NCBI GenBank assembly: GCA_902785925.1
Contig: CADAAI010000018.1
Location: 1-64,000, forward strand
Source of the DNA: an uncultured Bacteroidales bacterium
Lineage (GTDB): Bacteria > Bacteroidota > Bacteroidia > Bacteroidales > Muribaculaceae
Length of the DNA: 64,000 nucleotides
Reading direction: 5' to 3'
In this document: positions 1-64,000 of the stretch, in pieces
How positions within the stretch are numbered: the first letter of the stretch is position 1
How the letters are laid out: the number at the start of each line of letters is the position of its first letter
Position numbers and translations under genes: made by a program
Notes under the pieces: model-generated
Databases searched by the model: none
Seen by the model: the letters and a program-made list of their open reading frames with translations, nothing else
Told to the model about the DNA's origin: nothing

Positions 1-363
1 ACCATCATCATCGATATAGACTGTGCGGAAATAGGTCTGGCAATACAGCAGCTCCTTGGGTTTGACAACAACCTCGGGCAAGTCATAAGTCGCGTCATCG
101 AGGACGATTTTGTTGCCTTTAATGTTGGCTACATCAATCGTGAGCGGCTTGTAAGCCACTTGAGACAGATGAATGGTTTTGTTTCCGCTTAAATCATCAA
201 ACCAACCATTGGCATCGGTGCTGGCGATGTATTTGCCATCGGGTGTGGTTGCCGCCACAAATGGAACAGGCAAGCCGTCATTGTCAAGCACCTGGACACG
301 TTGTGCACGCAGCGGCAATGCACATAACAACATCAATGATAAAGAAATAAGAATGTTTTTCAT
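1..363 (-). CDS. Carboxypeptidase-like regulatory domain protein (N-terminal part)
   Basis: The reading frame starts at the ATG complement 361-363 and runs off the left edge, so only about 121 residues are visible. It opens with a signal peptide ending in an Ala-Gln junction (LPLRAQ). A compact beta domain follows, with the pattern of the carboxypeptidase-regulatory-like (CarbopepD_reg_2) plug extension: a VQVLDNDG start, GKYIASTDANG, a VAYKPLTI stretch, and LPEVVVKP at its end. This module usually precedes a TonB-dependent barrel or another exported domain, so the protein probably acts at the outer membrane. The missing C-terminus would decide which. A Bacteroidetes -7 box (TATCTTTG on the minus strand, 394-401) lies 30 bp upstream. 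Confidence 0.75.
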   Translation of the reverse strand, partial: MKNILISLSLMLLCALPLRAQRVQVLDNDGLPVPFVAATTPDGKYIASTDANGWFDDLSGNKTIHLSQVAYKPLTIDVANIKGNKIVLDDATYDLPEVVVKPKELLYCQTYFRTVYIDDDG

Positions 364-452
364 ATTTTGTTATTTGAATATTAATAATAATTGCAAAGAT
401 ACAAAACTTTGTCTTTTATTGATACTTTTTTCTCAAAAATAGGCAAAGAACT

Positions 453-485
453 AAAAAAGCCCCGATAAACATCGAGGCTTTTTAT
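453..485 (-). terminator. Rho-independent terminator after the phosphodiesterase gene
   Basis: A stem of AAAAGCC..CGAT with an AAAC loop and ATCGaGGCTTTT lies just beyond the stop of the gene that ends at 503. It is A-rich on one side and T-rich on the other, so it can work in either direction. Confidence 0.7.
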
Positions 486-502
486 ATAGAGTAAAAATGT
501 TT

Positions 503-1714
503 TTAGAATTGTGGTGGTGCGACCTTTAGCATGTCGCCCACTTCCTGTAGACTGCCGTCGTTAGGCTCGGGAGTAACGCCAAGCAGGTGGGCGAGCAGGG
601 AATAGATGCAAACGTTGCGGAAAGTGCCAGGCTTAGCATATCCCACTTTGAAGTCGGGGCCAATGGCACGGAAACCGACGAGCATATCGCTCATTGTTGG
701 GTCCCATCCATGGTTGCCGTTAATCACCTTGGTGTTGTTGCGGAAGCTCCATCCCACGTCGGGGAGGACAACCACGTCACCCATGTTCTTGTTGTTGCCA
801 TAGTGCAGATACTCGGGAAGTTCTCCCTTCTTCCATGCGCGGATGTGGTCGACGCCCTGCAGCGCGTTGATGACAGAGTCGGCATACTCGGGCTTGGTAG
901 TGTAGACGAGAGCCGGGCTGTCGCCGTCGATGCGCTCGGCCCACTCCTTTTTAATATATTTGTCGCTGGGCACCACTCGCACTTCGCTCATCCATGTCAT
1001 GCCATGGTCGCCAGTGATGATGAGGTTCACCTTGTTGCCAATCTCGGGCAGAGCCTTGATGCGTACCCACAAGGTCCACAGCAGTGAGTCCATGCCCTCG
1101 GCCACTCGGCGAGTCTTCTTGGTGATGGGACCATAGCTGTGAGCGGTGTGATCGGGCTCCTCAAAGTAGCACATTACCAGGTGTGGACGCTTCTCCTCGG
1201 GCATACTCAGCAACTCGATAACACGGTTCACACGTTCTTGAGGCTTGAGCAGTGGCCTCTTGGCATAGTCCTGCCAATAGGTGGGATATTCACCTTTTAT
1301 CTTAACGTCGCTTCCTACCCAGTAGACTGTGGCGGTCTTCACGCCCTGACGCTTAGCAGTGAGCCAAATGGGGTCGCCACCGTAGTGCTTGCCCTTGCGT
1401 GCCTCTTCACTACCTATTTTATATTTACCGCCATCATCAGTTCTGAAGGTGTTGGCAATAATGCCGTGATGATCGGGGTAAAGTCCTGTAGCCAGAGTGT
1501 AGTGGTTGGGGAACGTCTTGGTGGGGAACGAAGGCTGCATAACCGCTTTCACGCCCTCACGCGCCAGTCGGTCGAAGAAAGGCATGTCGAAGCTCTCGGC
1601 GTAGTCCCAACGCAGTCCGTCGCACGAAACTATCACTGTGTAGGTGTCATTACCCGCTGCCCAGGCAGCAATCGCCAGCATTGAAGCCAGCATCAGGTTG
1701 AGAAGTCGTTTCAT
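503..1714 (-). CDS. Ectonucleotide pyrophosphatase/phosphodiesterase (alkaline phosphatase superfamily)
   Basis: This is a secreted phosphodiesterase of the NPP family, which hydrolyses nucleotide pyrophosphate or phosphodiester bonds using two zinc ions. A signal peptide (residues 1-20) is followed by the first metal aspartate in CDGLRWD (about D32) and the nucleophile threonine in PTKTFPNHY (about T67). The other metal-binding motifs PDHTAHSYGP, ITGDHGM and NGNHGWD are all present, so the site looks intact. The length of about 403 residues is normal for bacterial members. I chose the second ATG (1714) because it begins directly with the signal peptide; an in-frame ATG at 1729 would add five residues. 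The natural substrate cannot be told from sequence. A -7 box (TATCTTTG, complement 1749-1756) lies just upstream. Confidence 0.88.
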   Translation of the reverse strand: MKRLLNLMLASMLAIAAWAAGNDTYTVIVSCDGLRWDYAESFDMPFFDRLAREGVKAVMQPSFPTKTFPNHYTLATGLYPDHHGIIANTFRTDDGGKYKIGSEEARKGKHYGGDPIWLTAKRQGVKTATVYWVGSDVKIKGEYPTYWQDYAKRPLLKPQERVNRVIELLSMPEEKRPHLVMCYFEEPDHTAHSYGPITKKTRRVAEGMDSLLWTLWVRIKALPEIGNKVNLIITGDHGMTWMSEVRVVPSDKYIKKEWAERIDGDSPALVYTTKPEYADSVINALQGVDHIRAWKKGELPEYLHYGNNKNMGDVVVLPDVGWSFRNNTKVINGNHGWDPTMSDMLVGFRAIGPDFKVGYAKPGTFRNVCIYSLLAHLLGVTPEPNDGSLQEVGDMLKVAPPQF

Positions 1715-1819
1715 AGTTGTAGTAATCAATATTAAAATAAATGATGTGCAAAGATAGGAAAAAGTTATCAGTTTTTAGTTGTTAGTTATTAGTTTTTTCT
1801 AAGATTAACATTATCTGTA

Positions 1820-1872
1820 ATGTCCTCTCACAAAGTTGCACCTCACGGTGCCGCAAAGCCGCGCAAGCGCGG
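1820..1872. repeat. Partial copy of the hairpin-module repeat
   Basis: These 53 bp match the right half of the two longer copies at 1892-2027 and 2554-2690, starting at ATGTCCTCTC and ending at the CCGCGC-AA-GCGCGG mini-hairpin. The left half is missing. Confidence 0.8.
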
Positions 1873-1891
1873 AAATATAACCAATCCTCAA

Positions 1892-2027
1892 GAAAAAATC
1901 CAGCGTAAGCTGGCTTTGTGACGAACACTGTTCGCAGCTTTGTGAGATTATTTTTCCGTGTTGCTGGGAGATGTCCTCTCGCAAAGTTGCACCTGCCGGT
2001 GTCGCGAAGCCGCGCAAGCGCGGTTAT
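1892..2027. repeat. Hairpin-module intergenic repeat, left copy
   Basis: An approximately 136-bp unit made of tiny hairpins: CCAGC-GTAA-GCTGG (1900-1913), CGAACA-C-TGTTCG (1922-1934), GCACC-TGCC-GGTGt (1989-2002) and CCGCGC-AA-GCGCGG (2010-2023). Short CTTTGTG or GCAAAG words separate them. A copy of about 90 percent identity, in the same orientation, lies on the other side of the GxxExxY gene. Confidence 0.85.
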
Positions 2028-2043
2028 TATTTTTTAGAATTCT

Positions 2044-2508
2044 TCAAGAAAAAGCAACTAATCCAACGTTGTCTTCCATATTGATATTAGAATTTACTAT
2101 TTCCTCAAAATCAGTCAAAATACATGACTTTATTCCATATTTAGTTATGTAGGACACACCAAAGTTTATAATCAAACCATAATGCTTGCGCATTAATTTC
2201 ATATATGTAAGAATTTGTCGGATGTGTGACTTTTCAATTCTTGGTGTTGCTTTTAATTCAATGATAATCTTATCCTCGACAACCAAATCAGCGATAAGAT
2301 TTAATGTTAATGGTTGTCCTTTATAAAATGTTGGAATTTCTACTTGACTCTCAACATTAATTCCTCTAGATTTCAACTCTACAATTAAAGCCTTTTCGTA
2401 AAATTTCTCAATTAAATATGGACCGAGTTGCTTTTCAACAGTAATCGCTGCTTCTCTTATTTTATAATAAAGGGCAAGTCTTTCCTTATCGTCTATAAAG
2501 CCAGTCAT
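2044..2508 (-). CDS. GxxExxY family protein
   Basis: About 154 residues with the GxxExxY family pattern: a helical start (YKIREAAITVEKQLGP), then ELKSRGI, YKG, ADLVVEDKIIIELKA, a QILTYMKL helix and a LIINFGV strand. The core resembles a small PD-(D/E)xK nuclease-like fold, but the biochemical role of the family is unknown. In the signature segment (PYLIEKFYE) the first glycine is a tyrosine, while the Glu and Tyr are kept. I start at the internal ATG (2508) because a complete promoter lies 17 bp before it; a longer frame to 2568 would run into the repeat. The gene is framed by direct copies of a hairpin-rich repeat, which suggests that gene and repeat moved together or that the repeat recombined around it. 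Confidence 0.8.
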   Translation of the reverse strand: MTGFIDDKERLALYYKIREAAITVEKQLGPYLIEKFYEKALIVELKSRGINVESQVEIPTFYKGQPLTLNLIADLVVEDKIIIELKATPRIEKSHIRQILTYMKLMRKHYGLIINFGVSYITKYGIKSCILTDFEEIVNSNINMEDNVGLVAFS

Positions 2509-2524
2509 AGTGTTTTGTTTTATG

Positions 2525-2556
2525 CAAAGGTAATAATTCTCATTTATTTGAACAAA
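2525..2556 (-). promoter_or_regulatory. Promoter of the GxxExxY gene
   Basis: On the minus strand a TTTG (2553-2556) is followed after 20 bp by TACCTTTG (2525-2532), the Bacteroidetes -33/-7 pair. The -33 box sits exactly at the edge of the right-hand repeat copy. Transcription would start about 10 bp before the ATG, leaving almost no leader. Confidence 0.65.
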
Positions 2557-2690
2557 AAAATCCAGCATAAGCTGGCTTTGTGACGAACACTTTTCACAGC
2601 TTTGTGAGATTTCTTTTCCATGTTGCTGGGAGATGTCCTCTCACAAAGTTGCACCTGCCGGTGCCGCAAAGCCGCGCAAGCGCGGTTATT
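2554..2690. repeat. Hairpin-module intergenic repeat, right copy
   Basis: Direct copy of 1892-2027 with the same order of mini-hairpins. Most differences are single bases (for example GTAA to ATAA in the first loop, GTGTCGCGAAG to GTGCCGCAAAG). The GCACC-TGCC-GGTGC stem is perfect here. Confidence 0.85.
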
Positions 2691-2745
2691 TATTATCCAA
2701 TAAGAAGTGGAAAAAATGGCAAAATTCTTAAAAAGTGTTAAGAAG

Positions 2746-2778
2746 TTTGGAGAAATGGGATGCTTTGATATACCTTTG
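2746..2778 (+). promoter_or_regulatory. Promoter of the GntR/ABC operon
   Basis: TTTG (2746-2749) and TACCTTTG (2771-2778) are separated by 21 bp, matching the Bacteroidetes primary sigma factor pattern. The regulator's probable operator begins at 2780, over the transcription start. Confidence 0.75.
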
Positions 2779-2779
2779 C

Positions 2780-2803
2780 AGTGTACTAGTTAAGTAGTAC
2801 ACT
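2780..2803. promoter_or_regulatory. Probable operator for the YtrA-type GntR regulator
   Basis: AGTGTACTA, a 6-bp spacer (GTTAAG) and TAGTACACT form a perfect 9-bp inverted repeat directly after the -7 box. The AGTGTA...TACACT ends are like operators I recall for YtrA-subfamily repressors. Such a site would block transcription start, and the operon's own last gene encodes a regulator of this type, so autoregulation is the simplest reading. Confidence 0.75.
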
Positions 2804-2842
2804 AATAAAGTTATTTTTTAACCATCAAAATATATCAGTATT

Positions 2843-3688
2843 ATGTTATCCATCAACGATTTAACATTCAGTTACAACAAACACGTTGGAGATTTGTTTC
2901 ATAATCTCTCGTTTGAGTTGAATGCAGGCAACGTTTACGGTTTGCTAGGGAAAAATGGTTCGGGCAAAACCACCCTTATTAATTTAATGTGTGGCCTGCT
3001 CACCCCCAAGAGTGGCAATGTGACACTCGACGACGAGAATGTGCGTGCCCGCCTTCCCAAAACTATGAGCGACATCTTCCTCGTGCCCGAGGAATTTGAT
3101 CTGCCCAATCTCTCCTTAAAGCGCTATGCTAGTATCAATGCCCCGTTCTACCCCAATTTCTCGATGGACGACATGCAGCGCTACCTCGACATCTTCGATA
3201 TGGGTGGCGACATTGATGTGAAACTCCACTCGCTGTCGATGGGACAAAAGAAGAAAGTGTTATTGGCATTCGCATTTGCCACTAACACCCGCGTGCTCAT
3301 AATGGATGAGCCCACCAATGGCCTAGACATCCCAAGCAAGAGCCAGTTCCGCAAGTTGGTCACCACAGGCATGACCGACGACAAGATGATGCTCATCTCT
3401 ACCCACCAGGTGCGTGACATAAGCGAGATCCTCGACCATGTGACAATCCTCGACCAGAGTAAAGTGTTGCTCAACGCTTCCATTGCCGATGTGACAAGCC
3501 GCCTGGCATTCCGCCCCATGCGCGAAGGCGACCAGCCACTCTTCACGCAGCCTAGTGTGATGGGGTCGCTCGTGGTCGTTCCCGCTGACCCCGACGAGGA
3601 GACTGCCGTTGACCTGGAGATGCTCTTCAACGCCACTCTTCAAAATCCCGATGCTATCAACCAATTGTTTAACGCCCCCAAAGCTTAG
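2843..3688 (+). CDS. ABC transporter ATP-binding protein (YtrB/CcmA type)
   Basis: This is the 281-residue nucleotide-binding subunit of an ABC-2 type transporter. Walker A is GKNGSGKTT (about residues 37-45), the signature is LSMGQ, Walker B with the catalytic Glu is VLIMDEPTNGLD, and the switch histidine is in ISTHQ. The C-terminal extension after about residue 215 is poorly conserved. It is first in an operon with a permease and a GntR regulator, the usual make-up of ytr-like systems that respond to cell-envelope stress or antibiotics. The substrate is unknown. The final stop codon lies at the left end of a large inverted repeat (3687-3865), so the C-terminus may have been cut by an insertion. 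Confidence 0.9.
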   Translation: MLSINDLTFSYNKHVGDLFHNLSFELNAGNVYGLLGKNGSGKTTLINLMCGLLTPKSGNVTLDDENVRARLPKTMSDIFLVPEEFDLPNLSLKRYASINAPFYPNFSMDDMQRYLDIFDMGGDIDVKLHSLSMGQKKKVLLAFAFATNTRVLIMDEPTNGLDIPSKSQFRKLVTTGMTDDKMMLISTHQVRDISEILDHVTILDQSKVLLNASIADVTSRLAFRPMREGDQPLFTQPSVMGSLVVVPADPDEETAVDLEMLFNATLQNPDAINQLFNAPKA

Positions 3689-3865
3689 GGTGGGTTCTAA
3701 AAATTAAGAATAAGTAAAAAAGTGTGTTGGCTGTATTTTGTTTTATGCTGGCATCTTTTTACTTAAATTCTTGAAATGTAGCCCACTACTATTCTTCAAA
3801 TTTAAACAAAAATCTCCTCAACATAAAATCAAAATACATCTCAATTAATTTTTAAAACCCACCCT
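3687..3865. repeat. 179-bp nested inverted repeat, MITE-like
   Basis: The outer arms are 21 bp: 3687-3707 (starts AGGGTGGGTTCTAA) and 3845-3865 (ends AAAACCCACCCT), with one mismatch. Inside lies a second, imperfect pair (AAGAATAAGTAAAAA at 3706-3720 against TTTTTACTTAAATTCTT at 3756-3772). The element fills the whole gap between the ATPase stop and the permease and codes for nothing visible. No target-site duplication is obvious. Confidence 0.7.
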
Positions 3866-3876
3866 CGAACACAACT

Positions 3877-4713
3877 ATGAATACCGTCAGTCAAACTTTT
3901 AATTGGAATCGCTTCGTTGCCGCACTCAAGAAAGAAGTGGTAGAGAACAACCGAACACTGCTTTTCTCAATTATCGCCATCTATGGTATATTGGCATTAA
4001 TAATGATTTTAGGCAACCTTGCCTCGGGGGATAGCCCATCTCGCCCCGAACAGATGTTGCGCTACACAGTTGTATATTTAGTATTCAGTTTTAGTAGCAT
4101 CTTTTTTGCTTCTCTAGCATTCCGTGGCTTAAAATCCAAAAATGGCCGCACCGAACTTCTTACCTCACCATCATCAACATTTGAGAAGTTTCTGGTCAAT
4201 GCCACGATCTATGTACTGGGATTTATCATTGTTTTCCCCATCTGTGCTCAGCTCGCCGACCTCACTCGCATTGCCGTGTTGTGGCCTTGGTTGGGCAGCG
4301 AAAGCGTGCCTGGTCCAATCAACTTCTTGACAACTATCCACAATTTTGCATTCCAGCAAGATTTTTGGTCCTTTAAAGTCAACTCATGGCTTGAAGCGTC
4401 CCTATGGATTGGGCTGCTTGCAGCACCTGGACTATACTTCCTGGGAAGCATCCTTTGGCCCAAACTATCATTCCTCAAAACTTTTGCTGCTGTCTATGTG
4501 ATTGAAACAGTTTTCAGCATCATAGCCATGATATGCGTGTTTGTATTCAGCGACATGAAAAGCTTTGGATTGTGGGTTTTGGACCTCTTCAAGGGAGGCA
4601 ATGTAATGATGATATTAGCCATATTCACGGCAATTCAACTTATTGTTTACTGGGCTCTGTCGTGGATACTGTTTAAGCGCAAAGATGTTGTTTCATTAAA
4701 ATGGTGGAAATAA
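3877..4713 (+). CDS. ABC transporter permease (ABC-2 type)
   Basis: A 278-residue inner-membrane protein with about six hydrophobic segments: near residues 28-47 (LLFSIIAIYGILALIMIL), 65-83, 110-128, 170-190, 200-222 and 240-265. It ends in a basic cytoplasmic tail. It has no recognisable catalytic motif and is placed as the membrane partner of the ATPase upstream. The regulator follows after only 3 bp, so the three are almost certainly one transcript. The spacing to the ATPase (188 bp) is unusually long for this family and is explained by the inverted-repeat element between them. Confidence 0.82.
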   Translation: MNTVSQTFNWNRFVAALKKEVVENNRTLLFSIIAIYGILALIMILGNLASGDSPSRPEQMLRYTVVYLVFSFSSIFFASLAFRGLKSKNGRTELLTSPSSTFEKFLVNATIYVLGFIIVFPICAQLADLTRIAVLWPWLGSESVPGPINFLTTIHNFAFQQDFWSFKVNSWLEASLWIGLLAAPGLYFLGSILWPKLSFLKTFAAVYVIETVFSIIAMICVFVFSDMKSFGLWVLDLFKGGNVMMILAIFTAIQLIVYWALSWILFKRKDVVSLKWWK

Positions 4714-4716
4714 GTT

Positions 4717-5079
4717 ATGAACTTCAAAGATAATAAAGCAATATATCTGCAAATTGCCGACCGCATTGGCGACCAGATTCTCTCGGGGACATTGACCACT
4801 GAGGGCAAGGTGCCCAGTGTGCGAGAGTTGGCGGCAGAGATTGAGGTAAACGCCAACACTGTGGCGCGAACCTATGAATACCTTCAGCAGTGTGGCGTGA
4901 TTTTCACTAAACGTGGACTGGGTTACTTTGTGTGCCCTGATGCCAGCGAGAAGATCATTGCTATGCGTCGCGAACAACTCATGCAAGGTGAGATGGACTA
5001 CTTCTTCAGACAGCTTAAGGCTGTGGGCATTACCCCTACCGAACTACAGGAGAAGTATCAAGAGTATCTAAAGTGTTAA
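4717..5079 (+). CDS. GntR family transcriptional regulator (YtrA subfamily)
   Basis: 120 residues. The winged helix (residues about 10-75) has the GntR pattern IYLQIADRIGDQILSG, VPSVRELAAEI, VNANTVARTYEYL and the wing RGLGYFV. It is followed by a short helical tail (about 45 residues) instead of a ligand-binding domain, which defines the YtrA subfamily. Such proteins repress their own ABC operon and are released by cell-wall stress or antibiotics. Here the gene is last in the operon and a perfect inverted repeat overlaps the operon promoter at 2780-2803. Confidence 0.9.
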   Translation: MNFKDNKAIYLQIADRIGDQILSGTLTTEGKVPSVRELAAEIEVNANTVARTYEYLQQCGVIFTKRGLGYFVCPDASEKIIAMRREQLMQGEMDYFFRQLKAVGITPTELQEKYQEYLKC

Positions 5080-5118
5080 CATATTTTTTGGTTTTTTGAC
5101 GGAATTTTTTGAAACATT

Positions 5119-5133
5119 TGGCACCAGTTTTGC
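5119..5133 (+). promoter_or_regulatory. Sigma-54-type (-24/-12) promoter of the TonB receptor gene
   Basis: TGGCAC (5119-5124), five bases, then TTGC (5130-5133): an exact match to the core of the RpoN promoter, including the GG and GC pairs. Transcription would start near 5145, about 24 bp before the ATG at 5169. It needs an enhancer-binding activator, which is not encoded nearby. Confidence 0.6.
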
Positions 5134-5168
5134 GTCTAATGAGCAGAAAAAGCAAAAAAATAGAGAAA

Positions 5169-7581
5169 ATGAAGAAATTTATCGCAATCCTATTGATGAC
5201 CGTTTGCACCCTGACTGCCATGGCGCAGCAATACAGTGTGCAATGCCAAGTGAACGACAGCGAGGGAGAAGGCATCCCGTTCGCCACGGTTTACATCTAC
5301 AACAGCAACGACACAACAACAGTGATTACTAGCGGCGTGAGTGATGCCTTTGGTAAGGTTGACCACAAGATCAACAAGGCCGGAAGCTACATGATGCGCC
5401 TGCAATTTGTGGGCATGACGCCACAAGACCGCAACTTTGAGGTTAGCGCCTCGGCACCAGTGGCACAGCTGGGCACCATCGTGCTGACGACCCAGTCGAC
5501 GATGCTCAAGGAAGTGGTGGTAGCCACTCAGCGCCAACTCGTGAAGACCGAGATTGACCGTCTCACCTACGACGTTCAGGCCGATGCCGACAGCAAGACC
5601 AGCAATGTGCTCGACATGCTCAAGAAGGTGCCAATGGTCACCGTTGATGGGCAGGACGAGATTCGCGTGAAGGGTACCACCTCGTTCAAGGTTTACCGCA
5701 ATGGTCATCCCGACCCCGCATTGGCCAGCATGAACATGAAGGAAATCCTCAAGGTGATTCCCGCGTCGATGATTAAAAAGATAGAGGTTATTACCGACCC
5801 AGGCGCAAAATATGACGCCGAGGGCACAAGCGCTATCCTCAATATCGTCATGGCCGATGGCAACGCTGGAAGCATGAATGGTGTGACCGGAACAATTGGT
5901 GCAGGTGTTGACAACACAGGCAGCCTCAATGGTAACGCCAACATCACCGCCCAGATGGGAAAGGTGGTGACAGCTATCAACTATGGCTACCAAAACAGGA
6001 ATCGACATGGCGGCCACACCCTCTCGGAGAGTGAACACACCTATACCAACTCAGGAAACAAATTATATAGCTTTAACGATTCGCGAGCCAGCGTGAACGT
6101 GCACTATGGTGATATCAGCGCCAGCTGGGAACCCGATACAACCAACCTGGTTTCGCTCTCGTTTGGCGGCTTCTACTACGACTACCGCGGTGACGGTGTG
6201 AACAACGCTCGCATGACCGACCGCGACGGCAACATCCTGTATAAATACACTACCAATGGTCATGCACCCAAGGGTGACTTCTATGACCTGCACGGGCGCC
6301 TCGACTATCAGCACAAGACACGTCATCCTGGTGAGATGCTCACTCTGAGCTACATGCTCTCGACCAACCACAATGGCAGCAAGACCATCTCAACCTTCAG
6401 CGACATGATCAACTGTCCATTCCCCTACACCGGACAAACCAACGACACTAAAGTTTGAGACAGGTCTGAAGTACATCAACCGCTTGAACAAGAGTGAGGC
6501 GACCTTTGAGTTCATGGGTATGCCCGAGATGGACAACATCACTCTGTTTAACCACCGCACTCATGTGGCAGCAGCCTATGTGAGCCACACCTTCAGCAAG
6601 GGCAATTGGACTACCCGCGAGGGTTTGCGATATGAGTATAGCCGCTTGAATGCCGAGTTCCCTGATGCTCCTCAGGACAACTACCACCGAAACCTGAACG
6701 ATTGGGTGCCTGACCTCAGCATTGAGTATAAGTTTGACTGGGCACACAGTCTCAAGCTCAACTATAGCACCAGCATTCATCGCCCAGGTATCAGCTACCT
6801 CAACCCAGCCATCGAGGAGAACCCAACTTCACGCTCCTATGGTAATCCTAACTTGAGCAGTTCACGCACTCATGGCATCACCTTGACCTATATGCAGATT
6901 GGTTCAAAACTGACATTTAGCTTGAGCCCAAGCATTTCGTTCAGCACCAACGAGATTACAGGCGTGCAATTTACCGAAGGCGACATCTTCGTCTCGACCT
7001 ACGCCAACACCCTGAAGACTCGCAGCATTGGTCTCAATGGATTCATGCAGTGGACTATAGGCCCCAAGACCAGCTTTGTGTTCAACGGCAATGTGTCGCA
7101 CAACCGCTACAAGAGCGATGAACTTGAACTTGAGAACAAGCGCTGGAGCTCATTCTGCTATGGCCAGCTCAACCAGCAGCTTCCCTGGAAACTGCGACTC
7201 AGCATCAGTGCCGGTGAATGGAGCGGAGGAATCAGTGGACTCTATGGATATTACACCGGTAACTGGTTCTACAACCTTGGTCTGCAACGCTCATTCCTCA
7301 AGGAGGACCGCTTGACAGTGCGCCTGAGCGCCGACCGCTTCTTCCACGGCAAGTACGCTTCGATGAAGAGCTACACCAATCAAGGTGACTACACCGGTTG
7401 GAACAAAAACAGCTTCATCATGCGCGGAGTCAAAATCAGCATCAGCTACCGCTTCGGCTCGCTCAAGGCACGCGTTAAGCAAACCGACAAGACCATCGAG
7501 AACGACGACCTCGTGGGTGGCAGCAAGCAAGGTGGAGGCCAAGGCGGCCAGCAAGGCGGGCAAGGCCAGATGGGCAATTAA
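5169..7581 (+). pseudogene. TonB-dependent receptor-like outer membrane protein, broken near 6450
   Basis: The first frame (5169-6458) has a signal peptide, a carboxypeptidase-regulatory-like beta domain (VNDSEGEGIPFATV), and a TonB plug (LTYDVQADADSKTSNVLDMLKKVPMV...IKKIEVITDPGAKYD). The start of a beta-barrel follows. It stops at 6456-6458. The barrel resumes in another frame at about 6451 (KFETGLKYINRL) and runs to 7581, ending in a Gly/Gln-rich tail. Together the parts make about 800 residues, close to the size of the outer-membrane beta-barrel (OMP_b-brl_3) family. The join looks like loss of a short segment with a frame change, not a single-base slip, because residues expected between the two strands seem missing. 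Codon use is the same on both sides, so the break is recent or a sequence error. Confidence 0.75.
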
Positions 7582-7683
7582 TATAATGCACAATTGAGAA
7601 TGCATAATGCCCTTATTCAATCTTAATTACCTGAAATCTATGTGACAAGAAACAATATTTAGGCTTCAAAACTTCATAATTTC

Positions 7684-7728
7684 AATGCAGTGGCAGGATG
7701 AGAATCCCTCCCACTGCATTTCTTTTTT
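7684..7728 (+). terminator. Terminator after the TonB receptor gene
   Basis: AATGCAGTGG (7684-7693) pairs perfectly with CCACTGCATT (7711-7720) across a 17-base loop, followed by TTCTTTTTT. Confidence 0.75.
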
Positions 7729-7756
7729 CCTAAATCTTGAAAAGGCCGTTTTAATA

Positions 7757-7788
7757 TTGTTTCGGTGGATGGGCATGTTGTTACTTTG
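7757..7788 (+). promoter_or_regulatory. Probable promoter of the terminase-like gene
   Basis: TTG (7757-7759), 21 bp, then TTACTTTG (7781-7788). The second position differs from the TAnnTTTG consensus, so this is weaker than the other promoters listed. Confidence 0.4.
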
Positions 7789-7806
7789 CGACAAAAAAGG
7801 AACGAC

Positions 7807-9780
7807 ATGGAAAACACATATAATAATATAACAGCACAGCAACAGAAAGGTGAAAATAGACGAAAGTTTGAGATTGACAGGCTCGACGTTGAGGAGATTG
7901 TTGCACGCAACGAGATGCGACGGCTCGCTCTGGTGGATGACTACGACCCAATAACTGGGCGTGGGTGCTGCGGTAAACGCGTGATGCGTCAAGTGACTAT
8001 TGGACACGAGGTTAACGGCACTTACTACATTCCTGAGACGATGGCCGCCGAACTCGACTCTAAACCATGCACCAGCGAGGAACAATGGCAGAGGTTGCGC
8101 ATAAGACACGACTTTGAATACTGGTGCGCCACTTGTGCCACTATCCTTAACAAAATCACAGGACGTGCTGAGCACATGATACTTAACCGGCCCCAGCGAC
8201 GAGTGTTGCAGGTGCTTGAGAAACAACGATTGGCAGGAAAGCCCCTGCGTCTCATCATGCTCAAGGCACGCCAATGGGGCGGCAGCACACTGGTGCAGAT
8301 GTACATGGCTTGGATACAGATGGTGCTTAAGGATAACTGGAACAGCCTGATATGCGGACATCAGCACCAGACGTCGTCGGCAATCAAGAACATCTACCGT
8401 ATGACTCTGCGCAACTACCCTGAGCACCTGACGCGCGACGGTGAGGTGCCCAAGCTGAAATCCTTTGACGGAACACGCAACGTGCAGCAGCTAAGCGGTA
8501 GCGAGTCGCTGCTGATATCAAGCTCGGCTCACAGCCAGGACGCCATGCGCGGCTACGACGTGAAGATGGCGCACTTGAGCGAGGTGGCCTTCTGGCCATG
8601 CACCACGCAACGCTCACCCGAGGATGTGGTGCGCTCGATAGGTGGCAGCATTCCACTAGAACCCCTTACCATGATTGCGATGGAGTCGACCGCCAACGGC
8701 GTGGGCAACTACTTTCACCAAGAGTGGTTGCGAGCCAAGGGCGGCAAGAGCGACAAAGAGGCGGTGTTTGTGCCCTGGTATGAAATTGAAATATACCGCA
8801 TGGAAGTTCCTGACGTGGCCCAACTAATTGCCGAGATGGACAGTTACGAAAAATGGCTGTGGGAAGACCTGGGCTGCACCCTTGAGATGATAAACTGGTA
8901 CCACAACAAACGCCGCGAATACTGCAACCACAGCCAGATGACCTCAGAGTTTCCCACCACCGATCTCGAAGCCTTCACCAGCACAGCCCGCACCGTGTTC
9001 TCGACCGAGATTATCGACAACGTGCGCCACAGCACCACCACTCCCCTACTGCGCGGCGACATGGTGTCACGCGGCAACAATCCATTGAAGGGCCTCGACT
9101 TTGTGAAAAACGATACCGGCGACATGGAGATATGGAAGCGGCCCGAACACTCTTCCATGCGCAACCGTTACATCGCGGTTGTTGATGTGGGCGGCAAGAG
9201 CGACAAGAGCGACTGGTCGGTTATTGCCGTCATCGACAGCCATCTAGACGCTACAGGCAAAGCGCTTGAATGCCGCCCCGAAGTGGTGGCACAATGGCGC
9301 GGGCACATCCACCACGACCAGCTAGCTGTGAAAGCAGTGCAGATTGCGCACTACTACAACAACGCGTTGCTGGTGGTGGAGAGCAACACGCTCGAATGTG
9401 AGGGGTATCTCGATACTCTCAACTACGAGAAACTCAAGAGCATGTACAACAACCTGTACTTCCGCAACAACAAGAACGGAGAGAAAAAATTCGGATTCCA
9501 AACCAATCGCGAGACAAAGCAGAGCACCATCTACAACCTAATCGCCTATGCTCGCGACGGCTCTTATATCGAGCGCGACAACAAGGCGGTGGATGAGATG
9601 GCGTGCTATGAGATAGCCCCTAACGGCAAGAGCTATGCCGCACGGCGTGGAAAACACGACGACATACTCATGACACGCGCCATTGGACTGTGGATAATCG
9701 AAGAAATGCGGCTCAAGGAAGGACGTTCACGAGCAATAAATCCCGACAACTTCATCAAGCAAGCGAAACTGATTTTGTGA
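7807..9780 (+). CDS. Phage terminase large subunit-like ATPase/nuclease, isolated
   Basis: About 657 residues from the ATG at 7807. The ATPase half has a terminase-style Walker A, LKARQWGGST (Lys about 153 at the head of the loop, Gly where most ATPases have Lys), and a Walker B-like AHLSEVAFW. The nuclease half shows the RNase H-like acidic positions: AVVDVGGKSDKSDWSV, VVESNTLE and KHDDILMT. Terminases cut and pump viral DNA into proheads. There is no portal, small terminase, protease, capsid or integrase gene on either side, and base composition and codon use look like the host genes. It may be a domesticated phage gene or a remnant. The first 90 residues are not recognisable and include a CCGK segment. 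Confidence 0.85.
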   Translation: MENTYNNITAQQQKGENRRKFEIDRLDVEEIVARNEMRRLALVDDYDPITGRGCCGKRVMRQVTIGHEVNGTYYIPETMAAELDSKPCTSEEQWQRLRIRHDFEYWCATCATILNKITGRAEHMILNRPQRRVLQVLEKQRLAGKPLRLIMLKARQWGGSTLVQMYMAWIQMVLKDNWNSLICGHQHQTSSAIKNIYRMTLRNYPEHLTRDGEVPKLKSFDGTRNVQQLSGSESLLISSSAHSQDAMRGYDVKMAHLSEVAFWPCTTQRSPEDVVRSIGGSIPLEPLTMIAMESTANGVGNYFHQEWLRAKGGKSDKEAVFVPWYEIEIYRMEVPDVAQLIAEMDSYEKWLWEDLGCTLEMINWYHNKRREYCNHSQMTSEFPTTDLEAFTSTARTVFSTEIIDNVRHSTTTPLLRGDMVSRGNNPLKGLDFVKNDTGDMEIWKRPEHSSMRNRYIAVVDVGGKSDKSDWSVIAVIDSHLDATGKALECRPEVVAQWRGHIHHDQLAVKAVQIAHYYNNALLVVESNTLECEGYLDTLNYEKLKSMYNNLYFRNNKNGEKKFGFQTNRETKQSTIYNLIAYARDGSYIERDNKAVDEMACYEIAPNGKSYAARRGKHDDILMTRAIGLWIIEEMRLKEGRSRAINPDNFIKQAKLIL

Positions 9781-9897
9781 TAGGCAAATAGGCGACACGA
9801 ATACGGTCATATTGTGATAAAAAACAAGCAAAATGACACCAAAAACATTAAATTCGCAGATTTTTTTCAAAAAAAATGATATTTTTTAGGCAAAATG

Positions 9898-9929
9898 TTT
9901 GTTTTTTCAAAAAAGAGTATATATATTTG
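9898..9929 (+). promoter_or_regulatory. Strong promoter without a following gene
   Basis: TTTG (9898-9901), 20 bp, then TATATTTG (9922-9929): a full match to the Bacteroidetes promoter, inside a gap with no open reading frame. It would drive the small RNA listed next. Confidence 0.65.
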
Positions 9930-9934
9930 CAACG

Positions 9935-10062
9935 TTAATTAGTCAATAAGAGAAAAAAATCTAAGAAATTTCTCATACATCATAAAGAAAATAGTTGTTT
10001 TATAGATAATTGTGTATTTAAAGGAACGGGACAGTCGTGAGACTATCCCCTTTTCTTTTTTA
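9935..10062 (+). ncRNA. Candidate small RNA, about 125 nt
   Basis: The gap 9781-10103 holds a consensus promoter and, 100 bp on, a strong terminator, with no coding frame between them. The predicted transcript has an A/U-rich 5' part that can form GAGAAA/UUUCUC. It ends in a GC-rich hairpin (GGGACAGTC-GTGA-GACTATCCC) followed by CCTTTTCTTTTTT. I cannot match it to a known RNA family with confidence; a 6S-like or Bacteroidales-specific sRNA is possible but unproven. Confidence 0.5.
10028..10061 (+). terminator. Terminator of the candidate small RNA
   Basis: GGGACAGTC and GACTATCCC pair with one mismatch around a GTGA tetraloop and are followed by a run of T. Confidence 0.7.
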
Positions 10063-10103
10063 TATGTGCACACAAAGTGGTGCTATTTATTTAAGAATTT
10101 GTA

Positions 10104-10877
10104 CTATTTCTTAAGGAGGTGCTGGCGGCGAAGCTCGCTGATTGTAATGGCAGCAGCAATGCCCACGTTGAGGCTCTCGCTACGTGCTCCGCGCCGTGGC
10201 ATAGACGGAATGTGGAGCCGCTGCGTGACGTGGGCGGCAATCTTTGGGCTGATACCCTGCCCCTCGTTGCCAAAGATGACAAAGGCCCCACCGGTAGGCA
10301 ACTGGGCAGCATAGATGTTGTCGCCATCGAGGAAAGTGCCCATCACAGGCATGTCGTCAAAATCATCGAGGAAGAAGTCGAGTTCGCAGTAATGCACCTT
10401 GACGCGACTGATGGCGCCCATAGTAGCCTGCACCACCTTGTGGTTGTAAACATCAACTGTGGAGCGGCTAGCGAAGATGTTGGTAATTCCGTACCAGTCG
10501 GCAAGACGCATGATAGTGCCCAAGTTGCCAGGATCCTGAATGTTGTCGAGCACGATATTTAGGCCGTTGCGCACCTCATCGTCGGTGTAAGTGGTTTCGG
10601 GAATCTCATAGACAGCCATCACGTCGCTAGGAGTTGTGAACTGTGACATGCGCGCCATTTGACTCTTGTGGGCGAGAACGAGCTTAGGGTAATGTTCAGC
10701 CGTGCCCTGCTGCTCATACCATGCCTTGGTGGCAATGAGGTAGCGGCAGTTGAAAGCGTTCCAAGTGTCGCGCACGCACTTCCATCCCTCGGCAACAAAG
10801 AGGCCTTCCTTGTCGCGGTATTTCTTCACAGCTAGCGATGAAACCAGCTTAATTATTCCGTTGTTGATATCTTGCAT
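10104..10877 (-). CDS. SpoU/TrmH family RNA 2'-O-methyltransferase
   Basis: 257 residues. An N-terminal RNA-binding part (residues 1-95, VKKYRDKEGLFVAEGWK) precedes a SPOUT methyltransferase domain that carries all three SpoU motifs: LDNIQDPGNLGTIMR, the IFGNEGQGI knot segment, and SESLNVGIAAAI. The enzyme methylates a ribose 2'-OH in rRNA or tRNA with S-adenosylmethionine; the exact nucleotide cannot be told, and RlmB-like 23S rRNA modification is a reasonable guess. It follows the PP2C gene by 12 bp on the same strand and is probably co-transcribed with it. Confidence 0.9.
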   Translation of the reverse strand: MQDINNGIIKLVSSLAVKKYRDKEGLFVAEGWKCVRDTWNAFNCRYLIATKAWYEQQGTAEHYPKLVLAHKSQMARMSQFTTPSDVMAVYEIPETTYTDDEVRNGLNIVLDNIQDPGNLGTIMRLADWYGITNIFASRSTVDVYNHKVVQATMGAISRVKVHYCELDFFLDDFDDMPVMGTFLDGDNIYAAQLPTGGAFVIFGNEGQGISPKIAAHVTQRLHIPSMPRRGARSESLNVGIAAAITISELRRQHLLKK

Positions 10878-10889
10878 TGCTGTGAGGGT

Positions 10890-12566
10890 TTAAGGAGTTT
10901 CGATGGGACGATTGCTGGACCTGCCAGAAGGCATAGGCACGGCAATGTTGCGGTTAGAACTAGCTGGGTCGTTGCTCGCCTGCTTCTTTGGAGGTGGAGG
11001 AGGAAGGTTAGAATTGGACCTCGATGCTGGAGGAGCGACAGGCTCGTCTTTGCTTGCAGTGGAGCGGCGATCGGAAACGTCGGGCGCCGGAGCGGGGTCA
11101 TCGTCGTGGATGGGCTCATCGCTACCGAAGTTCTCCATACCTTTGTAGGGGTCGTAAGGAGGTGCGCCATTGCCGTCGTATCTGGGTGCTCTGTGCACCT
11201 TAACGTTGCTTCCCGTGGGATAACTTCCCGATGAAGCGCTAGGCTTGTTGTCGGTGTTGGGCAGCGGCACATTGCCAATGCCAGGAGCACGGGGAACAGC
11301 GACGTCGGTTCCTACAGCCAAAGAGTCGCCGGGCATAGGTGGCAGCATGCTGTCGACACTCACGTCGGGGTCGGCAGCCACCGAGTCGATTGCCGGCTTG
11401 GGAGCAGGCTCAACGCTAGGTTTCTTATTATGGAAATAGGCCATTATACCACCAGCCAGCAATAGCGCTAAGAGCAAGATTAGACCTGCGCGCTTCCACG
11501 TGTTGCTTCTACTAGTTTTCTTGGGTTTATTGTAGTCGTAATGCACTTCCTCATTGCCCGTCACGTAGCCAATTTCGTCCTGAGACTTGGCGGGTTCAGT
11601 TGGAACAACAGGAGGCTCAGCAGCGACAGCTGCCGCTTGAGGCACAGGAGGGACCTCGGCAAGATTGCTGTCATCGTCGACCATGCCCTCGGGCTCAAGT
11701 GCCATCTCCTGCTCGGTGAGAGGCAACCTCAAACTCATAGGCACTATTTTGTCGCACATCGCAGCCTCATTGGCCACGAGCAGTTTCTCATCCTCCTCAT
11801 GCGTGACACGGTCGACACGAATGAGCAAAGCCGAGCGATTGTCGGCGCCGTCTTTGACAAGCATTTGCAGCGCTGCAAGCTTCATGAGATCGCTGGTATC
11901 GCTGCGCTGGAGCACCTCGAGCAGTTTCTCGTCGGTGACTTCGCCACCCACTCCGTCGCTGCACAGCAAGAAGTAGTCGCCAGGTGCCACATCGGTAATG
12001 AGAGCCACATCGGGCTGCGACCCTTGCATGGGAGCCGCAATCAACGCTCTGGTGAGGATGTTCTTCTTGGGTGACGCCTCGGTCTCCTCGCGAGTGAGAC
12101 GCCCCTTGGCGAAGAGGTCGTTGACCAGCGAATGGTCACGAGAGCGATAGAGGATGGCACCCTTAGAGGGACGCACGTGATAGATGCGTGAGTCGCCAAT
12201 GTGGGCAGCAACCACACCATTGTTGCCAAGCACGAGCATTGCGACAGTGGTTCCCATGGGTTTGTCGCTAGGATGCTGGCGTGCAGCCTCGTTAAGGCAT
12301 TGCTGAGCATGCGCCACTGCGGCAAGCACTTTGCCCTCGTTCATGGGCCACTCGTCGCTCACGTTTTGGTGTACCCACTGAGCCAGAGCGCCCGCTACGG
12401 TATTGCTAGCCACCTCGCCAAAATCGTGACCACCCAAACCATCGCACACAACAAACACACGGCTGCTCGTTGAAAGTCGCCCCAACTGTGGATAGATAGC
12501 ATCTTCCTGCTTAGCACGAGCCCCTATCTCATAGAAGCCCACCGGAACATTTATATCAATTCTCAT
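10890..12566 (-). CDS. PP2C-type serine/threonine phosphatase with transmembrane and Pro-rich tail
   Basis: 558 residues. The first 255 form a complete PP2C phosphatase: QEDA (D22), VCDGLGGHDFGE (D42), GTTV, AHIGDSRIY, LCSDGV and GADNRSALL supply the metal-binding aspartates. An acidic linker leads to one transmembrane helix at about residues 359-380 (GLILLLALLLAGGIMAYF). The last 175 residues are rich in Pro, Ser and Asp and look disordered, so they should lie outside the inner membrane. The phosphatase would reverse Ser/Thr phosphorylation in the cytoplasm; no partner kinase is in the window. A possible -7 box (TACATTTG, complement 12652-12659) lies about 90 bp upstream. Confidence 0.9.
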   Translation of the reverse strand: MRIDINVPVGFYEIGARAKQEDAIYPQLGRLSTSSRVFVVCDGLGGHDFGEVASNTVAGALAQWVHQNVSDEWPMNEGKVLAAVAHAQQCLNEAARQHPSDKPMGTTVAMLVLGNNGVVAAHIGDSRIYHVRPSKGAILYRSRDHSLVNDLFAKGRLTREETEASPKKNILTRALIAAPMQGSQPDVALITDVAPGDYFLLCSDGVGGEVTDEKLLEVLQRSDTSDLMKLAALQMLVKDGADNRSALLIRVDRVTHEEDEKLLVANEAAMCDKIVPMSLRLPLTEQEMALEPEGMVDDDSNLAEVPPVPQAAAVAAEPPVVPTEPAKSQDEIGYVTGNEEVHYDYNKPKKTSRSNTWKRAGLILLLALLLAGGIMAYFHNKKPSVEPAPKPAIDSVAADPDVSVDSMLPPMPGDSLAVGTDVAVPRAPGIGNVPLPNTDNKPSASSGSYPTGSNVKVHRAPRYDGNGAPPYDPYKGMENFGSDEPIHDDDPAPAPDVSDRRSTASKDEPVAPPASRSNSNLPPPPPKKQASNDPASSNRNIAVPMPSGRSSNRPIETP

Positions 12567-12730
12567 TATTTAGTTTTTCTTTATTTAATATAATAACGTG
12601 GCGTATATTAAATAATTGCAATATGACCCCGTTTTTTAGGCAAAAAACTCGCAAATGTAGCGATGATAGCACCCGCTATTTTTAATATTTTAGACAGGAA
12701 TGTTTTTTCCTTGGATTGGGATGTTATTTA

Positions 12731-12762
12731 TTTGTTTAAGCCAAAATTATTGTTTACCTTTG
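12731..12762 (+). promoter_or_regulatory. Promoter of the aldolase gene
   Basis: TTTG (12731-12734), 20 bp, TACCTTTG (12755-12762). The leader to the ATG at 12830 is about 60 bases and A/T-rich. Confidence 0.75.
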
Positions 12763-12829
12763 CGGTCGTAATTATTACAAGAGATAACATATTAAAGGTT
12801 ATACTATCTTTTAAAAAAACGTTTTATTT

Positions 12830-13831
12830 ATGGTAAGTTACAAGGAATTAGGACTGGTGAACACCCGCGAGATGTTTGCTAAAGCAATCAATGGAGGTTA
12901 TGCAATTCCCGCCTTCAATTTCAACAACATGGAGCAGCTTCAGGCTATCATCAAGGCAAGTGCCGAGACCAAATCGCCTGTTATCCTGCAAGTTTCGAAA
13001 GGTGCGCGCAACTACGCCAACCAAACCCTTCTTCGCTACATGGCACAGGGTGCTGTAGAGTATGCTAAGGAGCTCGGTTGGGAGCATCCACAAATCTGCT
13101 TGCACCTCGACCATGGTGACACCTTTGAGGTGTGCAAGAGCTGCGTTGACTTTGGTTTCTCGAGCGTAATGATCGATGGTAGCTCACTGCCATATGAGGA
13201 GAATATCGCTCTGACCAAGAAGGTGGTTGAGTATGCTCACCAGTATGACGTTACCGTTGAGGCTGAGCTCGGCGTTCTCGCAGGCGTTGAGGACGACGTA
13301 CAGGCCGAGGAGTCGCACTACACCAAGCCTGAGGAGGTTATCGACTTCGCTACTCGCACCGGTTGCGACTCACTGGCAATCTCGATTGGTACTAGCCATG
13401 GTGCTTACAAGTTCAAACCCGAGCAGTGCACCCGTGACCCACAGACTGGCAAGCTCGTTCCTCCCCCATTGGCATTTGACGTGCTCGATGCTATCATGGA
13501 GAAACTTCCTGGCTTCCCCATCGTGCTTCACGGCTCATCGTCAGTTCCCCAAGAGTATGTTGACATCATCAACACTTACGGTGGCAAGATGCCCGATGCC
13601 GTTGGTATTCCCGAGGAGCAGCTTCGCAAGGCCGCTAAGAGTGCTGTTTGCAAGATCAACATCGATAGCGACAGCCGCCTAGCCTTCACCGCTGCAGTGC
13701 GCAAGGTATTTGCTGAGAAACCTGGTGAGTTTGACCCACGCAAGTATTGCGGTCCTGCTCGCGACGAGATGACCAAGCTCTACAAGCACAAAATCATCGA
13801 GGTTCTTGGCAGCGACGGCAAAGCCGAGTAA
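12830..13831 (+). CDS. fba: Class II fructose-bisphosphate aldolase
   Basis: 333 residues with the class II, zinc-dependent aldolase pattern throughout: IPAFNFNN near the start, the metal and catalytic segment LHLDHGDTFE, MIDGSSLPYEEN, EAELGVLAGVEDD, SIGTSHGAYKF and LHGSSSVP. It catalyses the reversible cleavage of fructose 1,6-bisphosphate to dihydroxyacetone phosphate and glyceraldehyde 3-phosphate in glycolysis and gluconeogenesis. It is a single-gene unit with its own consensus promoter and terminator. Codon use is strongly biased toward preferred codons, consistent with high expression. Confidence 0.95.
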   Translation: MVSYKELGLVNTREMFAKAINGGYAIPAFNFNNMEQLQAIIKASAETKSPVILQVSKGARNYANQTLLRYMAQGAVEYAKELGWEHPQICLHLDHGDTFEVCKSCVDFGFSSVMIDGSSLPYEENIALTKKVVEYAHQYDVTVEAELGVLAGVEDDVQAEESHYTKPEEVIDFATRTGCDSLAISIGTSHGAYKFKPEQCTRDPQTGKLVPPPLAFDVLDAIMEKLPGFPIVLHGSSSVPQEYVDIINTYGGKMPDAVGIPEEQLRKAAKSAVCKINIDSDSRLAFTAAVRKVFAEKPGEFDPRKYCGPARDEMTKLYKHKIIEVLGSDGKAE

Positions 13832-13854
13832 CTCCCACAAAACAAATTAACTAC

Positions 13855-13892
13855 AGCGACTCGCCCAGCAATGAGCGGGTCGCTATTTCTTT
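13855..13892 (+). terminator. Terminator after the aldolase gene
   Basis: AGCGACTCGC (13855-13864) pairs with GCGGGTCGCT (13875-13884) with one G-U pair, then ATTTCTTT. Confidence 0.75.
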
Positions 13893-13956
13893 GCTTAAAG
13901 TAAGGCTCGCACTCATGCAGCTTTTTTATGCCAGACTATGGTAGAGAAAATATTTT

Positions 13957-13987
13957 TTTGTGGTTATGGGAAAAACTTGTAATTTTG
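13957..13987 (+). promoter_or_regulatory. Promoter of the WG-repeat lipoprotein gene
   Basis: TTTG (13957-13960), 19 bp, TAATTTTG (13980-13987), about 40 bp before the ATG. Confidence 0.7.
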
Positions 13988-14026
13988 TAGTTTGATTTAG
14001 GTTAAAACAAAACACAAACATATTAT

Positions 14027-15598
14027 ATGAAGAAATTTTTGGCAATGATGGCTGTTGTGGCGACAGTGATGCCGCTGGCATCGTGCAGCCAGGAGAAAAG
14101 CATCTATCAAGAACAGACAAAGTATCTACCTGTTGTACTTCAGGGCAGCAACAAGTGGAGCATCCTTAACGTTGAGACAGGCGAAGTGGTGGCCAAGGAC
14201 GTGTGGGTCAATGCTCCATCGCCCGTAGTCGACGATATGTTCTGGGTGTATAACGACAAGAATCGCATTGACATATACAATGTGGCTAACTGCAAGGAGC
14301 CAGTGAACAAAGACGTGTATGGCAGCGCCACTTGCTATAGTGGTGGTTATGCTATCGTGAGCAAGCCTGGTGAGCCACTGCAGGTTATCGACAAGGAGTG
14401 CAACACCGTGGCACAGCTGTCGCCAAGCATTCTCACCGCGTCGATGTTCAGCAATGAACGCTCAGTAGTACATACCGACCTCGACCGCTACGGCTATATA
14501 GATGCTACAGGCGACACAGTGATAGCAGCCAACCTAGGCTATGCAGCAGGTTTCAACGAAGACGACGTTGCACTGGTTTCGTTCAGCGAGGCAAGCGACT
14601 CGGCCAAGGTGCTGAGCGTGATTGACAAGAGCGGCAAGAAGCTCTATGATTTCGACAGCGAGAAGTACCAGATTATCACACCCCACTACCGCATGGGAGT
14701 GCTTGTAGTAGCCAAGAACGACACAATGGTGTGCCTTGACCGCAACGGCAAGGAGGTTGCCAATCCTCATGAGACACCCAAAAAAGTTAAAGATGCCAAC
14801 TATCGCGACCGAGTATATGCTGGAAGCGACAAATATATGGTTATCAAGGGCGACCGCATGGGCCTTGTTGACAAAGACAACAATGTGCTCATCCCCTTTG
14901 AGTACCAGTTTATCCAGAACCTGAGCGCCGAGCGTTATGTGGTGGGCAAAGACAGCGTGATGATACTCGTTGACGACCACGGCAAGCAAGTGGGTAAAGC
15001 CAAATTTATTGACTTTAGGCCTTTCAGCCCCGAGAGTGAAGCCGTGAGAGGCTATATCAACCTTGAGGTGACCGCAGCCAACCTGCTAAGCTTTATAGAT
15101 GAGGACATGGTGTGCTTTGCCAAGAAAGGCTCTACCCTCATGGACGTAAACCAACTTGTGGGGGTTGAACCTGCGCAATATGTAGGTATGAAGCAGATTG
15201 ACCGCCCCATGATGCCAATGATATGCAGCTATATGTTTGACAGCGAGATAGCATCGCTCACTGGAGCACCAGCAAGAACCGACAGTGTAGCTACCGACTC
15301 GGTGAGCACCAACCTTGCTGGCGCCCCCACTGCCGAGTTCAATTACGGCGCCAAGCTTCGCGGCGCAAGCATCAGCTTCCTGCTGCTTGAGTGCGCCCCC
15401 GGCACCGAGGAGAGCCTATACAAACTCATGAGTGGAGCTATGGGATCTAAGGGCTTCAAACTCAACCCCGACGGCACGTTCACCAGCAGCGCTGGCACAG
15501 CGGTTTCGATGGGCTACGAAAAGGGCGTATTCAAACTCAACTATTACTTCAACCCCGAAGAGCTTAAAGCCCTGCCACGCGAGAGCCGATCGATTTAA
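14027..15598 (+). CDS. WG-repeat lipoprotein
   Basis: 523 residues. The signal peptide ends in a lipobox (MPLASC, Cys about 20), so the protein is lipid-anchored. The body holds divergent WG (beta-propeller-like) repeats, seen best in DRYGYIDATGDTVI and DRMGLVDKDNNVLIPFEYQF, spaced by about 50 residues. A C-terminal part after about residue 430 differs and is Gly/Ser-rich. WG-repeat proteins are common surface or periplasmic proteins in Bacteroidetes, with no general function known. It stands alone between its own promoter and the sigma-54 site at 15666. Confidence 0.75.
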   Translation: MKKFLAMMAVVATVMPLASCSQEKSIYQEQTKYLPVVLQGSNKWSILNVETGEVVAKDVWVNAPSPVVDDMFWVYNDKNRIDIYNVANCKEPVNKDVYGSATCYSGGYAIVSKPGEPLQVIDKECNTVAQLSPSILTASMFSNERSVVHTDLDRYGYIDATGDTVIAANLGYAAGFNEDDVALVSFSEASDSAKVLSVIDKSGKKLYDFDSEKYQIITPHYRMGVLVVAKNDTMVCLDRNGKEVANPHETPKKVKDANYRDRVYAGSDKYMVIKGDRMGLVDKDNNVLIPFEYQFIQNLSAERYVVGKDSVMILVDDHGKQVGKAKFIDFRPFSPESEAVRGYINLEVTAANLLSFIDEDMVCFAKKGSTLMDVNQLVGVEPAQYVGMKQIDRPMMPMICSYMFDSEIASLTGAPARTDSVATDSVSTNLAGAPTAEFNYGAKLRGASISFLLLECAPGTEESLYKLMSGAMGSKGFKLNPDGTFTSSAGTAVSMGYEKGVFKLNYYFNPEELKALPRESRSI

Positions 15599-15665
15599 TG
15601 CATAATAAAGTAAGAAGTAAGAAGTAGTAAGCATAAGTAGCAAGATAGAATGGTGGGCGAGAAAT

Positions 15666-15680
15666 TGGCACGATTTTTGC
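15666..15680 (+). promoter_or_regulatory. Sigma-54-type (-24/-12) promoter of the YqaE gene
   Basis: TGGCAC (15666-15671), GATTT, TTGC (15677-15680). With the flanking bases it reads TTGGCACGATTTTTGC, matching the full RpoN consensus at nearly every position. The predicted start is near 15692, leaving a leader of about 58 bases. Confidence 0.65.
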
Positions 15681-15749
15681 GTTTCATAAAATAAGCGAGG
15701 CAATCTCGCTCTTAAACCACTAAATGTTTAACACTTAACACTTAAAAAA

Positions 15750-16046
15750 ATGTCGTGCTTCAGAGTTATATTGGCTATAATCTTCCCGCCACTTGCCGTG
15801 GTTGACAAGGGTTGTGGATCGTTTCTCATCACGTTCATCCTCACCTGCTGCGGATGGGTGCCTGGAGTGATTGCCGCTCTCGTTATTCTTAACAAGGACA
15901 ACAACAGCAACGCTGGATATAACCAGGGTTATAACCAAGGCTACAACCAAGGCTATAATCAAGGACAGCGCAGTAACTTCTATGGCAACCAGCCACCTAG
16001 CAACCACAACAACCAGCAACACAATAGTGGCTGGCAAGGATGGTAA
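15750..16046 (+). CDS. YqaE/Pmp3 family membrane protein with GYNQ repeats
   Basis: 98 residues. The first 50 are a typical Pmp3/YqaE/UPF0057 hydrophobic hairpin: two membrane helices with the central FPPLAV motif and the CGWVPGVIAAL second helix. These small inner-membrane proteins are usually induced by envelope or osmotic stress. The C-terminal half is a soluble tail with four GYNQ copies in tandem (about residues 56-71, encoded by near-identical 12-bp units at 15914-15965), followed by an Asn/Gln-rich end. The gene lies behind a sigma-54-type promoter and 20 bp before a Fur-family regulator. Confidence 0.85.
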   Translation: MSCFRVILAIIFPPLAVVDKGCGSFLITFILTCCGWVPGVIAALVILNKDNNSNAGYNQGYNQGYNQGYNQGQRSNFYGNQPPSNHNNQQHNSGWQGW

Positions 16047-16065
16047 CCCATAAAAAAGCAGTGCA

Positions 16066-16506
16066 ATGAGTAGCGAGAACATCACACACATGCTCGAGCA
16101 TCGCGGCATCAAGCCCACAGCGATGCGCATCCTTGTGCTTCGTGAGATGATGGAATGCAACGAGGCTTTCTCGCTGCAGACACTAGAAGACCGCCTCGAC
16201 ACCGTCGACAAGTCGACCATCTATCGCTGCATCACACTGTTCCTTACCCATCACCTGCTTCACGCCATAGACGACGGCACAGGGTCGTTCAAGTATGCAG
16301 TGTGCTCCTCATCGTGCCACTGCGGCGAAGACGGTGAGCATCTTGATGACTTGCACGCCCACTTCTACTGCGAGCGTTGCCACCGCACTTTTTGCCTAAG
16401 TCGCATACAGGTTCCTGTGGTATCTCTTCCTGGCGAATTTCAGGTTCACGACATCAATTATGTGCTCAAGGGCGTGTGTCCCGAGTGCAACTCATCTACA
16501 CATTAA
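16066..16506 (+). CDS. Fur family transcriptional regulator
   Basis: 146 residues. An N-terminal winged helix (residues 1-80: GIKPTAMRILVLREMM, VDKSTIYRCITLFL) is followed by a metal-binding dimerisation part. The latter has an HAHFYC segment, CERCHRTFC and a C-terminal CPEC pair, so the structural zinc site is present. The basic layout fits Fur, Zur or PerR; an inserted CSSSCHCGEDGEH stretch is unusual and adds three cysteines near the metal site. Which metal it senses cannot be told. It is probably co-transcribed with the YqaE gene 20 bp upstream. Confidence 0.85.
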   Translation: MSSENITHMLEHRGIKPTAMRILVLREMMECNEAFSLQTLEDRLDTVDKSTIYRCITLFLTHHLLHAIDDGTGSFKYAVCSSSCHCGEDGEHLDDLHAHFYCERCHRTFCLSRIQVPVVSLPGEFQVHDINYVLKGVCPECNSSTH

Positions 16507-16666
16507 AGGCGTTTGTCGACAAAAAAGTCGCAATCGCCCCTTTTCATACCATTATAGCTCAAAAGACATTAAACTTCTTCCATTATAAATGGTCAAAATA
16601 TCGGCGAGACCACTTTCTGGTCACTGAATAACAAAAATATTCACAAACAACAAAATACACAACATT

Positions 16667-18151
16667 ATGGAAAGAAAAAATCTACATTCATTAGCAGTGA
16701 TAGCCATGACGGCGGCAGCTCTCGCTCTCGCTGTCCCTGGTAATGCACAAGGACGCCGTCCAGGTGGAGGAAGCATGGGTGGCAACCGTCCAAGTAGCTC
16801 ACAGAGCTCATCACCTCGCAGCAGCGCTCCGAGCATGAGTTCGTCGCCTCGTAGCAGTGCACCACGCAGTAGCTCACCGAGTATGAGTTCGTCACCTCGC
16901 CCCTCGTCGCCTCGCAGCAGCTCACCGAGCATGAGTTCGAGCACTCCTCGCACCACATCTCCAAGCATGGACCGCCCTGTTAATCGCCCAAGCAGCGTTA
17001 CCAGCCGTCCAAACACTACAATTAACAACAACCGCCCTACCGGCAATTTCAATAACCGTCCTAGTGGCAACAGTAATATAGGCAACCACGGTGGTAGCAA
17101 CAATGGTGGCAATCGCCCCAGCACCGGTGGCCGTAGCAACTTTGGCCGCGACAATGCCCGTTCAAGCGTTGGCACACCCGCAGCAAGCGGTGGCGTAATT
17201 AACAACGCTCGCCCTACCGACCAGTATAACCGCGGCAACAGTCGCCCAAGTGGAAACGGAAATGACCGTCCTGGCGGCAATGGCCGTCCAGGAAATGACC
17301 GTCCAGGCGGAAACATGGGCGGTGGCAACCACGGAAGCAATGACCGTCCAGGCGGAAATATGGGTGGCGGCAACCACGGTGGCAACAACCGTCCAGGTGG
17401 ATTTGACCGTCCAGACAATAATCGCCCAGGTAATCGTCCTGGCGGATATGGTCGCCCAGACAATGACCGCAGATACCATGGCGATCGTCCTGGCGGTGGA
17501 TACCACGGCAATCGTCCCGGTGGACGTCCCCACGGCGGCATCAACCATGGTGGTCCTCGCCCCGACTATAACCGCTATCGCTGGCACAGCAGCTTCCGTC
17601 CACGCGGACCACGCGACCGCTGGTACGACTACTACCGTTACAACCGTTGGAGCTGGCTCTACCCCATTGCACCTCCCGTTCGCCCCTGGCGTCCCCGTGT
17701 AATCTGGTACTATCGCCCCATCATCCCAACAGGATTCCGCATCTACACCTCGGCCCCAATCATCACTGGCGTTCTTGGTCTGGAGTTTGGAACACTTCTC
17801 GATGCATCGCTCAACTACCTGTACTACAATGGCTACAGCATTGACGGATATCAAGACAACGTAGTGTATCTGCGTGACGTGAACATGCTGGGATACAGTT
17901 GGCCCGACGTGATGCTTCAGTACAACGACAGAGGCGGCCTATGCTACGCCGAGTTTGTAACATCCTCGACCTACAGCGACAACTACCGCTTCAACAACCT
18001 GTACAACTCACTGTGCCAAACCTATGGCACCCCCATCGACAACGGCAACGGCCACTTCTCATGGTACGGCGGCGACCGCACAGGCTTCATCAACCTAAAC
18101 TTTGCATTTGATAACGGCCGCTACTACACCGTGATGACATTCGGAACATAA
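16667..18151 (+). CDS. Secreted low-complexity protein (Ser/Pro/Arg then Asn/Arg/Pro/Gly) with folded C-terminal domain
   Basis: 494 residues. The signal peptide ends near AVPGNAQ. Residues about 30-110 are Ser/Pro/Arg repeats (SSPRSS, PSMSSS), and about 110-310 are Asn/Arg/Pro/Gly repeats built on DRPGGN, including two copies of a 15-residue unit. An aromatic, Arg-rich segment (YNRYRWHSSFRPRGPRDRWYDYYRYNRW) and then a folded domain from about 355 (GTLLDASLNYLYYNGYSIDGY) complete it. The long basic, flexible part could bind polyanions such as polysaccharide or DNA, but this is a guess. Antisense frames over the repeats are by-products of composition. Confidence 0.7.
   Translation: MERKNLHSLAVIAMTAAALALAVPGNAQGRRPGGGSMGGNRPSSSQSSSPRSSAPSMSSSPRSSAPRSSSPSMSSSPRPSSPRSSSPSMSSSTPRTTSPSMDRPVNRPSSVTSRPNTTINNNRPTGNFNNRPSGNSNIGNHGGSNNGGNRPSTGGRSNFGRDNARSSVGTPAASGGVINNARPTDQYNRGNSRPSGNGNDRPGGNGRPGNDRPGGNMGGGNHGSNDRPGGNMGGGNHGGNNRPGGFDRPDNNRPGNRPGGYGRPDNDRRYHGDRPGGGYHGNRPGGRPHGGINHGGPRPDYNRYRWHSSFRPRGPRDRWYDYYRYNRWSWLYPIAPPVRPWRPRVIWYYRPIIPTGFRIYTSAPIITGVLGLEFGTLLDASLNYLYYNGYSIDGYQDNVVYLRDVNMLGYSWPDVMLQYNDRGGLCYAEFVTSSTYSDNYRFNNLYNSLCQTYGTPIDNGNGHFSWYGGDRTGFINLNFAFDNGRYYTVMTFGT
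17297..17386 (+). repeat. Two tandem 45-bp units inside the low-complexity gene
   Basis: Units 17297-17341 and 17342-17386 encode DRPGGNMGGGNHGSN and DRPGGNMGGGNHGGN. They differ mostly at third codon positions, so they have been kept by selection on the protein and are not a fresh slip. Confidence 0.8.
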
Positions 18152-18188
18152 CACACAAACTCCTCTTTTCATATGCTCCAAAAATAAT

Positions 18189-18220
18189 GGCATCGCTTCG
18201 AGTAATCTCGAGGCGATGCC
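18189..18220. terminator. Shared hairpin between convergent genes
   Basis: GGCATCGCTTCGAG pairs with CTCGAGGCGATGCC around a TAAT loop with one G-U pair. It lies between two convergent genes. The T-tract is weak on both sides. Confidence 0.6.
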
Positions 18221-18241
18221 TTAGTTCTGTTATATACTTGT

Positions 18242-18766
18242 CTAGTTGAGGTGAAGATTCACGCGATAGGTGTTGCCTCGATAATTAGTAAAGTGGCCAG
18301 TGAGATTACCACTGCGGCTCATGCGTCCCTCAAGGAAGCCTGATTCGTAACCATTATTAGTATTAAACTCACTCAAGTAGAGGTTTCCGTTGGCGTCGAC
18401 CGAACCATTGAGTTGCAACGTTGAGCTTGGTTTATACTTAGCATAATAATAGCTGCCTGTTAAAACTCCATTGTTATTATATAGGTCCATCACCACGCTC
18501 TTGCCAGCGATAGTGCCTGTGAGATGCCAGTCGTTAAGCGAGAGAGGGTTGACCTGAGGTTCTGGTTCTGGTTCAGCCATTGGAGCCGCCGATGTCATGG
18601 GCGCAGCTTGCCGCTTCTCTACCACAACTGTGTCGACCCTAGAAGAAACATCGTCATTGCTAGAATCACTCTTACCAAAATTATAGGCAAGAACTCCCAC
18701 AAGTGCCAGCAGCAATGCCACCACAATGCCTCCAAGCACATAAACTAAGGTCTTATTTTGATTCAT
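18242..18766 (-). CDS. Single-pass membrane protein with periplasmic beta domain
   Basis: 174 residues that I do not recognise as a named family. A cytoplasmic start (MNQNKTLVY) leads to one transmembrane helix (about residues 8-30). A Ser/Asp- and Pro/Glu-rich linker (EPEPEPQV) follows, then about 100 residues of predicted beta-strands with regular Gly/Asn turns (LTGTIAGKSVVMDLY, GVLTGSYYY, GSVDANGNLYLSEF, SGNLTGHF). The beta part resembles small lipocalin-like or MORN-like exported domains. It follows the OPT transporter gene on the same strand but after a terminator. Confidence 0.65.
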   Translation of the reverse strand: MNQNKTLVYVLGGIVVALLLALVGVLAYNFGKSDSSNDDVSSRVDTVVVEKRQAAPMTSAAPMAEPEPEPQVNPLSLNDWHLTGTIAGKSVVMDLYNNNGVLTGSYYYAKYKPSSTLQLNGSVDANGNLYLSEFNTNNGYESGFLEGRMSRSGNLTGHFTNYRGNTYRVNLHLN

Positions 18767-18783
18767 AGTCTTATAATTAATAA

Positions 18784-18813
18784 AGGGTGCAGTGAAGAAA
18801 CCACTACACCCTT
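18784..18813 (-). terminator. Terminator after the OPT transporter gene
   Basis: On the minus strand AAGGGTGTAGTG and CACTGCACCCTT form a stem with one mismatch and a 7-base loop, followed by TATT. Confidence 0.65.
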
Positions 18814-18826
18814 GAAAACATTTTAA

Positions 18827-20803
18827 TTAGTCTTTCTTGGCCTTGAGGCAGCTAATTGCAAAGTAGACAATCAGTGCAATATACATTATGAGACCGAGAG
18901 TACTCGATGTGCAGTCGCTAAGCGGGCTCTCATACTTAAATCCTCCAAATTTCATTGCTGCACTCACAACTCCCATCAATGCTCCACCGGCAATGAAACC
19001 GCTGGCGATGAGCGTGCCCTTGTCCATGCGAGCCTTGTTAAGTTTCTCGTCCTTGCTACGGGTGCTTACAAACCAGCTGATGATACCACCAATCAACAGT
19101 GGAGTGTTCAACTGGAATGGGATGAACATACCCAGTGAGAATGGCAATGCGGGAACCTTGAGCCAGTTGAGCAGGCAAGCAAGTATAGCACCACAGATGT
19201 AGAACGTCCATGGAGTCTCGCCGCCAGTCATCAATGGGTCGATAACTGCTGCCATAGCGTTGGCCTGAGGTGCTACAAGAGGAGTTTCGCCAGGAACAGC
19301 GCCCTCATAGAAGCCATAAGTCTTGTTGAGGATAATCATCACTCCACCCACGGTAGCTGCCGAGAGAACGGTGCCGAGCATCTTCCAGGTCTGCTGCTTA
19401 GCAGGAGTGGTACCAATCCAGTAACCAATCTTCATATCGGTCACCATGCCACCAGCCATCGACAATGCGGTACAAACCACACCACCAATAATCATCGAGG
19501 CAACAATACCTTGCCAGCCCTTGAGGCCAACAGCGACGAAGATACCTGAAGCAATGATCAGAGTCATTAGTGTCATACCGCTCACGGGGTTGCTACCCAC
19601 GATAGCGATAGCGTTGGCAGCCACAGTAGTGAACAGGAATGCGATAACCACAACAACGATGAACGCCACAATTGCCTGTGGCAGGTTGTGTATAACGCCA
19701 ATCCAGAAGAACACAAAGGTGATGACCAACGCTGCGCAAAGTGCAAACACAAGCGACTTCATTGGAATGTCGCGCTGAGTGCGCTCCTCTTTCTCGACTG
19801 TGCCACCCTTCTTGAACGACTTGCCAGCAAGACCAACGGCGTTCTTAATAACGCCCCACGACTTGATGATACCGATGATACCACTCATAGCGATACCACC
19901 AATACCAATCGAGCGTGCAAAGTCCTTGAAGATGTCGTCGGTAGCCATGGCCGCCATGTCAGGACTTACTGCCGCAAACAATGGAACCACAACCCACCAG
20001 ATGAAAGCACTACCGGCAAAGATAATGAAACTGTACTTCAAGCCGATGATGAAACCGAGACCTAGTGTCGCTGCACTAACGTTAACCTTGAACACGTACT
20101 TAGTTTGATCGGCAAAGTTCTGCATTGCAGGAATGGCGGTTGTCGAGATAACCTCTTTCCACCATCCAAATGAACTCATAAGGAAGTCGTAGAGTCCACC
20201 CACAAGACCAGCGATGAGCAGCGGTTTGGCCTGCTCGCCACCCTTCTGACCCTGCACGAGCACCTGAGTGGTGGCTGTGGCCTCGGGGAAGGGGAAGTCG
20301 CCGTGTTTCTCCTTTACGAAGTACTTGCGGAATGGGATGAAGAACAAAATACCCAGAATGCCACCAAGCAACGAACTGAGGAACACCTCAAGGAAGTTGA
20401 CGGTCATCTCGGGATACTTCTGTTGCAGGATGTAGAGCGCTGGCAAGGTGAAGATGGCACCAGCCACCACAATACCACTTGCCGCACCAATCGACTGGAT
20501 AATAACGTTCTCGCCAAGCGAGTTCTTACGTTTTGTCACGCCAGCAATACCTGCCGCAATGATGGCGATGGGAATCGCCGCCTCAAACACTTGTCCCACT
20601 TTCAGTCCCAGATAGGCTGCTGCGGCACTAAAAATCACCGCCATGATCAAGCCCATCGAAACCGAATAGGGAGTCACCTCGGGATAGTTTTTCTCGGGGC
20701 GCAAGATAGGAACATACTTCTCGCCTTCCTTCAACGGACGAAACGCGTTTTCGGGAAGCTCAATCTGCTCCTGTTGTTGCTGTAAATCTTTTTCGTCTTG
20801 CAT
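18827..20803 (-). CDS. OPT family oligopeptide/metal-chelate transporter
   Basis: 658 residues. A Gln/Glu-rich cytoplasmic start is followed by about 14-16 membrane helices. Family hallmarks are the early helix pair SMGLIMAVIFSAAAAYLGLK, the NSLGENVIIQSIGAASG loop, FPFPEATATTQVL, and the late LPFSLGMFIPFQLNTPLLIGG segment. OPT/YSL proteins take up short peptides or metal-peptide complexes by proton symport at the inner membrane; which one this protein carries cannot be told. It is a stand-alone gene with its own terminator. Confidence 0.92.
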   Translation of the reverse strand: MQDEKDLQQQQEQIELPENAFRPLKEGEKYVPILRPEKNYPEVTPYSVSMGLIMAVIFSAAAAYLGLKVGQVFEAAIPIAIIAAGIAGVTKRKNSLGENVIIQSIGAASGIVVAGAIFTLPALYILQQKYPEMTVNFLEVFLSSLLGGILGILFFIPFRKYFVKEKHGDFPFPEATATTQVLVQGQKGGEQAKPLLIAGLVGGLYDFLMSSFGWWKEVISTTAIPAMQNFADQTKYVFKVNVSAATLGLGFIIGLKYSFIIFAGSAFIWWVVVPLFAAVSPDMAAMATDDIFKDFARSIGIGGIAMSGIIGIIKSWGVIKNAVGLAGKSFKKGGTVEKEERTQRDIPMKSLVFALCAALVITFVFFWIGVIHNLPQAIVAFIVVVVIAFLFTTVAANAIAIVGSNPVSGMTLMTLIIASGIFVAVGLKGWQGIVASMIIGGVVCTALSMAGGMVTDMKIGYWIGTTPAKQQTWKMLGTVLSAATVGGVMIILNKTYGFYEGAVPGETPLVAPQANAMAAVIDPLMTGGETPWTFYICGAILACLLNWLKVPALPFSLGMFIPFQLNTPLLIGGIISWFVSTRSKDEKLNKARMDKGTLIASGFIAGGALMGVVSAAMKFGGFKYESPLSDCTSSTLGLIMYIALIVYFAISCLKAKKD

Positions 20804-20841
20804 AGAAAATTTATTTGGTTTAATTGTTTTTTCTTATCGAA

Positions 20842-21087
20842 TTACTCCTCGGGGTCAAGGATTATGGCTTTGTCACCAGGGCCATCAACAACCCTTACAG
20901 GGGGAGGACCATAAACCACCTTTACAGGTTCTACTTTCTCATAGTATCCAGGAGGAGGACCATAGACGCCCTCAATAGATTTGGGCTCGTAAATGGTTTT
21001 TTGGCATGAGGTGAGCCCGAGCAAAGTGCCTATAGCCACCAATGCCCTAACCGTCCATTTTTTTATTTTGAAATATAAGTTGCTCAT
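20842..21087 (-). CDS. Small lipoprotein with YGPPP repeats
   Basis: About 81 residues from the ATG at 21087. An Arg/Lys-rich N-terminus and hydrophobic stretch end in the lipobox LGLTSC. The mature part is only about 60 residues and contains VYGPPPG and VYGPPPV spaced by about 15 residues. In gut Bacteroidales, small lipoproteins with a similar YG-VP/YGPP pattern are found beside radical-SAM peptide-modifying enzymes. No such enzyme is near here, so modification is only a suggestion. The upstream in-frame ATG at 21120 lies inside the probable leader and is less likely. Confidence 0.65.
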   Translation of the reverse strand: MSNLYFKIKKWTVRALVAIGTLLGLTSCQKTIYEPKSIEGVYGPPPGYYEKVEPVKVVYGPPPVRVVDGPGDKAIILDPEE

Positions 21088-21124
21088 AGTGTTGTTGTTA
21101 ATGATATAAATATAACTCAAAGAG

Positions 21125-21155
21125 CAAAATTACAACTTTTCATTCACAATTGCAA
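21125..21155 (-). promoter_or_regulatory. Promoter of the small lipoprotein gene
   Basis: On the minus strand TTG (21153-21155), 20 bp, TAATTTTG (21125-21132). Confidence 0.6.
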
Positions 21156-21220
21156 GCCTTCACAAAAATTATACACAAAAAACCATAGCTTAGAGGCTGT
21201 AGATGTATCAGACAACAAAA

Positions 21221-21261
21221 AAAGGCGGTTGATTTACCTCAGTGTGCAAACCAACCGCTTT
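21221..21261 (-). terminator. Terminator after the lipocalin-like gene
   Basis: GCGGTTG and CAACCGC stems flanked by A- and T-rich ends (AAAG.. and ..CTTT), 20 bp past the stop. Confidence 0.6.
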
Positions 21262-21282
21262 CGTTCCTTAAAGCGAAGGATA

Positions 21283-21648
21283 TTAGCTCTCTACCTTATA
21301 GTAGGTTTCTTTATACCCGCTGATTGTTAGCACATTATCTTTTATGGTAATCTCATGTTTGGTTTCGGCTGAGTCGTAATTTCTAATCAGTTTTAAAGTG
21401 TTTCCATTCAACTCCCAGGTATATGACACACGTATGATTTCGGTGTCATTCTTGTAGCCAGAATGATAAAACTGATGCTCAGAATCAAAAATAGCGATAT
21501 TATGATAATTATCTCCATCTATCTCCCAAGAACTTTCCCATTTCCCAATAAGTTGTTGCTCAAGAGATTTAGGCTCGTCTTTATCGTCGCCGCATGATGT
21601 GAGCACTAAAGGCAGGATGATTGTAATTAATAAAAGTATCTTCTTCAT
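21283..21648 (-). CDS. Lipocalin-like lipoprotein
   Basis: 121 residues. The signal peptide ends in the lipobox VLTSC, with an acidic GDDKDEP linker after it as in many Bacteroidetes surface lipoproteins. The domain begins LIGKWESSW and continues with alternating beta-strands ending in LTISGYKETYYKV, the pattern of the lipocalin-like (DUF4923/DUF5640-type) family. The family's ligand is unknown. It has its own promoter and terminator. Confidence 0.75.
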   Translation of the reverse strand: MKKILLLITIILPLVLTSCGDDKDEPKSLEQQLIGKWESSWEIDGDNYHNIAIFDSEHQFYHSGYKNDTEIIRVSYTWELNGNTLKLIRNYDSAETKHEITIKDNVLTISGYKETYYKVES

Positions 21649-21684
21649 AATGTCGTGGTTTTACTGGTTAATAATTCTTTTGTG

Positions 21685-21714
21685 CAAAGTTACAACAAAT
21701 GATGGACACTGCAA
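21685..21714 (-). promoter_or_regulatory. Promoter of the lipocalin-like gene
   Basis: On the minus strand TTG (21712-21714), 19 bp, TAACTTTG (21685-21692). Confidence 0.6.
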
Positions 21715-21739
21715 CGGTTTTTGAAATGTGAAAAGAAAA

Positions 21740-21771
21740 TTTGTGTTTTTTGTTCGGTTTATATATATTTG
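21740..21771 (+). promoter_or_regulatory. Promoter of the GSCFA/MurF-Alr genes
   Basis: TTTG (21740-21743), 20 bp, TATATTTG (21764-21771), about 20 bp before the ATG at 21792. Confidence 0.7.
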
Positions 21772-21791
21772 CATTCTTAAAGTTTTGCGAT

Positions 21792-22742
21792 ATGGAATTC
21801 CGGACAATGATACACCCTCGCGAGGGCGACAACTTCATGCGCCATAGCGACAAGATGATGCTTGTGGGGTCATGCTTCAGCGACAACATAGGATCACGGC
21901 TAAAAGACGCGATGATCGACGTGATGGTGAACCCCTTTGGCACCATTTTCAACCCGTTGAGCATTGCAAGCTCTCTGCACAAACTCATTGATGGCGAAGT
22001 GATTGCTGGCATGGACTTGTTTATGGGCAATGGCGTGTGGAACTGCTTCGACTTCCACTCACGATTCTCGATGGCCAATAAAGATGCCGCTCTCGAACGC
22101 ATGAACCGGAGCATTGCCGAGGGGCACAACCATCTGCTAGAGTGCCACACGCTCATCATCACGCTTGGCACCGCAGTGGTTTATCGACGTCGCGACACAG
22201 GCGAGGTTGTGAGCAATTGCCACAAGGTGCCACAGCATGAGTTCACTCGCCGCCTCGCAAGCGTTGATGAGTGTACCGAGGCATTAAATGCTGTTTTGGA
22301 TCGCTTGCATGAGTTCAACCCTGAGTTGCACGTACTGTTCACCGTGAGTCCCATACGCCACATTGCCGACGGCCTAGAGGTGAACTCGCTGAGCAAGGCC
22401 GTGTTGCGTGTGGCAATCAACAATGTGGTTCGCACCCATAAAGATTGGGTAGGGTATTTTCCTGCCTATGAAATAGTTGTTGATGACCTGCGCGACTACC
22501 GATTCTATAATGCCGACATGGTGCATCCAAGCGATGTCGCTATCGAATACATCTGGCAAACGTTCCAGGCGACTTACTTTGACGACCACTCGACACAAGC
22601 GATAGCGCGCTGCGAGCGAGTGAGCAAGCGCCTGAAACACCGTCCCATGAGCAATAATCCTGATGTGGTGGCACGCTTCAATGCCGACACTCAGGCCGTG
22701 ATTGCCAACTTGAAGAAAGAATACCCTTATATTAATGCATAA
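21792..22742 (+). CDS. GSCFA domain protein
   Basis: About 316 residues from the ATG at 21792. The family motif appears as MLVGSCFSDNIG (about residues 24-35), followed by NPFGTIFNPLSI, LIITLGTAVVYR, FTVSPIRHIADG and the C-terminal MVHPSDVAIEYIW. The spacing of Gly-Ser, Asn and the Asp-x-x-His-like block at the end resembles SGNH hydrolases, so a carbohydrate-esterase activity is plausible but unproven. In many Bacteroidetes the gene lies next to murF-alr, as it does here (64 bp apart). Confidence 0.88.
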   Translation: MEFRTMIHPREGDNFMRHSDKMMLVGSCFSDNIGSRLKDAMIDVMVNPFGTIFNPLSIASSLHKLIDGEVIAGMDLFMGNGVWNCFDFHSRFSMANKDAALERMNRSIAEGHNHLLECHTLIITLGTAVVYRRRDTGEVVSNCHKVPQHEFTRRLASVDECTEALNAVLDRLHEFNPELHVLFTVSPIRHIADGLEVNSLSKAVLRVAINNVVRTHKDWVGYFPAYEIVVDDLRDYRFYNADMVHPSDVAIEYIWQTFQATYFDDHSTQAIARCERVSKRLKHRPMSNNPDVVARFNADTQAVIANLKKEYPYINA

Positions 22743-22805
22743 TGCAGAATTAATGAGGTGTAATACAGACTATAAAAAACTAATAAAAGATAACTGACGA
22801 CTAAT

Positions 22806-25289
22806 ATGAGATATACTATTCAAGAAATTGCACAAATATTGGAGATAGAAGCTAGCGAATTGCGCAACAAGAATGCCGAGGTAAGCCAGCTGCTCACCGA
22901 TTCGCGCTCGCTCACCTATCCCGCCGAAACACTGTTCTTCGCCATCTCGACGCAGAACGATGACGGTCACCGCTATGTGAAGCACCTTTATAATAAAGGT
23001 GTGCGAAACTTTGTAATAGAATACAGTGGCAACATCGACATCCATGCCATGCGCGAGGCCAACTTCCTGCGCGTGAGCAACACACTCGATGCCATGCAGG
23101 CTATTGCCACCTATCACCGCAAACGATTCCGCATTCCCATCATAGGCATCACCGGCAGTAAGGGCAAGACCACAGTCAAGGAATGGCTCTACCAACTCTT
23201 GAAGGACGACTATCACATCGTGCGCTCTCCACGCAGCTACAACTCACAGATTGGTGTGCCCCTGTCGTTGTGGGACATCGACGATAACACGTCGCTCGCC
23301 ATCATAGAGGCTGGCGTTAGCAAGACTGGAGAGATGGCTCGCCTACAGGCAATGATAAGGCCCACCATTGGCGTTATCACCAACATAGGCGACGAGCACA
23401 ACGAGGGATTTGCCTCGATGCAAGAGAAGGTTGAAGAAAAAGCTAAAATCCTCAATAGCTGTGAAAGCATCGTGTATTGCGCCGACGATGAGCTGGTGTC
23501 GACCACTATCGACCCCATCCTCTATGTGGCTCAAGAAGTTGCCTGGTCGCGCACTGATGAGGATAAATGGCTATACATCAGCAACATAATTAAGCGTGAG
23601 AACAATGCTGTGATGGAGTGCAGTCATGAGGGCACACCATTTGTGCTCAATGTGCCGTTCACAAGCGACCGCGACCTTGAGAACGTGGCGACATGCGTCT
23701 CGGTTATGCTCTACATGGGGCTGAGTACCAACGTAATAGTTGAACGCGTGAAGCGCCTAACGCCAGTGGGCACTCGCATTAGTGTGATAGAAGGCGTGAA
23801 TGAGTGTACCATCATAGCCGACGGCTACACCAGCGACTACAACTCCCTGTCGCCAGCACTTGATTTCATGCTCAGACGTTGCAATCCACAACAGCACACC
23901 ACAGTGATTCTTAGCGACTTGATGCCCGAAGCGTTTACCGAAGATGAACTCTACATACGCGTGAGCGAACTACTACGCAGCAAGGGCATTACGCGCCTGA
24001 TAGGCGTGGGTCCCGACATGTGCCGCTACAGCAAATATTTCAATTCGGGTCGCGACGTGTTCTTTGAATCGACAGCGAAGTTCCTCGAGGCAATGAGTCA
24101 AGGTGACTTCGACAACGAGACAGTGCTCATCAAGGGTGCCTCGCGCTTTGAGTTCTTCCAGATTGTGGAGATGCTCGAGGTGCGCCGTCACCAAACCGTT
24201 GAGGAAATTGACCTCAATGCCCTTGCCCATAACTTCAAATACTTGAAGTCATTTGTCAACTTCGACACAAAGACCGTGGCTATGGTCAAGGCATCGGGCT
24301 ACGGCACAGGCTCTTATGAGATAGCCAAAACCTTACAAGACTGTGGCGCCACCTATCTTGCTGTTGCTGTTCAGGACGAGGGTGTTGACCTGCGTAAAGC
24401 AGGCATCACGTTGCCAATCATCGTGCTCAACCCGTCGACGGTTAACTACAAAGCGATGTTTGACCGCTACCTCGAGCCCGAAGTCTATAGTTTGGAAGAG
24501 GCTCGCCAGCTCATCAAAGAGGGTCGCAAATATGGCGCGAAGAATTTCCCTGTCCACATCAAGATTGACAGTGGCATGCACCGCTTGGGATTCACATTGG
24601 AACAGATTCCCGAACTCGTGGAACTGCTCCTGTCGCAAGACATTATCATGCCGATGAGCGTGTTCTCACATTTAAGTGTAGCTGACGAACCAGAACAAGA
24701 CGACTTCACGCGCGAACAGGTGGAATATTTCGAGATTTGCGCCACACAGCTGCAAGCCAACTTCTCGCACAACATTTTGAAGCATATCCTCAACACTACT
24801 GGAATTGTTAGATTTCCTGAATATCAAATGGATATGGTGCGCATTGGAGTAGGCCTATACGGAATCAAGACTATCAACGACGGCAGTGAGGACGGAATCG
24901 TACCAGTGGCCGAGCTGCGTGCTGTAGTAATCAGCATAAAAGAGTGGCCAGCAGGAACTACTGTGGGCTACGGCCGCCGTGGAGTGCTCGACCGCGACTC
25001 ACGCATCGCCACTGTGTCAATTGGCTATGCCGACGGCATGGACCGCCACTTCGGCAACGGTGCTATCAAGGTATGGGTCAACGGCACCATGTGTCCAACT
25101 GTGGGCAACATATGCATGGACGCCTGCATGATCGACATCACTGATGCACAGTGCGAGGTGGGCGACAAGGTGGAAATCTTCGGCAAGCACACCCCCATCG
25201 ACCAGCTCAGCGACGCTCGCGGCACCATTGGTTACGAGATCCTCACCAGCATCTCGCCCCGCGTGAAACGCGTCTACTTCCGCGAATAA
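22806..25289 (+). CDS. Bifunctional MurF ligase/alanine racemase
   Basis: 827 residues. The N-terminal half (about 1-455) is a MurF-type ligase: a Mur N-domain, the ATP-binding GITGSKGKTTVKEWL, GDEHNEGF, and the late DGYTSDYNSLSPALD and KGASRFEFFQIV. The C-terminal half (about 460-827) is a PLP-dependent alanine racemase with Lys in MVKASGYGTG (about K495) and the second catalytic Tyr in SIGYADGMDR (about Y741). The racemase makes D-alanine; MurF adds D-Ala-D-Ala to UDP-MurNAc-tripeptide. The fusion is a known Bacteroidetes arrangement and couples two steps of peptidoglycan precursor synthesis. Confidence 0.93.
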   Translation: MRYTIQEIAQILEIEASELRNKNAEVSQLLTDSRSLTYPAETLFFAISTQNDDGHRYVKHLYNKGVRNFVIEYSGNIDIHAMREANFLRVSNTLDAMQAIATYHRKRFRIPIIGITGSKGKTTVKEWLYQLLKDDYHIVRSPRSYNSQIGVPLSLWDIDDNTSLAIIEAGVSKTGEMARLQAMIRPTIGVITNIGDEHNEGFASMQEKVEEKAKILNSCESIVYCADDELVSTTIDPILYVAQEVAWSRTDEDKWLYISNIIKRENNAVMECSHEGTPFVLNVPFTSDRDLENVATCVSVMLYMGLSTNVIVERVKRLTPVGTRISVIEGVNECTIIADGYTSDYNSLSPALDFMLRRCNPQQHTTVILSDLMPEAFTEDELYIRVSELLRSKGITRLIGVGPDMCRYSKYFNSGRDVFFESTAKFLEAMSQGDFDNETVLIKGASRFEFFQIVEMLEVRRHQTVEEIDLNALAHNFKYLKSFVNFDTKTVAMVKASGYGTGSYEIAKTLQDCGATYLAVAVQDEGVDLRKAGITLPIIVLNPSTVNYKAMFDRYLEPEVYSLEEARQLIKEGRKYGAKNFPVHIKIDSGMHRLGFTLEQIPELVELLLSQDIIMPMSVFSHLSVADEPEQDDFTREQVEYFEICATQLQANFSHNILKHILNTTGIVRFPEYQMDMVRIGVGLYGIKTINDGSEDGIVPVAELRAVVISIKEWPAGTTVGYGRRGVLDRDSRIATVSIGYADGMDRHFGNGAIKVWVNGTMCPTVGNICMDACMIDITDAQCEVGDKVEIFGKHTPIDQLSDARGTIGYEILTSISPRVKRVYFRE

Positions 25290-25334
25290 CCAAAAGGACC
25301 TCGCAAATAAAAGAATTTTTATATGGGTATATCA

Positions 25335-25360
25335 GGGCCCTCACACGAGGGCCCTTACTT
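25335..25360 (+). terminator. Terminator after MurF-Alr
   Basis: GGGCCCTC (25335-25342), ACAC, GAGGGCCC (25347-25354) is a perfect 8-bp stem followed by TTACTTCTTT. Confidence 0.75.
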
Positions 25361-25455
25361 CTTTATAGAGCAAAAACCTGACGACCCATGAACGACGACA
25401 TCTATTAAACCTTTGGATAATTGGCAAGTCTTATCTAAAAAATTAAACGATTTAT

Positions 25456-26202
25456 ATGAGAAAATTATTCCTTTCAATATTGACGATCGCCACCATAGTC
25501 ATGGCGCCTAGCGTGAGTGCGTTGACGCTGAGTAATGAGACGCTTAACTACCAGATTGTGTATCACTGGGGAGTGGTGTGGAAGCATGCTGGCGATGCTA
25601 CACTGTCGGTGAGCAAGAGTGGCAGCGGCTATAACGCTCGCCTCACGGGTAAGACTCGCTCGTGGGCCGATAAGATATATACTGTGCGCGACACTCTCAA
25701 ATGCTCGATGCTGTCGAACTTCAGGCCCGTAAAGTATGAGAAGTTCACCCACGAGAACAGCTACTATGCCCACGACATTGTGGCTTTCAACAGCAGCGGC
25801 AGCGGCACCACAGCTGCCTGCACGCGCTACCGCAAGAACAAACCCACAGCAAATATAAACCTCAGCCATGGCGGTGCTGCCTATGACATGCTGAGTGTGT
25901 TCTACCTGTTGCGCAGCCTCGACTATCAGAACATGGCGGCAAACAAAGTGTATAAGACTTGCGTCTTCTCGGGAAAAGAGAAGGAGACGCTGACAATAAA
26001 ATATGTAGGCATAAAACCGCTGCAACTTCGCGACAAGAGTCGCCACCAGGCGTTCCACCTCAAACTTTCCTTCACAACCGATAACGGCAAAAAGTCGAGC
26101 GACGACATCGATGCCTATATCTCGACCGACGCCCAGCGCATACCACTGCTTGTGGTGGGCAAGCTCAAAATTGGCGAGATAAAATGCTACTACGCTAAAT
26201 AG
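25456..26202 (+). CDS. DUF3108 domain periplasmic protein
   Basis: 248 residues with a signal peptide cleaved near SVSALT. The mature part fits DUF3108: ETLNYQIVYHWGVVWKHAGDATLSV at the start, a TVRDTLKCSML segment, YDMLSVFYLLRSLDY and a late IDAYISTDAQRIPLLV strand. The family is widespread in Bacteroidetes and Proteobacteria, thought to be an eight-strand beta-barrel-like periplasmic fold with no known activity. It is a single gene between two terminators. Confidence 0.85.
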   Translation: MRKLFLSILTIATIVMAPSVSALTLSNETLNYQIVYHWGVVWKHAGDATLSVSKSGSGYNARLTGKTRSWADKIYTVRDTLKCSMLSNFRPVKYEKFTHENSYYAHDIVAFNSSGSGTTAACTRYRKNKPTANINLSHGGAAYDMLSVFYLLRSLDYQNMAANKVYKTCVFSGKEKETLTIKYVGIKPLQLRDKSRHQAFHLKLSFTTDNGKKSSDDIDAYISTDAQRIPLLVVGKLKIGEIKCYYAK

Positions 26203-26233
26203 AATGCACAATACATAATTCAAACGCATAATA

Positions 26234-26263
26234 AAAAAGAGACTTGCATGCAAGTCTCTTTTT
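26234..26263. terminator. Bidirectional terminator
   Basis: A perfect 30-bp palindrome (arms of 15 bp, AAAAAGAGACTTGCA) lies between two convergent genes and can stop both transcripts. Confidence 0.85.
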
Positions 26264-26286
26264 ATGTTTTATTCAACTTCGAACTT

Positions 26287-26985
26287 TTAAAAGTTTACAC
26301 CGAAGTTGAGGTAGAATGTGCGATTGCTACTAGAGTTGTAATCGTCGTGGCTGATGTTGGCTAAGCCAATATCGTAGGTCATGTCGAGATAAAACATGCT
26401 GAAACCTACGCCACAACCAATGCGCAAACCACCGTCAAAACGTTTGAAACGCTCGTAACCATCTTTGTCCTTTCCAAAGGCGCTGATCTTGGTGTGGCTG
26501 TTGTAGTCCTTAATGCTACCATCGGCGCCCACCGCCAGATATCCACCAAAGAGAGGATGAATCGAGAGACCCATATCGGTGTAATAGATGTACTTGAACA
26601 CCAATGGGAACTCAATGTAGCTCAAACTTGTGGTAACTTTGCTTCCGAGGAAGTCGCCCTTGCCACCCTTGTTCACATAGCTGAGACCTGTCTCGAAAAA
26701 CACAGGAGCACGGTTTGTGATTTCAAAACCAATAACACCACCCAGATGCAGACCTGTCTTGCTGCTACCGGCATATCCGATAGCATCGCCGCTAACGTGT
26801 GAGAAAGCAGGACCAATGCGCACACCAAAGTACATGTCCTTGCCGTAGTAGTTCCTGATCCAACGGCTGTGACTGCGCTCATAATCATAGCGGTTACTTG
26901 GGGTTGAACCGTAGTTGTGGCGCTGTGCCATCATGGGCAATGCAGCCATGAGCGCCACCATTGCTAAAGTGACTAATTTCTTCAT
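26287..26985 (-). CDS. PorT-like outer membrane beta-barrel protein
   Basis: 232 residues. A signal peptide (cleavage after PMMAQ) is followed by an Arg/Tyr-rich start and about eight amphipathic beta-strands typical of the PorT/OMP_b-brl_2 family: MYFGVRIGPAFSHV, SKTGLHLGGVIGFEI, VFFETGLSYVNKGG, YIEFPLVFKY. It ends in a C-terminal Phe (FYLNFGVNF), the outer-membrane insertion signal. PorT is needed for the type IX secretion system in Porphyromonas, but the family is large and most members have no known role. Confidence 0.8.
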   Translation of the reverse strand: MKKLVTLAMVALMAALPMMAQRHNYGSTPSNRYDYERSHSRWIRNYYGKDMYFGVRIGPAFSHVSGDAIGYAGSSKTGLHLGGVIGFEITNRAPVFFETGLSYVNKGGKGDFLGSKVTTSLSYIEFPLVFKYIYYTDMGLSIHPLFGGYLAVGADGSIKDYNSHTKISAFGKDKDGYERFKRFDGGLRIGCGVGFSMFYLDMTYDIGLANISHDDYNSSSNRTFYLNFGVNF

Positions 26986-27024
26986 AACAATATCGTTTTA
27001 ATAAAAAATATGTTTTCTAAAGCG

Positions 27025-27056
27025 CAAAATTAAGTATAATTTTTCAATTTCACAAA
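27025..27056 (-). promoter_or_regulatory. Promoter of the PorT-like gene
   Basis: On the minus strand TTTG (27053-27056), 20 bp, TAATTTTG (27025-27032). Confidence 0.65.
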
Positions 27057-27155
27057 AAATGTGTGATTAGTTCACCTAACATTACCACTTTATTATTAAA
27101 TCTTAAATAAAGAGAGAAAAGAGAAGGAAAATAGAGAAAATCCAAATATTTGGTG

Positions 27156-27163
27156 TAATTTTG
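27156..27163 (+). promoter_or_regulatory. -7 box of the glycyl-tRNA synthetase gene
   Basis: TAATTTTG, 40 bp before the ATG. No clear TTTG lies at the right distance upstream. Confidence 0.45.
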
Positions 27164-27203
27164 CAGTTTGTAAATTGAATAATTAAAATACAATATATAA
27201 GAA

Positions 27204-28748
27204 ATGGCACAGAACGAAGACGTTTTCAAGAAGATTGTATCGCATTGCAAAGAGTATGGGTTTGTGTTCCCTTCGAGTGAGATTTATGACGGTCTGGGAG
27301 CAGTTTATGACTACGGCCAGAACGGAGTAGAGTTGAAAAATAACATCAAACGCTATTGGTGGGAAGCCATGACGCTGCTTCACGAGAACATCGTGGGCAT
27401 CGACTCGGCGGTGTTTATGCACCCAACAATCTGGAAGGCCAGTGGCCACGTTGATGCGTTCAACGACCCCTTGATTGACAACCGCGACAGCAAGAAGCGT
27501 TACCGTGCCGATGTTCTCATCGAGGACCAGCTCTCCAAAATTGAGGAGAAGATGGACAAAGAGGTTGCAAAGGCCAAGAAGCGCTTTGGCGACAGCTTTG
27601 ACGAGGCGATGTTCCGCCAGACTAATCCCCGTGTACAGGCCAACCAAGCCAAGTGGGACGAGCTACACTCACGCTATGAGAAAGCGATGAACGACAACAA
27701 CCTCGAGGAGCTCAAGCAAATCATCCTCGACTACGAGATAGTGGATCCTATCAGTGGCACCCGCAACTGGACCGACGTGCGCCAGTTCAACCTCATGTTC
27801 AAGACCCAGATGGGCAGCAGCAGCGACAACACAATGGACGTGTATCTGCGTCCCGAGACTGCTCAGGGTATCTTCGTTAACTTCCTCAACGTTCAGAAGA
27901 CTGGCCGCATGCGTCTGCCATTTGGTATAGCACAAATTGGTAAGGCTTTCCGCAACGAGATTGTGGCTCGTCAGTTTGTATTCCGCATGCGCGAATTTGA
28001 GCAGATGGAGATGCAATTCTTCGTACGTCCCGGAGAGGAGCTCAAATGGTTTGAGACATGGAAAGAGCGCCGCCTCAAGTGGCACAAGGCACTTGGTCTG
28101 GGCGACGAGAAGTATCGCTTCCACGATCACGAGAAGCTCGCCCACTATGCCAACGCAGCTACCGACATCGAGTTCCAGATGCCATTTGGATTCAAGGAGG
28201 TAGAGGGCATCCACAGCCGCACCAATTTTGACCTTTCGCAGCACGAGAAATACAGCGGCAAGAAGATTCAGTACTTCGATCCTGAGTTAAACGAAAGCTA
28301 CACTCCATATGTTATCGAGACCTCGATTGGTGTTGATCGAATGTTCCTCTCGGTAATGTGCTCAAGCTATGAGGAGCAGCAGCTTGATGGTGGCGACACC
28401 CGCGTGGTGCTGCACCTGCCCAAGGCTCTGGCCCCAGTGAAATGTGCTGTGCTGCCACTCGTTCGCAAAGATGGCATGCCCGACAAGGCCCGTGAGATTA
28501 TGGACATGCTCAAGTTTGACTTCGCTTGCCGTTACGACGAGAAGGATAGCGTGGGTAAGCGCTACCGCCGTATGGATGCTATAGGCACCCCCTACTGCAT
28601 CACCATCGACGGTCAAACCCTTGAGGACAATACCGTAACCCTGCGCGACCGCGACACTATGGAGCAGCAGCGCGTTGCCATCGACCAGCTGCCTGCCATC
28701 ATTGGCGAGGCATGCAGCCTGAACAACCTGCTCAAGTCTAATGCATAA
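27204..28748 (+). CDS. glyS: Glycine--tRNA ligase (single-chain, dimeric type)
   Basis: 514 residues. This is the alpha2-type, class II enzyme: motif 1 region VFPSSEIYDGLGAVYDYG, insertion QFNLMFKT, motif 2 LRPETAQGIFVNF and GIAQIGKAFRNEI, EFEQMEMQFFV, and motif 3 VIETSIGVDRMFL. The C-terminal anticodon-binding domain (about 395-514) is complete. It charges tRNA-Gly and is essential. It shows the strong codon bias of a highly expressed gene. Confidence 0.96.
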   Translation: MAQNEDVFKKIVSHCKEYGFVFPSSEIYDGLGAVYDYGQNGVELKNNIKRYWWEAMTLLHENIVGIDSAVFMHPTIWKASGHVDAFNDPLIDNRDSKKRYRADVLIEDQLSKIEEKMDKEVAKAKKRFGDSFDEAMFRQTNPRVQANQAKWDELHSRYEKAMNDNNLEELKQIILDYEIVDPISGTRNWTDVRQFNLMFKTQMGSSSDNTMDVYLRPETAQGIFVNFLNVQKTGRMRLPFGIAQIGKAFRNEIVARQFVFRMREFEQMEMQFFVRPGEELKWFETWKERRLKWHKALGLGDEKYRFHDHEKLAHYANAATDIEFQMPFGFKEVEGIHSRTNFDLSQHEKYSGKKIQYFDPELNESYTPYVIETSIGVDRMFLSVMCSSYEEQQLDGGDTRVVLHLPKALAPVKCAVLPLVRKDGMPDKAREIMDMLKFDFACRYDEKDSVGKRYRRMDAIGTPYCITIDGQTLEDNTVTLRDRDTMEQQRVAIDQLPAIIGEACSLNNLLKSNA

Positions 28749-28795
28749 TTTAGAACAGAATAATTAGGCCATCAACGCCATAAAGATTGATAACA

Positions 28796-29335
28796 ATGAA
28801 AAAGTTTCCTTTTATATTAATTCTTGCAGCAGTGCTTGGAGGCATTTTCACCTCTTGCTTCAAGGACGATGATCCAACCGATGAGTACGCCGATTGGCGC
28901 ATTGACAATGTTGCCTGGTATGAAGAACAGGCAGCATTAAGCGACTACTACACTAAGGTGACTGCACCTTGGGACCCAAACGCACAGGTTCTCATGCATT
29001 GGTTTAACGACACCAGTATCACCAAGAACAACCTCAAGCCCAAGTTCACCTCGATGGTTGATGTGAAATATCGCTTGTGCTCATATGATGGCACACCAAT
29101 CGACTCGTCGTTCCTAAGCACCTCTCCAGCCGACAGTCTGTTCCGTTGCCGCCTCAACAGCGGTGTAATTCAAGGTTGGGGCATTGCTATCCCACGGATG
29201 CACATCGGTGACAGCTGCCGCGTTATTGTTCCCTACAACGTGGGCTACGGCACTACTACAAGTGGCGACATTAAGCCGTTCTCAACCCTGCAGTTCGACA
29301 TAAAGCTTGTTGGCATCCCTGCCTACGAGCAATAA
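28796..29335 (+). CDS. FKBP-type peptidyl-prolyl isomerase lipoprotein
   Basis: About 179 residues from the ATG at 28796 (an in-frame TTG lies 9 bp before). The lipobox is IFTSC, followed by an acidic spacer (KDDDPTDEYAD). The C-terminal FKBP domain has the family's GVIQGWGIAI, MHIGDSCRVIVPYNVGYG and the final FDIKLVGI. It should assist folding of exported proteins as a cis-trans prolyl isomerase on the outer face of a membrane. The segment before it is shorter than in Mip-type proteins. The gene follows glyS by 47 bp and may share its transcript. Confidence 0.85.
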   Translation: MKKFPFILILAAVLGGIFTSCFKDDDPTDEYADWRIDNVAWYEEQAALSDYYTKVTAPWDPNAQVLMHWFNDTSITKNNLKPKFTSMVDVKYRLCSYDGTPIDSSFLSTSPADSLFRCRLNSGVIQGWGIAIPRMHIGDSCRVIVPYNVGYGTTTSGDIKPFSTLQFDIKLVGIPAYEQ

Positions 29336-29359
29336 GCACAAGGGTTAGACAGAAAAAAG

Positions 29360-29394
29360 AAAACTGGAAGTCGGCAATGACCTCCAGTTTTTTT
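29360..29394. terminator. Terminator between convergent genes
   Basis: AAACTGGAaGTC and GAcCTCCAGTTT pair with a GGCAAT loop, followed by TTTT on one side and preceded by AAA on the other. Confidence 0.75.
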
Positions 29395-29412
29395 CATTTA
29401 AGCATTTACTGA

Positions 29413-29934
29413 TTATTGGCAGCACTGCTCGGGGTTAACTTTGCATTTCTCCTTGCCACAACTAGCGTCCTTCTTGCAGGCACCTTCCTTGCAGCAGGGA
29501 TTCTGATGAGAGCACTCATGACCAGCAGCCTTCTTGTCGCAGTCGTTGCACTCGGCTTTTCCACCTTCGCAAGCCTTTGTTGCTTTCATTTGGTCTTTGC
29601 TCTTCAACTTCATGCCATCATTCTTTTTGAAAGCTTTAATCTCGCCCTTCTTGGCATCTTTGCATTCAACTTTCTTGTCGCAAGCCTTAGCGTCCTTGCA
29701 CTCAGCTTTCATCTTCTCGCAAGCCTTAGCATCCTTGCATTCAGCCTTCATCTTGTCGCACTCTTTAACGTCTTTACATTCAGCTTTCTTGTCGCAAGCT
29801 TTCTCAACGTTTTTAGCGACACGCTCAGTCTTAGCGACCTTCTTAGTCCTCTTCACTTTTGCCTCGGCGTTAAAGCCAGTAGTCAAACCCATTACAAGTG
29901 CACCAACGCACATTAATGCTAAAAATCTCTTCAT
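29413..29934 (-). CDS. Exported cysteine/lysine-repeat protein
   Basis: About 173 residues from the ATG at 29934. The signal peptide is followed by a Lys-rich start and then tandem KACxKMKAECKDA units spaced by 13-14 residues (about residues 45-110), with Cys at fixed positions. A spacer leads to a Cys-dense end (CNDCDKKAAGHECSHQNPCC and more). About 19 Cys lie in the mature chain, with several His and acidic residues. It looks like a metal-binding or redox protein, but no known metallothionein signature fits. The promoter is at complement 30033-30063, and two hairpins lie in the leader. Confidence 0.7.
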   Translation of the reverse strand: MKRFLALMCVGALVMGLTTGFNAEAKVKRTKKVAKTERVAKNVEKACDKKAECKDVKECDKMKAECKDAKACEKMKAECKDAKACDKKVECKDAKKGEIKAFKKNDGMKLKSKDQMKATKACEGGKAECNDCDKKAAGHECSHQNPCCKEGACKKDASCGKEKCKVNPEQCCQ

Positions 29935-29952
29935 GTTATTACAGTTTTTAAG

Positions 29953-29971
29953 CACTCCCGGTGCGGGAGTG
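29953..29971 (-). promoter_or_regulatory. Leader hairpin just before the cysteine-repeat gene
   Basis: CACTCCCG-GTG-CGGGAGTG forms a perfect 8-bp stem, 19 bp before the ATG. No T-tract follows, so it is not a terminator. It could cover the ribosome-binding region or stabilise the transcript. Confidence 0.5.
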
Positions 29972-30010
29972 GCAGTTAAACAAAAAATCAAAATTTCAAA
30001 AATAATAAAG

Positions 30011-30029
30011 TGCTGATTATCAATCAGCA
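30011..30029. promoter_or_regulatory. Inverted repeat at the start of the cysteine-repeat transcript
   Basis: TGCTGATT-ATC-AATCAGCA, a perfect 8-bp inverted repeat immediately downstream of the -7 box. It could be an operator or a 5'-end hairpin of the transcript. Confidence 0.5.
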
Positions 30030-30032
30030 TGG

Positions 30033-30063
30033 CAAAGATAATTATAAATGATGAATATACAAA
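30033..30063 (-). promoter_or_regulatory. Promoter of the cysteine-repeat gene
   Basis: On the minus strand TTTG (30060-30063), 19 bp, TATCTTTG (30033-30040). Confidence 0.7.
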
Positions 30064-30174
30064 AAAAGGATTATAATTATTAACGTTTTTTGTTGTTTCA
30101 AAATAAACACACTACCTTTACAAAATCATTAAGAAGAATTGTTAACCGCATATAATCAAATCATTAATAATTTC

Positions 30175-32088
30175 ATGAAAAAAGCAACATTATTATTCTT
30201 GTGTATTGTGACACTGAACGTTGTCAATGCCACAGTGCATGGCGACGTCAACGGTGACGGAACCGTTAATGCAGCCGATGTGACCGCGCTCTATGATATC
30301 ATGCTAGGTAACGATAACACCTATGCATCTACTGCCGATGTCAATAATGACAACTCAATAACCGCGGCCGACATTACCGAAGTGTATGATATCATCCTAG
30401 GCAATTACACAGCGCCGCCAGTGGTTTACGTCCACAGCGAGCTGGGCTGGAGCGACTACTGCCTATATGTTTGGAAAGACGGTCACGACCTTAGTGCCAG
30501 TTGGCCTGGCGAGCACTACACCTCGACCACCATCCTAGACAGCGAACTTTGGTATGCATGGGAATTACCCGAAGTGTATTACACCAGCACAGGCACCAAC
30601 TGGATCATAAACAACAACAATAACGGCAAGCAGTATGACCTGATGCAGAACTTCAGCTACAACAAGGACGTCTACATCAGAGTATCAAACGACGGCTCGT
30701 ATACAGTGGCCGACACCAATGGCAGCGGATCGACTGGCGGCGACGTGGTGACACCTGGTGAGCCCCAAGAGCTCAACGTAGACTACACAACCGCGCTTAG
30801 CCCAAAGAACCGTGTTATATATGAGATGAACGTGGGCAGCTTCACAAGTGCTGGTACCTTCACAGCAGCCCAGGCCAAGCTCACTGACTTGCGCAAGCTG
30901 GGCATCGACATCGTGTGGCTAATGCCCATCTATCCACGCGGAGGCGGCATCAACAGCCCCTATGCTGCCACCAACTTCAAGGCTGTTAACCCAAATTACG
31001 GCACAATCGCCACCCTTAAAAATTTTGTAGACCGTGCTCATGAACTCGGAATGGAAGTAATCCTTGACTGGGTGCCAAACCACACTGCCACCAACGCCGT
31101 TTGGGTCACCCAACATCCAGAATACTACACCACACAGAATGGGCAAATGGTACACCCCAACAACTACGGCGACGTATACCAGCTCAACTACAACAATCCC
31201 GACTTGTGCGAGGCAATGAACGACTGCCTCAGGTTCTGGATTGATCAAGCCGGGATCGACGGTTACCGCTGCGACTACGTGTCGAGTCCCGCCATACCAG
31301 GCAGCTACTGGGCAAGCACAATACCAATGTTGCGCAACTATGCCACAGGAAAGACAATCACCATGGTTGCCGAGGCCGACATAGTGCACGACGCCAACAA
31401 ACTCATGAACGTGGGCTTCGACTATGACTACGCATGGAATTTCCAAAGCGGCAAACTAGCCCGCTTCGGACCCAACGGCACCAGCGCATCGACGCTCAAG
31501 GGATATTGCGAGTCGTTTATAAACGAAAGTCAGGGCAAAAGCTTCGACCGAATGACCTACCTCACCAACCATGACCAGAATTTCAACGACGGCGGCAAGA
31601 CCCTGCAAAGCATGTATGGCGCCAACAAATATGCACTCACCACATTATTCTTCACCATCTATGGAATGCCACTACTGTATAATGGCCAAGAAGTGGGCAA
31701 CGACCAGATACTTGACTACTTCAACGACACAAAGATAAACTGGAATTCCACCGACGCCAAGATGCAGAATACCATAGCAACACTTGTAGCACTGCGTCAC
31801 ACTCAGCCAGCACTAGCCAACGGCACAACTACAACATTCCTTTCAAGCACAAGTGGCAACGTGATGGCCTACACTAAGACCAGTGGCAATAATACCGTGC
31901 TAGTCATCATGAATCTGGGAAACAGTCAGATTACAGCTACCGTCAACGGAATACAAGAAGGAGAATATTCACAATGGCTCGACAGCAGCACAATAGCTGG
32001 CGGCATCTACCAAAGTGACATCACACTCACAGCTAGTAGCACCTTCTCACTAGATGCTAAAGGCTACCGCGTATTCGTAAAAAAATAA
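30175..32088 (+). CDS. GH13 alpha-amylase family protein with N-terminal dockerin-like repeats
   Basis: 637 residues from the ATG at 30175. The signal peptide ends near NVVNA. Two calcium-loop dockerin-like repeats follow (DVNGDGTVNAADVTALYDIML and a second DVNNDNSITAADITEVYD), then a starch-binding CBM26-like module (about 90-190: VYVHSELGWSDYCLYVW). A complete GH13 barrel follows, with nucleophile Asp in GYRCDY (about D367), acid/base Glu in VAEADI (about E400) and the third Asp in LTNHDQN (about D467), and a C-terminal beta domain. It should hydrolyse starch or glycogen outside the cell. The dockerin at the N-terminus, right after the signal peptide, is unusual. Confidence 0.88.
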   Translation: MKKATLLFLCIVTLNVVNATVHGDVNGDGTVNAADVTALYDIMLGNDNTYASTADVNNDNSITAADITEVYDIILGNYTAPPVVYVHSELGWSDYCLYVWKDGHDLSASWPGEHYTSTTILDSELWYAWELPEVYYTSTGTNWIINNNNNGKQYDLMQNFSYNKDVYIRVSNDGSYTVADTNGSGSTGGDVVTPGEPQELNVDYTTALSPKNRVIYEMNVGSFTSAGTFTAAQAKLTDLRKLGIDIVWLMPIYPRGGGINSPYAATNFKAVNPNYGTIATLKNFVDRAHELGMEVILDWVPNHTATNAVWVTQHPEYYTTQNGQMVHPNNYGDVYQLNYNNPDLCEAMNDCLRFWIDQAGIDGYRCDYVSSPAIPGSYWASTIPMLRNYATGKTITMVAEADIVHDANKLMNVGFDYDYAWNFQSGKLARFGPNGTSASTLKGYCESFINESQGKSFDRMTYLTNHDQNFNDGGKTLQSMYGANKYALTTLFFTIYGMPLLYNGQEVGNDQILDYFNDTKINWNSTDAKMQNTIATLVALRHTQPALANGTTTTFLSSTSGNVMAYTKTSGNNTVLVIMNLGNSQITATVNGIQEGEYSQWLDSSTIAGGIYQSDITLTASSTFSLDAKGYRVFVKK

Positions 32089-32108
32089 GTGCAAAAAACG
32101 CCATAATT

Positions 32109-32143
32109 TGCCCTGCATGCTCATGCCTGCAGGGCATTTTTTT
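32109..32143 (+). terminator. Terminator after the amylase gene
   Basis: TGCCCTGCA and TGCAGGGCA pair across a 9-base loop, followed by seven T. Confidence 0.85.
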
Positions 32144-32318
32144 GCCAAACCCAAGCAATTAGCATTACTACAAAAAAGCTACTTAAACACTACAAAAATT
32201 TTCACACCCTAATTTTTATCACTACATTAAAAAAATTATATCACTGATTATCAATAGAAGATAATTTAAAAAAACACTACACACATCTATGTCATCATAA
32301 CACGAAACACACAAGTGA

Positions 32319-32350
32319 TTTGCATTTTAAAGAAATGTATTGTATTTTTG
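32319..32350 (+). promoter_or_regulatory. Promoter of the DUF47/PiT-LuxR/porin operon
   Basis: TTTG (32319-32322), 20 bp, TATTTTTG (32343-32350), about 28 bp before the ATG at 32378. It is the only full promoter before the next three genes. Confidence 0.65.
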
Positions 32351-32377
32351 CATTTACTAACAAAAGCTATTGTTGTT

Positions 32378-33025
32378 ATGTTTGGACTCAAGAAGACAAA
32401 TAAGACCATAAGCGACCTAGATAGTTTTTTAGATTATCTTGACGAATGCGTGCTGATATACAAGAGCGGCATCAAGAATTATCTTGAGGGCAACAAGAAG
32501 GACTTCGACGACAACCTAGAGAGCATCACGAGGTTGCGCGACACTACCACCGACCTGCGCCGCACTATAGAGAACGAGCTTTACACCTACTCACTTGTTA
32601 CCGACCAGCGCGTCGAGATAATGCAGTTGCTTGAGCGCCTTGACATGATTATCACCCTGCTCCACAAAAACTTGTGGCAGTATGAAATAGAGATACCATT
32701 CTTCCCGTCGGAGATTAACGTCGATTTTCTCAAACTCGTAGAAGTCACTGGCCTTGCCGTTGAGGGTACCATTCAGGCTTCACGCGATTACTTCAAAGCC
32801 CCACGCTTTGTAAACGAGAAGACCCACCGCATATACTTCTTTGAGAAAGAGGTGAGCAAACTCGCACAATCGATCAAGCGACGCGTGTTTCACGAGATGG
32901 ACAACTTCAAGCTCAGCCAGAAGTTCCACTTGCGCTATTTCACCCTCCACGTCGAGGAACTTGCCGAGGAATCGGTACGCGTTGCCGACCACCTCTCCAT
33001 CATGGTCATAAAACATAACAACTAA
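32378..33025 (+). CDS. DUF47 (PhoU-like) protein
   Basis: 215 residues from the ATG at 32378. The sequence is an all-helical DUF47/TIGR00153 protein: MFGLKKTNKTISDLDSFLDYLDECV at the start, then DFDDNLESITRLRDTTTDLRRTIENELY, which carries the family's D/E-rich metal-binding positions, and ends AEESVRVADHLSIMVIKH. DUF47 proteins normally stand next to PiT phosphate transporters and control them. Here the next gene (24 bp on) encodes a PiT-like protein fused to a DNA-binding domain, so the partner relation seems to have been kept while the transporter changed role. Confidence 0.85.
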   Translation: MFGLKKTNKTISDLDSFLDYLDECVLIYKSGIKNYLEGNKKDFDDNLESITRLRDTTTDLRRTIENELYTYSLVTDQRVEIMQLLERLDMIITLLHKNLWQYEIEIPFFPSEINVDFLKLVEVTGLAVEGTIQASRDYFKAPRFVNEKTHRIYFFEKEVSKLAQSIKRRVFHEMDNFKLSQKFHLRYFTLHVEELAEESVRVADHLSIMVIKHNN

Positions 33026-33048
33026 TCTATTAGTCATAAATCTATCCT

Positions 33049-34623
33049 ATGGAATTCACTGTGTCGATATTGCTTATCCTGATGATTGGAGCGTGGCTTG
33101 GATACCGAGAAATTGGCGTCAGTTTCTTGGGTATCCACATCCGCGACCTGATATCGACACGAATCATTGGAATCATGCAGTTTGTGGTTGTCGCGGTCTT
33201 GTGCCTAGGCATCCTCTTCCTTAACGATGAGACATCGTCGAAGGTCAACAATCTTGACATCAATGAGGCATATATAATAATGTGTGGCATAGTAATATCT
33301 GTCGCCATCATTAGAAGTGCCGACCAATACACATCGGCAGTGACCGCCTTTTGGGGTGCACTAGCTGCCATTGTCTACAATAACCAGTGGTTCAACGACT
33401 ACCCACTGACAGCAGCTTTGCTGTCGCTAATAGCGGCTCCAGTGTTGGGACTGCTATTTTTCTTACTCTTCGACCGCCTATTTGACCATTACATTTTAAA
33501 GACCGACAAGCACTTGCTACTAAAGAACCTGCTCATGAAGCGACTAGCGCTTGTAGGAATAATTTTGGGCGGCTTGACTCTCTCACTTAATTTTGCGCTC
33601 TTTTCCTCTCCATTTCTCTCGTCGTTCTTGACCCAGATTGATGTCACATGGCTGCCATTCCTGTTCATGTTCATGGGTGTTCTGAGTTTAGCTGTCACAA
33701 TCCCTATGATAGTAGTGCTTCGCCACGAGAACTCAATGGCAAAACCAATGAGTTGGGCATTGCCATCGCTCTATGCCCTCATCACGGTGTTACTGCTTGG
33801 CAATATTGCCGGTACCCTGCTACTTGGCATGGTTCCCGTGATAGTATCGCCAAGCCAGTTGCGTGAGTGCAGTAAGATGACAAAAGGTGCACGCCAGCGC
33901 AGCCTGATCAACCTGGCAAGCATTACCATTGCCACACCCCTACTCGCATTCCTGCTAGTGATGGCAATGATGAGAATCATTAACAGTCCTCTCCTGGTAT
34001 TAGTGGTCACAAGCTTTGTGCTTATCACTTGCCTATTAATAACAATGTACTCTAAGCAATGGCGCAAGCACAACATCACAAAGAAAGCTCTTGACGACGA
34101 ACTCACCCACAACACCGAGGCTGGTGACGAGCGCAACCGCTTGGATGTCGCAGCAGTGACTTCACAATTCAACGTGATGACTAACGAAATCGACATCAAG
34201 CACAATGAGTTGGTAAACCTTTCATTATATATCAAGCAGCAGCGACAATACCTCGAAGACTTGAGCAAGAGACTCAACGACTTATCGAACGAAGAAGATG
34301 TTGCCACGCTGCGCCAAGAATTGCGCGACACTGCGCATAAACTCAACGAGAACATGCGACTCACAGGTGAAATGGACCACTTCTACACACAAGTAGAGGG
34401 CTTACACAAGAACTTCGTGAGTCGCCTGCTCATGCGTTGCCCCAACCTGTCGGAGAAAGAGAAGCGCCTTGCCATCATGCTTCGCCTAGGCTTCTCGAGC
34501 AAAGACATATCAAGCATGCTCAACGTCGAACCCAAGAGCGTGGAGGTGAGTCGCTACCGCTTCCGCCGCAAGCTCAAGCTCGACCGCAGCACCAACATAG
34601 TGGAATATCTGCAAATGATATAA
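33049..34623 (+). CDS. Polytopic PiT-like membrane protein with LuxR-type DNA-binding domain
   Basis: 524 residues. Residues 1-345 contain about ten membrane helices whose order and motifs (FWGALAAIVYNN, APVLGLLFFLLFDRLF, LASITIATPLLAFLLV) resemble PiT phosphate transporters, but the PiT signature GxNDxAN is absent. Residues about 350-450 are charged and helical and look like a coiled coil (LSLYIKQQRQYLEDLSKRL). The last 60 residues are a LuxR/GerE helix-turn-helix (LSEKEKRLAIMLRLGFSSKDI, MLNVEPKSVEVSRYRFRRKL). Bacteroidetes regulators of this HTH type usually carry TPR repeats in front; here a transporter-like domain takes their place. A membrane-bound phosphate sensor is the simplest reading. 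It overlaps no gene and is followed by an OprP-type porin. Confidence 0.75.
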   Translation: MEFTVSILLILMIGAWLGYREIGVSFLGIHIRDLISTRIIGIMQFVVVAVLCLGILFLNDETSSKVNNLDINEAYIIMCGIVISVAIIRSADQYTSAVTAFWGALAAIVYNNQWFNDYPLTAALLSLIAAPVLGLLFFLLFDRLFDHYILKTDKHLLLKNLLMKRLALVGIILGGLTLSLNFALFSSPFLSSFLTQIDVTWLPFLFMFMGVLSLAVTIPMIVVLRHENSMAKPMSWALPSLYALITVLLLGNIAGTLLLGMVPVIVSPSQLRECSKMTKGARQRSLINLASITIATPLLAFLLVMAMMRIINSPLLVLVVTSFVLITCLLITMYSKQWRKHNITKKALDDELTHNTEAGDERNRLDVAAVTSQFNVMTNEIDIKHNELVNLSLYIKQQRQYLEDLSKRLNDLSNEEDVATLRQELRDTAHKLNENMRLTGEMDHFYTQVEGLHKNFVSRLLMRCPNLSEKEKRLAIMLRLGFSSKDISSMLNVEPKSVEVSRYRFRRKLKLDRSTNIVEYLQMI

Positions 34624-34664
34624 TTCATTAAATACCTTTATTTATTAACTAAATGTTTTTTACA

Positions 34665-36032
34665 ATGAAAAAATTATTAACTCTATCCTTTGTGCTAGCA
34701 CTCTCCGCTTGGGGCAGTGTGTGGGCACAAGAATCGGACGAGACCGCCGTTTACAACCAGTACGGCGTGAAAGTCGATCGTGAAGAGCTGATCTCGGAGC
34801 AGCGTAACAACATCCTCACGTTTGAGTCGAAGAACAAGGAGTATCGCCTGTGGTTTGACAACCGCGTACAAGTTGATGGGGCCATGTTCTTTGGAAAGAA
34901 CAGCGAGGACTTCGACAAGATTGGCAACAACGCCTCTATTCGTCGTGCTCGTTTTGCCATCAAGGCCCGCCTTCCACACAACTGGTATGGCGAGGTTGAC
35001 GTAGACTTTGCCGATGGCAAGTTTGAGCTCAAAGACGCTATTGTGCAATTCGACGGCATCAAGAACGTTTCGATTAAGGCTGGAAACTTCAAGGAGGACT
35101 TCTCGATGGAGCAGACCACCTCGTCGCGCTACCTTACCTTCATGGAGCGCCCAATGGTTTGTAAGGCTCTTGTTCCTTCGCGTCACATTGGACTTCAGGT
35201 TTCTTACCTGCTCAACCACTTCCGTGCCACTGGTGGTGTGTTCTTCCAGACTATAGCTGGTGAGGAAGAACTTACCAACGTTCAGGACAACAACAAGGAC
35301 TATGGCCGCAATCAGGGCTACTCGTTCACCGGTAAAGTTGGCTGGATGCCCTATGCCAAGGACCGCAGCTGGGGTCTTTACCTGGGTGGTAAGGCTTCAT
35401 ACCGCACTCCAAAAACTGAGGATGCTCCTGGTGACTGGGGCGGAATGCGTTTCAGCACCCGCAACGCTACCAGCATCAACCGCAAGAAATATCTTGACAC
35501 CGATGTAATTAAAGACGTTGACCACAACGTGCTCTATGGTCTCGAGGGAGCAGCCTACTATGGTCCCGCACGCATCCAAACCGAGTGGATTCAAACCAAT
35601 GTAGATGCCGCTAAAGACAACTACAAATTCAATGGCTGGTATGTTCACGCATCTTGCTTGCTCTTTGGCGGTAAGCAGCGCTTCAATACCGCCGAGGGCG
35701 AGTTTACTCAGCCACAGCGCGGCCGCAAGTGGGGCGACATCGAGCTCGCACTTCGTTATGATTACCTTAACCTCAACGACAAAGACGTTTACGGCGGTGC
35801 CGGTGAGAACTTCACCGTTGGTTTGAACTACTGGATTAACAACAGCGTTAAGATTGTTCTCAACTATCAGTACTCTAACAACGACCGCTATGCCAATGGC
35901 AAGGGCAAGCTCATTGTTGGTCACGACATCAAAGGAAACCCAACCACAGACTACACCAAGGTTACTGAGGCCAAAGGCAAAGGCGGCATCAGCTATCACA
36001 TGCTGGGTCTTCGCTTAGAGGTTAACTTCTAA
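34665..36032 (+). CDS. OprO/OprP-type phosphate-selective porin
   Basis: 455 residues from the ATG at 34665. The signal peptide ends at WGSVWAQ. A 16-strand porin of the OprO/P family follows: YRLWFDNRVQVDGAMFF, SIRRARFAIKARLPHNWYGEVDVDFADGKFELKDA (the family hallmark), MERPMVCKALVPSRHIG, LALRYDYLNL and a C-terminal Phe (LRLEVNF). Pseudomonas OprP is specific for phosphate and OprO for polyphosphate. In Bacteroidetes the substrate is less sure, but its place after a DUF47 and a PiT-like gene supports phosphate or polyphosphate. It lies 41 bp after the PiT-LuxR gene. Confidence 0.85.
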   Translation: MKKLLTLSFVLALSAWGSVWAQESDETAVYNQYGVKVDREELISEQRNNILTFESKNKEYRLWFDNRVQVDGAMFFGKNSEDFDKIGNNASIRRARFAIKARLPHNWYGEVDVDFADGKFELKDAIVQFDGIKNVSIKAGNFKEDFSMEQTTSSRYLTFMERPMVCKALVPSRHIGLQVSYLLNHFRATGGVFFQTIAGEEELTNVQDNNKDYGRNQGYSFTGKVGWMPYAKDRSWGLYLGGKASYRTPKTEDAPGDWGGMRFSTRNATSINRKKYLDTDVIKDVDHNVLYGLEGAAYYGPARIQTEWIQTNVDAAKDNYKFNGWYVHASCLLFGGKQRFNTAEGEFTQPQRGRKWGDIELALRYDYLNLNDKDVYGGAGENFTVGLNYWINNSVKIVLNYQYSNNDRYANGKGKLIVGHDIKGNPTTDYTKVTEAKGKGGISYHMLGLRLEVNF

Positions 36033-36066
36033 TTATATGTTTAACTCTTTAAATGACACAAAGACA

Positions 36067-36930
36067 ATGAAAACTATAAAATTAGCATTCGCGCTCATTA
36101 TCGCAACACTCGCGATGACAGCATGCGTTGAAGATAAAGTATATGAGGGTCCTAACACCATCGAGAGTGTGATATTAGCCCCTGAGGCCCCTACTTCAGC
36201 CGATGACGTTTTGGTGACAGCTAAGGTATCGGGCTTGTTGGCAGTTGAGAAGGCCGTTCTGAGTTACAGTGTGGATGGCGACCTCGTGGATGAGATTCAA
36301 ATGGCTGGCAACAACGACATCTACACTGCTACCATTCCAGCTATGGCTGACGGCACTAAAGTTGATGTAAAAGTTACCGTCACCAACGAGGCTGGTTATA
36401 CCTCTATTGCAGAGAGAAGCTATGTGGTATATGATATTCCAAATCCATATAAGCAGCTAGTTCTCAACGAACTGTTTGGTGCCGCTGATACCGACGACGG
36501 CAAATACATCGAACTTTACAACAATGGTGACGAAGACCTTGACCTCAATGGAGTAGTCATTATGAAAGATGAGTCCGAATCTTGGGCTGGCGAAGAAGGC
36601 GAAGTAATCAAGGCTCATAGTTACTTTAACATTGTAGGCGCCAAGGGCATGCTTGGCGAAGGCGGCAGTGGTCCTAATCCACGTCCACTAAGCAGTGGTT
36701 TCTCGTCTAAGAAGAGTGTACTCATTGAGCTTTATGACCCTAGCGGTAACCTCGTTGACAAGTTCCAGCGAGGCGAAAAAGGCGGTGAATGGGGTGCTCA
36801 GAGCCTTACAAACAACAAGAAGACCTGGAGCCGCTGCCCCAATGGCACTGGCAAGTTCATGATCGCCGACAAGACCTTGGGCGCTCAGAACCCCGATACC
36901 GGCGAGGAAGATGAAACTGTAGTACAGTAA
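36067..36930 (+). CDS. Lamin tail domain lipoprotein
   Basis: 287 residues from the ATG at 36067. The lipobox is LAMTAC. A beta-sandwich-like domain (about 30-125, Ig-like, with VTVTNEAGYTSIAERSY) is followed by a lamin tail domain (LTD) from about 135: LVLNELFGAADTDDGKYIELYN, then DLNGVVIMKD, HSYFNIVG and WSRCPNGTGKF. LTDs occur on secreted nucleases, phosphatases and adhesins and probably bind partners. It ends the operon with the porin, so it may sit with it in the outer membrane. Confidence 0.8.
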   Translation: MKTIKLAFALIIATLAMTACVEDKVYEGPNTIESVILAPEAPTSADDVLVTAKVSGLLAVEKAVLSYSVDGDLVDEIQMAGNNDIYTATIPAMADGTKVDVKVTVTNEAGYTSIAERSYVVYDIPNPYKQLVLNELFGAADTDDGKYIELYNNGDEDLDLNGVVIMKDESESWAGEEGEVIKAHSYFNIVGAKGMLGEGGSGPNPRPLSSGFSSKKSVLIELYDPSGNLVDKFQRGEKGGEWGAQSLTNNKKTWSRCPNGTGKFMIADKTLGAQNPDTGEEDETVVQ

Positions 36931-36961
36931 ATACAGTAAACTTCAATCTATAAAACACTAG

Positions 36962-36995
36962 AGGCTTGGCAGGCTTAATTGCTTGCCTGCCAGGC
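36962..36995 (+). terminator. Terminator after the phosphate porin operon
   Basis: AGGCTTGGCAGGC and GCCTGCCAGGCCT pair with one G-T mismatch across a 9-base loop, followed by TCCTTT. The operon 32378-36930 ends here. Confidence 0.7.
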
Positions 36996-37053
36996 CTTCC
37001 TTTAAAAGAAACAAGCACAAAGTATTCCCAACGAATTAAAATCCTATTAAGAA

Positions 37054-37698
37054 ATGGCAAAAGAAGAATTAAAGATTGGTGAAATATCAAAACCAAGGTT
37101 TGAGTTCCGCAGCTTCGGTCGTTGCTTCTGCGAGGCAGGAAAGCGCATGGCCCGCTTGAGTGCACCAGTTCCCGAGAAAGTGTGGGAGCGTCACAGCACC
37201 GAGACCTACATCGTGAGCCGCACCAACGACGTGAACAACACCAAGATACGCGACGGCAAGATGGACATCAAGACCTTCGTACAAGAAGTTGACGGCCTCG
37301 AGCAGTGGAATCCCTTGATGAAGGGTGAGTTCCCCATCAGCGCACAGGTTCTCAAGGACGAGGTATTCCCTGCCTTCAAGGTAGAGGGCATGCCCGAGCT
37401 TACTAAGGAGACTTACACTCTTGAGGAGTTCCTTCAGATGATTGACGAGCACCCCGACCTTCAGGCTGTCAAGGTTGAAAAAGCCCGCTATGGCTATATG
37501 GTTAACGACACCATTTGCGAGACTGGCGAGGTTTATATCAACGGAGCTATGGTTCGCACCATCAACAGTGAGAGCACTGAGATTGAGGATATCAAGAAGA
37601 CCATCGCCGACGTAGGCCTTGAGGGTGTTGAAAACATCAACTACCTGCAAGCTATCAAGCGTGTGATTGGTATGATTAACAAACCCTTAGCAAACTAG
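37054..37698 (+). CDS. Probable divergent CYTH-like (triphosphate tunnel) protein
   Basis: 214 residues with no family I can name for certain. The layout looks like a CYTH-type tunnel: an N-terminal strand with Arg/Phe (KPRFEFRSFGR), alternating charged residues in a strand (TETYIVSRTNDVNNTKIRDGKMDIKTF), an acidic pair, a helical insertion at about 108-140, then VEKARYGYMVNDTICETGEVYIN like the second half of CYTH enzymes. It is 6 bp before a clear CYTH gene, which supports the reading. Alternatives are an unrelated beta-rich protein. The start is the only ATG with this spacing. Confidence 0.5.
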   Translation: MAKEELKIGEISKPRFEFRSFGRCFCEAGKRMARLSAPVPEKVWERHSTETYIVSRTNDVNNTKIRDGKMDIKTFVQEVDGLEQWNPLMKGEFPISAQVLKDEVFPAFKVEGMPELTKETYTLEEFLQMIDEHPDLQAVKVEKARYGYMVNDTICETGEVYINGAMVRTINSESTEIEDIKKTIADVGLEGVENINYLQAIKRVIGMINKPLAN

Positions 37699-37704
37699 AC
37701 GATT

Positions 37705-38175
37705 ATGGCACAAGAGATAGAAAGAAAATTCCTTGTTAAGGGAGAATTCAAAGACGAGGCATTCAAGGCCACACGCATCACACAGGGCTACCTGAGCTCA
37801 GTGCCTGAGCGCACAGTGCGCGTTCGCGTGAAAGGCGAGAAAGGTTTCATCACAGTCAAGGGCATTGGCAACGAGAGTGGTGCTAGCCGCTTCGAGTGGG
37901 AGAAAGAGATTCCTGCCGAGGAGGTTATGGAGCTTCTCAAGATTTGCGAGCCTGGTGTTATCGACAAGACCCGCTATCTGGTGAAAGCCGGCGAGCGCAC
38001 CTTTGAGGTCGACGAATTCTACGGCGACAACGAGGGTCTAACCGTTGCCGAGGTGGAGCTTCCCAGCGAGGATGCCGCATTCGACCGTCCCGCCTGGCTT
38101 GGCGAGGAGGTAACCGGCGACCCCAAGTACTACAACTCCATGCTCATGAAGAACCCTTACAAGAACTGGAAATAA
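37705..38175 (+). CDS. CYTH domain triphosphatase (YgiF/NeuTTM type)
   Basis: 156 residues. It starts with the family signature EIERKFLV (residues 4-11) and keeps the pairs of basic and acidic residues that line the triphosphate tunnel: RTVRVRVKGEKGFITVKG, EWEKEIP, KTRYLV, FEVDEFYG and VAEVELPSED. Single-domain bacterial CYTH proteins of this size mostly hydrolyse tripolyphosphate, less often make cAMP or thiamine triphosphate products. It lies after the CYTH-like gene by 6 bp. A hairpin follows before the SLC13 gene. Confidence 0.9.
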   Translation: MAQEIERKFLVKGEFKDEAFKATRITQGYLSSVPERTVRVRVKGEKGFITVKGIGNESGASRFEWEKEIPAEEVMELLKICEPGVIDKTRYLVKAGERTFEVDEFYGDNEGLTVAEVELPSEDAAFDRPAWLGEEVTGDPKYYNSMLMKNPYKNWK

Positions 38176-38200
38176 TCCAATATCAATAGACTTGCACTTC

Positions 38201-38242
38201 AGTGTCCTCAAAGGGGACTGTACTTTTGGGGACACTATTTTT
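38201..38242 (+). terminator. Hairpin between CYTH and the SLC13 transporter
   Basis: AGTGTCC (38201-38207) pairs with GGACACT (38230-38236), extended by CAAAG/CTTTTG inside, and is followed by ATTTTT. It looks like a terminator or an attenuator that lowers transcription into the transporter. Confidence 0.6.
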
Positions 38243-38284
38243 AAAACAAGAGGGACTTTCAACAGTCACTAAAACCTTAAAGAA

Positions 38285-40006
38285 ATGGCGGAAGCAATAA
38301 CCAAACAAGAGGCGACATTTGATCCTCTGGACATGAACAACTACAAGCTCGAAAAGCTGCCCAAGATGCAGAAGTCGGGCTTTGAAAAGATATTACAACG
38401 CATAGGCGGCCCACTGGCAATCCTCGTCTTTGTGTTCTTCTACTGGTTTGCCGATATCTCATTCATCAACAATATCGACACCAACAAGGAGACCACCACC
38501 CTAGCCGAGGGAGCCATGAAACGCTATGATGAGATGTACAAGAAGGGCGAGAAGAAACTCGCCGTGGTGGTCGATGCCAGCGGCAAGGAGACCAAACACG
38601 ACCTTAGCGATGCCGAGCAGGCACAACTCAAGGCCGATACCCACAATCACTTCTTGCGCATCAACTATGCGATGCTGGCAATATTTGTCGCCGCCATCAT
38701 CCTGTGGATTACCGAGGCAATCCCCAATTACCTCACCTCGCTGATAGTAATACTAATGATTGTACTTACTGGGGTCACGAGCGACAAAGAGGCCTACGCC
38801 CAGCTCGGTCATCCAGTAATGTGGCTCAACATCCTGTCGTTCATCTTGGCGAGCATGCTTGTCAAGACCCAAGTGGCAAAGCGATTTGCCATCTGGTTTG
38901 TGCTCAAGTTTGGCAAAAGCGCCAGCGGCATCATCCTGAGCTTCATTGTCATCAATATCGTGCTCTCGGCGTTTATCTCGGCCACCACTGCTAAGGCCGC
39001 AATACTACTTCCAATCTTTATGGTTGTAGCCGCCATTTATGGGGCATCGCAAGGAAAACGCAACAACTTTGGCCGCAACCTCGTGTTGCAGAACCTATTC
39101 CAAATTAACCTGGGTGCCAACTCATTCCTCACAGGTTCGGGAGCTACCCTGCTGGCAGGATCGCTCATAGCAGGTGCTCTAGGCATTGGTGCCTTCAGTT
39201 ATCAGGACTGGTTTAAGTGCGCCTTCCCAATGAACCTGATACTTATCCTTATCGGCTGGTTTGTGGGCTCAAAGATTTACTTCCGCCTCAAGAAAGGCGA
39301 AGATAAGCCACAAATTGAAGGCGGACTAGACCGCCTGCGTGACGAGCTGCACAAGCTAGGCAAGATGAGTTCTCAGGAATACAAGGCCATCGCCATTTTC
39401 CTCGTTGTGCTCATCCTGTGGGCCACCGACAAGCAGCATGGCATCAACCAGACTGCCGTGGCATTCATGGGAGCTGTGGTAGCCCTACTGCCCAAGATTG
39501 GCATCGTGAAGTGGAACGATGTCGACATTCCCTGGCACCTATTACTCTTCTCGGCTGGTGCCTACACTCTAGGTGCCGGTCTTGAGGCTACTGGCCTGCC
39601 TGGCACTATGATCAACGCCCTCTTTGGAGCACTTGGCATCAGTGCCAGCACACCGTTCTGGGTAATCTACCTCATCCTCACGGCGAGCATCCTGCTGTTC
39701 TCTCTTATCTTTGAGTCGAAGACAATGCTCACTCTCATCTTTGTACCTATCGCCATTGGCGTGGCACAGAGCAATGGCTACCCCATCATGAGCCTTGCAT
39801 TCCCAGTGGCACTGCTTGTGGGACATGTCTACGTGCTGCCCTTCAACAGCAAGCCTGCCGCACTACTCTATACCACCAACCAGTATAGCATTAGCGACAC
39901 CTTCAAGTTTGGTATCACCATGATGTTCATCAGCTGGCTGATGGTAATCCTGTGGGGCGACACCGTGCTGCGCTGGTTTGGTTACACCAATGGAGTTTTC
40001 TTTTAA
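38285..40006 (+). CDS. SLC13/DASS family anion transporter
   Basis: 573 residues. A soluble start of about 45 residues leads to about 12 membrane helices. After the first helix there is an unusual charged loop of about 70 residues (TTLAEGAMKRYDEMYKKGEKK). Family motifs include WITEAIPNYLTSLIVILMIVLTGV, LVKTQVAKRFA, NLGANSFLTGSGATLLAGS, FSAGAYTLGAGLEATGLPGTM and LPFNSKPAALLYTTNQY. SLC13 proteins move dicarboxylates, sulfate or phosphate by sodium symport; the motif that tells them apart is not clear. The neighbours (CYTH pair, OprP porin) make phosphate or polyphosphate-linked anions the best guess. Confidence 0.85.
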   Translation: MAEAITKQEATFDPLDMNNYKLEKLPKMQKSGFEKILQRIGGPLAILVFVFFYWFADISFINNIDTNKETTTLAEGAMKRYDEMYKKGEKKLAVVVDASGKETKHDLSDAEQAQLKADTHNHFLRINYAMLAIFVAAIILWITEAIPNYLTSLIVILMIVLTGVTSDKEAYAQLGHPVMWLNILSFILASMLVKTQVAKRFAIWFVLKFGKSASGIILSFIVINIVLSAFISATTAKAAILLPIFMVVAAIYGASQGKRNNFGRNLVLQNLFQINLGANSFLTGSGATLLAGSLIAGALGIGAFSYQDWFKCAFPMNLILILIGWFVGSKIYFRLKKGEDKPQIEGGLDRLRDELHKLGKMSSQEYKAIAIFLVVLILWATDKQHGINQTAVAFMGAVVALLPKIGIVKWNDVDIPWHLLLFSAGAYTLGAGLEATGLPGTMINALFGALGISASTPFWVIYLILTASILLFSLIFESKTMLTLIFVPIAIGVAQSNGYPIMSLAFPVALLVGHVYVLPFNSKPAALLYTTNQYSISDTFKFGITMMFISWLMVILWGDTVLRWFGYTNGVFF

Positions 40007-40049
40007 GTTTTAAGTGCCAACTAACCTCTTAAGAGCAACGAATAACGAG

Positions 40050-41498
40050 ATGATAAGCATCAAGCCAAAAATTCATGACAGCAACACGCTGGAGTTTAAG
40101 GTGGGCTTCGTTCCTAACGACGGCGCCACCTATAACGACTTTTACATGAACACCTGGATTTTCATTCCTGAGGTGCTTGATGTGAATCGCCACACCTATA
40201 GCAAAGACACATTCTACAACGACACCATCTCCTACCTAAGGCTCATCACGCCACGCTATGAGCTGCGCGAGCTCACCGATCAACACTCACTGCCGTTCAC
40301 ACGGTTGCAGCAAGCATGCGAAAACCCCGTGAACGACAACAAGGAGTTTGAGACCGAGGTCAAAATGTATGCATCAATCGTGAAGAGCAGCATGCGCGAA
40401 GCTTACAACAAAATCGTGAAAGAAGCCAACGAGGAGACACAGCGCAGCCTCGCCTGCGACCTTGTGGAGCAATCCAAAGAAGTGACGTCGATGTACCGCT
40501 CGCTGCGTCCCACCCTGCTCAAGAGCGATGCCGGCAAGCAGATGGCGGTATTCTTCGACTTTGGCGACGAGTTCATCTCCAACATCGTGGAGCAGCACTT
40601 GGGCCGCATCGTCAAGCTCCTTAATCCGCGCCAAAACAATAACGGAAGTCCGTTGCTTCCTATGATCACCCAGCTACTCGACAGCGAACACAAGTACCGC
40701 AAGAGCCGTCAATATCTTGACGTGGAGTCGAAGAGCAGCGACGACAACCGCCAGTTTGTCTACCACGCCAGCCTTCTCAAGAAGTACATAGAGAGCAACC
40801 TCTATCTTCCTACCCACAAACGCCGCAACACTGCCTTCCTTGAGCAAGTGGCATTCAGTGTGGCTGCAGGCATCTCGATGGTCTTCGCCACTGTGGTGTC
40901 GTTTGCTTTCCAGCAGACCTACGGTAACTTCACCCTACCGTTCTTCATCGCCCTTGTAATAAGCTACATGTTTAAGGACCGAATCAAAGACTTGATACGC
41001 AACTACTTTGCCCATGGCCTGGGCAGCCGTTTCTATGACTACCTCATCACCATCAGGGTGGGTGGACACAAGATTGGAAAGGTGAAGGAAGGATTCGACT
41101 TCGTATCGCCTCAAGACGTGTCGCGCCACGTAAACGAGAAGCGTGCCCGCAAGAACCCACTTGTAGTAAACCGTGGCGTCGACGAGCAAGTGATTCAGTA
41201 CCGCAAGTATGTGCACCTGCGCCGCAAGGCTGTCGACCGACTATCGGCCTATCCCATCAACGGCATCAACAACATCGTGCGTTACAACCTTGCCGAATTC
41301 ATGCGCAAGATGGACAACCCCAAGGTGCCACTCTATGTGAACCAAGGCGACGCTGCCCTCAACTTTACTAGCGGGGACAAAGCCTACTACCTTAACTTTA
41401 TCATACAGTGTAAGTATGAAGGAATTAGTGAATACAAACGATACCGCGTGTGCCTGTGCCGCGACGGAATAAAAGATATTGAGGAAAAACACCAATGA
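40050..41498 (+). CDS. Conserved protein with two membrane helices, unknown
   Basis: 482 residues from the ATG at 40050; a start at 40014 is possible but has no better context. It is mostly soluble and charged, with helical stretches (MREAYNKIVKEANEETQRSLACDLVEQS) in the first 270 residues. A pair of membrane helices follows (VAFSVAAGISMVFATVVSFAF and LPFFIALVISYMF, about 273-320), then about 165 residues rich in basic residues. No family is recognised. The gene overlaps the following lipoprotein gene by 4 bp, so the two are co-translated, and it is in the SLC13 operon. Confidence 0.6.
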   Translation: MISIKPKIHDSNTLEFKVGFVPNDGATYNDFYMNTWIFIPEVLDVNRHTYSKDTFYNDTISYLRLITPRYELRELTDQHSLPFTRLQQACENPVNDNKEFETEVKMYASIVKSSMREAYNKIVKEANEETQRSLACDLVEQSKEVTSMYRSLRPTLLKSDAGKQMAVFFDFGDEFISNIVEQHLGRIVKLLNPRQNNNGSPLLPMITQLLDSEHKYRKSRQYLDVESKSSDDNRQFVYHASLLKKYIESNLYLPTHKRRNTAFLEQVAFSVAAGISMVFATVVSFAFQQTYGNFTLPFFIALVISYMFKDRIKDLIRNYFAHGLGSRFYDYLITIRVGGHKIGKVKEGFDFVSPQDVSRHVNEKRARKNPLVVNRGVDEQVIQYRKYVHLRRKAVDRLSAYPINGINNIVRYNLAEFMRKMDNPKVPLYVNQGDAALNFTSGDKAYYLNFIIQCKYEGISEYKRYRVCLCRDGIKDIEEKHQ

Positions 41499-41857
41499 GA
41501 AAAATAGTTACTATCGCAATTATGGCAATGATGCTTGCTGCTTGCACCAACCAGAGCACCGTCAACATTTTGATTGCCAACACCAATGACCAAGACACCA
41601 CCAACGTGGTAGTTCATGTACCCATCGAGAAGGTGATTATTCACCTCAACACCCAGAGCGTGGATTCGCTAATCATTCTCAACGAGAAAAACCAGCGCGT
41701 AAACTTTGCCGTCACTCATGGTGGCCAAGACATCGAGTTTGTTGTTCCCGTAGTGAAAGCCCGCTCACAAAAGAACTACTCAATTAATACCACAAACACC
41801 AAGCTGCGCGATAACCTCTTCAGCTTCCGCACGACCAGCATCACCGTAAACCTGTAA
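41495..41857 (+). CDS. Small lipoprotein of unknown function
   Basis: 120 residues. The lipobox is MMLAAC. The rest has alternating strands (STVNILIANTNDQDTTNVVVHVPIEKVIIHL, VNFAVTHGGQDIEFVVPVVKA), resembling the first part of DUF4861-type or Ig-like surface domains. The overlap with the previous gene (ATGA) shows translational coupling. Confidence 0.6.
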   Translation: MRKIVTIAIMAMMLAACTNQSTVNILIANTNDQDTTNVVVHVPIEKVIIHLNTQSVDSLIILNEKNQRVNFAVTHGGQDIEFVVPVVKARSQKNYSINTTNTKLRDNLFSFRTTSITVNL

Positions 41858-41942
41858 TGCGCTGGTTAACTGGTTGTTTCATCAAACCATTAAATACTAT
41901 GGCTGACAATATTTATTGCCACCATAGTGCTTTTGGGGCATT

Positions 41943-41977
41943 AATAAAGGTTGAGTCACTAGGACTCAACCTTTATT
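41943..41977 (+). terminator. Terminator at the end of the SLC13 operon
   Basis: AATAAAGGTTGAGTC and GACTCAACCTTTATT form a perfect 15-bp stem with an ACTAG loop, followed by TTAA. Confidence 0.85.
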
Positions 41978-42018
41978 TTAAGATATTATGAGCTTCGCAC
42001 TAAGTCGTTCACGTTCGG

Positions 42019-42043
42019 AAAAACTTGAGCAAGCTCAGTTTTT
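42019..42043 (-). terminator. Terminator after the type IX-like secreted protein
   Basis: On the minus strand AAAAACTGAGC and GCTCaAGTTTTT pair with a TT loop and one bulge, right after the stop codon. Confidence 0.65.
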
Positions 42044-42046
42044 CTC

Positions 42047-43981
42047 TCACTTAATCACGACTTTCTTGCCAGCGTTGATGTAGATGCCAGGAACGCTTGG
42101 CTTACCGTTGAGTTTCTGACCCTGGATGTTGTACCAGTTGTAGTCAACCTTGCTGTCGGTAGCGATAGTGCTGATAGCAGTAGCAACCTTAGAAACGTTC
42201 ATCACGATAGGAGCAGTAAGGCCCTTCTCGCCAGTTGTCTCAGCACCCTTAACGGTGATAGTGTAGACGCCGCCTTCCTCAACGCGGAAGTTTGCACCAT
42301 TAATAAGGTTTATGTCGATATTGAGCATATCGTTGTTGATCAAGAAGTAACCAACTTGGTTCTCATCAAGACCACCAAACCAGATAGGCTCACCATCCTC
42401 ATCGAATGTGATAACCTTGAACTCAGCACCAGCCTGAAGTTCAACATTGCCTGTAAATTCAGTCTCTTCCTCGTTAGCAACGAGCTCGATGCGACCACCT
42501 TCCTCAGTCTGGTTCCAATCATTGAATGAACCAACAACGTAGAACTCGTTCATCTCGGGCTCAACTGGCTGCTCCTCGACACTAGTGTAAACTACAGTCA
42601 TCTTGGGCAAGAACTCGGCATGCTCATTGCTGCCGCTTGCTCCCCACTGAGAATAGGCTGTAATAGCCTCTTGGGCTACACCATAGAAATAGGTGCGCTG
42701 CCAGCCACCTTTAATAGCGTTATAAGTCTGAACTGCAAGGTTTCCACCCTCATAAATATATGGAGTGTCAAATACAAATTCGATTTCAGTTGCGCCGTTC
42801 ACCAATTGCAGTGTTGCCACCTTGGTGAGATCGGTCACCAAGTTATCGGGAACCGAGATAGCAGTCTCGCAATTGAAAGCAGTCTCCTCGGTTGGAGCAA
42901 GACTCAACTCATAGGTTGGCATAGACGACATATTGATTGCCTGTGCAGCATAGAATCGGAGAGCAGTAATCTTCTTACCAACGAGATCTGTGAGCATATC
43001 GGCTGGATAGAGCATCTGCACCATTGCGCCCTGAGTGTCGCCATAGTAACCGTGGATAGGAGCAATCTGACACTGATTCTCGCCTTCGCAAACGGTGAGC
43101 TCAAACTCATTGGGGCAGTTGCCACTCAAAGCAACTGTGAATGTTCCGGCCTCGCCACAGTCGATGGTCATTGTGCCTGTATACTCGCCAAACTCAGTTG
43201 GAGCAAATTTCACAGGAATCTCAACTGTTTCTTTAGAAGCGAGTTCTGCAGCTACATATGTGGTGCTGAATGGAGCCTCAAGGCCACTGATGGCAGGAGT
43301 AAAGGCATTGGCACCTTTGTTCTTCAAAGTCACATTCATAACCTTCTCGGTATCCAAAGTGGTCTTACCAAACTCTAGCTTGTCGGTGCTAACCCAAGCA
43401 GCATAGTCGGCAAGAGGAGCAGGAGCATAGGTAAATGTGGTCTTAGGCATGAAGTTGTAGGTAGATGTCCTACTCATTGAGATTTTAGCCTCCTGATTGG
43501 CACCCACAAAGCTGTTGCTCTTCCAACCTGCTGCAGTAGTTACCAAACACTCAAACACCAAGTTACCACCATTATAAACGAATGGAGTGTCAAAAACAAT
43601 TTCAACTTCGGTGGCACCTGATTCGGCTGACTCATAAACAGACTTAACTACTGTAAGACCGGTAATAGCACTAGCTGTTTCATAAGCATTCTGAGTAGTA
43701 GTGCCCATAGAGATTTGACATTGAGCATCGGGAACTGCTGTGAAAGTGCCGCTAGTATAGAACTTGATTGAACTAATAGTGCCACCAATCATGTCTTCAA
43801 CCATCGACTCATTGTAGATGACTTGAGTGGTTGTTCCTTCACTGTCCCAATACATCATGTTCAGAGGAACGCTACTACTAGTAAGGGTACCATCAGCAAC
43901 TGTTAGAGTTGCAGGCTCTTGTGCTCCAAGAGACAGAGCGCCGGCAGCAATAACTGCCAGAGAAAGTAAAAATTTCTTCAT
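42047..43981 (-). CDS. Multidomain secreted protein with type IX-like C-terminal signal
   Basis: 644 residues. A signal peptide leads to a repeated unit of about 150 residues (about 25-190 and 300-470: compare GTISSIKFYTSGTF with KITALRFYAAQA, and GATEVEIVFDTPFVYNGGNLVFE with its later twin). An ASH-like domain lies between (about 195-300). A SusE/F-like or E-set module (FYVVGSFNDWN, about 480-600) follows. The end is YNWYNIQGQKLNGK...GIYINAGKKVVIK, like the type A sorting domain of type IX secretion cargo. It has no dockerin, unlike its neighbours. Function is unknown; binding of glycans or protein is likely. The -7 box is at complement 44025-44032. Confidence 0.75.
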   Translation of the reverse strand: MKKFLLSLAVIAAGALSLGAQEPATLTVADGTLTSSSVPLNMMYWDSEGTTTQVIYNESMVEDMIGGTISSIKFYTSGTFTAVPDAQCQISMGTTTQNAYETASAITGLTVVKSVYESAESGATEVEIVFDTPFVYNGGNLVFECLVTTAAGWKSNSFVGANQEAKISMSRTSTYNFMPKTTFTYAPAPLADYAAWVSTDKLEFGKTTLDTEKVMNVTLKNKGANAFTPAISGLEAPFSTTYVAAELASKETVEIPVKFAPTEFGEYTGTMTIDCGEAGTFTVALSGNCPNEFELTVCEGENQCQIAPIHGYYGDTQGAMVQMLYPADMLTDLVGKKITALRFYAAQAINMSSMPTYELSLAPTEETAFNCETAISVPDNLVTDLTKVATLQLVNGATEIEFVFDTPYIYEGGNLAVQTYNAIKGGWQRTYFYGVAQEAITAYSQWGASGSNEHAEFLPKMTVVYTSVEEQPVEPEMNEFYVVGSFNDWNQTEEGGRIELVANEEETEFTGNVELQAGAEFKVITFDEDGEPIWFGGLDENQVGYFLINNDMLNIDINLINGANFRVEEGGVYTITVKGAETTGEKGLTAPIVMNVSKVATAISTIATDSKVDYNWYNIQGQKLNGKPSVPGIYINAGKKVVIK

Positions 43982-44139
43982 TTTTTTAAAAAAATTAGTT
44001 TAGTAAAAATATTAATTAGTCTCGCAAATTTAACGAAAAAAATGTGAGTCGTTCAGTAAATTATGTAATGGTAAAATTGCGCCACAAAATTATATAATTA
44101 TTTCAAAATACAATAATAAAACTTCTAATTTTTTTCATT

Positions 44140-44177
44140 TTTATAAAGAGCACCCTAATTTATAAAGAGCACTCTAA
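44140..44177. repeat. Two tandem 19-bp direct repeats in a divergent promoter region
   Basis: TTTATAAAGAGCACCCTAA (44140-44158) is directly followed by TTTATAAAGAGCACTCTAA (44159-44177). They differ at one base. They lie between the divergent genes 43981 (minus) and 44316 (plus) and may be a regulator site. The rest of this 334-bp gap is A/T-rich with a promoter on each strand and no gene. Confidence 0.7.
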
Positions 44178-44254
44178 CCTGTTTTTTTTAGCTGACTAAA
44201 AATTTGGCATTCGCCTAAAAACACGTAACAATGAAATGGTCATTATTGATAATA

Positions 44255-44286
44255 TTTGCACATTTGATTTTGAATTATTAAATTTG
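44255..44286 (+). promoter_or_regulatory. Promoter of the Cthe_2159-like gene
   Basis: TTTG (44255-44258), 20 bp, TAAATTTG (44279-44286), 30 bp before the ATG. Confidence 0.65.
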
Positions 44287-44315
44287 CACACTTTATATAT
44301 AAAAACTTAAACTAA

Positions 44316-45815
44316 ATGAAGAAGATAATCATAGCGGCGATGCTCGTGCTGGGAGCTGCCATAGGATATAATGCCAGCGCTCTAACAGGTGACGTGAATG
44401 GCGACGGTTCGGTGACTGCTGCCGATGTAACTGCACTCTACGACTACCTGCTCAACAATGACCAGACTTTCTTGGCGACAAGCGACGTTGACGGCGACGG
44501 CGTAATCACTGCTGGCGATGTGACAGCGATCTACAATATAATCCTAAATGGCGAGGAACCTGACCCTGGCATCGATGACTACAACGTGAATATCGTATAC
44601 GACGGTGAAAATGCCACCGTTATCGTTGCCAAAAACATCAGGAGCCTGATGACGGTAGTGGTGAACGGTGCACACGTTAACATAGCTGCCGACCCAACAT
44701 TACAGGACTCGGTGATTTATAACCTTAGCGGCACCACAAGCAATGGTTCGTTCTACATGGACGGTGATTACAAGTGCTATGTTAACCTCAACGACCTCAC
44801 AATCAACAATCCTGACAGCGCCGCCATCAACATCGACAACGGAAAACGCATCGACCTCACACTTACCGGCACCAACACGCTGACCGACGCCACTGGCGGA
44901 ACACAAAAAGCCTGCTGCTTCATCAATGGCCACGCCGTGATTGCCGGCACTGGAACACTCACCTTGACGGGCAACTCAAAGCACGCCTACTTTAGCGATG
45001 AGTACACCCGCATCACTAGCGGCACCATCACCGTGCTTAACTCGGCAAGCGATGGAATGCACGTAAACCAGTACCTACAGATGGATGGTGGCACAGTGAC
45101 CATCAACACCACTGGAGGCGATGGCATTGACGTGGGATGCACCAAGGATGAAGCCGACACCAACAACGGCCAGTTCATCATGAACGCTGGCACTATCAAT
45201 ATCACCACCAGTGCCAATGCCGTGAAGGGCATCAAGTGCGAGTCGATAATGACCATTGCAGGTGGCAACATCACTGCCAGCACTAGTGGCGACGCAGTGT
45301 ACAACGCAGCCGAAGACGATATAAGCAGTTGTGCAGCCATCAAGTGCGACAGCACCTTCAACATGACTAACGGCACAATCTACCTCACTAGCACTGGAGC
45401 TGGAGGCAAGGGCTTGAACTCCGACGGCAGCGTCAACATTAGTGGCGGAACATTCACAGTGATAACCACAGGCGACGTGTATGAGTACTCCTCGACCCAC
45501 GACACCAAGGCTGGCGGCGTTAAGGCCGACGGCGCCATCACACTGAGTGGCGGAACCATCAAGGTAGCAGCCAGCCGTGACGATGCACGCGCCTTCAATG
45601 GCGAGTGCGGATTCTTCACCAATGGTGGCTACATTATGGGCATTGGCGGTAGATCGTCAACCGTTAGCCCTGGATATACCCAGACCTACAAATACTTGCG
45701 CAACCAAGTTGTGACTGGTGGCACCACCTTCACCGCCGAGGGTATGTCGTTCGAGATTCCCGCCAATTACAGCAATCCTAGCGCCCTTGTTGTGGTATCG
45801 ACCCCTGACTTGTAA
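44316..45815 (+). CDS. Cthe_2159-like beta-helix protein with N-terminal dockerin-like repeats
   Basis: 499 residues. The signal peptide ends near YNASA. Two dockerin-like loops follow at once (GDVNGDGSVTAADVTALYDYL, DVDGDGVITAGDVTAIYNIIL). From about residue 90 the sequence is a right-handed beta-helix of the carbohydrate-binding Cthe_2159 (PF14262) family. Its many short G-x-I/V-T turns include GTLTLTGNSKHAYFSDEYTRI, SASDGMHVNQYLQM, GGDGIDVGC and SGGTIKV. Cthe_2159 binds polygalacturonate and crystalline cellulose. As in the amylase, the dockerin is N-terminal. Confidence 0.82.
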   Translation: MKKIIIAAMLVLGAAIGYNASALTGDVNGDGSVTAADVTALYDYLLNNDQTFLATSDVDGDGVITAGDVTAIYNIILNGEEPDPGIDDYNVNIVYDGENATVIVAKNIRSLMTVVVNGAHVNIAADPTLQDSVIYNLSGTTSNGSFYMDGDYKCYVNLNDLTINNPDSAAINIDNGKRIDLTLTGTNTLTDATGGTQKACCFINGHAVIAGTGTLTLTGNSKHAYFSDEYTRITSGTITVLNSASDGMHVNQYLQMDGGTVTINTTGGDGIDVGCTKDEADTNNGQFIMNAGTINITTSANAVKGIKCESIMTIAGGNITASTSGDAVYNAAEDDISSCAAIKCDSTFNMTNGTIYLTSTGAGGKGLNSDGSVNISGGTFTVITTGDVYEYSSTHDTKAGGVKADGAITLSGGTIKVAASRDDARAFNGECGFFTNGGYIMGIGGRSSTVSPGYTQTYKYLRNQVVTGGTTFTAEGMSFEIPANYSNPSALVVVSTPDL

Positions 45816-45846
45816 AAACCTAGCATTTATTGAACCTCACAACATA

Positions 45847-45888
45847 GAAGTGAATCCCAATTATTATACATTTAATGGGATTCACTTC
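45847..45888 (+). terminator. Terminator after the Cthe_2159-like gene
   Basis: GAAGTGAATCCCA (45847-45859) and TGGGATTCACTTC (45876-45888) are a perfect 13-bp stem. The T-tract that follows is weak. Confidence 0.6.
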
Positions 45889-45945
45889 ACATTCATTTTA
45901 ATACCCTCATTTATAGCAAATCGGTCATTAGTTTAACAAAATAAC

Positions 45946-47436
45946 ATGAGAAAAATCAGTATATTAGCTCTACTCGCATCAATAGCATTGCTTGGATGGG
46001 CAAGCGACACATGGACCTTGCGTGGAGTGGAATATCAGGTCGACACTCTGTTCCACAACCAAGTGGGACCTGGCACCACTCAAACATCGCTGTGGTTCCA
46101 CAACGATAGTTGCAAGCTGCGAGTGTTTTACTGCACCATCGACATGACCAACCCTTGGATATCACTGAAGGGGGTGTGTGCCACCGATATGCTGGCTGGC
46201 AAAGAGTGTGTCTCGGCAATGGCCGAGCGCAAAAGCAAGCCTGGTCAACGCTACTTTGTGGGCATCAATGCCGATTTCTTCAACACCCGCGGCACCACTG
46301 GCCGTGGAGTGTCGATAGTAGGCACCACAGTTGGCTCCACAGTGGTCGACGGAGAAATCTTCCGCGCCCGCAACAATGCCTCTCTCTACAAGAACCTCAT
46401 CATCGACAAGGACGAGAAAATCTATATTGACCCTTTTGTTTTTGGTGGCACGCTTACCACTCCATCGAGGCAGACTGCCACATTAGGCGGAGTTAACACC
46501 TATTCAAGTGAATGCAATAACAAAATAGTAATCTATACCAATCGATATTATGGTAGCACCGACCAAACCAACGACGGCACCGAACTTGTGGCACGCCTTG
46601 CCGAGGGCGAGACATTTGAGAGTGCCCGCCCCTACAAAATGATTGTCGAGAGCGACACCTGCACTGCTGGCGACATGACCATTCCTGAAGGCAAATTTGT
46701 GATTCGAGGGCGTGGCACGGCAGCCACAGTCGTTAACTCGCTGCTGGTGGGCGACACTATCACAATTTCTCCTTCATGGACATTTGGTGACCTGAGCATA
46801 GAACCCGAACAAGTCATTTCGGGTAACCCCAAGATACTTGCCGACGGTGTGGTGCTCGACACTGAGGGCGAGCGTCGAGATGCCTGCCAGCTGCATCCGC
46901 GCTCGGCAGTGGGCTACAGCGATGGCGGCAACAAAGTGTATTTTTTGGTTGTTGACGGCCGCTCAACCATCAGCGACGGCGTGAGGACCAGTGTGCTAGC
47001 CGACATAATGCGCTATGCCGGTGCCACCGATGCCATGAATATTGACGGTGGCGGTTCCTCCACCCTCTATACCAGCGCGTTAGGCGTTCGCAACAAACCC
47101 AGTGATGGCAAAGAGCGCGCCGACGGCAATGGTCTCTTCGCTGTGAGCAGTGCTCCCGACAATAGCGCGCTAGCCGAGCTGCGCTTCGTAGACTTTAGCC
47201 TTGTGGTGCCCAAGGATGGCATCTACACCCCACACTTCTACGGATACAACAAGTATGGCATGCTCATCGACGACGATGTTCAGGGCGTGGAGCTGTCATG
47301 TTCCGAGTCGCTAGGCACCATATGCGACAAATGCACCCTAGTTGCCACAGGAAGCGGCACAGGAATTCTCACAGGCACACTAGGCGACATAGGCGTGAGC
47401 GCAACACTCACCATTAGAGAAAGTAGGAACCACTAG
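45946..47436 (+). CDS. Phosphodiester glycosidase family protein (NAGPA-like)
   Basis: 496 residues. The signal peptide ends in GWAS. From about residue 90 there is an NAGPA-type (PF09992) domain: YFVGINADFFNTRG, the HPRSAVGYSDGGNKVYFLVVDGR block and AMNIDGGGSSTLY with its Gly-rich turn. These enzymes remove N-acetylglucosamine or other sugars from phosphodiester-linked glycans, such as teichoic-acid-like or mannose-phosphate structures. The last 90 residues form an Ig-like end (LSLVVPKDG..LTGTLGDIGVSATLTI). There is no dockerin, unlike both neighbouring secreted proteins. Confidence 0.85.
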   Translation: MRKISILALLASIALLGWASDTWTLRGVEYQVDTLFHNQVGPGTTQTSLWFHNDSCKLRVFYCTIDMTNPWISLKGVCATDMLAGKECVSAMAERKSKPGQRYFVGINADFFNTRGTTGRGVSIVGTTVGSTVVDGEIFRARNNASLYKNLIIDKDEKIYIDPFVFGGTLTTPSRQTATLGGVNTYSSECNNKIVIYTNRYYGSTDQTNDGTELVARLAEGETFESARPYKMIVESDTCTAGDMTIPEGKFVIRGRGTAATVVNSLLVGDTITISPSWTFGDLSIEPEQVISGNPKILADGVVLDTEGERRDACQLHPRSAVGYSDGGNKVYFLVVDGRSTISDGVRTSVLADIMRYAGATDAMNIDGGGSSTLYTSALGVRNKPSDGKERADGNGLFAVSSAPDNSALAELRFVDFSLVVPKDGIYTPHFYGYNKYGMLIDDDVQGVELSCSESLGTICDKCTLVATGSGTGILTGTLGDIGVSATLTIRESRNH

Positions 47437-47633
47437 AACCTGTGGCGAACAAAACAGTGTCCGGATTAATACACTGCGATGATATCACTTCTTTCAAAGC
47501 GCAATCCCTACCAAAGTTGGTAAAAAGAGAAGAAAATTGTTTCTTTTTGTTCTTTTTTCGTTTCAAGACGTTAAAAAACATGTTATGGATTAAATTTCTT
47601 GACATATTTTTATAAACAAATTGGATTTTTATA

Positions 47634-47641
47634 TAAATTTG
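47634..47641 (+). promoter_or_regulatory. -7 box of the S8 protease gene
   Basis: TAAATTTG, 65 bp before the ATG. No -33 box at the normal distance is clear. Confidence 0.45.
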
Positions 47642-47705
47642 TGAGCTTTTTCAAAGTATATATACATAAACACATATCTATTAACAACTTTATTACCTAT
47701 CTTTT

Positions 47706-50700
47706 ATGAGAAAGTTTTTCCTATTCATGATGGCACTTAGTGTGTCGCTCGCTATGGCAGCAGGCGATAAACTAAGCGCTCCAACCAAGGTGTTCTTGCA
47801 ACAACGCGCCAATGGCGTGACAGTGAACGCAGAACAAAAGCGCGCACTCGCAACACCAAAGAAAATCAATGGGGTGGAGTATGTGGAATGCTTCATTTCT
47901 CTCAATGGCGCTTCAATAGCCGAACTCGAGGCTAACGGAGTGAAAGTTACTGGCAAGTTCAGTGATTTTGTTATTGCTAGTATTCCTATCACCAAGCTTG
48001 AAACAGTTTCTCAGCTCAAAGGTGTCAAACAAGTGGGTATCTCTCGCAACGTGCGACTGCTCACCGACGTGGCTAAAGGCATCGTAAATGCCGATAAAGC
48101 ATGGGACGGAACAAACTATGGTCTACCCCAAGGCTATACCGGACAAGGTGTAGTTGTTGGTCTTATCGATGACGGTATCCAGTTCAATCACCGCGCTTTC
48201 CTTGATGACAACGGCAACACCCGCGTTAAAGCGGTTTATATGCCTAACGCAACAAGCGCCAACGGCGGCACAAAGGCAACTATCGACGGAGTGCAGCTCA
48301 TGGGTTACCAGTACACCACTCCCAGCCAAATTGCAAACCTCACCTGCGACGACACTGGCGAGAGCCACGGCACGCACACCTCAGGTATCGCTGCCGGTTC
48401 CCATGTGGGCAACTATGCTGGTATGGCTCCCGAGGCCGACCTGATTCTCGCTGGCTGCGGTGCTTCACTCACCGACAATGCCATTATGAGCTCGGCCAAG
48501 TACATTGGTTGGTATGCCCAGCAGCTTGGCAAGCCATGCGTTATCAGCATCAGCCTGGGTAGCGACATCGGTCCCCATGATGGAATGAGCTTGATTAGCC
48601 GTGCCTACACCGAGGTGGCCAACACCTATGGCGCAGTTATCCTGCTTGCTGCAGGTAACGAGGCCGACATCATTGGCCACGCTCACAAGACCCTTTCAAG
48701 CTCCGACGACTACATGGCTGTCACCAATAACGTTTCGGGCAGCTGGTGGGGAAGTGCCACCGGTTCCTGCGACATCTGGAACAGCACTAGCGATGAGCTT
48801 CAAATTAAAATTATTGTAGGCAGTTCACAGAGTAACTGGATGACCAGTGGCACCTTTAGCGGTGTTACCGTTTCGGGTGGTGTTGATGCCTACAACAATC
48901 GCTACAACTTGTATATCGAGAGCAGCGAGTCATCGGCAACCTACGTAATCAAGGGTAGCGCCGGAAACACCATCAACGTATATACCGACTGCTGGTACAG
49001 CACCCTGAGCTCTTCGTCGGGCAGCGTGAGTGGTTACACCATCACCCCAGGAACCTATGAGGGGTCGATGTGTGACGACATGACATCTCCTAAGGTCATC
49101 AGTGTGGGAGCACAGGCTTCTCGCTCTAGCGACGGCTACGGCCAGGGCGATGTGGCCTACTTCTCAAGCTTTGGTACCGACTTCAATGGCGTTAACCAGC
49201 CCTTCATCACCGCTCCTGGCCACTATGTGATTTCATCGGTCAATGGCTATGACTCTTATCAGTCGGTTTCTTGGTCAACGAGCTACAATGGTCAGACCTA
49301 CAATTGGGGTCAGATGAGTGGTACCTCAATGGCAACTCCTTGTGCCGCTGGTGTGGTTGCTCTGTATCTGCAGGCCGACCCAACCCTCGACGTTGACCGC
49401 GTGAAGGAAATTATCGCCGAGACCGCCACTGCCTATCCCGCCAGTGCTTCTAGCCCTGTCATGGCTCGTGGACATGGTATCATCAATGCCCTCGACGGTA
49501 TTGAGTACATCCTCCAGCATCAAGGCCCAACAATTGTTGCCAAGCCCGATAATGTTAACTTTGAGGGCTATCAAGGCGAGACCTACACAGAAGTTATCTC
49601 TGTTAAGGGTTACAACCTGTCCCAGCCCATTAATATCGCTAAGAGCGGTTCAAATGTTTACAGTGTAAGCCCAACAACCATCAGTCCTGAGGACGCTTAC
49701 AACGGTGTTGACGTAACTGTGACATACGCTCCTACAGCAGCTGGCCAGACAACAGCAACCCTCACCCTCACTAGTGCCGAGGCCGAGACCAAGACCGTGA
49801 CAATCACTGGCGTTGCTCAACCTAGGGTTCCAACCATTCTTACCGATCCCGAGAGCCTGAGCTTCAATGCTAAACTATCGACTCCAATGACCAAGATCGT
49901 GAAAGTGAACGGCTTGTTCCTCACCAACGACATCAACATCACCCTTGAGGACCAGAATGGTGTGTTTACCGTTTCGCCAACCACAATTCCAAAGAACAGC
50001 ACAGGCATTGACACTCCAGTTAATGTGAATGTGACCTTCACTTCGGACGTAGAAGGCGAATATTCAGGCATGCTCACCTTCACCAGCAATGGTGCTGTGA
50101 CCAAGACTGTCGCACTCACTGCTAAAGCAAGCGACAAGGGCACCGCAGCCGATCCTTACCTCGACATTGCCAAATATGAATCAATCGACGAGGTAGGTGC
50201 TACTGTAACTGGCATGAGCACTATCTACAAGTACACCGAGTATGAGGACGACGAGTGCGCATGGCTCACCGTCTCTAACTATGGTGCCCTCAAGACCGAT
50301 GGCAACCAGAACTGGTTCACTATCGAAGGCACCGAGAAGACCGGCACAGAGTCATGGGGCGCTACCGATGTATTCTTGGGCAGCTCACCCTACTTTGGCA
50401 GTGGAACTGCTTACTATACCGACTGGAACGAGAATTATCAAACATTCTACGTTACCAACTGCTCACAGGTTAAGCAGTTTGCCGAGAACCGCAGCAACAC
50501 TACTTATCCATTGAAGATGTACATCTATGAGTGCACTGTCAATGCCAATGGAACAGTTACTCCTAGCAGCAATCCTGTTCAAACCAAGCAGAACACGACC
50601 ACCAGCAAGGAAGTTCTGGCATCGGATCCTCTCGACCCAGAGAAGGTTTACAAGATTGCCATCTACAACGACTACTCTAAGCTCTATGAGATTGGCTTCA

Positions 50701-51614
50701 AGACTCCTATTTCAGGCGTTCAGGCTCCAGTGGCTACCGAGGCAACACTCGTAGGTCCTACCTATTTCACTGCCAACTGGACTCCATGCGAGGGTGCTAC
50801 AAGCTATATCCTGCGCGTTACTCCTAAGAACTACGACATCCTCACCGAGGGCTTCTCGAAGTTCACCAAGAGTGGTTCACAAGACATCAGCAGCAACCTT
50901 GACAACTACATGGATAACGCAGGTTGGACAGGTTCTAAGATATATGAAGCCATTGGTGGCGCACGCTTAGGCACTGGTTCATCTGTTGGATCAATGACTT
51001 CTCCAGGCCTCACACTGACCGAGAACAAGGTAACTGTAACCTTCAAGGCTAAGACTTTAAACAACGACACCAACTGCAACTTCAAGGTTTCTTGTGGCAA
51101 CTCAAGCGAGACCGTTACACTGCCTAACAACACCGAAGCAACCTACACTGTAGTTCTCAACTGCAATGCAGCTGCCAACCAGAAGATTAAGTTTGAGACC
51201 ACAGCCGCTAGCAAGCGTGTGGTACTCACCAGCATCCACATCATCGATGGCGAGCATGCTGGCAAGGCTATCGACCTCGACGGTGTAACATTCACTGACA
51301 TCACTACCAACAGCTACAAGGTTGTTGACCTGTCGCCAGCCACTACCTACCTCTATGATGTTAAGGCTGTTTACGGCAACAAACAGAGCTGGTGGTCTAA
51401 CGCTATCTCAGTCACAACCGTTGGTGGCGTAATTCCAGGCGACGTTAATGGCGATGGTCTGGTAACTTCGGTTGATGTCACTGCCCTTTACAACTATCTG
51501 CTCAACAATGACGACAGCGACATTGTTAACGGCGACCAGAACGGTGACGGCCAGATTACCTCTAACGACGTTACAGTTGTCTACAACATCATGCTTGGCC
51601 AGAAAAAGAATTAA
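47706..51614 (+). CDS. Subtilisin-like (S8) serine protease with C-terminal dockerin-like repeats
   Basis: 1302 residues. A signal peptide and inhibitor-like propeptide (to about 130) precede an S8 domain with Asp in GLIDDGIQ (about D155), His in ESHGTHTSG (about H221) and Ser in MSGTSMATP (about S541); a protease-associated insertion lies between His and Ser. After about 600 there are two ASH-like domains, an unnamed domain of about 190 residues shared with the three C10 proteases (about 815-1005), a choice-of-anchor/jelly-roll part (about 1020-1230) and a dockerin-like pair at the end (DVNGDGLVTSVDVTALYNYL). It should be an exported endoprotease that feeds on or processes proteins. Confidence 0.88.
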   Translation: MRKFFLFMMALSVSLAMAAGDKLSAPTKVFLQQRANGVTVNAEQKRALATPKKINGVEYVECFISLNGASIAELEANGVKVTGKFSDFVIASIPITKLETVSQLKGVKQVGISRNVRLLTDVAKGIVNADKAWDGTNYGLPQGYTGQGVVVGLIDDGIQFNHRAFLDDNGNTRVKAVYMPNATSANGGTKATIDGVQLMGYQYTTPSQIANLTCDDTGESHGTHTSGIAAGSHVGNYAGMAPEADLILAGCGASLTDNAIMSSAKYIGWYAQQLGKPCVISISLGSDIGPHDGMSLISRAYTEVANTYGAVILLAAGNEADIIGHAHKTLSSSDDYMAVTNNVSGSWWGSATGSCDIWNSTSDELQIKIIVGSSQSNWMTSGTFSGVTVSGGVDAYNNRYNLYIESSESSATYVIKGSAGNTINVYTDCWYSTLSSSSGSVSGYTITPGTYEGSMCDDMTSPKVISVGAQASRSSDGYGQGDVAYFSSFGTDFNGVNQPFITAPGHYVISSVNGYDSYQSVSWSTSYNGQTYNWGQMSGTSMATPCAAGVVALYLQADPTLDVDRVKEIIAETATAYPASASSPVMARGHGIINALDGIEYILQHQGPTIVAKPDNVNFEGYQGETYTEVISVKGYNLSQPINIAKSGSNVYSVSPTTISPEDAYNGVDVTVTYAPTAAGQTTATLTLTSAEAETKTVTITGVAQPRVPTILTDPESLSFNAKLSTPMTKIVKVNGLFLTNDINITLEDQNGVFTVSPTTIPKNSTGIDTPVNVNVTFTSDVEGEYSGMLTFTSNGAVTKTVALTAKASDKGTAADPYLDIAKYESIDEVGATVTGMSTIYKYTEYEDDECAWLTVSNYGALKTDGNQNWFTIEGTEKTGTESWGATDVFLGSSPYFGSGTAYYTDWNENYQTFYVTNCSQVKQFAENRSNTTYPLKMYIYECTVNANGTVTPSSNPVQTKQNTTTSKEVLASDPLDPEKVYKIAIYNDYSKLYEIGFKTPISGVQAPVATEATLVGPTYFTANWTPCEGATSYILRVTPKNYDILTEGFSKFTKSGSQDISSNLDNYMDNAGWTGSKIYEAIGGARLGTGSSVGSMTSPGLTLTENKVTVTFKAKTLNNDTNCNFKVSCGNSSETVTLPNNTEATYTVVLNCNAAANQKIKFETTAASKRVVLTSIHIIDGEHAGKAIDLDGVTFTDITTNSYKVVDLSPATTYLYDVKAVYGNKQSWWSNAISVTTVGGVIPGDVNGDGLVTSVDVTALYNYLLNNDDSDIVNGDQNGDGQITSNDVTVVYNIMLGQKKN

Positions 51615-51636
51615 TATCACTGCAAGCATGCGAAAT

Positions 51637-51670
51637 AGAGAAAGCGCTCACAGCTGTGAGCGCTTTCTCT
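51637..51670 (+). terminator. Terminator after the S8 protease gene
   Basis: A perfect 34-nt palindrome with 17-bp arms (AGAGAAAGCGCTCACAG) followed by TTGTATATTTT. Confidence 0.85.
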
Positions 51671-51723
51671 TTGTATATTTTAATGTATAAAAATAAATAA
51701 CTAATTAAAGAATAACTAAAAAC

Positions 51724-51754
51724 TTGCATAATTAATATAATTTCTGTAATTTTG
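51724..51754 (+). promoter_or_regulatory. Promoter of the first C10 protease gene
   Basis: TTG (51724-51726), 20 bp, TAATTTTG (51747-51754). A conserved leader follows: CCAATGATTGAATTGG at 51774 recurs before the second protease gene at 55297. Confidence 0.65.
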
Positions 51755-51845
51755 ACGGCTACTTTTCAAAATCCAATGATTGAATTGGGTTAAAGACCAA
51801 GCATAGGCTATTTTTAAAACAACTATATTTTTAAATTACTCATCA

Positions 51846-54800
51846 ATGAAAAAACTATTATCATTAATGACTGTCGTCATGGTTGCTCTGCAACTGATGG
51901 CAGCGCCTGTTGATGTTTCAACGGCTAAAACTAAGGCCGAGCAGTACCTTGTGAACAAGGTGTATGCTGGCAAGTACATGGCACCAGGAGCCGCACAGGC
52001 TACCTTGCTCAAGACAGAAATGGGTGACAAAGCCCAAACTCCTGTTTACTACATTTTTAATACCAAAACATCTTTCGTCATCGTATCGGGTGACGACCGT
52101 GCTGAGGAAATCCTCGCAGTGGGCGACAAACCTCTCTTGCTCGAGCGCATCCCAACCAACATGCAGGTGTGGCTCGATGGCTACAAACAGCAACTTGACT
52201 GGCTGCTCACCCACCCCGATGTAAAGGTTAACAAACCTACAACTTACAGGTCACCAAAGGCAAAGGACACAACCTATGGGCCATTATTAACAGGTCTTTG
52301 GGATCAAGTGGCACCTTACTGGGACCAATGTAGCTTCACCTATAGTGGCACAACCTATCAGTGCTATACTGGTTGCCCTGCAACATCGGCTTCGCTGGTG
52401 CTCTATCACTGGAAGTATCCCACCGACCCCGTTGGTCCACTTCCCGCTTACACTGCAACCCTTGACCTTGGTTACTGGCAGAGCGTAACCTATACCTATG
52501 CCGCTCTTCCACAAGTAACCTTCGATTGGGACCACATGAAAGACAAATATGGCACTTGGTATGATGAAAACGGCGCCACTCACAACGAGCCCTACACTGC
52601 CGTAGAAGGTGAAGCAGTAGCTACACTGATGCGCTATGTGGGTCAGGCCGAGCACATGATGTATGGTACAGCAGCTGCCGGTGGTAGTGGTATCTACACC
52701 AGCGATGCTCAGAATGTTGCCGACATGTTCATTCTGTTTGGTTACGATGAGGCAACTACACGTCTCGTTCACAAATCAAGCTACAGCGAGGCCAACTGGG
52801 CTGCTCTCCTTCAAGAGGAAATGGTAGAGGGACGTCCCGTAGTGTTCATGGCTGTTGATAACGGTGCAGGTGGTCATGCCTTCAACGTTGACGGCTACAA
52901 CTCAAGCATCAATAAATATCACATCAACTTTGGTTGGAGCGGTGACGGTAACAACTGGTGTGTAATGAATGCTTTCTCCGATGGCGACGGATACACCTTC
53001 AACAGTGACCAGCAGATGGTAATCGGTATCCAGCCTCCAATGGGTATGATCAAGACCAATCCTTCGGAAGTAAACTTCAGCGGATTTGCTGGTGAGACTT
53101 ACACCCAAACTGTAAGAGTTCAGGCCCGCAACATTGAGAACAATGTGGAAATCGCCCTTAGTGGTGACAATGTTTATAGCATCAGCCACACCACCATCAC
53201 TCCCGAACAAGCAGCCAACGGTGTTGATGTCACCGTGACCTACGCTCCTACCCAGGCTGGTAACACCTCAGCAACCATGACCCTCTCGTGTGCCGACGAG
53301 GAAGTAGAGACCGTTACCGTGCCCATCACTGGTGAGGCTGCACCCCGTGTGCCAACTCTCCTTGTCAACCCCGAGAGTCTCGACTTCGCTGCTACACTTG
53401 ATAGGACCGTCACAAAGACAATCACTCTTACTGGTGCATTCATTACTAGCGACGTCACCGTAACACTTAACGACACCAAGGGTGTATTCACTGTTTCTCC
53501 AACTGTGATTTCACAAAACAGCACTAATGTCAACACTCCTGTGACTGTTGCTGTATCATTTAGCTCGGCAACTGAGGGCAGCTTCACTGGCTCAATCACA
53601 TTTGCTAGCGAGGGTGCCGAGAGTAAGACTGTTAACCTCACTGCAATAGCTCGTGATGGTGGAACAGCTGCCGACCCATTCCTCAACATCGCCAATTACG
53701 AAACCATCGACGAGGCTGGATCTAATGTGGATGCCATGAGCACTATCTACAAATACATTGAGTATGAAGACGACGATTGCGCATGGCTCACCGTTTCTGC
53801 CTATGGCGCGATGAAGGCCGACGCAAATCAAAACTGGCTTAACACATCATCTCTCTCGCAATATAACAATGACTGGAATGCAACTGATATATTCCCAGGT
53901 GATGCTGCATACTTTGGAAGCAATCAAAGTTACTCTATTTATGGTAGTGGAAATCAGTCATTCTATGTAACCAATTGCACTCAAGTCAAGGCCCTTGTTA
54001 AGGGAGGTGGCTACGGCAGCTCTACGGCAAGCTTATCAATCTACGAGTGCACGCTCAATGCCAATGGAACTGTCACTCCCTCAACTAATCCTGTTGACAC
54101 TGAAGAAGGTGGCGACGGAGTTATCACCTCGGCAGAGCTTGATGAGTCAAAGATTTATAAGGTGCAACTGACTGGTGGCGGCTCTTATCCCGACCTCCTG
54201 GAGATCGGCTTCAAGACTGCACTCAGTCACTATGAGACTCCAGTGGCCACTCCAGCTACTGAGATTACAGCCAATAGCTTCTTGGCAAACTGGAACCTGT
54301 GCGAGGGCGCCGACAGCTACATCCTGCGAGTTGTGCCAAAGAACTACGACATACTCACCGAAAGCTTCGCAAAATTCACCAAGACAGGAGCTCAGGACAT
54401 TGGCAACAATCTTGACAACTATATGGACAATCCCGGTTGGACAGGCTCTAAGCTCTATGAGGCTATTGGCGGAATTCGTTTCGGCACAGCTTCTTCGGTT
54501 GGTACTTTGACATCTCCTGACCTAACATTGACCGACAACAAGGTTACTGTCACATTCAAGGCTAAGGCATTCAACAACGATACCAATTGCAACTTCAAGA
54601 TTTCTTGCGGCGATGCAAGTGAGACAGTCACTCTGGCTGACAACAACGAAGCTACCTACACAGTAGTCCTTGACTGCAACGCTGGAGCAGGACAGAAGAT
54701 CAAGTTTGAAACAACTTCCGGTGGCAAGCGCGCAATTCTTACCAGCATCCACGTCATCGATGGCGCGCACGCTAATACATTCAATTCCATCGACTATGAT

Positions 54801-55127
54801 GGTGTAACCTTCACAGGTATTACCAATAACTTCTTCAAAGTCAATGACCTTGACCCAGCAACAACCTACCTCTATGACGTGAAGGCAGTGTTTGGTGCTA
54901 AGCAAAGCAAGTGGTCAAACGTGATTGTTGTCACCACTCTGGGTGGAGTTGTTGGCGACGTGAACGGCGATGGCGAAGTCACCGCAGTCGATGTCACCGC
55001 CCTCTACAACTTCTTGCTTAACAACGACTCAAGCGACATCGTAAATGGTGACCAGAACGGCGACGGCGAGATCACCGCGGGCGATGTGACCTTCGTCTAC
55101 AACATCTTGCTTGGTCAGAAGAAATAA
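51846..55127 (+). CDS. Streptopain-like (C10) cysteine protease 1 with dockerin-like repeats
   Basis: 1093 residues. A signal peptide (to about 20) and a propeptide with the SpeB inhibitor motif VIVSGDDRAEEIL precede a C10 domain with catalytic Cys in YTGCPATSASL (C177) and His in GGHAFNVDGY (H344), followed by YHINFGWSGDGNNW. Two ASH-like domains (about 405-600), the 190-residue shared domain (about 600-790), a choice-of-anchor region nearly the same as in the S8 protease (about 800-1020) and a dockerin-like pair (DVNGDGEVTAVDVTALYNFL) complete it. The propeptide should keep the enzyme inactive until cleaved. It has its own promoter and terminator. Confidence 0.9.
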   Translation: MKKLLSLMTVVMVALQLMAAPVDVSTAKTKAEQYLVNKVYAGKYMAPGAAQATLLKTEMGDKAQTPVYYIFNTKTSFVIVSGDDRAEEILAVGDKPLLLERIPTNMQVWLDGYKQQLDWLLTHPDVKVNKPTTYRSPKAKDTTYGPLLTGLWDQVAPYWDQCSFTYSGTTYQCYTGCPATSASLVLYHWKYPTDPVGPLPAYTATLDLGYWQSVTYTYAALPQVTFDWDHMKDKYGTWYDENGATHNEPYTAVEGEAVATLMRYVGQAEHMMYGTAAAGGSGIYTSDAQNVADMFILFGYDEATTRLVHKSSYSEANWAALLQEEMVEGRPVVFMAVDNGAGGHAFNVDGYNSSINKYHINFGWSGDGNNWCVMNAFSDGDGYTFNSDQQMVIGIQPPMGMIKTNPSEVNFSGFAGETYTQTVRVQARNIENNVEIALSGDNVYSISHTTITPEQAANGVDVTVTYAPTQAGNTSATMTLSCADEEVETVTVPITGEAAPRVPTLLVNPESLDFAATLDRTVTKTITLTGAFITSDVTVTLNDTKGVFTVSPTVISQNSTNVNTPVTVAVSFSSATEGSFTGSITFASEGAESKTVNLTAIARDGGTAADPFLNIANYETIDEAGSNVDAMSTIYKYIEYEDDDCAWLTVSAYGAMKADANQNWLNTSSLSQYNNDWNATDIFPGDAAYFGSNQSYSIYGSGNQSFYVTNCTQVKALVKGGGYGSSTASLSIYECTLNANGTVTPSTNPVDTEEGGDGVITSAELDESKIYKVQLTGGGSYPDLLEIGFKTALSHYETPVATPATEITANSFLANWNLCEGADSYILRVVPKNYDILTESFAKFTKTGAQDIGNNLDNYMDNPGWTGSKLYEAIGGIRFGTASSVGTLTSPDLTLTDNKVTVTFKAKAFNNDTNCNFKISCGDASETVTLADNNEATYTVVLDCNAGAGQKIKFETTSGGKRAILTSIHVIDGAHANTFNSIDYDGVTFTGITNNFFKVNDLDPATTYLYDVKAVFGAKQSKWSNVIVVTTLGGVVGDVNGDGEVTAVDVTALYNFLLNNDSSDIVNGDQNGDGEITAGDVTFVYNILLGQKK

Positions 55128-55155
55128 TAACTTCTTAACAAACATATTAATCAAA

Positions 55156-55183
55156 GAAGGCACCTCACTTGTGGGGTGCCTTC
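55156..55183 (+). terminator. Terminator after C10 protease 1
   Basis: GAAGGCACC and GGTGCCTTC pair across a 10-base loop, followed by CTTGTTTTGTTTT. Confidence 0.8.
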
Positions 55184-55267
55184 CTTGTTTTGTTTTAATT
55201 CCATCAATAAAAACAACGATTAGTTGAAAGATTGTCAAAAAAAATAGCATATTAATATTTTTTTTCG

Positions 55268-55275
55268 TATATTTG
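55268..55275 (+). promoter_or_regulatory. -7 box of the C10 protease 2/3 operon
   Basis: TATATTTG, about 87 bp before the ATG at 55362. No clear -33 box is seen. The leader shares CCAATGATTGAATTGG with the first protease gene. Confidence 0.5.
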
Positions 55276-55361
55276 AAGGCGAATAATTTATAGCCCCAAT
55301 GATTGAATTGGACAAAGACCAAACAAAGACTATTAACAATATTACAATACAAAAAACATCA

Positions 55362-57914
55362 ATGAAAAAGCTATTATCTTTCCTCACTATTACCTTAGTT
55401 GCTATGCAACTGATGGCAGTCCCTGTTGATATTTCAACAGCTAAGAGTAAAGCTGAGCAATATCTCGCTCAAAAGGTATATACTGGTAAATACATGACTC
55501 CAGGAGCACTACAGGCAACCTTGCTCAGAATGGAGATGGGTGACAAAGCTAAGGCTCCTGTGTATTACATTTTCAACACAGCAACCTCGTTTGTCATCGT
55601 ATCGGGCGACGACCGCGCCGAGGAAATCTTAGCCTACGGCGACAAGCCCCTAAACCTCGACCGCATTCCCAGCAACATGCAGGCTTGGCTCGACGGCTAC
55701 AAGGTTCAGCTCGACTGGCTGCTTACTCACCCCGAGGCAAAGGTTGAAAGGCCTACGACTTACAAGTCGCCAAAAGCAGACAACACAACCATCGGTCCAC
55801 TGCTCACAGCCCTTTGGGATCAAGAGGCTCCTTACTGGAACCAATGCAAGTTCAACTACAACGGCACAAACTATATGTGCTACACCGGTTGCCCTGCTAC
55901 CTCGGCATCGATGGTGCTATACTACTGGAAGTATCCCATCACGCAAGTGGGACCTGTTCCAGCCTACGATGGAGTGCTTGAAATAGGCACATGGACAAGT
56001 GTGAACTACACCTACCCCGCCCTGCCCGCTGTCACCTTCGACTGGGACAACATGATTGACGATTACACTAGCTCTAATGCTACAGGCTACACCGCAGCTC
56101 AAGCCAACGCCGTTGCCACCCTGATGCGCTATGTAGGCCAGGCCGAGCACATGAAGTATGGCACCCCTGATGCTGGAGGCAGCGGCATCTACACCGTCGA
56201 CGCTCAGATTATTGCCGATATGTTCATAGGCTTTGGCTACGACGAGGCGACCACGCGCATGGTTCAAAAGTCAGATTACACCGATGCTGAATGGGCAGCT
56301 CTCATTCAAGAGGATATAATAGATGGTCGCCCAATAGTTTATTTGGGTACTGCTGGTAATGCTGGTGGTCATGCCTTCAATGTCGACGGCTACGACTCCG
56401 GCACCAACAAGTATCACGTCAATTTCGGTTGGAGTGGTGAGGGCAACGCCTGGTGTGCTTTAAATGCCTTCATCGATGACACCGGCGCCAACTTTAACCT
56501 GAATCAGATAATGATAATGGGAGTTCAGCCTTCGGTAGGCATTATCAAGGCTACCCCCTCCACAGTCGATTTCCAGGGTTTTGCCGATGAAACCTACACC
56601 CAAGTGGTGAAAGTCAAGGCTCACAACATTGAGAGCAATATCAACATTGCGTTCAGTGGCGACAATGTCTACAGCGTGAGTCACACTACCATCACTGCCG
56701 AGGAGGCTGCAAGCGGCGTTGACGTGGTTGTGACCTATGCTCCCACCGAGGCTGGTGAAACCAGCGCGACCCTCACTCTATCGTGTGCCGACGAGGATGT
56801 TGAGACAGTTACCGTGCCCATAAAAGGCTTTGCACGGCCTCACGTGCCCACCCTCATCGTGGAACCCACATCGCTTGATTACACCACATCGCTCAAGCGC
56901 CCCATCACTAAGACTGTTAGCCTCACTGGCGTTTATCTCACTAGCGACGTGACTCTCACCCTAAACGACGACAACGGCGTGTTCATCGTTTCGCCAACAA
57001 CTATTCCTCAGAGCAGCGTCAATCTCGACACCCCAGTTGAGGTGGCTGTAACATTCCACCCATCGGTCGAGGGACGATTCTCGGGTTCACTAGTGTTTGT
57101 CAGCGAGGGCGCCGAGATCGTTACAGTTGAGCTCAGCGGAAAGGCTAACGAGGGCAACACCGCAAGCGACCCCTATCTCGATATCAGCAAGTATGAGACA
57201 ATCGATGAGGCAGGATGGAACACTAGCGACATTCGCAACCTGTACAAATACACCGAGTATGAGAACGAGGAATGCGGCTGGCTCACACTCTCCAACTATG
57301 GTGTGATAAAGGCCGACGCCACACAGAACTGGTTCACAAATGGCGGCACTGTCAGGACAGGCTCCGATACATGGACCGCCATCGACGTGTTCCCTGGCAG
57401 CGCAAGCTACTTTACCGGTGAAGGACAGTTTGCTGATTTTAGCGAGGATTTCCAAACGTTCTACGTGACCAACTGCTCACAGGTTAAGCAACTGGCAGTG
57501 AACCGCAGCAACTCGACCTATCCACTGAAGATGTACATTTATGAGTGCACCCTTAATGACGATGGAACTCTCACTTCAAGCGAAACTGCTATTCAGACTA
57601 AGCAGAACACCACAACCAATACCAAAGAGGTACTAGCATCGGACGAACTTGATCCGAGCAAAATTTACAAAGTTGCAATCTTTAATGACTTCTCCAAGCT
57701 CTATGAGATTGGTTTCAAAACTTCGCTAAGCACTTCAGTTGCTGGCGACGTGAATGGCGACGGTCAGGTTACCTCGGTAGACATCACCGTGCTTTATAAC
57801 TTCCTGCTCTCTGGCGACACTAACTACATGGTTAACGGCGACCAGAATCAGGACGGCGAGATAACTGCGGGCGATGTGACCTTCGTCTACAACATCCTGC
57901 TGGGTGTCAATTAA
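55362..57914 (+). CDS. Streptopain-like (C10) cysteine protease 2 with dockerin-like repeats
   Basis: 850 residues from the ATG at 55362; a start at 55299 would place 21 extra residues before the signal peptide. Catalytic Cys lies in YTGCPATSAS (C177) and His in GGHAFNVDGY (H337), with NFGWSGEGNAW after it. Two ASH-like domains (about 395-590), the shared 190-residue domain (about 600-785) and a dockerin-like pair (DVNGDGQVTSVDITVLYNFL) follow. The choice-of-anchor module of protease 1 is missing. The next protease gene starts 30 bp on with no terminator between, so the two form one unit. Confidence 0.9.
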   Translation: MKKLLSFLTITLVAMQLMAVPVDISTAKSKAEQYLAQKVYTGKYMTPGALQATLLRMEMGDKAKAPVYYIFNTATSFVIVSGDDRAEEILAYGDKPLNLDRIPSNMQAWLDGYKVQLDWLLTHPEAKVERPTTYKSPKADNTTIGPLLTALWDQEAPYWNQCKFNYNGTNYMCYTGCPATSASMVLYYWKYPITQVGPVPAYDGVLEIGTWTSVNYTYPALPAVTFDWDNMIDDYTSSNATGYTAAQANAVATLMRYVGQAEHMKYGTPDAGGSGIYTVDAQIIADMFIGFGYDEATTRMVQKSDYTDAEWAALIQEDIIDGRPIVYLGTAGNAGGHAFNVDGYDSGTNKYHVNFGWSGEGNAWCALNAFIDDTGANFNLNQIMIMGVQPSVGIIKATPSTVDFQGFADETYTQVVKVKAHNIESNINIAFSGDNVYSVSHTTITAEEAASGVDVVVTYAPTEAGETSATLTLSCADEDVETVTVPIKGFARPHVPTLIVEPTSLDYTTSLKRPITKTVSLTGVYLTSDVTLTLNDDNGVFIVSPTTIPQSSVNLDTPVEVAVTFHPSVEGRFSGSLVFVSEGAEIVTVELSGKANEGNTASDPYLDISKYETIDEAGWNTSDIRNLYKYTEYENEECGWLTLSNYGVIKADATQNWFTNGGTVRTGSDTWTAIDVFPGSASYFTGEGQFADFSEDFQTFYVTNCSQVKQLAVNRSNSTYPLKMYIYECTLNDDGTLTSSETAIQTKQNTTTNTKEVLASDELDPSKIYKVAIFNDFSKLYEIGFKTSLSTSVAGDVNGDGQVTSVDITVLYNFLLSGDTNYMVNGDQNQDGEITAGDVTFVYNILLGVN

Positions 57915-57944
57915 AAGCGACTATTCTAAAAAAACATTCTCACA

Positions 57945-60473
57945 ATGAAAAAACTCCTATCTGTTCTTGCCGTCGCAATGGTTGCGGTGCAACTGATGGC
58001 AGTGCCTGTTGATGTGTCGACAGCAAAGGCTAAAGCCGAGCAATATCTTGCCAACAAGGTGTATAACGGCAAGTATCTGGCACCTGGAGCCACCAATGCC
58101 ACCCTCATCAAAGCTGAGATGGGCGACAATGCCAAGACTCCAGTGTATTATATCTTCAATACTGCCACTACGTTTGTAATAGTGTCGGGGGATGACCGTG
58201 CCGAGGAAATCCTTGCCATCGGTGATAAGCCCCTCAAGCTTGAAGGAATGCCCAAGAACATGCAAGCGTGGCTCGACAACTACAAGCATCAGCTCGACTG
58301 GTTGCTCACTCACCCCGACGAGAAAGTTGACAAACCCACAGCCATAAAATCACCGATGCTCAAAGGCAATCAACCCATAGGGCCATTGTTGACAGCATTA
58401 TGGTATCAGGCAGCACCCTTTAACGACATGTGCCATTTCACCTACAATGGCACCACCTATGAGTGCTACACCGGTTGTGCTGCCACCTCGGCATCGATGG
58501 TACTCTACTACTGGAAGTATCCCACCCATCAGGTAGGCCCCATCCCATCCTACACCACAACTCTTGACTTGAGTGAGTATAACAGCGTGACCTACACCTA
58601 CCCTGCTCTTCCCGCTGTCACCTTCGATTGGGACAACATGATAGACGACTACACAGGCGTCTACACACCCGAGCAGGCTGCCGCTGTTGCCACGCTAATG
58701 CGCTATGTGGGCCAAAAAGAGCACATGATGTATGGCACCGAGGGCAGTGGCATCTTTACCAGCGACACTCAAGTTATTGCCGACATGTACACCAGCTTCG
58801 GCTATGACGCAACCACTTGTCGCTTTGTGAAAAAGGACAATTTCAGTGAGGACCAATGGGCTCAGATGTTGCAAGAGGAGATTATCAGGCACCGCCCAGT
58901 AGTGTATTGTGGTGTTGACGTTGGTGGTGCAGGAGGACACGCCTTCAATGTTGACGGATATGACCCAAACCTCAACAAGTATCACGTGAATTTCGGTTGG
59001 AGTGGCGAAGGCAACAACTGGCTAGCCATGAACGCTTTTTCCGGAAGAACCTACACCTTCAGCGACAATCAGCGCATGGTGCTCGGCATCCAGCCACCTA
59101 TTGGTAGACTAATTGCCAACCCTGAGGAAGTGAATTTCAATGGCTTTGCAGGTGAAACCTACACCGAAGTTGTGAAAGTTAACGCAGTCAACATCGAGAG
59201 CAACATCAACGTCACCTTGACGGGCTCAGGACTCTATAGCATCAATACAACAACAATTACTCCTGAGCAAGCAGCCAACGGATTTGACGTGACTCTCACC
59301 TATGCCCCCACCCAGGCAGGAAACAGCGAGGCATTGATCACACTGAGCTGTGCCGACGAGGACGTTGACGACGTTACCGTGCCCATCACTGGTGCAGCAA
59401 TGCCACGCGTCCCCACCATCTTAGTTGAGCCCGAATCGCTCATATTAACGACGACTCTATCGTCACCCGTGACAAAGACTATCACCCTCACAGGCGCTTT
59501 CTTGACCAATGATGTGGCAGTAACGCTCAACGACGGGAATGGTGTCTACACCGTTTCACCAACAACCATTCCTCAAAGCAGCACAGGTGTTAACACCCCA
59601 CTTACTGTGACTGTTACTTTCAATCCTCGTGTCGAGGGTGATTTCAACGGATCAATAACATTTACAAGCCTGAACGCCGAGAGCAAGACTGTTCAGCTCA
59701 TTGGCAAGGCTGTTAATAGTGGCACTGCAAGTGATCCCTATCTCGACATCTCTAGATATGAAACAATTAACAACGCTGGATGGAGCGCGAGCGACATACA
59801 GAATCTATATCGATATACCGAATATGAGAGTGACAATTGCGCTTGGCTCACCGTTTCCAACTATGGTGTGATAAAGGCCGACGCCACACAAGAATGGTTC
59901 AACAACAACATCAGTGAATCTTATAGCACTTCATGGAATGCAACCGACATTTTCCTGGGCGACGACAGCTATTTTGGTTCCAAAACCAGCTATGCCTGCG
60001 ACTGGAATGGTCTCAACCAGTATTTCTATGTGACCAACTGCACTCAGGTTAAGCAGTATGCCTACAATCGCAGCTCTACTTTTCCGCTGATTATGCGCAT
60101 CTACGAGTGTTCTGTCAATCCCGATGGTTCAGTCACAGCTGGAAGCACTCCTGTCGACACAAAGCAAAGCTCGGTTTACAACACCACCGAGGTAATCACA
60201 TCGAGCCCGCTAGATGCCTCCAAGATTTACATGGTTCACATCTACAACGACTACTCCTACCTTTATGAAATCGGCTTCAAGACTCCGCTCATCACCTCAG
60301 TTGCTGGCGACGTGAACGGCGATGGCGAAGTCACAGCAGTCGACATCACCGCCCTCTACAACTTCTTGCTTAACAACAACTCAAGCGACATCGTAAATGG
60401 TGACCAGAACGGCGACGGCGAGATTACTGCGGGCGACATCACATTCATATATAACATCCTGCTTGGAAACTAA
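57945..60473 (+). CDS. Streptopain-like (C10) cysteine protease 3 with dockerin-like repeats
   Basis: 842 residues. Same order as protease 2: signal peptide, SpeB-like propeptide (VIVSGDDRAEEIL), C10 domain with Cys in YTGCAATSAS (C178) and His in GGHAFNVDGY (H332), two ASH-like domains, the shared 190-residue domain, and a dockerin-like pair (DVNGDGEVTAVDITALYNFL). The last 170 bp and the following intergenic region are nearly identical to the end of the next gene, a different protein type, so the dockerin was copied or swapped as DNA. Confidence 0.9.
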   Translation: MKKLLSVLAVAMVAVQLMAVPVDVSTAKAKAEQYLANKVYNGKYLAPGATNATLIKAEMGDNAKTPVYYIFNTATTFVIVSGDDRAEEILAIGDKPLKLEGMPKNMQAWLDNYKHQLDWLLTHPDEKVDKPTAIKSPMLKGNQPIGPLLTALWYQAAPFNDMCHFTYNGTTYECYTGCAATSASMVLYYWKYPTHQVGPIPSYTTTLDLSEYNSVTYTYPALPAVTFDWDNMIDDYTGVYTPEQAAAVATLMRYVGQKEHMMYGTEGSGIFTSDTQVIADMYTSFGYDATTCRFVKKDNFSEDQWAQMLQEEIIRHRPVVYCGVDVGGAGGHAFNVDGYDPNLNKYHVNFGWSGEGNNWLAMNAFSGRTYTFSDNQRMVLGIQPPIGRLIANPEEVNFNGFAGETYTEVVKVNAVNIESNINVTLTGSGLYSINTTTITPEQAANGFDVTLTYAPTQAGNSEALITLSCADEDVDDVTVPITGAAMPRVPTILVEPESLILTTTLSSPVTKTITLTGAFLTNDVAVTLNDGNGVYTVSPTTIPQSSTGVNTPLTVTVTFNPRVEGDFNGSITFTSLNAESKTVQLIGKAVNSGTASDPYLDISRYETINNAGWSASDIQNLYRYTEYESDNCAWLTVSNYGVIKADATQEWFNNNISESYSTSWNATDIFLGDDSYFGSKTSYACDWNGLNQYFYVTNCTQVKQYAYNRSSTFPLIMRIYECSVNPDGSVTAGSTPVDTKQSSVYNTTEVITSSPLDASKIYMVHIYNDYSYLYEIGFKTPLITSVAGDVNGDGEVTAVDITALYNFLLNNNSSDIVNGDQNGDGEITAGDITFIYNILLGN

Positions 60474-60618
60474 AACAGTTTACTATTCATTGTTCATAGT
60501 TAGACTGCGCTTTATTTAATGAATAATGTACAATATTGCGTGGGGTTCACTGTTTTGCCGTTTTTTCTTAAAAATGCTTGCACTTTTGCGATAATTTACT
60601 TATATTCGCAACCAAAAT
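60306..60618 (+). repeat. Dockerin-plus-promoter cassette, copy 1
   Basis: Covers the dockerin coding end of C10 protease 3, its stop codon, the intergenic gap and the promoter of the next gene. It is nearly identical to 62417-62714; copy 2 lacks about 15 bp (CACTGTTTTGCCG region) just after GGGGTT. Confidence 0.9.
60578..60608 (+). promoter_or_regulatory. Promoter of MABP/LRR protein 1
   Basis: TTG (60578-60580), 20 bp, TATATTCG (60601-60608). The -7 box has C in place of T at its seventh position. The same promoter occurs before the next gene. Confidence 0.5.
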
Positions 60619-60655
60619 GAATGTTTTAATAATAACCCATTAAACCCAAACACTT

Positions 60656-62584
60656 ATGAAAAAGATTCTACTATTACTGGTGGCTTTGCTTGCTACCACT
60701 ACTGTATGGGCCGAGGAGTACATCACCGACGTGATGGTAATAGGCGGCACATTGAACGAGGTAAATATGCTGAAGAGCACTTATTCCAATCTGGGCTGGA
60801 CGGTCATCGACCAGGACCTGAATTCAGGCTGCGGATCGGGCAGCGATTACATCTATATGCTTTATAAGAAGGCTGATGAGTCCACAGTTAGCCTTGGTGC
60901 TTTCATCACCAAATTTGTGATTCGGACCTACGATGGCACCGCTCCTGACCATCTCGTTAACACAGATGGTCGCATCTGTTACCTAGTGCCATTCGATGGC
61001 GGTGAATATTTCAAGAGCACCCAGGGTGACCTGAATAGCCATTGCGGCTCAGGTAGCGCCACTATCCATCTCTACTACACTAAAGATTACCCCTCCCAAG
61101 GACGTGACTACGGCACTGTTAAATCAATATCCTTCAACGCTACAGCCGACGGTGGAGTGACCACTATGGAGGGTACCACAGGCTATGACCTCAACACCGG
61201 CTGTGGCTCAGGCAGCGACTATATCTATATGCACGCCGAAAGAGCTCCTGGATGGATATACACAACAAACACTGCAGGTGACCAATGCTACATCAAGGGG
61301 TTTGAAGGTCCCAAGTCACTTATAACCAATATCGTAGCGCCTGTTATCATCGATGGTGCAACGGTGACTGGTTTCTCAGGACCAGTGTTTAGCGGATTCT
61401 CCAATCTTGAAATTATAAAATTCTTTGGTGAGACAATTATCGATGAAATGCCGTCGATGCAAGGCTGCTCAAAGTTTTACAATGTCAAAACTTCACTTAT
61501 TGATCACCTGACACCACCATCCATGAAAACCATTACGAGTTTTGCTTTCGCTGGCACGGCAATTAACGAAATAACATTAGATGCTGTTACCAGTGTAGAA
61601 AGCAGTGCATTCGAGGGTTGCAACAATCTGTCCTCTGTCACCTTCAACACATCACCAGTCCTAATTGAGAATTCTGCTTTTGCCAACATCAGTTCAAACT
61701 GCCAAGTGACATATCCGGGTTCTATCGAAGACTGGAATCCATTGATGTATATGTATTCACCAGAATTGATTGTCAAAAATGGCTCATCGTGGTTTTGCGG
61801 CTGGTGCGGCGGAGCAGATGAAGCAAGCCATAATATGCTATACTGGACGCTGATTGATGACAACCTGAAAATATCTTCATATGGCGAATGGTGGGAATAT
61901 TATCCCGACAAGCAGATTATCGCCACCAAACGATGGCTTGGACAATCAATAAACAATATTACTTTGGAGCATGTCTACTCCATCGGGCAAAGAGAGTTTG
62001 AGAATCTTAATGAACTAGAAAATGTGTATATCGAACACACACTTCATTCTATAGGCAAAGAGGCCTTCTATGGATGCAATAATTTGAAAGATATTTGGTT
62101 TGACGGCAATCAAGCACAATGGGATGCAGTGACTAAAGATAGCCAATGGAAGAATGGAACATCCAACCTCACGGAGCACTGGCACTGCATGGTTATTTTC
62201 GACAACAATGGTCATGGCTCTACTCCCGATCCAAAGACGATTCAGTGGAGCAACCTTGACAAGGTGGATGAACCCGAACCTCTGGTAGCCGATGGCTACA
62301 ACTTCAAGGGCTGGTTCACCGATGCTGAATGCACCAACCAGTGGGATTTCAACACCGCAGTTCCTGGCGACATGACGCTATATGCCGGTTGGGAGGAAAT
62401 AGTTGTAAACGTGAATGGCGACGTGAATGGCGATGGCGAAGTCACAGCAGTCGACATCACCGCCCTCTACAACTTCTTGCTTAACAACAACTCAAGCGAC
62501 ATCGTGAATGGTGACCAGAACGGCGACGGCGAGATTACTGCGGGCGACATCACATTAATATATAACATCCTGCTTGGAAACTAA
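60656..62584 (+). CDS. Secreted protein with MABP-like repeats, leucine-rich repeats and dockerin
   Basis: 642 residues. Following the signal peptide (to about 20), residues about 22-205 hold three copies of a beta unit marked by DLNxGCGSGSDYIYM (about 59-73, 124-138 and 178-192), which resembles the beta-prism MABP domain (DLNKGxGGxYIYLCY). BspA-type leucine-rich repeats follow (about 235-500: VTSVESSAFEGCNNLSSVTF). An InlB B-repeat-like module comes next (VIFDNNGHGSTPDPKTI, YNFKGWFTDAECTNQWDFNT, about 510-575), and a dockerin-like pair last. The Cys in each unit may bridge. It could bind a host or glycan surface. A close relative is the next gene. Confidence 0.78.
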   Translation: MKKILLLLVALLATTTVWAEEYITDVMVIGGTLNEVNMLKSTYSNLGWTVIDQDLNSGCGSGSDYIYMLYKKADESTVSLGAFITKFVIRTYDGTAPDHLVNTDGRICYLVPFDGGEYFKSTQGDLNSHCGSGSATIHLYYTKDYPSQGRDYGTVKSISFNATADGGVTTMEGTTGYDLNTGCGSGSDYIYMHAERAPGWIYTTNTAGDQCYIKGFEGPKSLITNIVAPVIIDGATVTGFSGPVFSGFSNLEIIKFFGETIIDEMPSMQGCSKFYNVKTSLIDHLTPPSMKTITSFAFAGTAINEITLDAVTSVESSAFEGCNNLSSVTFNTSPVLIENSAFANISSNCQVTYPGSIEDWNPLMYMYSPELIVKNGSSWFCGWCGGADEASHNMLYWTLIDDNLKISSYGEWWEYYPDKQIIATKRWLGQSINNITLEHVYSIGQREFENLNELENVYIEHTLHSIGKEAFYGCNNLKDIWFDGNQAQWDAVTKDSQWKNGTSNLTEHWHCMVIFDNNGHGSTPDPKTIQWSNLDKVDEPEPLVADGYNFKGWFTDAECTNQWDFNTAVPGDMTLYAGWEEIVVNVNGDVNGDGEVTAVDITALYNFLLNNNSSDIVNGDQNGDGEITAGDITLIYNILLGN

Positions 62585-62714
62585 AACAGTTTACTATTCA
62601 TTGTTCATAGTTAGACTGCGCTTTATTTAATGAATAATGTACAATATTGCGTGGGGTTTTTTCTTAAAAACGCTTGCACTTTTGCGATAATTTACTTATA
62701 TTCGCAACCAAAAT
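62417..62714 (+). repeat. Dockerin-plus-promoter cassette, copy 2
   Basis: Nearly identical to 60306-60618: only a few single-base differences in the coding part (for example C/T in GTGAAYGGC) plus a 15-bp gap. It spans the dockerin of the MABP/LRR protein, its stop and the promoter of the next gene. Confidence 0.9.
62674..62704 (+). promoter_or_regulatory. Promoter of MABP/LRR protein 2
   Basis: TTG (62674-62676), 20 bp, TATATTCG (62697-62704), the same promoter as 60578-60608 within the duplicated cassette. Confidence 0.5.
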
Positions 62715-62748
62715 AAGCGATTAACGAACAACCCTAAATTATGCACTC

Positions 62749-64000
62749 ATGAAAAAGTTTTTATTCATTATTGTGGCACTGCTTGCCACAACTAGCGTTT
62801 GTGCCGAAGAATTTGTCGACGGCGTAGTGGTGATTGGAGGCACCAAAAGCGAGACCAACTACCTGAAGTCGGAACTTATTGCCGACGGCTGGATTTTGGT
62901 CGACTATGATCTTAACAAGGGATGTGGCACAGGCAGTGACTACATCTTTTTGCTCTACACTAAAGGTAGCAACCAAATCAATGATGCTGGTTATTTCGTC
63001 ACCGATTTTTATATCAGAACATCAACAAGCAGCTCAACACCCGACGAAATCACACACAATGGTCGCACCTATTACCTTGTGGAATACGTAGGAGGAAGTG
63101 ATTTTGAGAGTAGTAAAGGCGACCTCAACTGCCACGCTGGAGGTTCCTACATACACCTTTACGTTGCCACCGATAACAATGAAAACTACCGCTCTACTGC
63201 CATAAAATCAATCTCTTTCAATTCCACCGCAAGTGGTGCTGTGGGAGAGAATGGCGGCACCGCACCATGCGACCTCAACAAGGGATGCGGCGAGGAAAGC
63301 GATTACATCTACATGCACACCAGCTCAGCCCAGAAAGGCTGGACCATGAGTGGAAGCGGGACTGATTGTCAAATCACAGGATATGTTGGCGTCAAGAACA
63401 ATAAAACCCGTATGACAGTCCCTGTTACCATAGACGGCGCAACGGTGAAGTACTGCGTCGACGATGTTTTCAATGGGTTTACCAACCTTGATACGTTAAT
63501 GATGTATAATCACTCTTCGCTTGCGAATATGCCGTTGCTGCAGGGGTGCTCATCGCTCAAGCAGGTCAATAACTGGACAAGCAGCAATTCCTACAACTAT
63601 GACCAATTGCCCGCTTCCATAATTCGCATACCAGATTATGGATTTGTGGGTACTGCCATCGAGGGGTTGCACACAAATAATGTCACTACAATTGGCGAGC
63701 ATGCCTTCGAAGGAAGCAATAGTCTGTCTTGGGTCACAGTTGATAATCCAAACGTAATGATTAGAGATTATGCTTTTGCCAACTTGAACAGCGAGCAATG
63801 CATAATTTATAGCGCCGGAGATCTTGAAAATTGGAGTCCAAGGTCATATATGTATTCTGTTCAAACAATGGTTAGAAGCAAAGATCACTTGTGGTATTGT
63901 GGCTGGTGTGGCGGTGATGAGGCCAGCGATAATCATCTATACTGGACACTGAAGGAAAATCATCTGAAAATAAACTGTGCTTCACCCGTTTGGTACGATC
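62749..64000 (+). CDS. Second MABP-like/leucine-rich repeat protein, C-terminus outside the window
   Basis: About 417 residues are visible from the ATG at 62749, and the frame stays open to the right edge. The signal peptide ends near SVCAEE. The same three beta units follow (DLNKGCGTGSDYIFLLYTK, DLNCHAGGSYIHLY, DLNKGCGEESDYIYMH), then BspA-like repeats (VTTIGEHAFEGSNSLSWVTV). The LWYCGWCGGDEAS segment is kept from the paralog (FCGWCGGADEAS). The second unit has lost one Cys and a Gly-Ser-Gly stretch. A dockerin is expected past the end but cannot be seen. Confidence 0.8.
   Translation, partial: MKKFLFIIVALLATTSVCAEEFVDGVVVIGGTKSETNYLKSELIADGWILVDYDLNKGCGTGSDYIFLLYTKGSNQINDAGYFVTDFYIRTSTSSSTPDEITHNGRTYYLVEYVGGSDFESSKGDLNCHAGGSYIHLYVATDNNENYRSTAIKSISFNSTASGAVGENGGTAPCDLNKGCGEESDYIYMHTSSAQKGWTMSGSGTDCQITGYVGVKNNKTRMTVPVTIDGATVKYCVDDVFNGFTNLDTLMMYNHSSLANMPLLQGCSSLKQVNNWTSSNSYNYDQLPASIIRIPDYGFVGTAIEGLHTNNVTTIGEHAFEGSNSLSWVTVDNPNVMIRDYAFANLNSEQCIIYSAGDLENWSPRSYMYSVQTMVRSKDHLWYCGWCGGDEASDNHLYWTLKENHLKINCASPVWYD

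Follow-up and report, generated by a model that had tools for sequence, protein, structure and literature searches.

The terminase large subunit encoded in the window, that is, the whole 64,000-nucleotide stretch of Muribaculaceae DNA analysed here, is probably the DNA-packaging motor of a short-tailed phage that has been domesticated into a gene transfer agent (GTA)-like viriform, vertically inherited in the Muribaculaceae and in some neighbouring families; the functional steps ascribed to it below are deduced from its genes. The terminase belongs to a set of chromosomal core genes which, in the window's genus, are spread nearly one by one over six loci, of which four share a promoter type. 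The set is of phage origin, conserved and dispersed, shares an upstream element, is under purifying selection and displays a host-like phylogeny. The preliminary description of the locus had termed the terminase an orphan, which is wrong at the scale of the genome: further chromosomal loci carry capsid, portal, adaptor, nozzle, scaffold-like and endolysin genes. Of the roles that it had offered, gene-transfer particles fit best, because these other particle genes are conserved along with the terminase.

The terminase gene and its surroundings

The window gene encodes a full-length terminase with the ATPase and nuclease motifs initially named for it (Table 1). The protein matches phrog_2 (terminase large subunit) of PHROGs with an E value of 1.1e-15, while Pfam gave no match at 0.001; an alternative, longer reading is offered by the mechanical ORF, which opens at GTG 7765. 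Residue conservation, counted over 60 full-length terminase relatives, revealed that the catalytic positions are nearly invariant (58 to 60 of 60). They include E259 in HLSEVAF, which we take, from the motif, to be the Walker B/catalytic glutamate. The GC content of the gene (0.536) and its GC3 (0.676) are near those of most neighbouring genes, in agreement with the codon use first reported. These neighbours are host genes and encode a phosphodiesterase, an ABC transporter, a GntR regulator, an outer-membrane receptor, a SpoU methylase and a PP2C phosphatase.

The contig begins at window base 1, such that the view upstream of the terminase extends over less than 8 kb. Within this scope the statement that no other phage gene lies nearby is upheld: PHROG searches of two groups of ten ORFs each, in the ranges 0.5-12.6 kb and 12.8-26.3 kb, identified no further phage structural family near the terminase, and contiguous structural genes, integrase, repressor and replication genes are absent from the locus in the window ORFs to 26 kb. 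A prophage next door was thus rejected, none being present in the window ORFs scanned or in the genus loci, and no complete prophage adjoins the terminase of relatives in the fetched genus loci. The gene had been placed between an outer-membrane receptor and a small RNA. The receptor is present, but its sequence is divided between two ORFs, 5109-6458 and 6484-7581, which may reflect a frameshift, a pseudogene or a sequencing error; in a relative (L047) it is one 844-aa ORF. The small RNA remains putative, as no Rfam family attains its gathering score in the region 3' of the terminase; the best match, at 9991-10115, is to BTnc231 and lies below threshold (E 0.07; its 19.9 bits fall short of the gathering score of 80.4). 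Further along, at 47706-60473, the window carries four similar, large, secreted-looking proteins in tandem, which form a single sequence cluster by BLAST.

Terminase loci in other species are also flanked by host genes, which differ from those of the window. The neighbours vary among the more distant species, while closer ones (L047, L079) keep parts of the arrangement, reordered.

Table 1. Features of the window terminase locus and positions of the gene set in the window genome (G000)
Feature	Position	Strand	Remarks
Promoter-like element, TTTTAATATTGTT-N19-TNNCTTTGC	window 7749..7789	+	ends 17 bases 5' of terminase ATG
Terminase large subunit, 657 aa	window 7807..9780	+	ATG start; stop-free translation; phrog_2
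Walker A KARQWGGST, residues 153-161	window 8263..8289	+	K153, G158, S160, T161 each in 60/60 full-length rows
E259 of HLSEVAF	window 8581..8583	+	E in 60/60
Nuclease motif DVGG...D, D460 and D469	window 9184..9213	+	both D in 60/60
E525 of VVESN, acidic, nuclease side	window 9379..9381	+	E in 59/60
Nuclease motif HDD, D618-D619	window 9658..9663	+	each D in 58/60
Terminase	G000 C18 (window contig)
Endolysin and portal	G000 C4, near 90.2-92.0 kb
Adaptor	G000 C4, 113.8-114.4 kb
Capsid and scaffold-like gene	G000 C11, near 18.8-20.7 kb
Nozzle	G000 C25, 1.5-4.2 kb
Small-terminase-like gene	G000 C24, near 11 kb

A gene set scattered over the chromosome

In G000 the genes of the set are single-copy and occupy six loci on five contigs (Table 1). 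The dispersal is no effect of assembly, because in G004, which is assembled as one 3.34-Mb contig, the nozzle (926 kb), terminase (937 kb), portal (1358 kb), adaptor (1540 kb) and capsid (1894 kb) genes lie far apart and span about 970 kb. The arrangement differs between genomes. The nozzle protein, termed c1, is a conserved protein of 490-920 aa that adjoins the terminase in other genomes; nozzle and terminase are also neighbours in G188, G155 and G113. Searches with the portal of Bacteroides phage BKO1-TP3 revealed a chromosomal portal of ~470 aa in most genomes with a portal match. Some portals adjoin the capsid gene, which is preceded by an acidic protein of ~130 aa, and others, including that of G000, adjoin the M15 endolysin. 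By coordinates, the adaptor is next to the portal in G062, and in G066 it is flanked by nozzle and portal. In G121, which belongs to a different genus of the family, the nozzle, terminase, scaffold-like, capsid, adaptor and portal genes form one cluster of ~9.4 kb amid host genes, with the adaptor between capsid and portal. In neighbouring families the set is found in a few clusters, and its versions are larger and more phage-like. No integrase, repressor, RecT, helicase or replication genes were found at the set loci that were read, and in the genus no tail fibre, ejection protein or receptor-binding protein was identified with the set.

By its terminase (39% identity), the nearest named phage is BKO1-TP3 (PQ571269), and this phage and related prophages in G051, G006, G000 and G455 are the closest full relatives of the set proteins. 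The genes of BKO1-TP3 are contiguous and accompanied by integrase, repressor, RecT, helicase and replication genes, whereas the chromosomal set is scattered and its proteins are mostly shorter (461 versus 650 aa for the portal, 129 versus 259-307 aa for the scaffold-like protein). In the PQ571269 record, gp51, the terminase, is annotated as a tail spike protein, and gp9, a 213-bp ORF, as a portal protein. G000 itself also holds a BKO1-TP3-type prophage, distributed over at least two contigs (C48 = L153, C35 = L154). This prophage was rejected as the source of the window terminase, its own terminase being 45% identical over residues 91-328.

Identities of the set proteins

Hidden Markov models built from the chromosomal families were run against BKO1-TP3-type phage and prophage proteins. 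The model of the genus terminases matched BKO1-TP3 gp51 with an E value of 1.8e-214, and highly significant matches were likewise obtained for portal (3.8e-183), capsid (1.1e-106), nozzle (3.9e-98) and endolysin (4.5e-58); the match was moderate for the scaffold-like protein (1.3e-10) and weak for the adaptor (3e-4). Pfam assigned the capsid to SU10_MCP (3.9e-49), the portal to P22_portal (1.1e-17) and the lysin to Peptidase_M15_3, while nozzle and adaptor were unmatched at the limits used, save for two sub-threshold propeller matches of one nozzle.

Structure models were compared with the PDB for these two proteins. For c1 (pLDDT 91), tail-complex chains from short-tailed phages, P22 gp10, SU10 and phiCrAss001 among them, fill the best 16 rows, with Z 25.3-20.8 and alignments over 385-525 residues; T7 follows at Z 18-19, and unrelated propellers appear from Z 19.7 down. 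As modelled, c1 has the fold of a podovirus tail nozzle of the T7 gp12/P22 gp10/SU10 type. The 189-aa adaptor, P190 (pLDDT 86), retrieved phage portal-tail or connector chains in its best 18 rows (Z 7.7-5.0), among them phiCrAss001, SU10, GP4 and N4, with T7 gp11 lower at Z 4.2-4.4. With all Z scores below 8, fold and neighbourhood together identify P190 with moderate confidence as a podovirus head-tail adaptor.

A further gene of 149 aa is probably the small terminase. It matches a phage ORF beside the terminase (E 1.7e-10) and belongs to phrog_27246, a family without assigned function; the label rests on position, because the ORF matched is the one adjoining the phage terminase. At L299-L303 this gene is accompanied by a conserved partner of 147 aa and has a distinct conserved upstream sequence. 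The partner has neither known relatives nor a phage match (PHROG E 0.09 at best), and its membership of the set is a guess.

The capsid ORFs of the genus (e.g. L169:12114-13511) display an N-terminal hydrophobic stretch in 42 of 42 cases, lipobox-like in 40. A hydrophobic start was also observed in all five ORFs from neighbouring families and G121 (one lipobox-like); of seven phage or prophage ORFs, five have it, never in lipobox-like form. The defence role that had been suggested for the terminase found no support: six set proteins gave no defence match at 0.001 in PADLOC-DB (2023 library), and a defence gene was rejected.

A shared promoter-like upstream element

The element TTTTAATATTGTT-N19-TNNCTTTGC was first noticed upstream of the terminase, endolysin-portal and c1 genes of G000. 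When 18 genomes were searched with as many as two mismatches allowed, G000 held 16 forward and 13 reverse matches, and the reversed pattern gave none. Of the G000 matches, seven are exact: four stand before set genes (terminase, endolysin-portal, nozzle and adaptor), two before AAA_25/helix-turn-helix genes, and near the last one no gene is clearly apparent. The adaptor was found via the element, and its orthologues lie behind the same element in six further genomes. At up to three mismatches the element is present in 52 of 65 upstream regions of set genes in the 18 genomes, with the split terminase of G010 and the nozzle of G049 each counted twice, against 0 of 413 controls, drawn from the remaining ORFs of these loci with a length of 150 aa or more (6 of 413 at four mismatches). 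By gene, it precedes the terminase in 14/19 regions, the endolysin in 6/7, the nozzle in 14/19, the scaffold-like gene in 6/6 and the adaptor in 12/14; the adaptor rows are in part non-independent, 7 of the 14 coming from genomes in which the adaptor was first detected through the element, and the other seven give 5/7 at the same limit. The small-terminase-like locus lacks the shared element.

The element is not specific to the set, since several of the 29 matches in G000 precede a multi-copy AAA_25/helix-turn-helix family. Members of this family, an AAA_25 ATPase with a helix-turn-helix end and the same promoter type as the set, were observed at L241:5472-6890, L244:828-2189 and L247:5386-6738.

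Distribution, selection and inheritance

The terminase is present in 95 of 101 genus genomes and in 47 of the 48 of high quality (completeness >=90%, contamination <=5%), and is therefore not confined to one strain. Nearly all copies are one long open frame, the primary copies of G010 and G041 carrying one stop. Matches to the portal were obtained in 95/101 genomes (47/48 high-quality), to the capsid in 96/101 (46/48) and to the nozzle in 99/101 (48/48), totals that include G006, whose sole portal and capsid matches are prophage copies. All four genes occur together in 45 of the 48 high-quality genomes, the exceptions being G066 (no terminase match), G080 (no portal or capsid) and G084 (no capsid). 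The adaptor was recovered by protein search in 50/101. Most of the genomes surveyed are draft MAGs.

Across the family sample, the terminase was found in 227 of 247 genomes and 29 of 30 genera (162/171 high-quality). A sample of 295 genomes of the order gave 24 matches, 22 of them strong. Four of the strong matches are in Muribaculaceae and 17 in six other families (44-49% identity), and the remaining one, G340 (38-47% identity), is embedded in a phage-like region whose genes are contiguous. Terminase and capsid gave strong matches in the identical 22 genomes of this sample; weak extra matches differ between terminase (G483, G560) and capsid (G601). Two carriers from neighbouring families, G577 and G610, are single-contig genomes with both genes.

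Selection was estimated as dN/dS by NG86, with medians taken from pairs with dS of 0.05-1.5, which are not independent. The median is 0.19 for the terminase (187/435 pairs) and 0.21 for the capsid (300/378), compared with 0.06 for the LeuRS control (275/325). The terminase and capsid are thus under purifying selection, about three times weaker than that on LeuRS. Close pairs gave terminase values of 0.085 (G015-G047), 0.145 (G041-G044) and 0.096 (G050-G055). The earlier argument that conserved motifs point to selection is borne out by these values together with the retained catalytic residues, and the host role then proposed is supported by the same two observations and by the presence of the gene in most genomes of the genus and family samples.

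Distance matrices of 26 genomes were strongly correlated (Mantel r of 0.95 for terminase-capsid, 0.88 for terminase-LeuRS and 0.90 for capsid-LeuRS, over non-independent pairs), and 0 of 2000 permutations reached the observed r. In the terminase tree the chromosomal copies of the family are set apart from phages (support 94/100), those of neighbouring families form one group (100/99) and the phages another, less firmly supported one (78/87). The likeliest history of the set would be one ancestral capture followed by break-up, which went furthest in the window's genus.

Proposed mechanism and alternative explanations

We propose that a regulator of the host would act on the shared promoter and switch the set on in some cells, in which capsid and scaffold would build procapsids on the portal. 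The terminase would fill these with chromosomal DNA through a headful-type cut, adaptor and nozzle would complete a short tail, and the M15 endolysin would release particles that deliver host DNA to kin. Both the packaging of host DNA and its delivery to other cells are read from the predicted functions of the genes. Full packaging of the viriform's own genome appears implausible given its spread over ~970 kb in G004. As a doubtful variant, the particle may assemble at the membrane via the hydrophobic, lipobox-like capsid N-terminus; it would then be a membrane-coupled packaging machine, with a release unlike that of classical lytic GTAs.

The same capsid feature bears on an unlikely alternative, in which the head genes would form a host organelle of other use, such as killing of relatives, defence, a cargo compartment or release of DNA for biofilms. 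The hydrophobic start of all 42 genus capsids, lipobox-like in 40, could mean membrane assembly, and a receptor-binding protein was not found in the set; however, five of seven phage or prophage capsids likewise start hydrophobic, no PADLOC family was matched among the set proteins scanned, and a terminase with ATPase and nuclease intact, combined with portal, adaptor and nozzle, constitutes a set for packaging and ejecting DNA. It is very unlikely that the scattered genes instead serve as helpers for packaging one particular mobile element, a satellite-like hijacking made permanent. In favour of this, six genus genomes (G094, G082, G081, G084, G053 and G078) carry a second, diverged terminase (L367-L372). 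The fetched stretches hold no other recognised phage structural genes, some of these copies contain a stop, and in L370 the gene adjoins AAA_25 and DUF6371 genes. Nevertheless, second terminases occur in few genomes while the set is family-wide, and no element common to the carriers was seen; they stand on long branches, and their placement in the tree is unsure.

That the genes are remnants of a degenerating ancient prophage which drifted apart, some lingering without function, would accord with the descent of all of them from a BKO1-TP3-like phage, with proteins shorter than the phage versions, portal and scaffold-like protein among them, and with the stops in a few terminase copies. This explanation is disfavoured because of the selection data (dN/dS of ~0.2 and invariant catalytic residues) and is highly improbable; near-universal single-copy retention over genus and family, the presence of terminase and capsid in the same 22 genomes and the occurrence of one upstream element at unlinked loci also stand against it. 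An artefact of assembly or binning, with phage contigs mixed into MAGs, would be conceivable in a survey in which the majority of genomes are MAGs, but is contradicted because single-contig genomes carry the genes: five lie far apart on the 3.34-Mb contig of G004, and G577 and G610 hold terminase and capsid on single contigs. Furthermore, the window copy lies between host genes and terminase distances track LeuRS. Contamination was thus rejected, and an artefact is barely credible.

If the favoured explanation, a domesticated GTA-like particle, is correct, a domesticated particle for packaging DNA is carried by a whole family of gut bacteria, whose habitats include the rumen and the guts of other animals. 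This would constitute a route of transfer without a counterpart for Bacteroidota in the literature searched and would account in part for the flow of genes among gut Bacteroidales. It would also represent an operon-like viral set split gene by gene with co-regulation retained.

Comparison with known systems

The available text of PMC9662315 describes GTAs as having particle proteins derived from caudoviricetes, an endogenised genome, often at multiple loci, and mostly vertical inheritance with co-diversification with the host; further features given there are that the GTA's own genome is not fully packageable, that mostly random host DNA is encapsidated and that this DNA is delivered to other cells. 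In the set described here, caudoviricete derivation is seen, from genes alone, for terminase, portal, capsid, scaffold-like protein, nozzle and endolysin, and weakly for the adaptor. The genes are endogenised at multiple loci (six loci on five contigs in G000; ~970 kb in G004) and have co-diversified vertically with the hosts (Mantel r of 0.88 and 0.90 with LeuRS; tree split of 94/100). With three of the six defining features found in this gene-level sense, we describe the set as GTA-like, short of a proven GTA. Literature searches, mostly without full text, found no GTA of Bacteroidota, Bacteroidales or Muribaculaceae, and a description may exist elsewhere; in the text available, PMC12946183 places GTA-like packaging in Bacillota and names lateral transduction for Bacteroides.

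Judged by its description, the reported system most similar in kind is FpGTA of Faecalibacterium (PMC12946183). According to the accessible part of that report, it too is found in a gut bacterium, has its genes for TerS, TerL, portal, scaffold, capsid and lysis in two operons that are not linked, is most likely podovirus-like and is conserved in the Faecalibacterium genomes examined there. In contrast with the two operons of this Bacillota system, the Bacteroidota set occupies about six near-single-gene loci. For FpGTA, particles and about 9-kb DNA are reported as demonstrated in the same part of PMC12946183, whereas the Muribaculaceae set is known from genes. The portion of PMC9662315 on RcGTA and the alphaproteobacterial type I GTAs describes similar properties: the genes derive from caudoviricetes, sit at several unlinked places on the chromosome (five loci in R. 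capsulatus), are inherited vertically and have diversified together with their hosts. RcGTA, as described there, has a 49-nm tail and one main cluster, whereas the Muribaculaceae set has nozzle and adaptor genes of a short tail, and most of its structural genes stand alone or paired.

Follow-up and report, generated by a model that had tools for sequence, protein, structure and literature searches.

LuxR-type regulators that are themselves integrated in the membrane have been described in Eggerthella lenta, where proteins with 12 transmembrane (TM) helices are proven membrane-spanning activators (PMC9734109). They are the nearest precedent in form for the protein considered here, in which a membrane domain related to PiT transporters is fused to a LuxR-type helix-turn-helix (HTH). 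A second line of comparison comes from phosphate signalling: in S. aureus the DUF47 protein PitR acts on this process together with its cognate PiT transporter, and a survey of 926 genomes found PhoP or PhoR to be absent from many of them, including some Bacteroidota (PMC13170248). PiT-HTH proteins bear on the question of how phosphate is sensed by bacteria that have no classical two-component system for it. With respect to DNA binding, MalT-type activators pair a LuxR-type HTH with short, asymmetric sites that recur several times as direct repeats, MalT itself being a soluble protein with an ATPase and a TPR sensor.

We analyzed a stretch of 64,000 nucleotides from an uncultured bacterium of the Muribaculaceae (Bacteroidales), referred to below as the window. 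The original prediction had read one of its ORFs as a PiT-like membrane domain followed by a coiled-coil linker and a LuxR-type HTH, located between a DUF47 gene and a porin gene. The genes of this region and the domains of the fusion protein are:

32378–33025, + strand: DUF47/PhoU_div (PitR-like) protein, PF01865; the alignment places the conserved start at ATG 32378, the listed ORF begins at 32315
33049–34623, + strand: fusion protein of 524 aa, the ORF being present as originally predicted
33049–33987, + strand: degenerate PiT core, aa 1–313 (hhalign profiles, AlphaFold2 model, VIA-align)
33988–34068, + strand: extra TM helix beyond the PiT core, aa 314–340 (the alignment with 6L85 stops at about aa 315)
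34069–34428, + strand: long, helical, coiled-coil-like linker, aa 341–460 (full-length model)
34429–34620, + strand: LuxR/GerE HTH, aa 461–524 (Pfam)
34653–36032, + strand: porin O/P family outer-membrane protein (Porin_O_P match), with an orthologue at the same position in other families
36037–36930, + strand: lamin-tail-domain (LTD) protein, probably a lipoprotein (sequence comparison)
37054–37698, + strand: conserved protein of 214 aa without a Pfam match (cluster comparison)
37705–38175, + strand: CYTH-domain protein (cluster comparison)
38285–40006, + strand: SLC13-type (Na_sulph_symp) permease in the conserved cluster (cluster comparison)
40014–41498, + strand: membrane protein of 494 aa; several relatives have a protein of similar appearance (about 487 aa) after SLC13, as judged by eye

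The predicted layout of the fusion ORF was borne out by Pfam, hhalign and the AlphaFold model. The GerE HTH covers aa 466–519 of the 524-aa protein with 28.6 bits, above the Pfam cut-off of 23.5, and the modelled membrane region comprises about ten membrane helices plus hairpins, succeeded by the coil and the C-terminal HTH. In the full-length model one helix spans residues 314–413 (pLDDT 85), i.e. the added membrane helix continues into the long coil with the HTH after it. The core of PiT proteins ends outside; if the core of the window protein terminates in the same way, one added helix is needed to bring the HTH into the cytoplasm. The membrane-bound regulator proposed from the first reading is probable. 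Its two neighbors were also recovered: the DUF47 gene ends 23 bp upstream of the fusion ORF and matches PF01865 with 31.4 bits, above the cut-off of 24.4 (against NCBIfam TIGR00153 it reaches 27 of 104 bits, below the cut-off), and the Porin_O_P gene (E 8e-44) starts 29 bp downstream.

Compared with PiT/SLC20 transporters (PF01384, 6L85), the window protein shares the fold of aa 1–313, the two half-repeats and the place after a DUF47 gene, and it differs by its eroded motifs, the extra TM helix, the coiled coil, the C-terminal HTH and the lack of a Pfam match. The pairing of DUF47 (PitR) with PitA in S. aureus and other bacteria resembles the locus in that DUF47 lies beside a PiT gene and is tied to phosphate signalling; however, the output there is the two-component system PhoPR (PMC13170248), whereas the PiT protein of the window bears its own DNA-binding domain. 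With DadR, CadR and HcdR of E. lenta and the Coriobacteriia it has in common a one-component architecture of a many-helix membrane domain and a C-terminal LuxR HTH; these regulators control a neighboring operon (PMC9734109), and such control is proposed for the window regulator. They belong to another phylum, and their TM domain is described without reference to PiT (PMC9734109). Differences on the side of the window family are its intact-transporter relatives, an adjoining DUF47 gene and helically phased putative sites. The PiT-HTH protein fits among the membrane-integrated one-component LuxR regulators. MalT-type activators are alike in their LuxR-type HTH and direct repeats, but the window protein is membrane-bound and its CNCTACA sites are putative.

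Within the Bacteroidota, membrane regulators of the Reg_prop/Y_Y_Y or TPR type carry a linker and HTH homologous to those of the window protein (E down to 1e-24); they sense through a propeller/Y_Y_Y or TPR domain, whereas the window protein has a transporter-derived membrane part in that place. It had been suggested that the transporter-like part replaces TPR repeats, behind which this HTH normally sits. The linker-HTH module does occur behind TPRs, but it occurs behind Reg_prop/Y_Y_Y domains as well, and in most relatives within the order the same HTH is joined to an intact PiT, which argues against a simple swap in this lineage.

The PiT ancestry of the membrane domain was not evident from direct searches. 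Neither the whole window protein nor aa 1–345 alone matched PF01384 (PHO4) above the curated Pfam cut-off, and when the window protein was searched against Pfam, NCBIfam and PDB sequences, the HTH alone was detected; for a weak NCBIfam match named BT3442 the literature gave only a structure paper on a MACPF protein. Direct hhalign comparison of the window genus alone with PiT was weak (prob 8–60%), and intermediate groups were required. Using membrane parts only, the window genus aligned with Prevotella at 3e-62 and with the degenerate group at 4e-22, and the degenerate group aligned with canonical PiT-HTH proteins at 2e-30 (E-values per single comparison, versus 0.26–0.48 for reversed profiles and 0.13–0.33 for the unrelated membrane family SLC13). 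All steps of this chain to canonical PiT align nearly end to end. Furthermore, an AlphaFold2 model of aa 1–345 was built from 30 sequences of the window genus and Prevotella with zero PiT rows (pLDDT 87, pTM 0.87). While Foldseek on its own found no significant match for the modelled membrane part, the top VIA-align match was chain A of 6L85, the solved sodium-dependent phosphate transporter of Thermotoga, a PiT protein (PDB 6L85), with Z 21.8 and rmsd 4.0 over 293 residues; the runner-up reached Z 6.3. Structure comparison of aa 1–345 therefore recovers the PiT fold that had been predicted, and a profile search with the membrane part alone gave a divided answer, negative with Pfam and positive through the profile-profile chain. 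By profile and model, residues 1–313 are confirmed as a diverged PiT (SLC20/PF01384) domain, and we count both its ancestry and its predicted fold as established.

The window protein is one member of a larger group. Orthologues of the DUF47 gene were detected in 43 of 393 genomes of the order, in 30 genera. In most cases the gene that follows encodes a canonical PiT (motifs GANDAAN, PVSTSQ, GANNIAN and PVSSTQ) that continues into a coil and HTH of the same type, 550–624 aa in all, and this gene mostly precedes the same porin and LTD gene; other DUF47 orthologues in the order adjoin a PiT alone without HTH. All 21 canonical fused proteins from named genomes match PF01384 and 19 of the 21 match GerE, each being a single ORF. 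Degenerate forms were found in Odoribacteraceae, Rikenellaceae, Alistipes, Tidjanibacter, Prevotella and Muribaculaceae, and 11 of 22 degenerate relatives still match PF01384 at E≤0.01. These sequences make up a widespread and apparently undescribed PiT-HTH family, and the window lineage (rumen Muribaculaceae, together with relatives of the Prevotella and Rikenellaceae type) is its branch with eroded transport motifs; a search of open-access literature found no description of a PiT-HTH protein. We infer that an intact PiT is the ancestral state, the family being left unrooted as long branches in the protein tree make rooting unreliable. As a whole, the family probably comprises proteins that are both transporter and regulator.

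Three otherwise canonical PiT-HTH proteins have a partly eroded first motif (GTNDTLN in L156, GSKDTVN in L159, GAQGASN in L161) and are possible intermediates on the way to transport loss. At L162 (3951–5489, genome G056) a 513-aa TM-HTH protein lies in the DUF47-porin position and has a membrane part without recognizable PiT motifs, which represents either extreme decay or a swapped sensor.

We also looked at the genes beyond the fusion. The arrangement DUF47, PiT-HTH, porin and LTD recurs across many genera of the order as well as among named genomes, followed by the genes for the 214-aa protein, CYTH and SLC13, and this cluster is kept whether the PiT part is canonical or degenerate. In both kinds of lineage the SLC13 permease and the 494-aa membrane protein seem to be part of it. 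Abundant gut and rumen bacteria carry the cluster. We considered whether SLC13 was recruited to stand in for the lost PiT transporter and rejected this, since SLC13 also lies behind canonical PiT-HTH operons. The 214-aa protein encoded between LTD and CYTH is 72–99% identical over most Bacteroidales loci examined, and its core KIRDGKMDIK appears CYTH-like by eye.

In the window protein, GYREIGV and SLNFALF stand where the GxNDxAN-type signature motifs of the two halves would be expected. The absence of the PiT motif, noted in the original prediction, extends to both halves; in the window lineage little is left of either GxNDxAN-type motif or of the PVST/PVSS loops. Across 51 degenerate proteins most other PiT motif residues have been lost as well, with three exceptions: Ser96 is present in all 51, Asn181 in 50 of them, and position 21 is acidic in 48. 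The median dN/dS is about 0.17 for the membrane part and 0.055 for the HTH, with dS near saturation. By this estimate the membrane part is subject to strong purifying selection, and together with two polar residues that hardly vary within this hydrophobic domain, Ser96 and Asn181, this suggests a retained site. The transport function has presumably been lost in the window protein, although some residual transport is conceivable.

Alignment of the regions upstream of DUF47 in the window genus revealed a repeated CACTACA. Together with the promoter, the sites are located in the window as follows:

32188–32194, + strand: putative operator site 1, CACTACA, a conserved same-strand direct repeat 5’ of the DUF47 gene
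32220–32226, + strand: putative operator site 2, CACTACA, 32 bp past site 1, a same-strand repeat in the upstream alignment
32275–32281, + strand: putative operator site 3, CACTACA, 55 bp past site 2, a same-strand repeat in the upstream alignment
32319–32350, + strand: Bacteroidota-type promoter with TTTG at 32319–32322 and TATTTTTG at 32343–32350, read from the sequence and conserved in the genus

The promoter consensus of Bacteroidota is TTTG/TAnnTTTG. In a k-mer enrichment C(A/T)CTACA leads in all four groups, the start of the coding sequence aside. Counted across the upstream regions together, CNCTACA (searched with N = A, C or T) is found 166 times in forward and 2 times in reverse orientation. 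Where sites are less than 60 bp apart, the distances group around 11, 22, 32, 43 and 55 bp, and 64 of 71 deviate by no more than 1.5 bp from a multiple of 10.8; with spacing in multiples of about 11 bp, neighboring sites share one face of the helix. The repeats track with the presence of the HTH across operons: strict CWCTACA occurs in 19 of 25 HTH operons (it is missing from six) versus 0 of 11 HTH-less DUF47-PiT operons (Fisher p 2e-5), an association in which lineage could be a confounder, as the motif was discovered in the same promoters, among related genomes, and operons of other families served as the HTH-less controls. We infer that the HTH binds the CNCTACA repeats as its operator. 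Their position upstream of the promoter would suit an activator.

A search of the window’s own genome for paired CWCTACA sites showed no enrichment (8 matches versus 10 for the reversed control), so that a wider regulon is unsupported. The promoters of the CYTH and SLC13 genes had been put forward for DNA-binding tests of the HTH; these genes do belong to the conserved cluster, yet not even a single operator site was found near either of them. Simple autoregulation is therefore the best reading.

Taken together, we consider it likely that the window protein is a membrane-integrated one-component regulator descended from a PiT transporter, with an oxyanion-binding core, that controls its own operon. 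The PiT core with Ser96, Asn181 and acidic residue 21 would act as an oxyanion receptor whose ligand is most likely inorganic phosphate, as the direct reading of phosphate in the original prediction implied, and the PitR-like DUF47 protein may join the core in sensing. Occupancy of the core would be passed through the added TM helix and the coiled coil to the cytoplasmic LuxR-type HTH. Bound to same-strand CNCTACA repeats on one DNA face 5’ of the DUF47 promoter, the HTH would control its own operon, most likely as an activator; this operon would comprise DUF47, the regulator, the porin and the LTD lipoprotein, and probably also the 214-aa protein, CYTH and SLC13. Canonical members could relay transport or occupancy directly to the promoter, while in the window lineage the core has probably turned into a receptor. 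More generally, we regard it as an evenly balanced proposition that Bacteroidales possess a family of single chains in which a working PiT transporter and a LuxR HTH report uptake directly to the promoter of their own gene, no two-component system being involved, and that the transporter half has decayed to a pure receptor in host-associated lineages (Muribaculaceae, Prevotella, Rikenellaceae). A transporter bearing its own transcription factor would, if true, make the signalling path very short, and one could trace through living species how a sensor evolved from a transporter. The series from intact to eroded PiT on the same HTH, along with the putative operator, makes such a conversion directly testable, and the putative binding site and the three-residue candidate ligand site can be tested immediately.

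It is unlikely, but deserves consideration, that a regulator of the same type responds to sulfate or another oxyanion instead of phosphate. According to NCBIfam models the PiT superfamily also includes sulfate permeases, the cluster contains an SLC13 permease, i.e. a member of the Na:sulfate symporter family, and the canonical PiT domain weakly matches the Bacteroidota CysP-type sulfate permease model NF053884. This match, however, amounts to 85 bits against a cut-off of 400, and NF053884 was not among the NCBIfam matches of the window protein. The canonical subfamily had no PitA match at the threshold used; its members align to the phosphate transporter 6L85 at E 1e-30 and have GAND-type motifs. 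In addition, DUF47 is a partner in phosphate signalling in S. aureus (PMC13170248), and reading the neighborhood by eye we saw no sulfate-assimilation genes beside the cluster.

A phosphate receptor that has ceased to transport can further be set against a single-chain transceptor with altered motifs that still transports and whose HTH activity is governed by flux instead of simple binding. Many relatives retain all four PiT motif regions intact, and both the purifying selection on the membrane part and the three retained residues would be compatible with such a protein. We nevertheless hold it to be improbable, given the erosion of motifs and loops in the window lineage and the presence of other phosphate uptake systems: no PF01384 protein was found in the window’s own genome, which holds two Na/Pi cotransporters and one PstS-like protein. 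Equally improbable is a membrane part that merely anchors or dimerizes the HTH and senses no solute, the signal coming from DUF47 or another partner. It would account for the much faster divergence of the membrane part within the window genus (mean pairwise identity 55%, versus 80% for the linker and 87% for the HTH) and for the absence of PiT motifs at the same operon position in L162, but it sits poorly with a dN/dS of 0.17 and near-invariant Ser96 and Asn181 in a hydrophobic domain.

Finally, although the majority of sequences are metagenome-assembled, there is next to no chance that annotation or assembly joined a transporter gene to a regulator gene, an error the original prediction had itself considered, because the same full-length fusion recurs in 18 of 397 Muribaculaceae genomes, all from one genus, and in 72 named assemblies, including that of a cultured Prevotella (Prevotella aff. 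ruminicola Tc2-24, L206, NZ_FOIQ01000001.1). The genus is that of the window and consists of rumen Muribaculaceae MAGs (labels L182–L200). The 72 assemblies, in which the complete TM-HTH fusion lies directly 3’ of DUF47, were counted among 80 loci found when named genomes were scanned using the DUF47 alignment, these being the best 80 of 359 relatives; the same porin is nearly always next wherever the contig extends that far. None of the 61 genomes searched for both combines the fusion with a long PiT, a different protein of about 750 aa with a helical C-terminal part that is present in four members of the genus from which the fusion is absent (G022, G028, G033 and G034, at L050, L052, L054 and L055).
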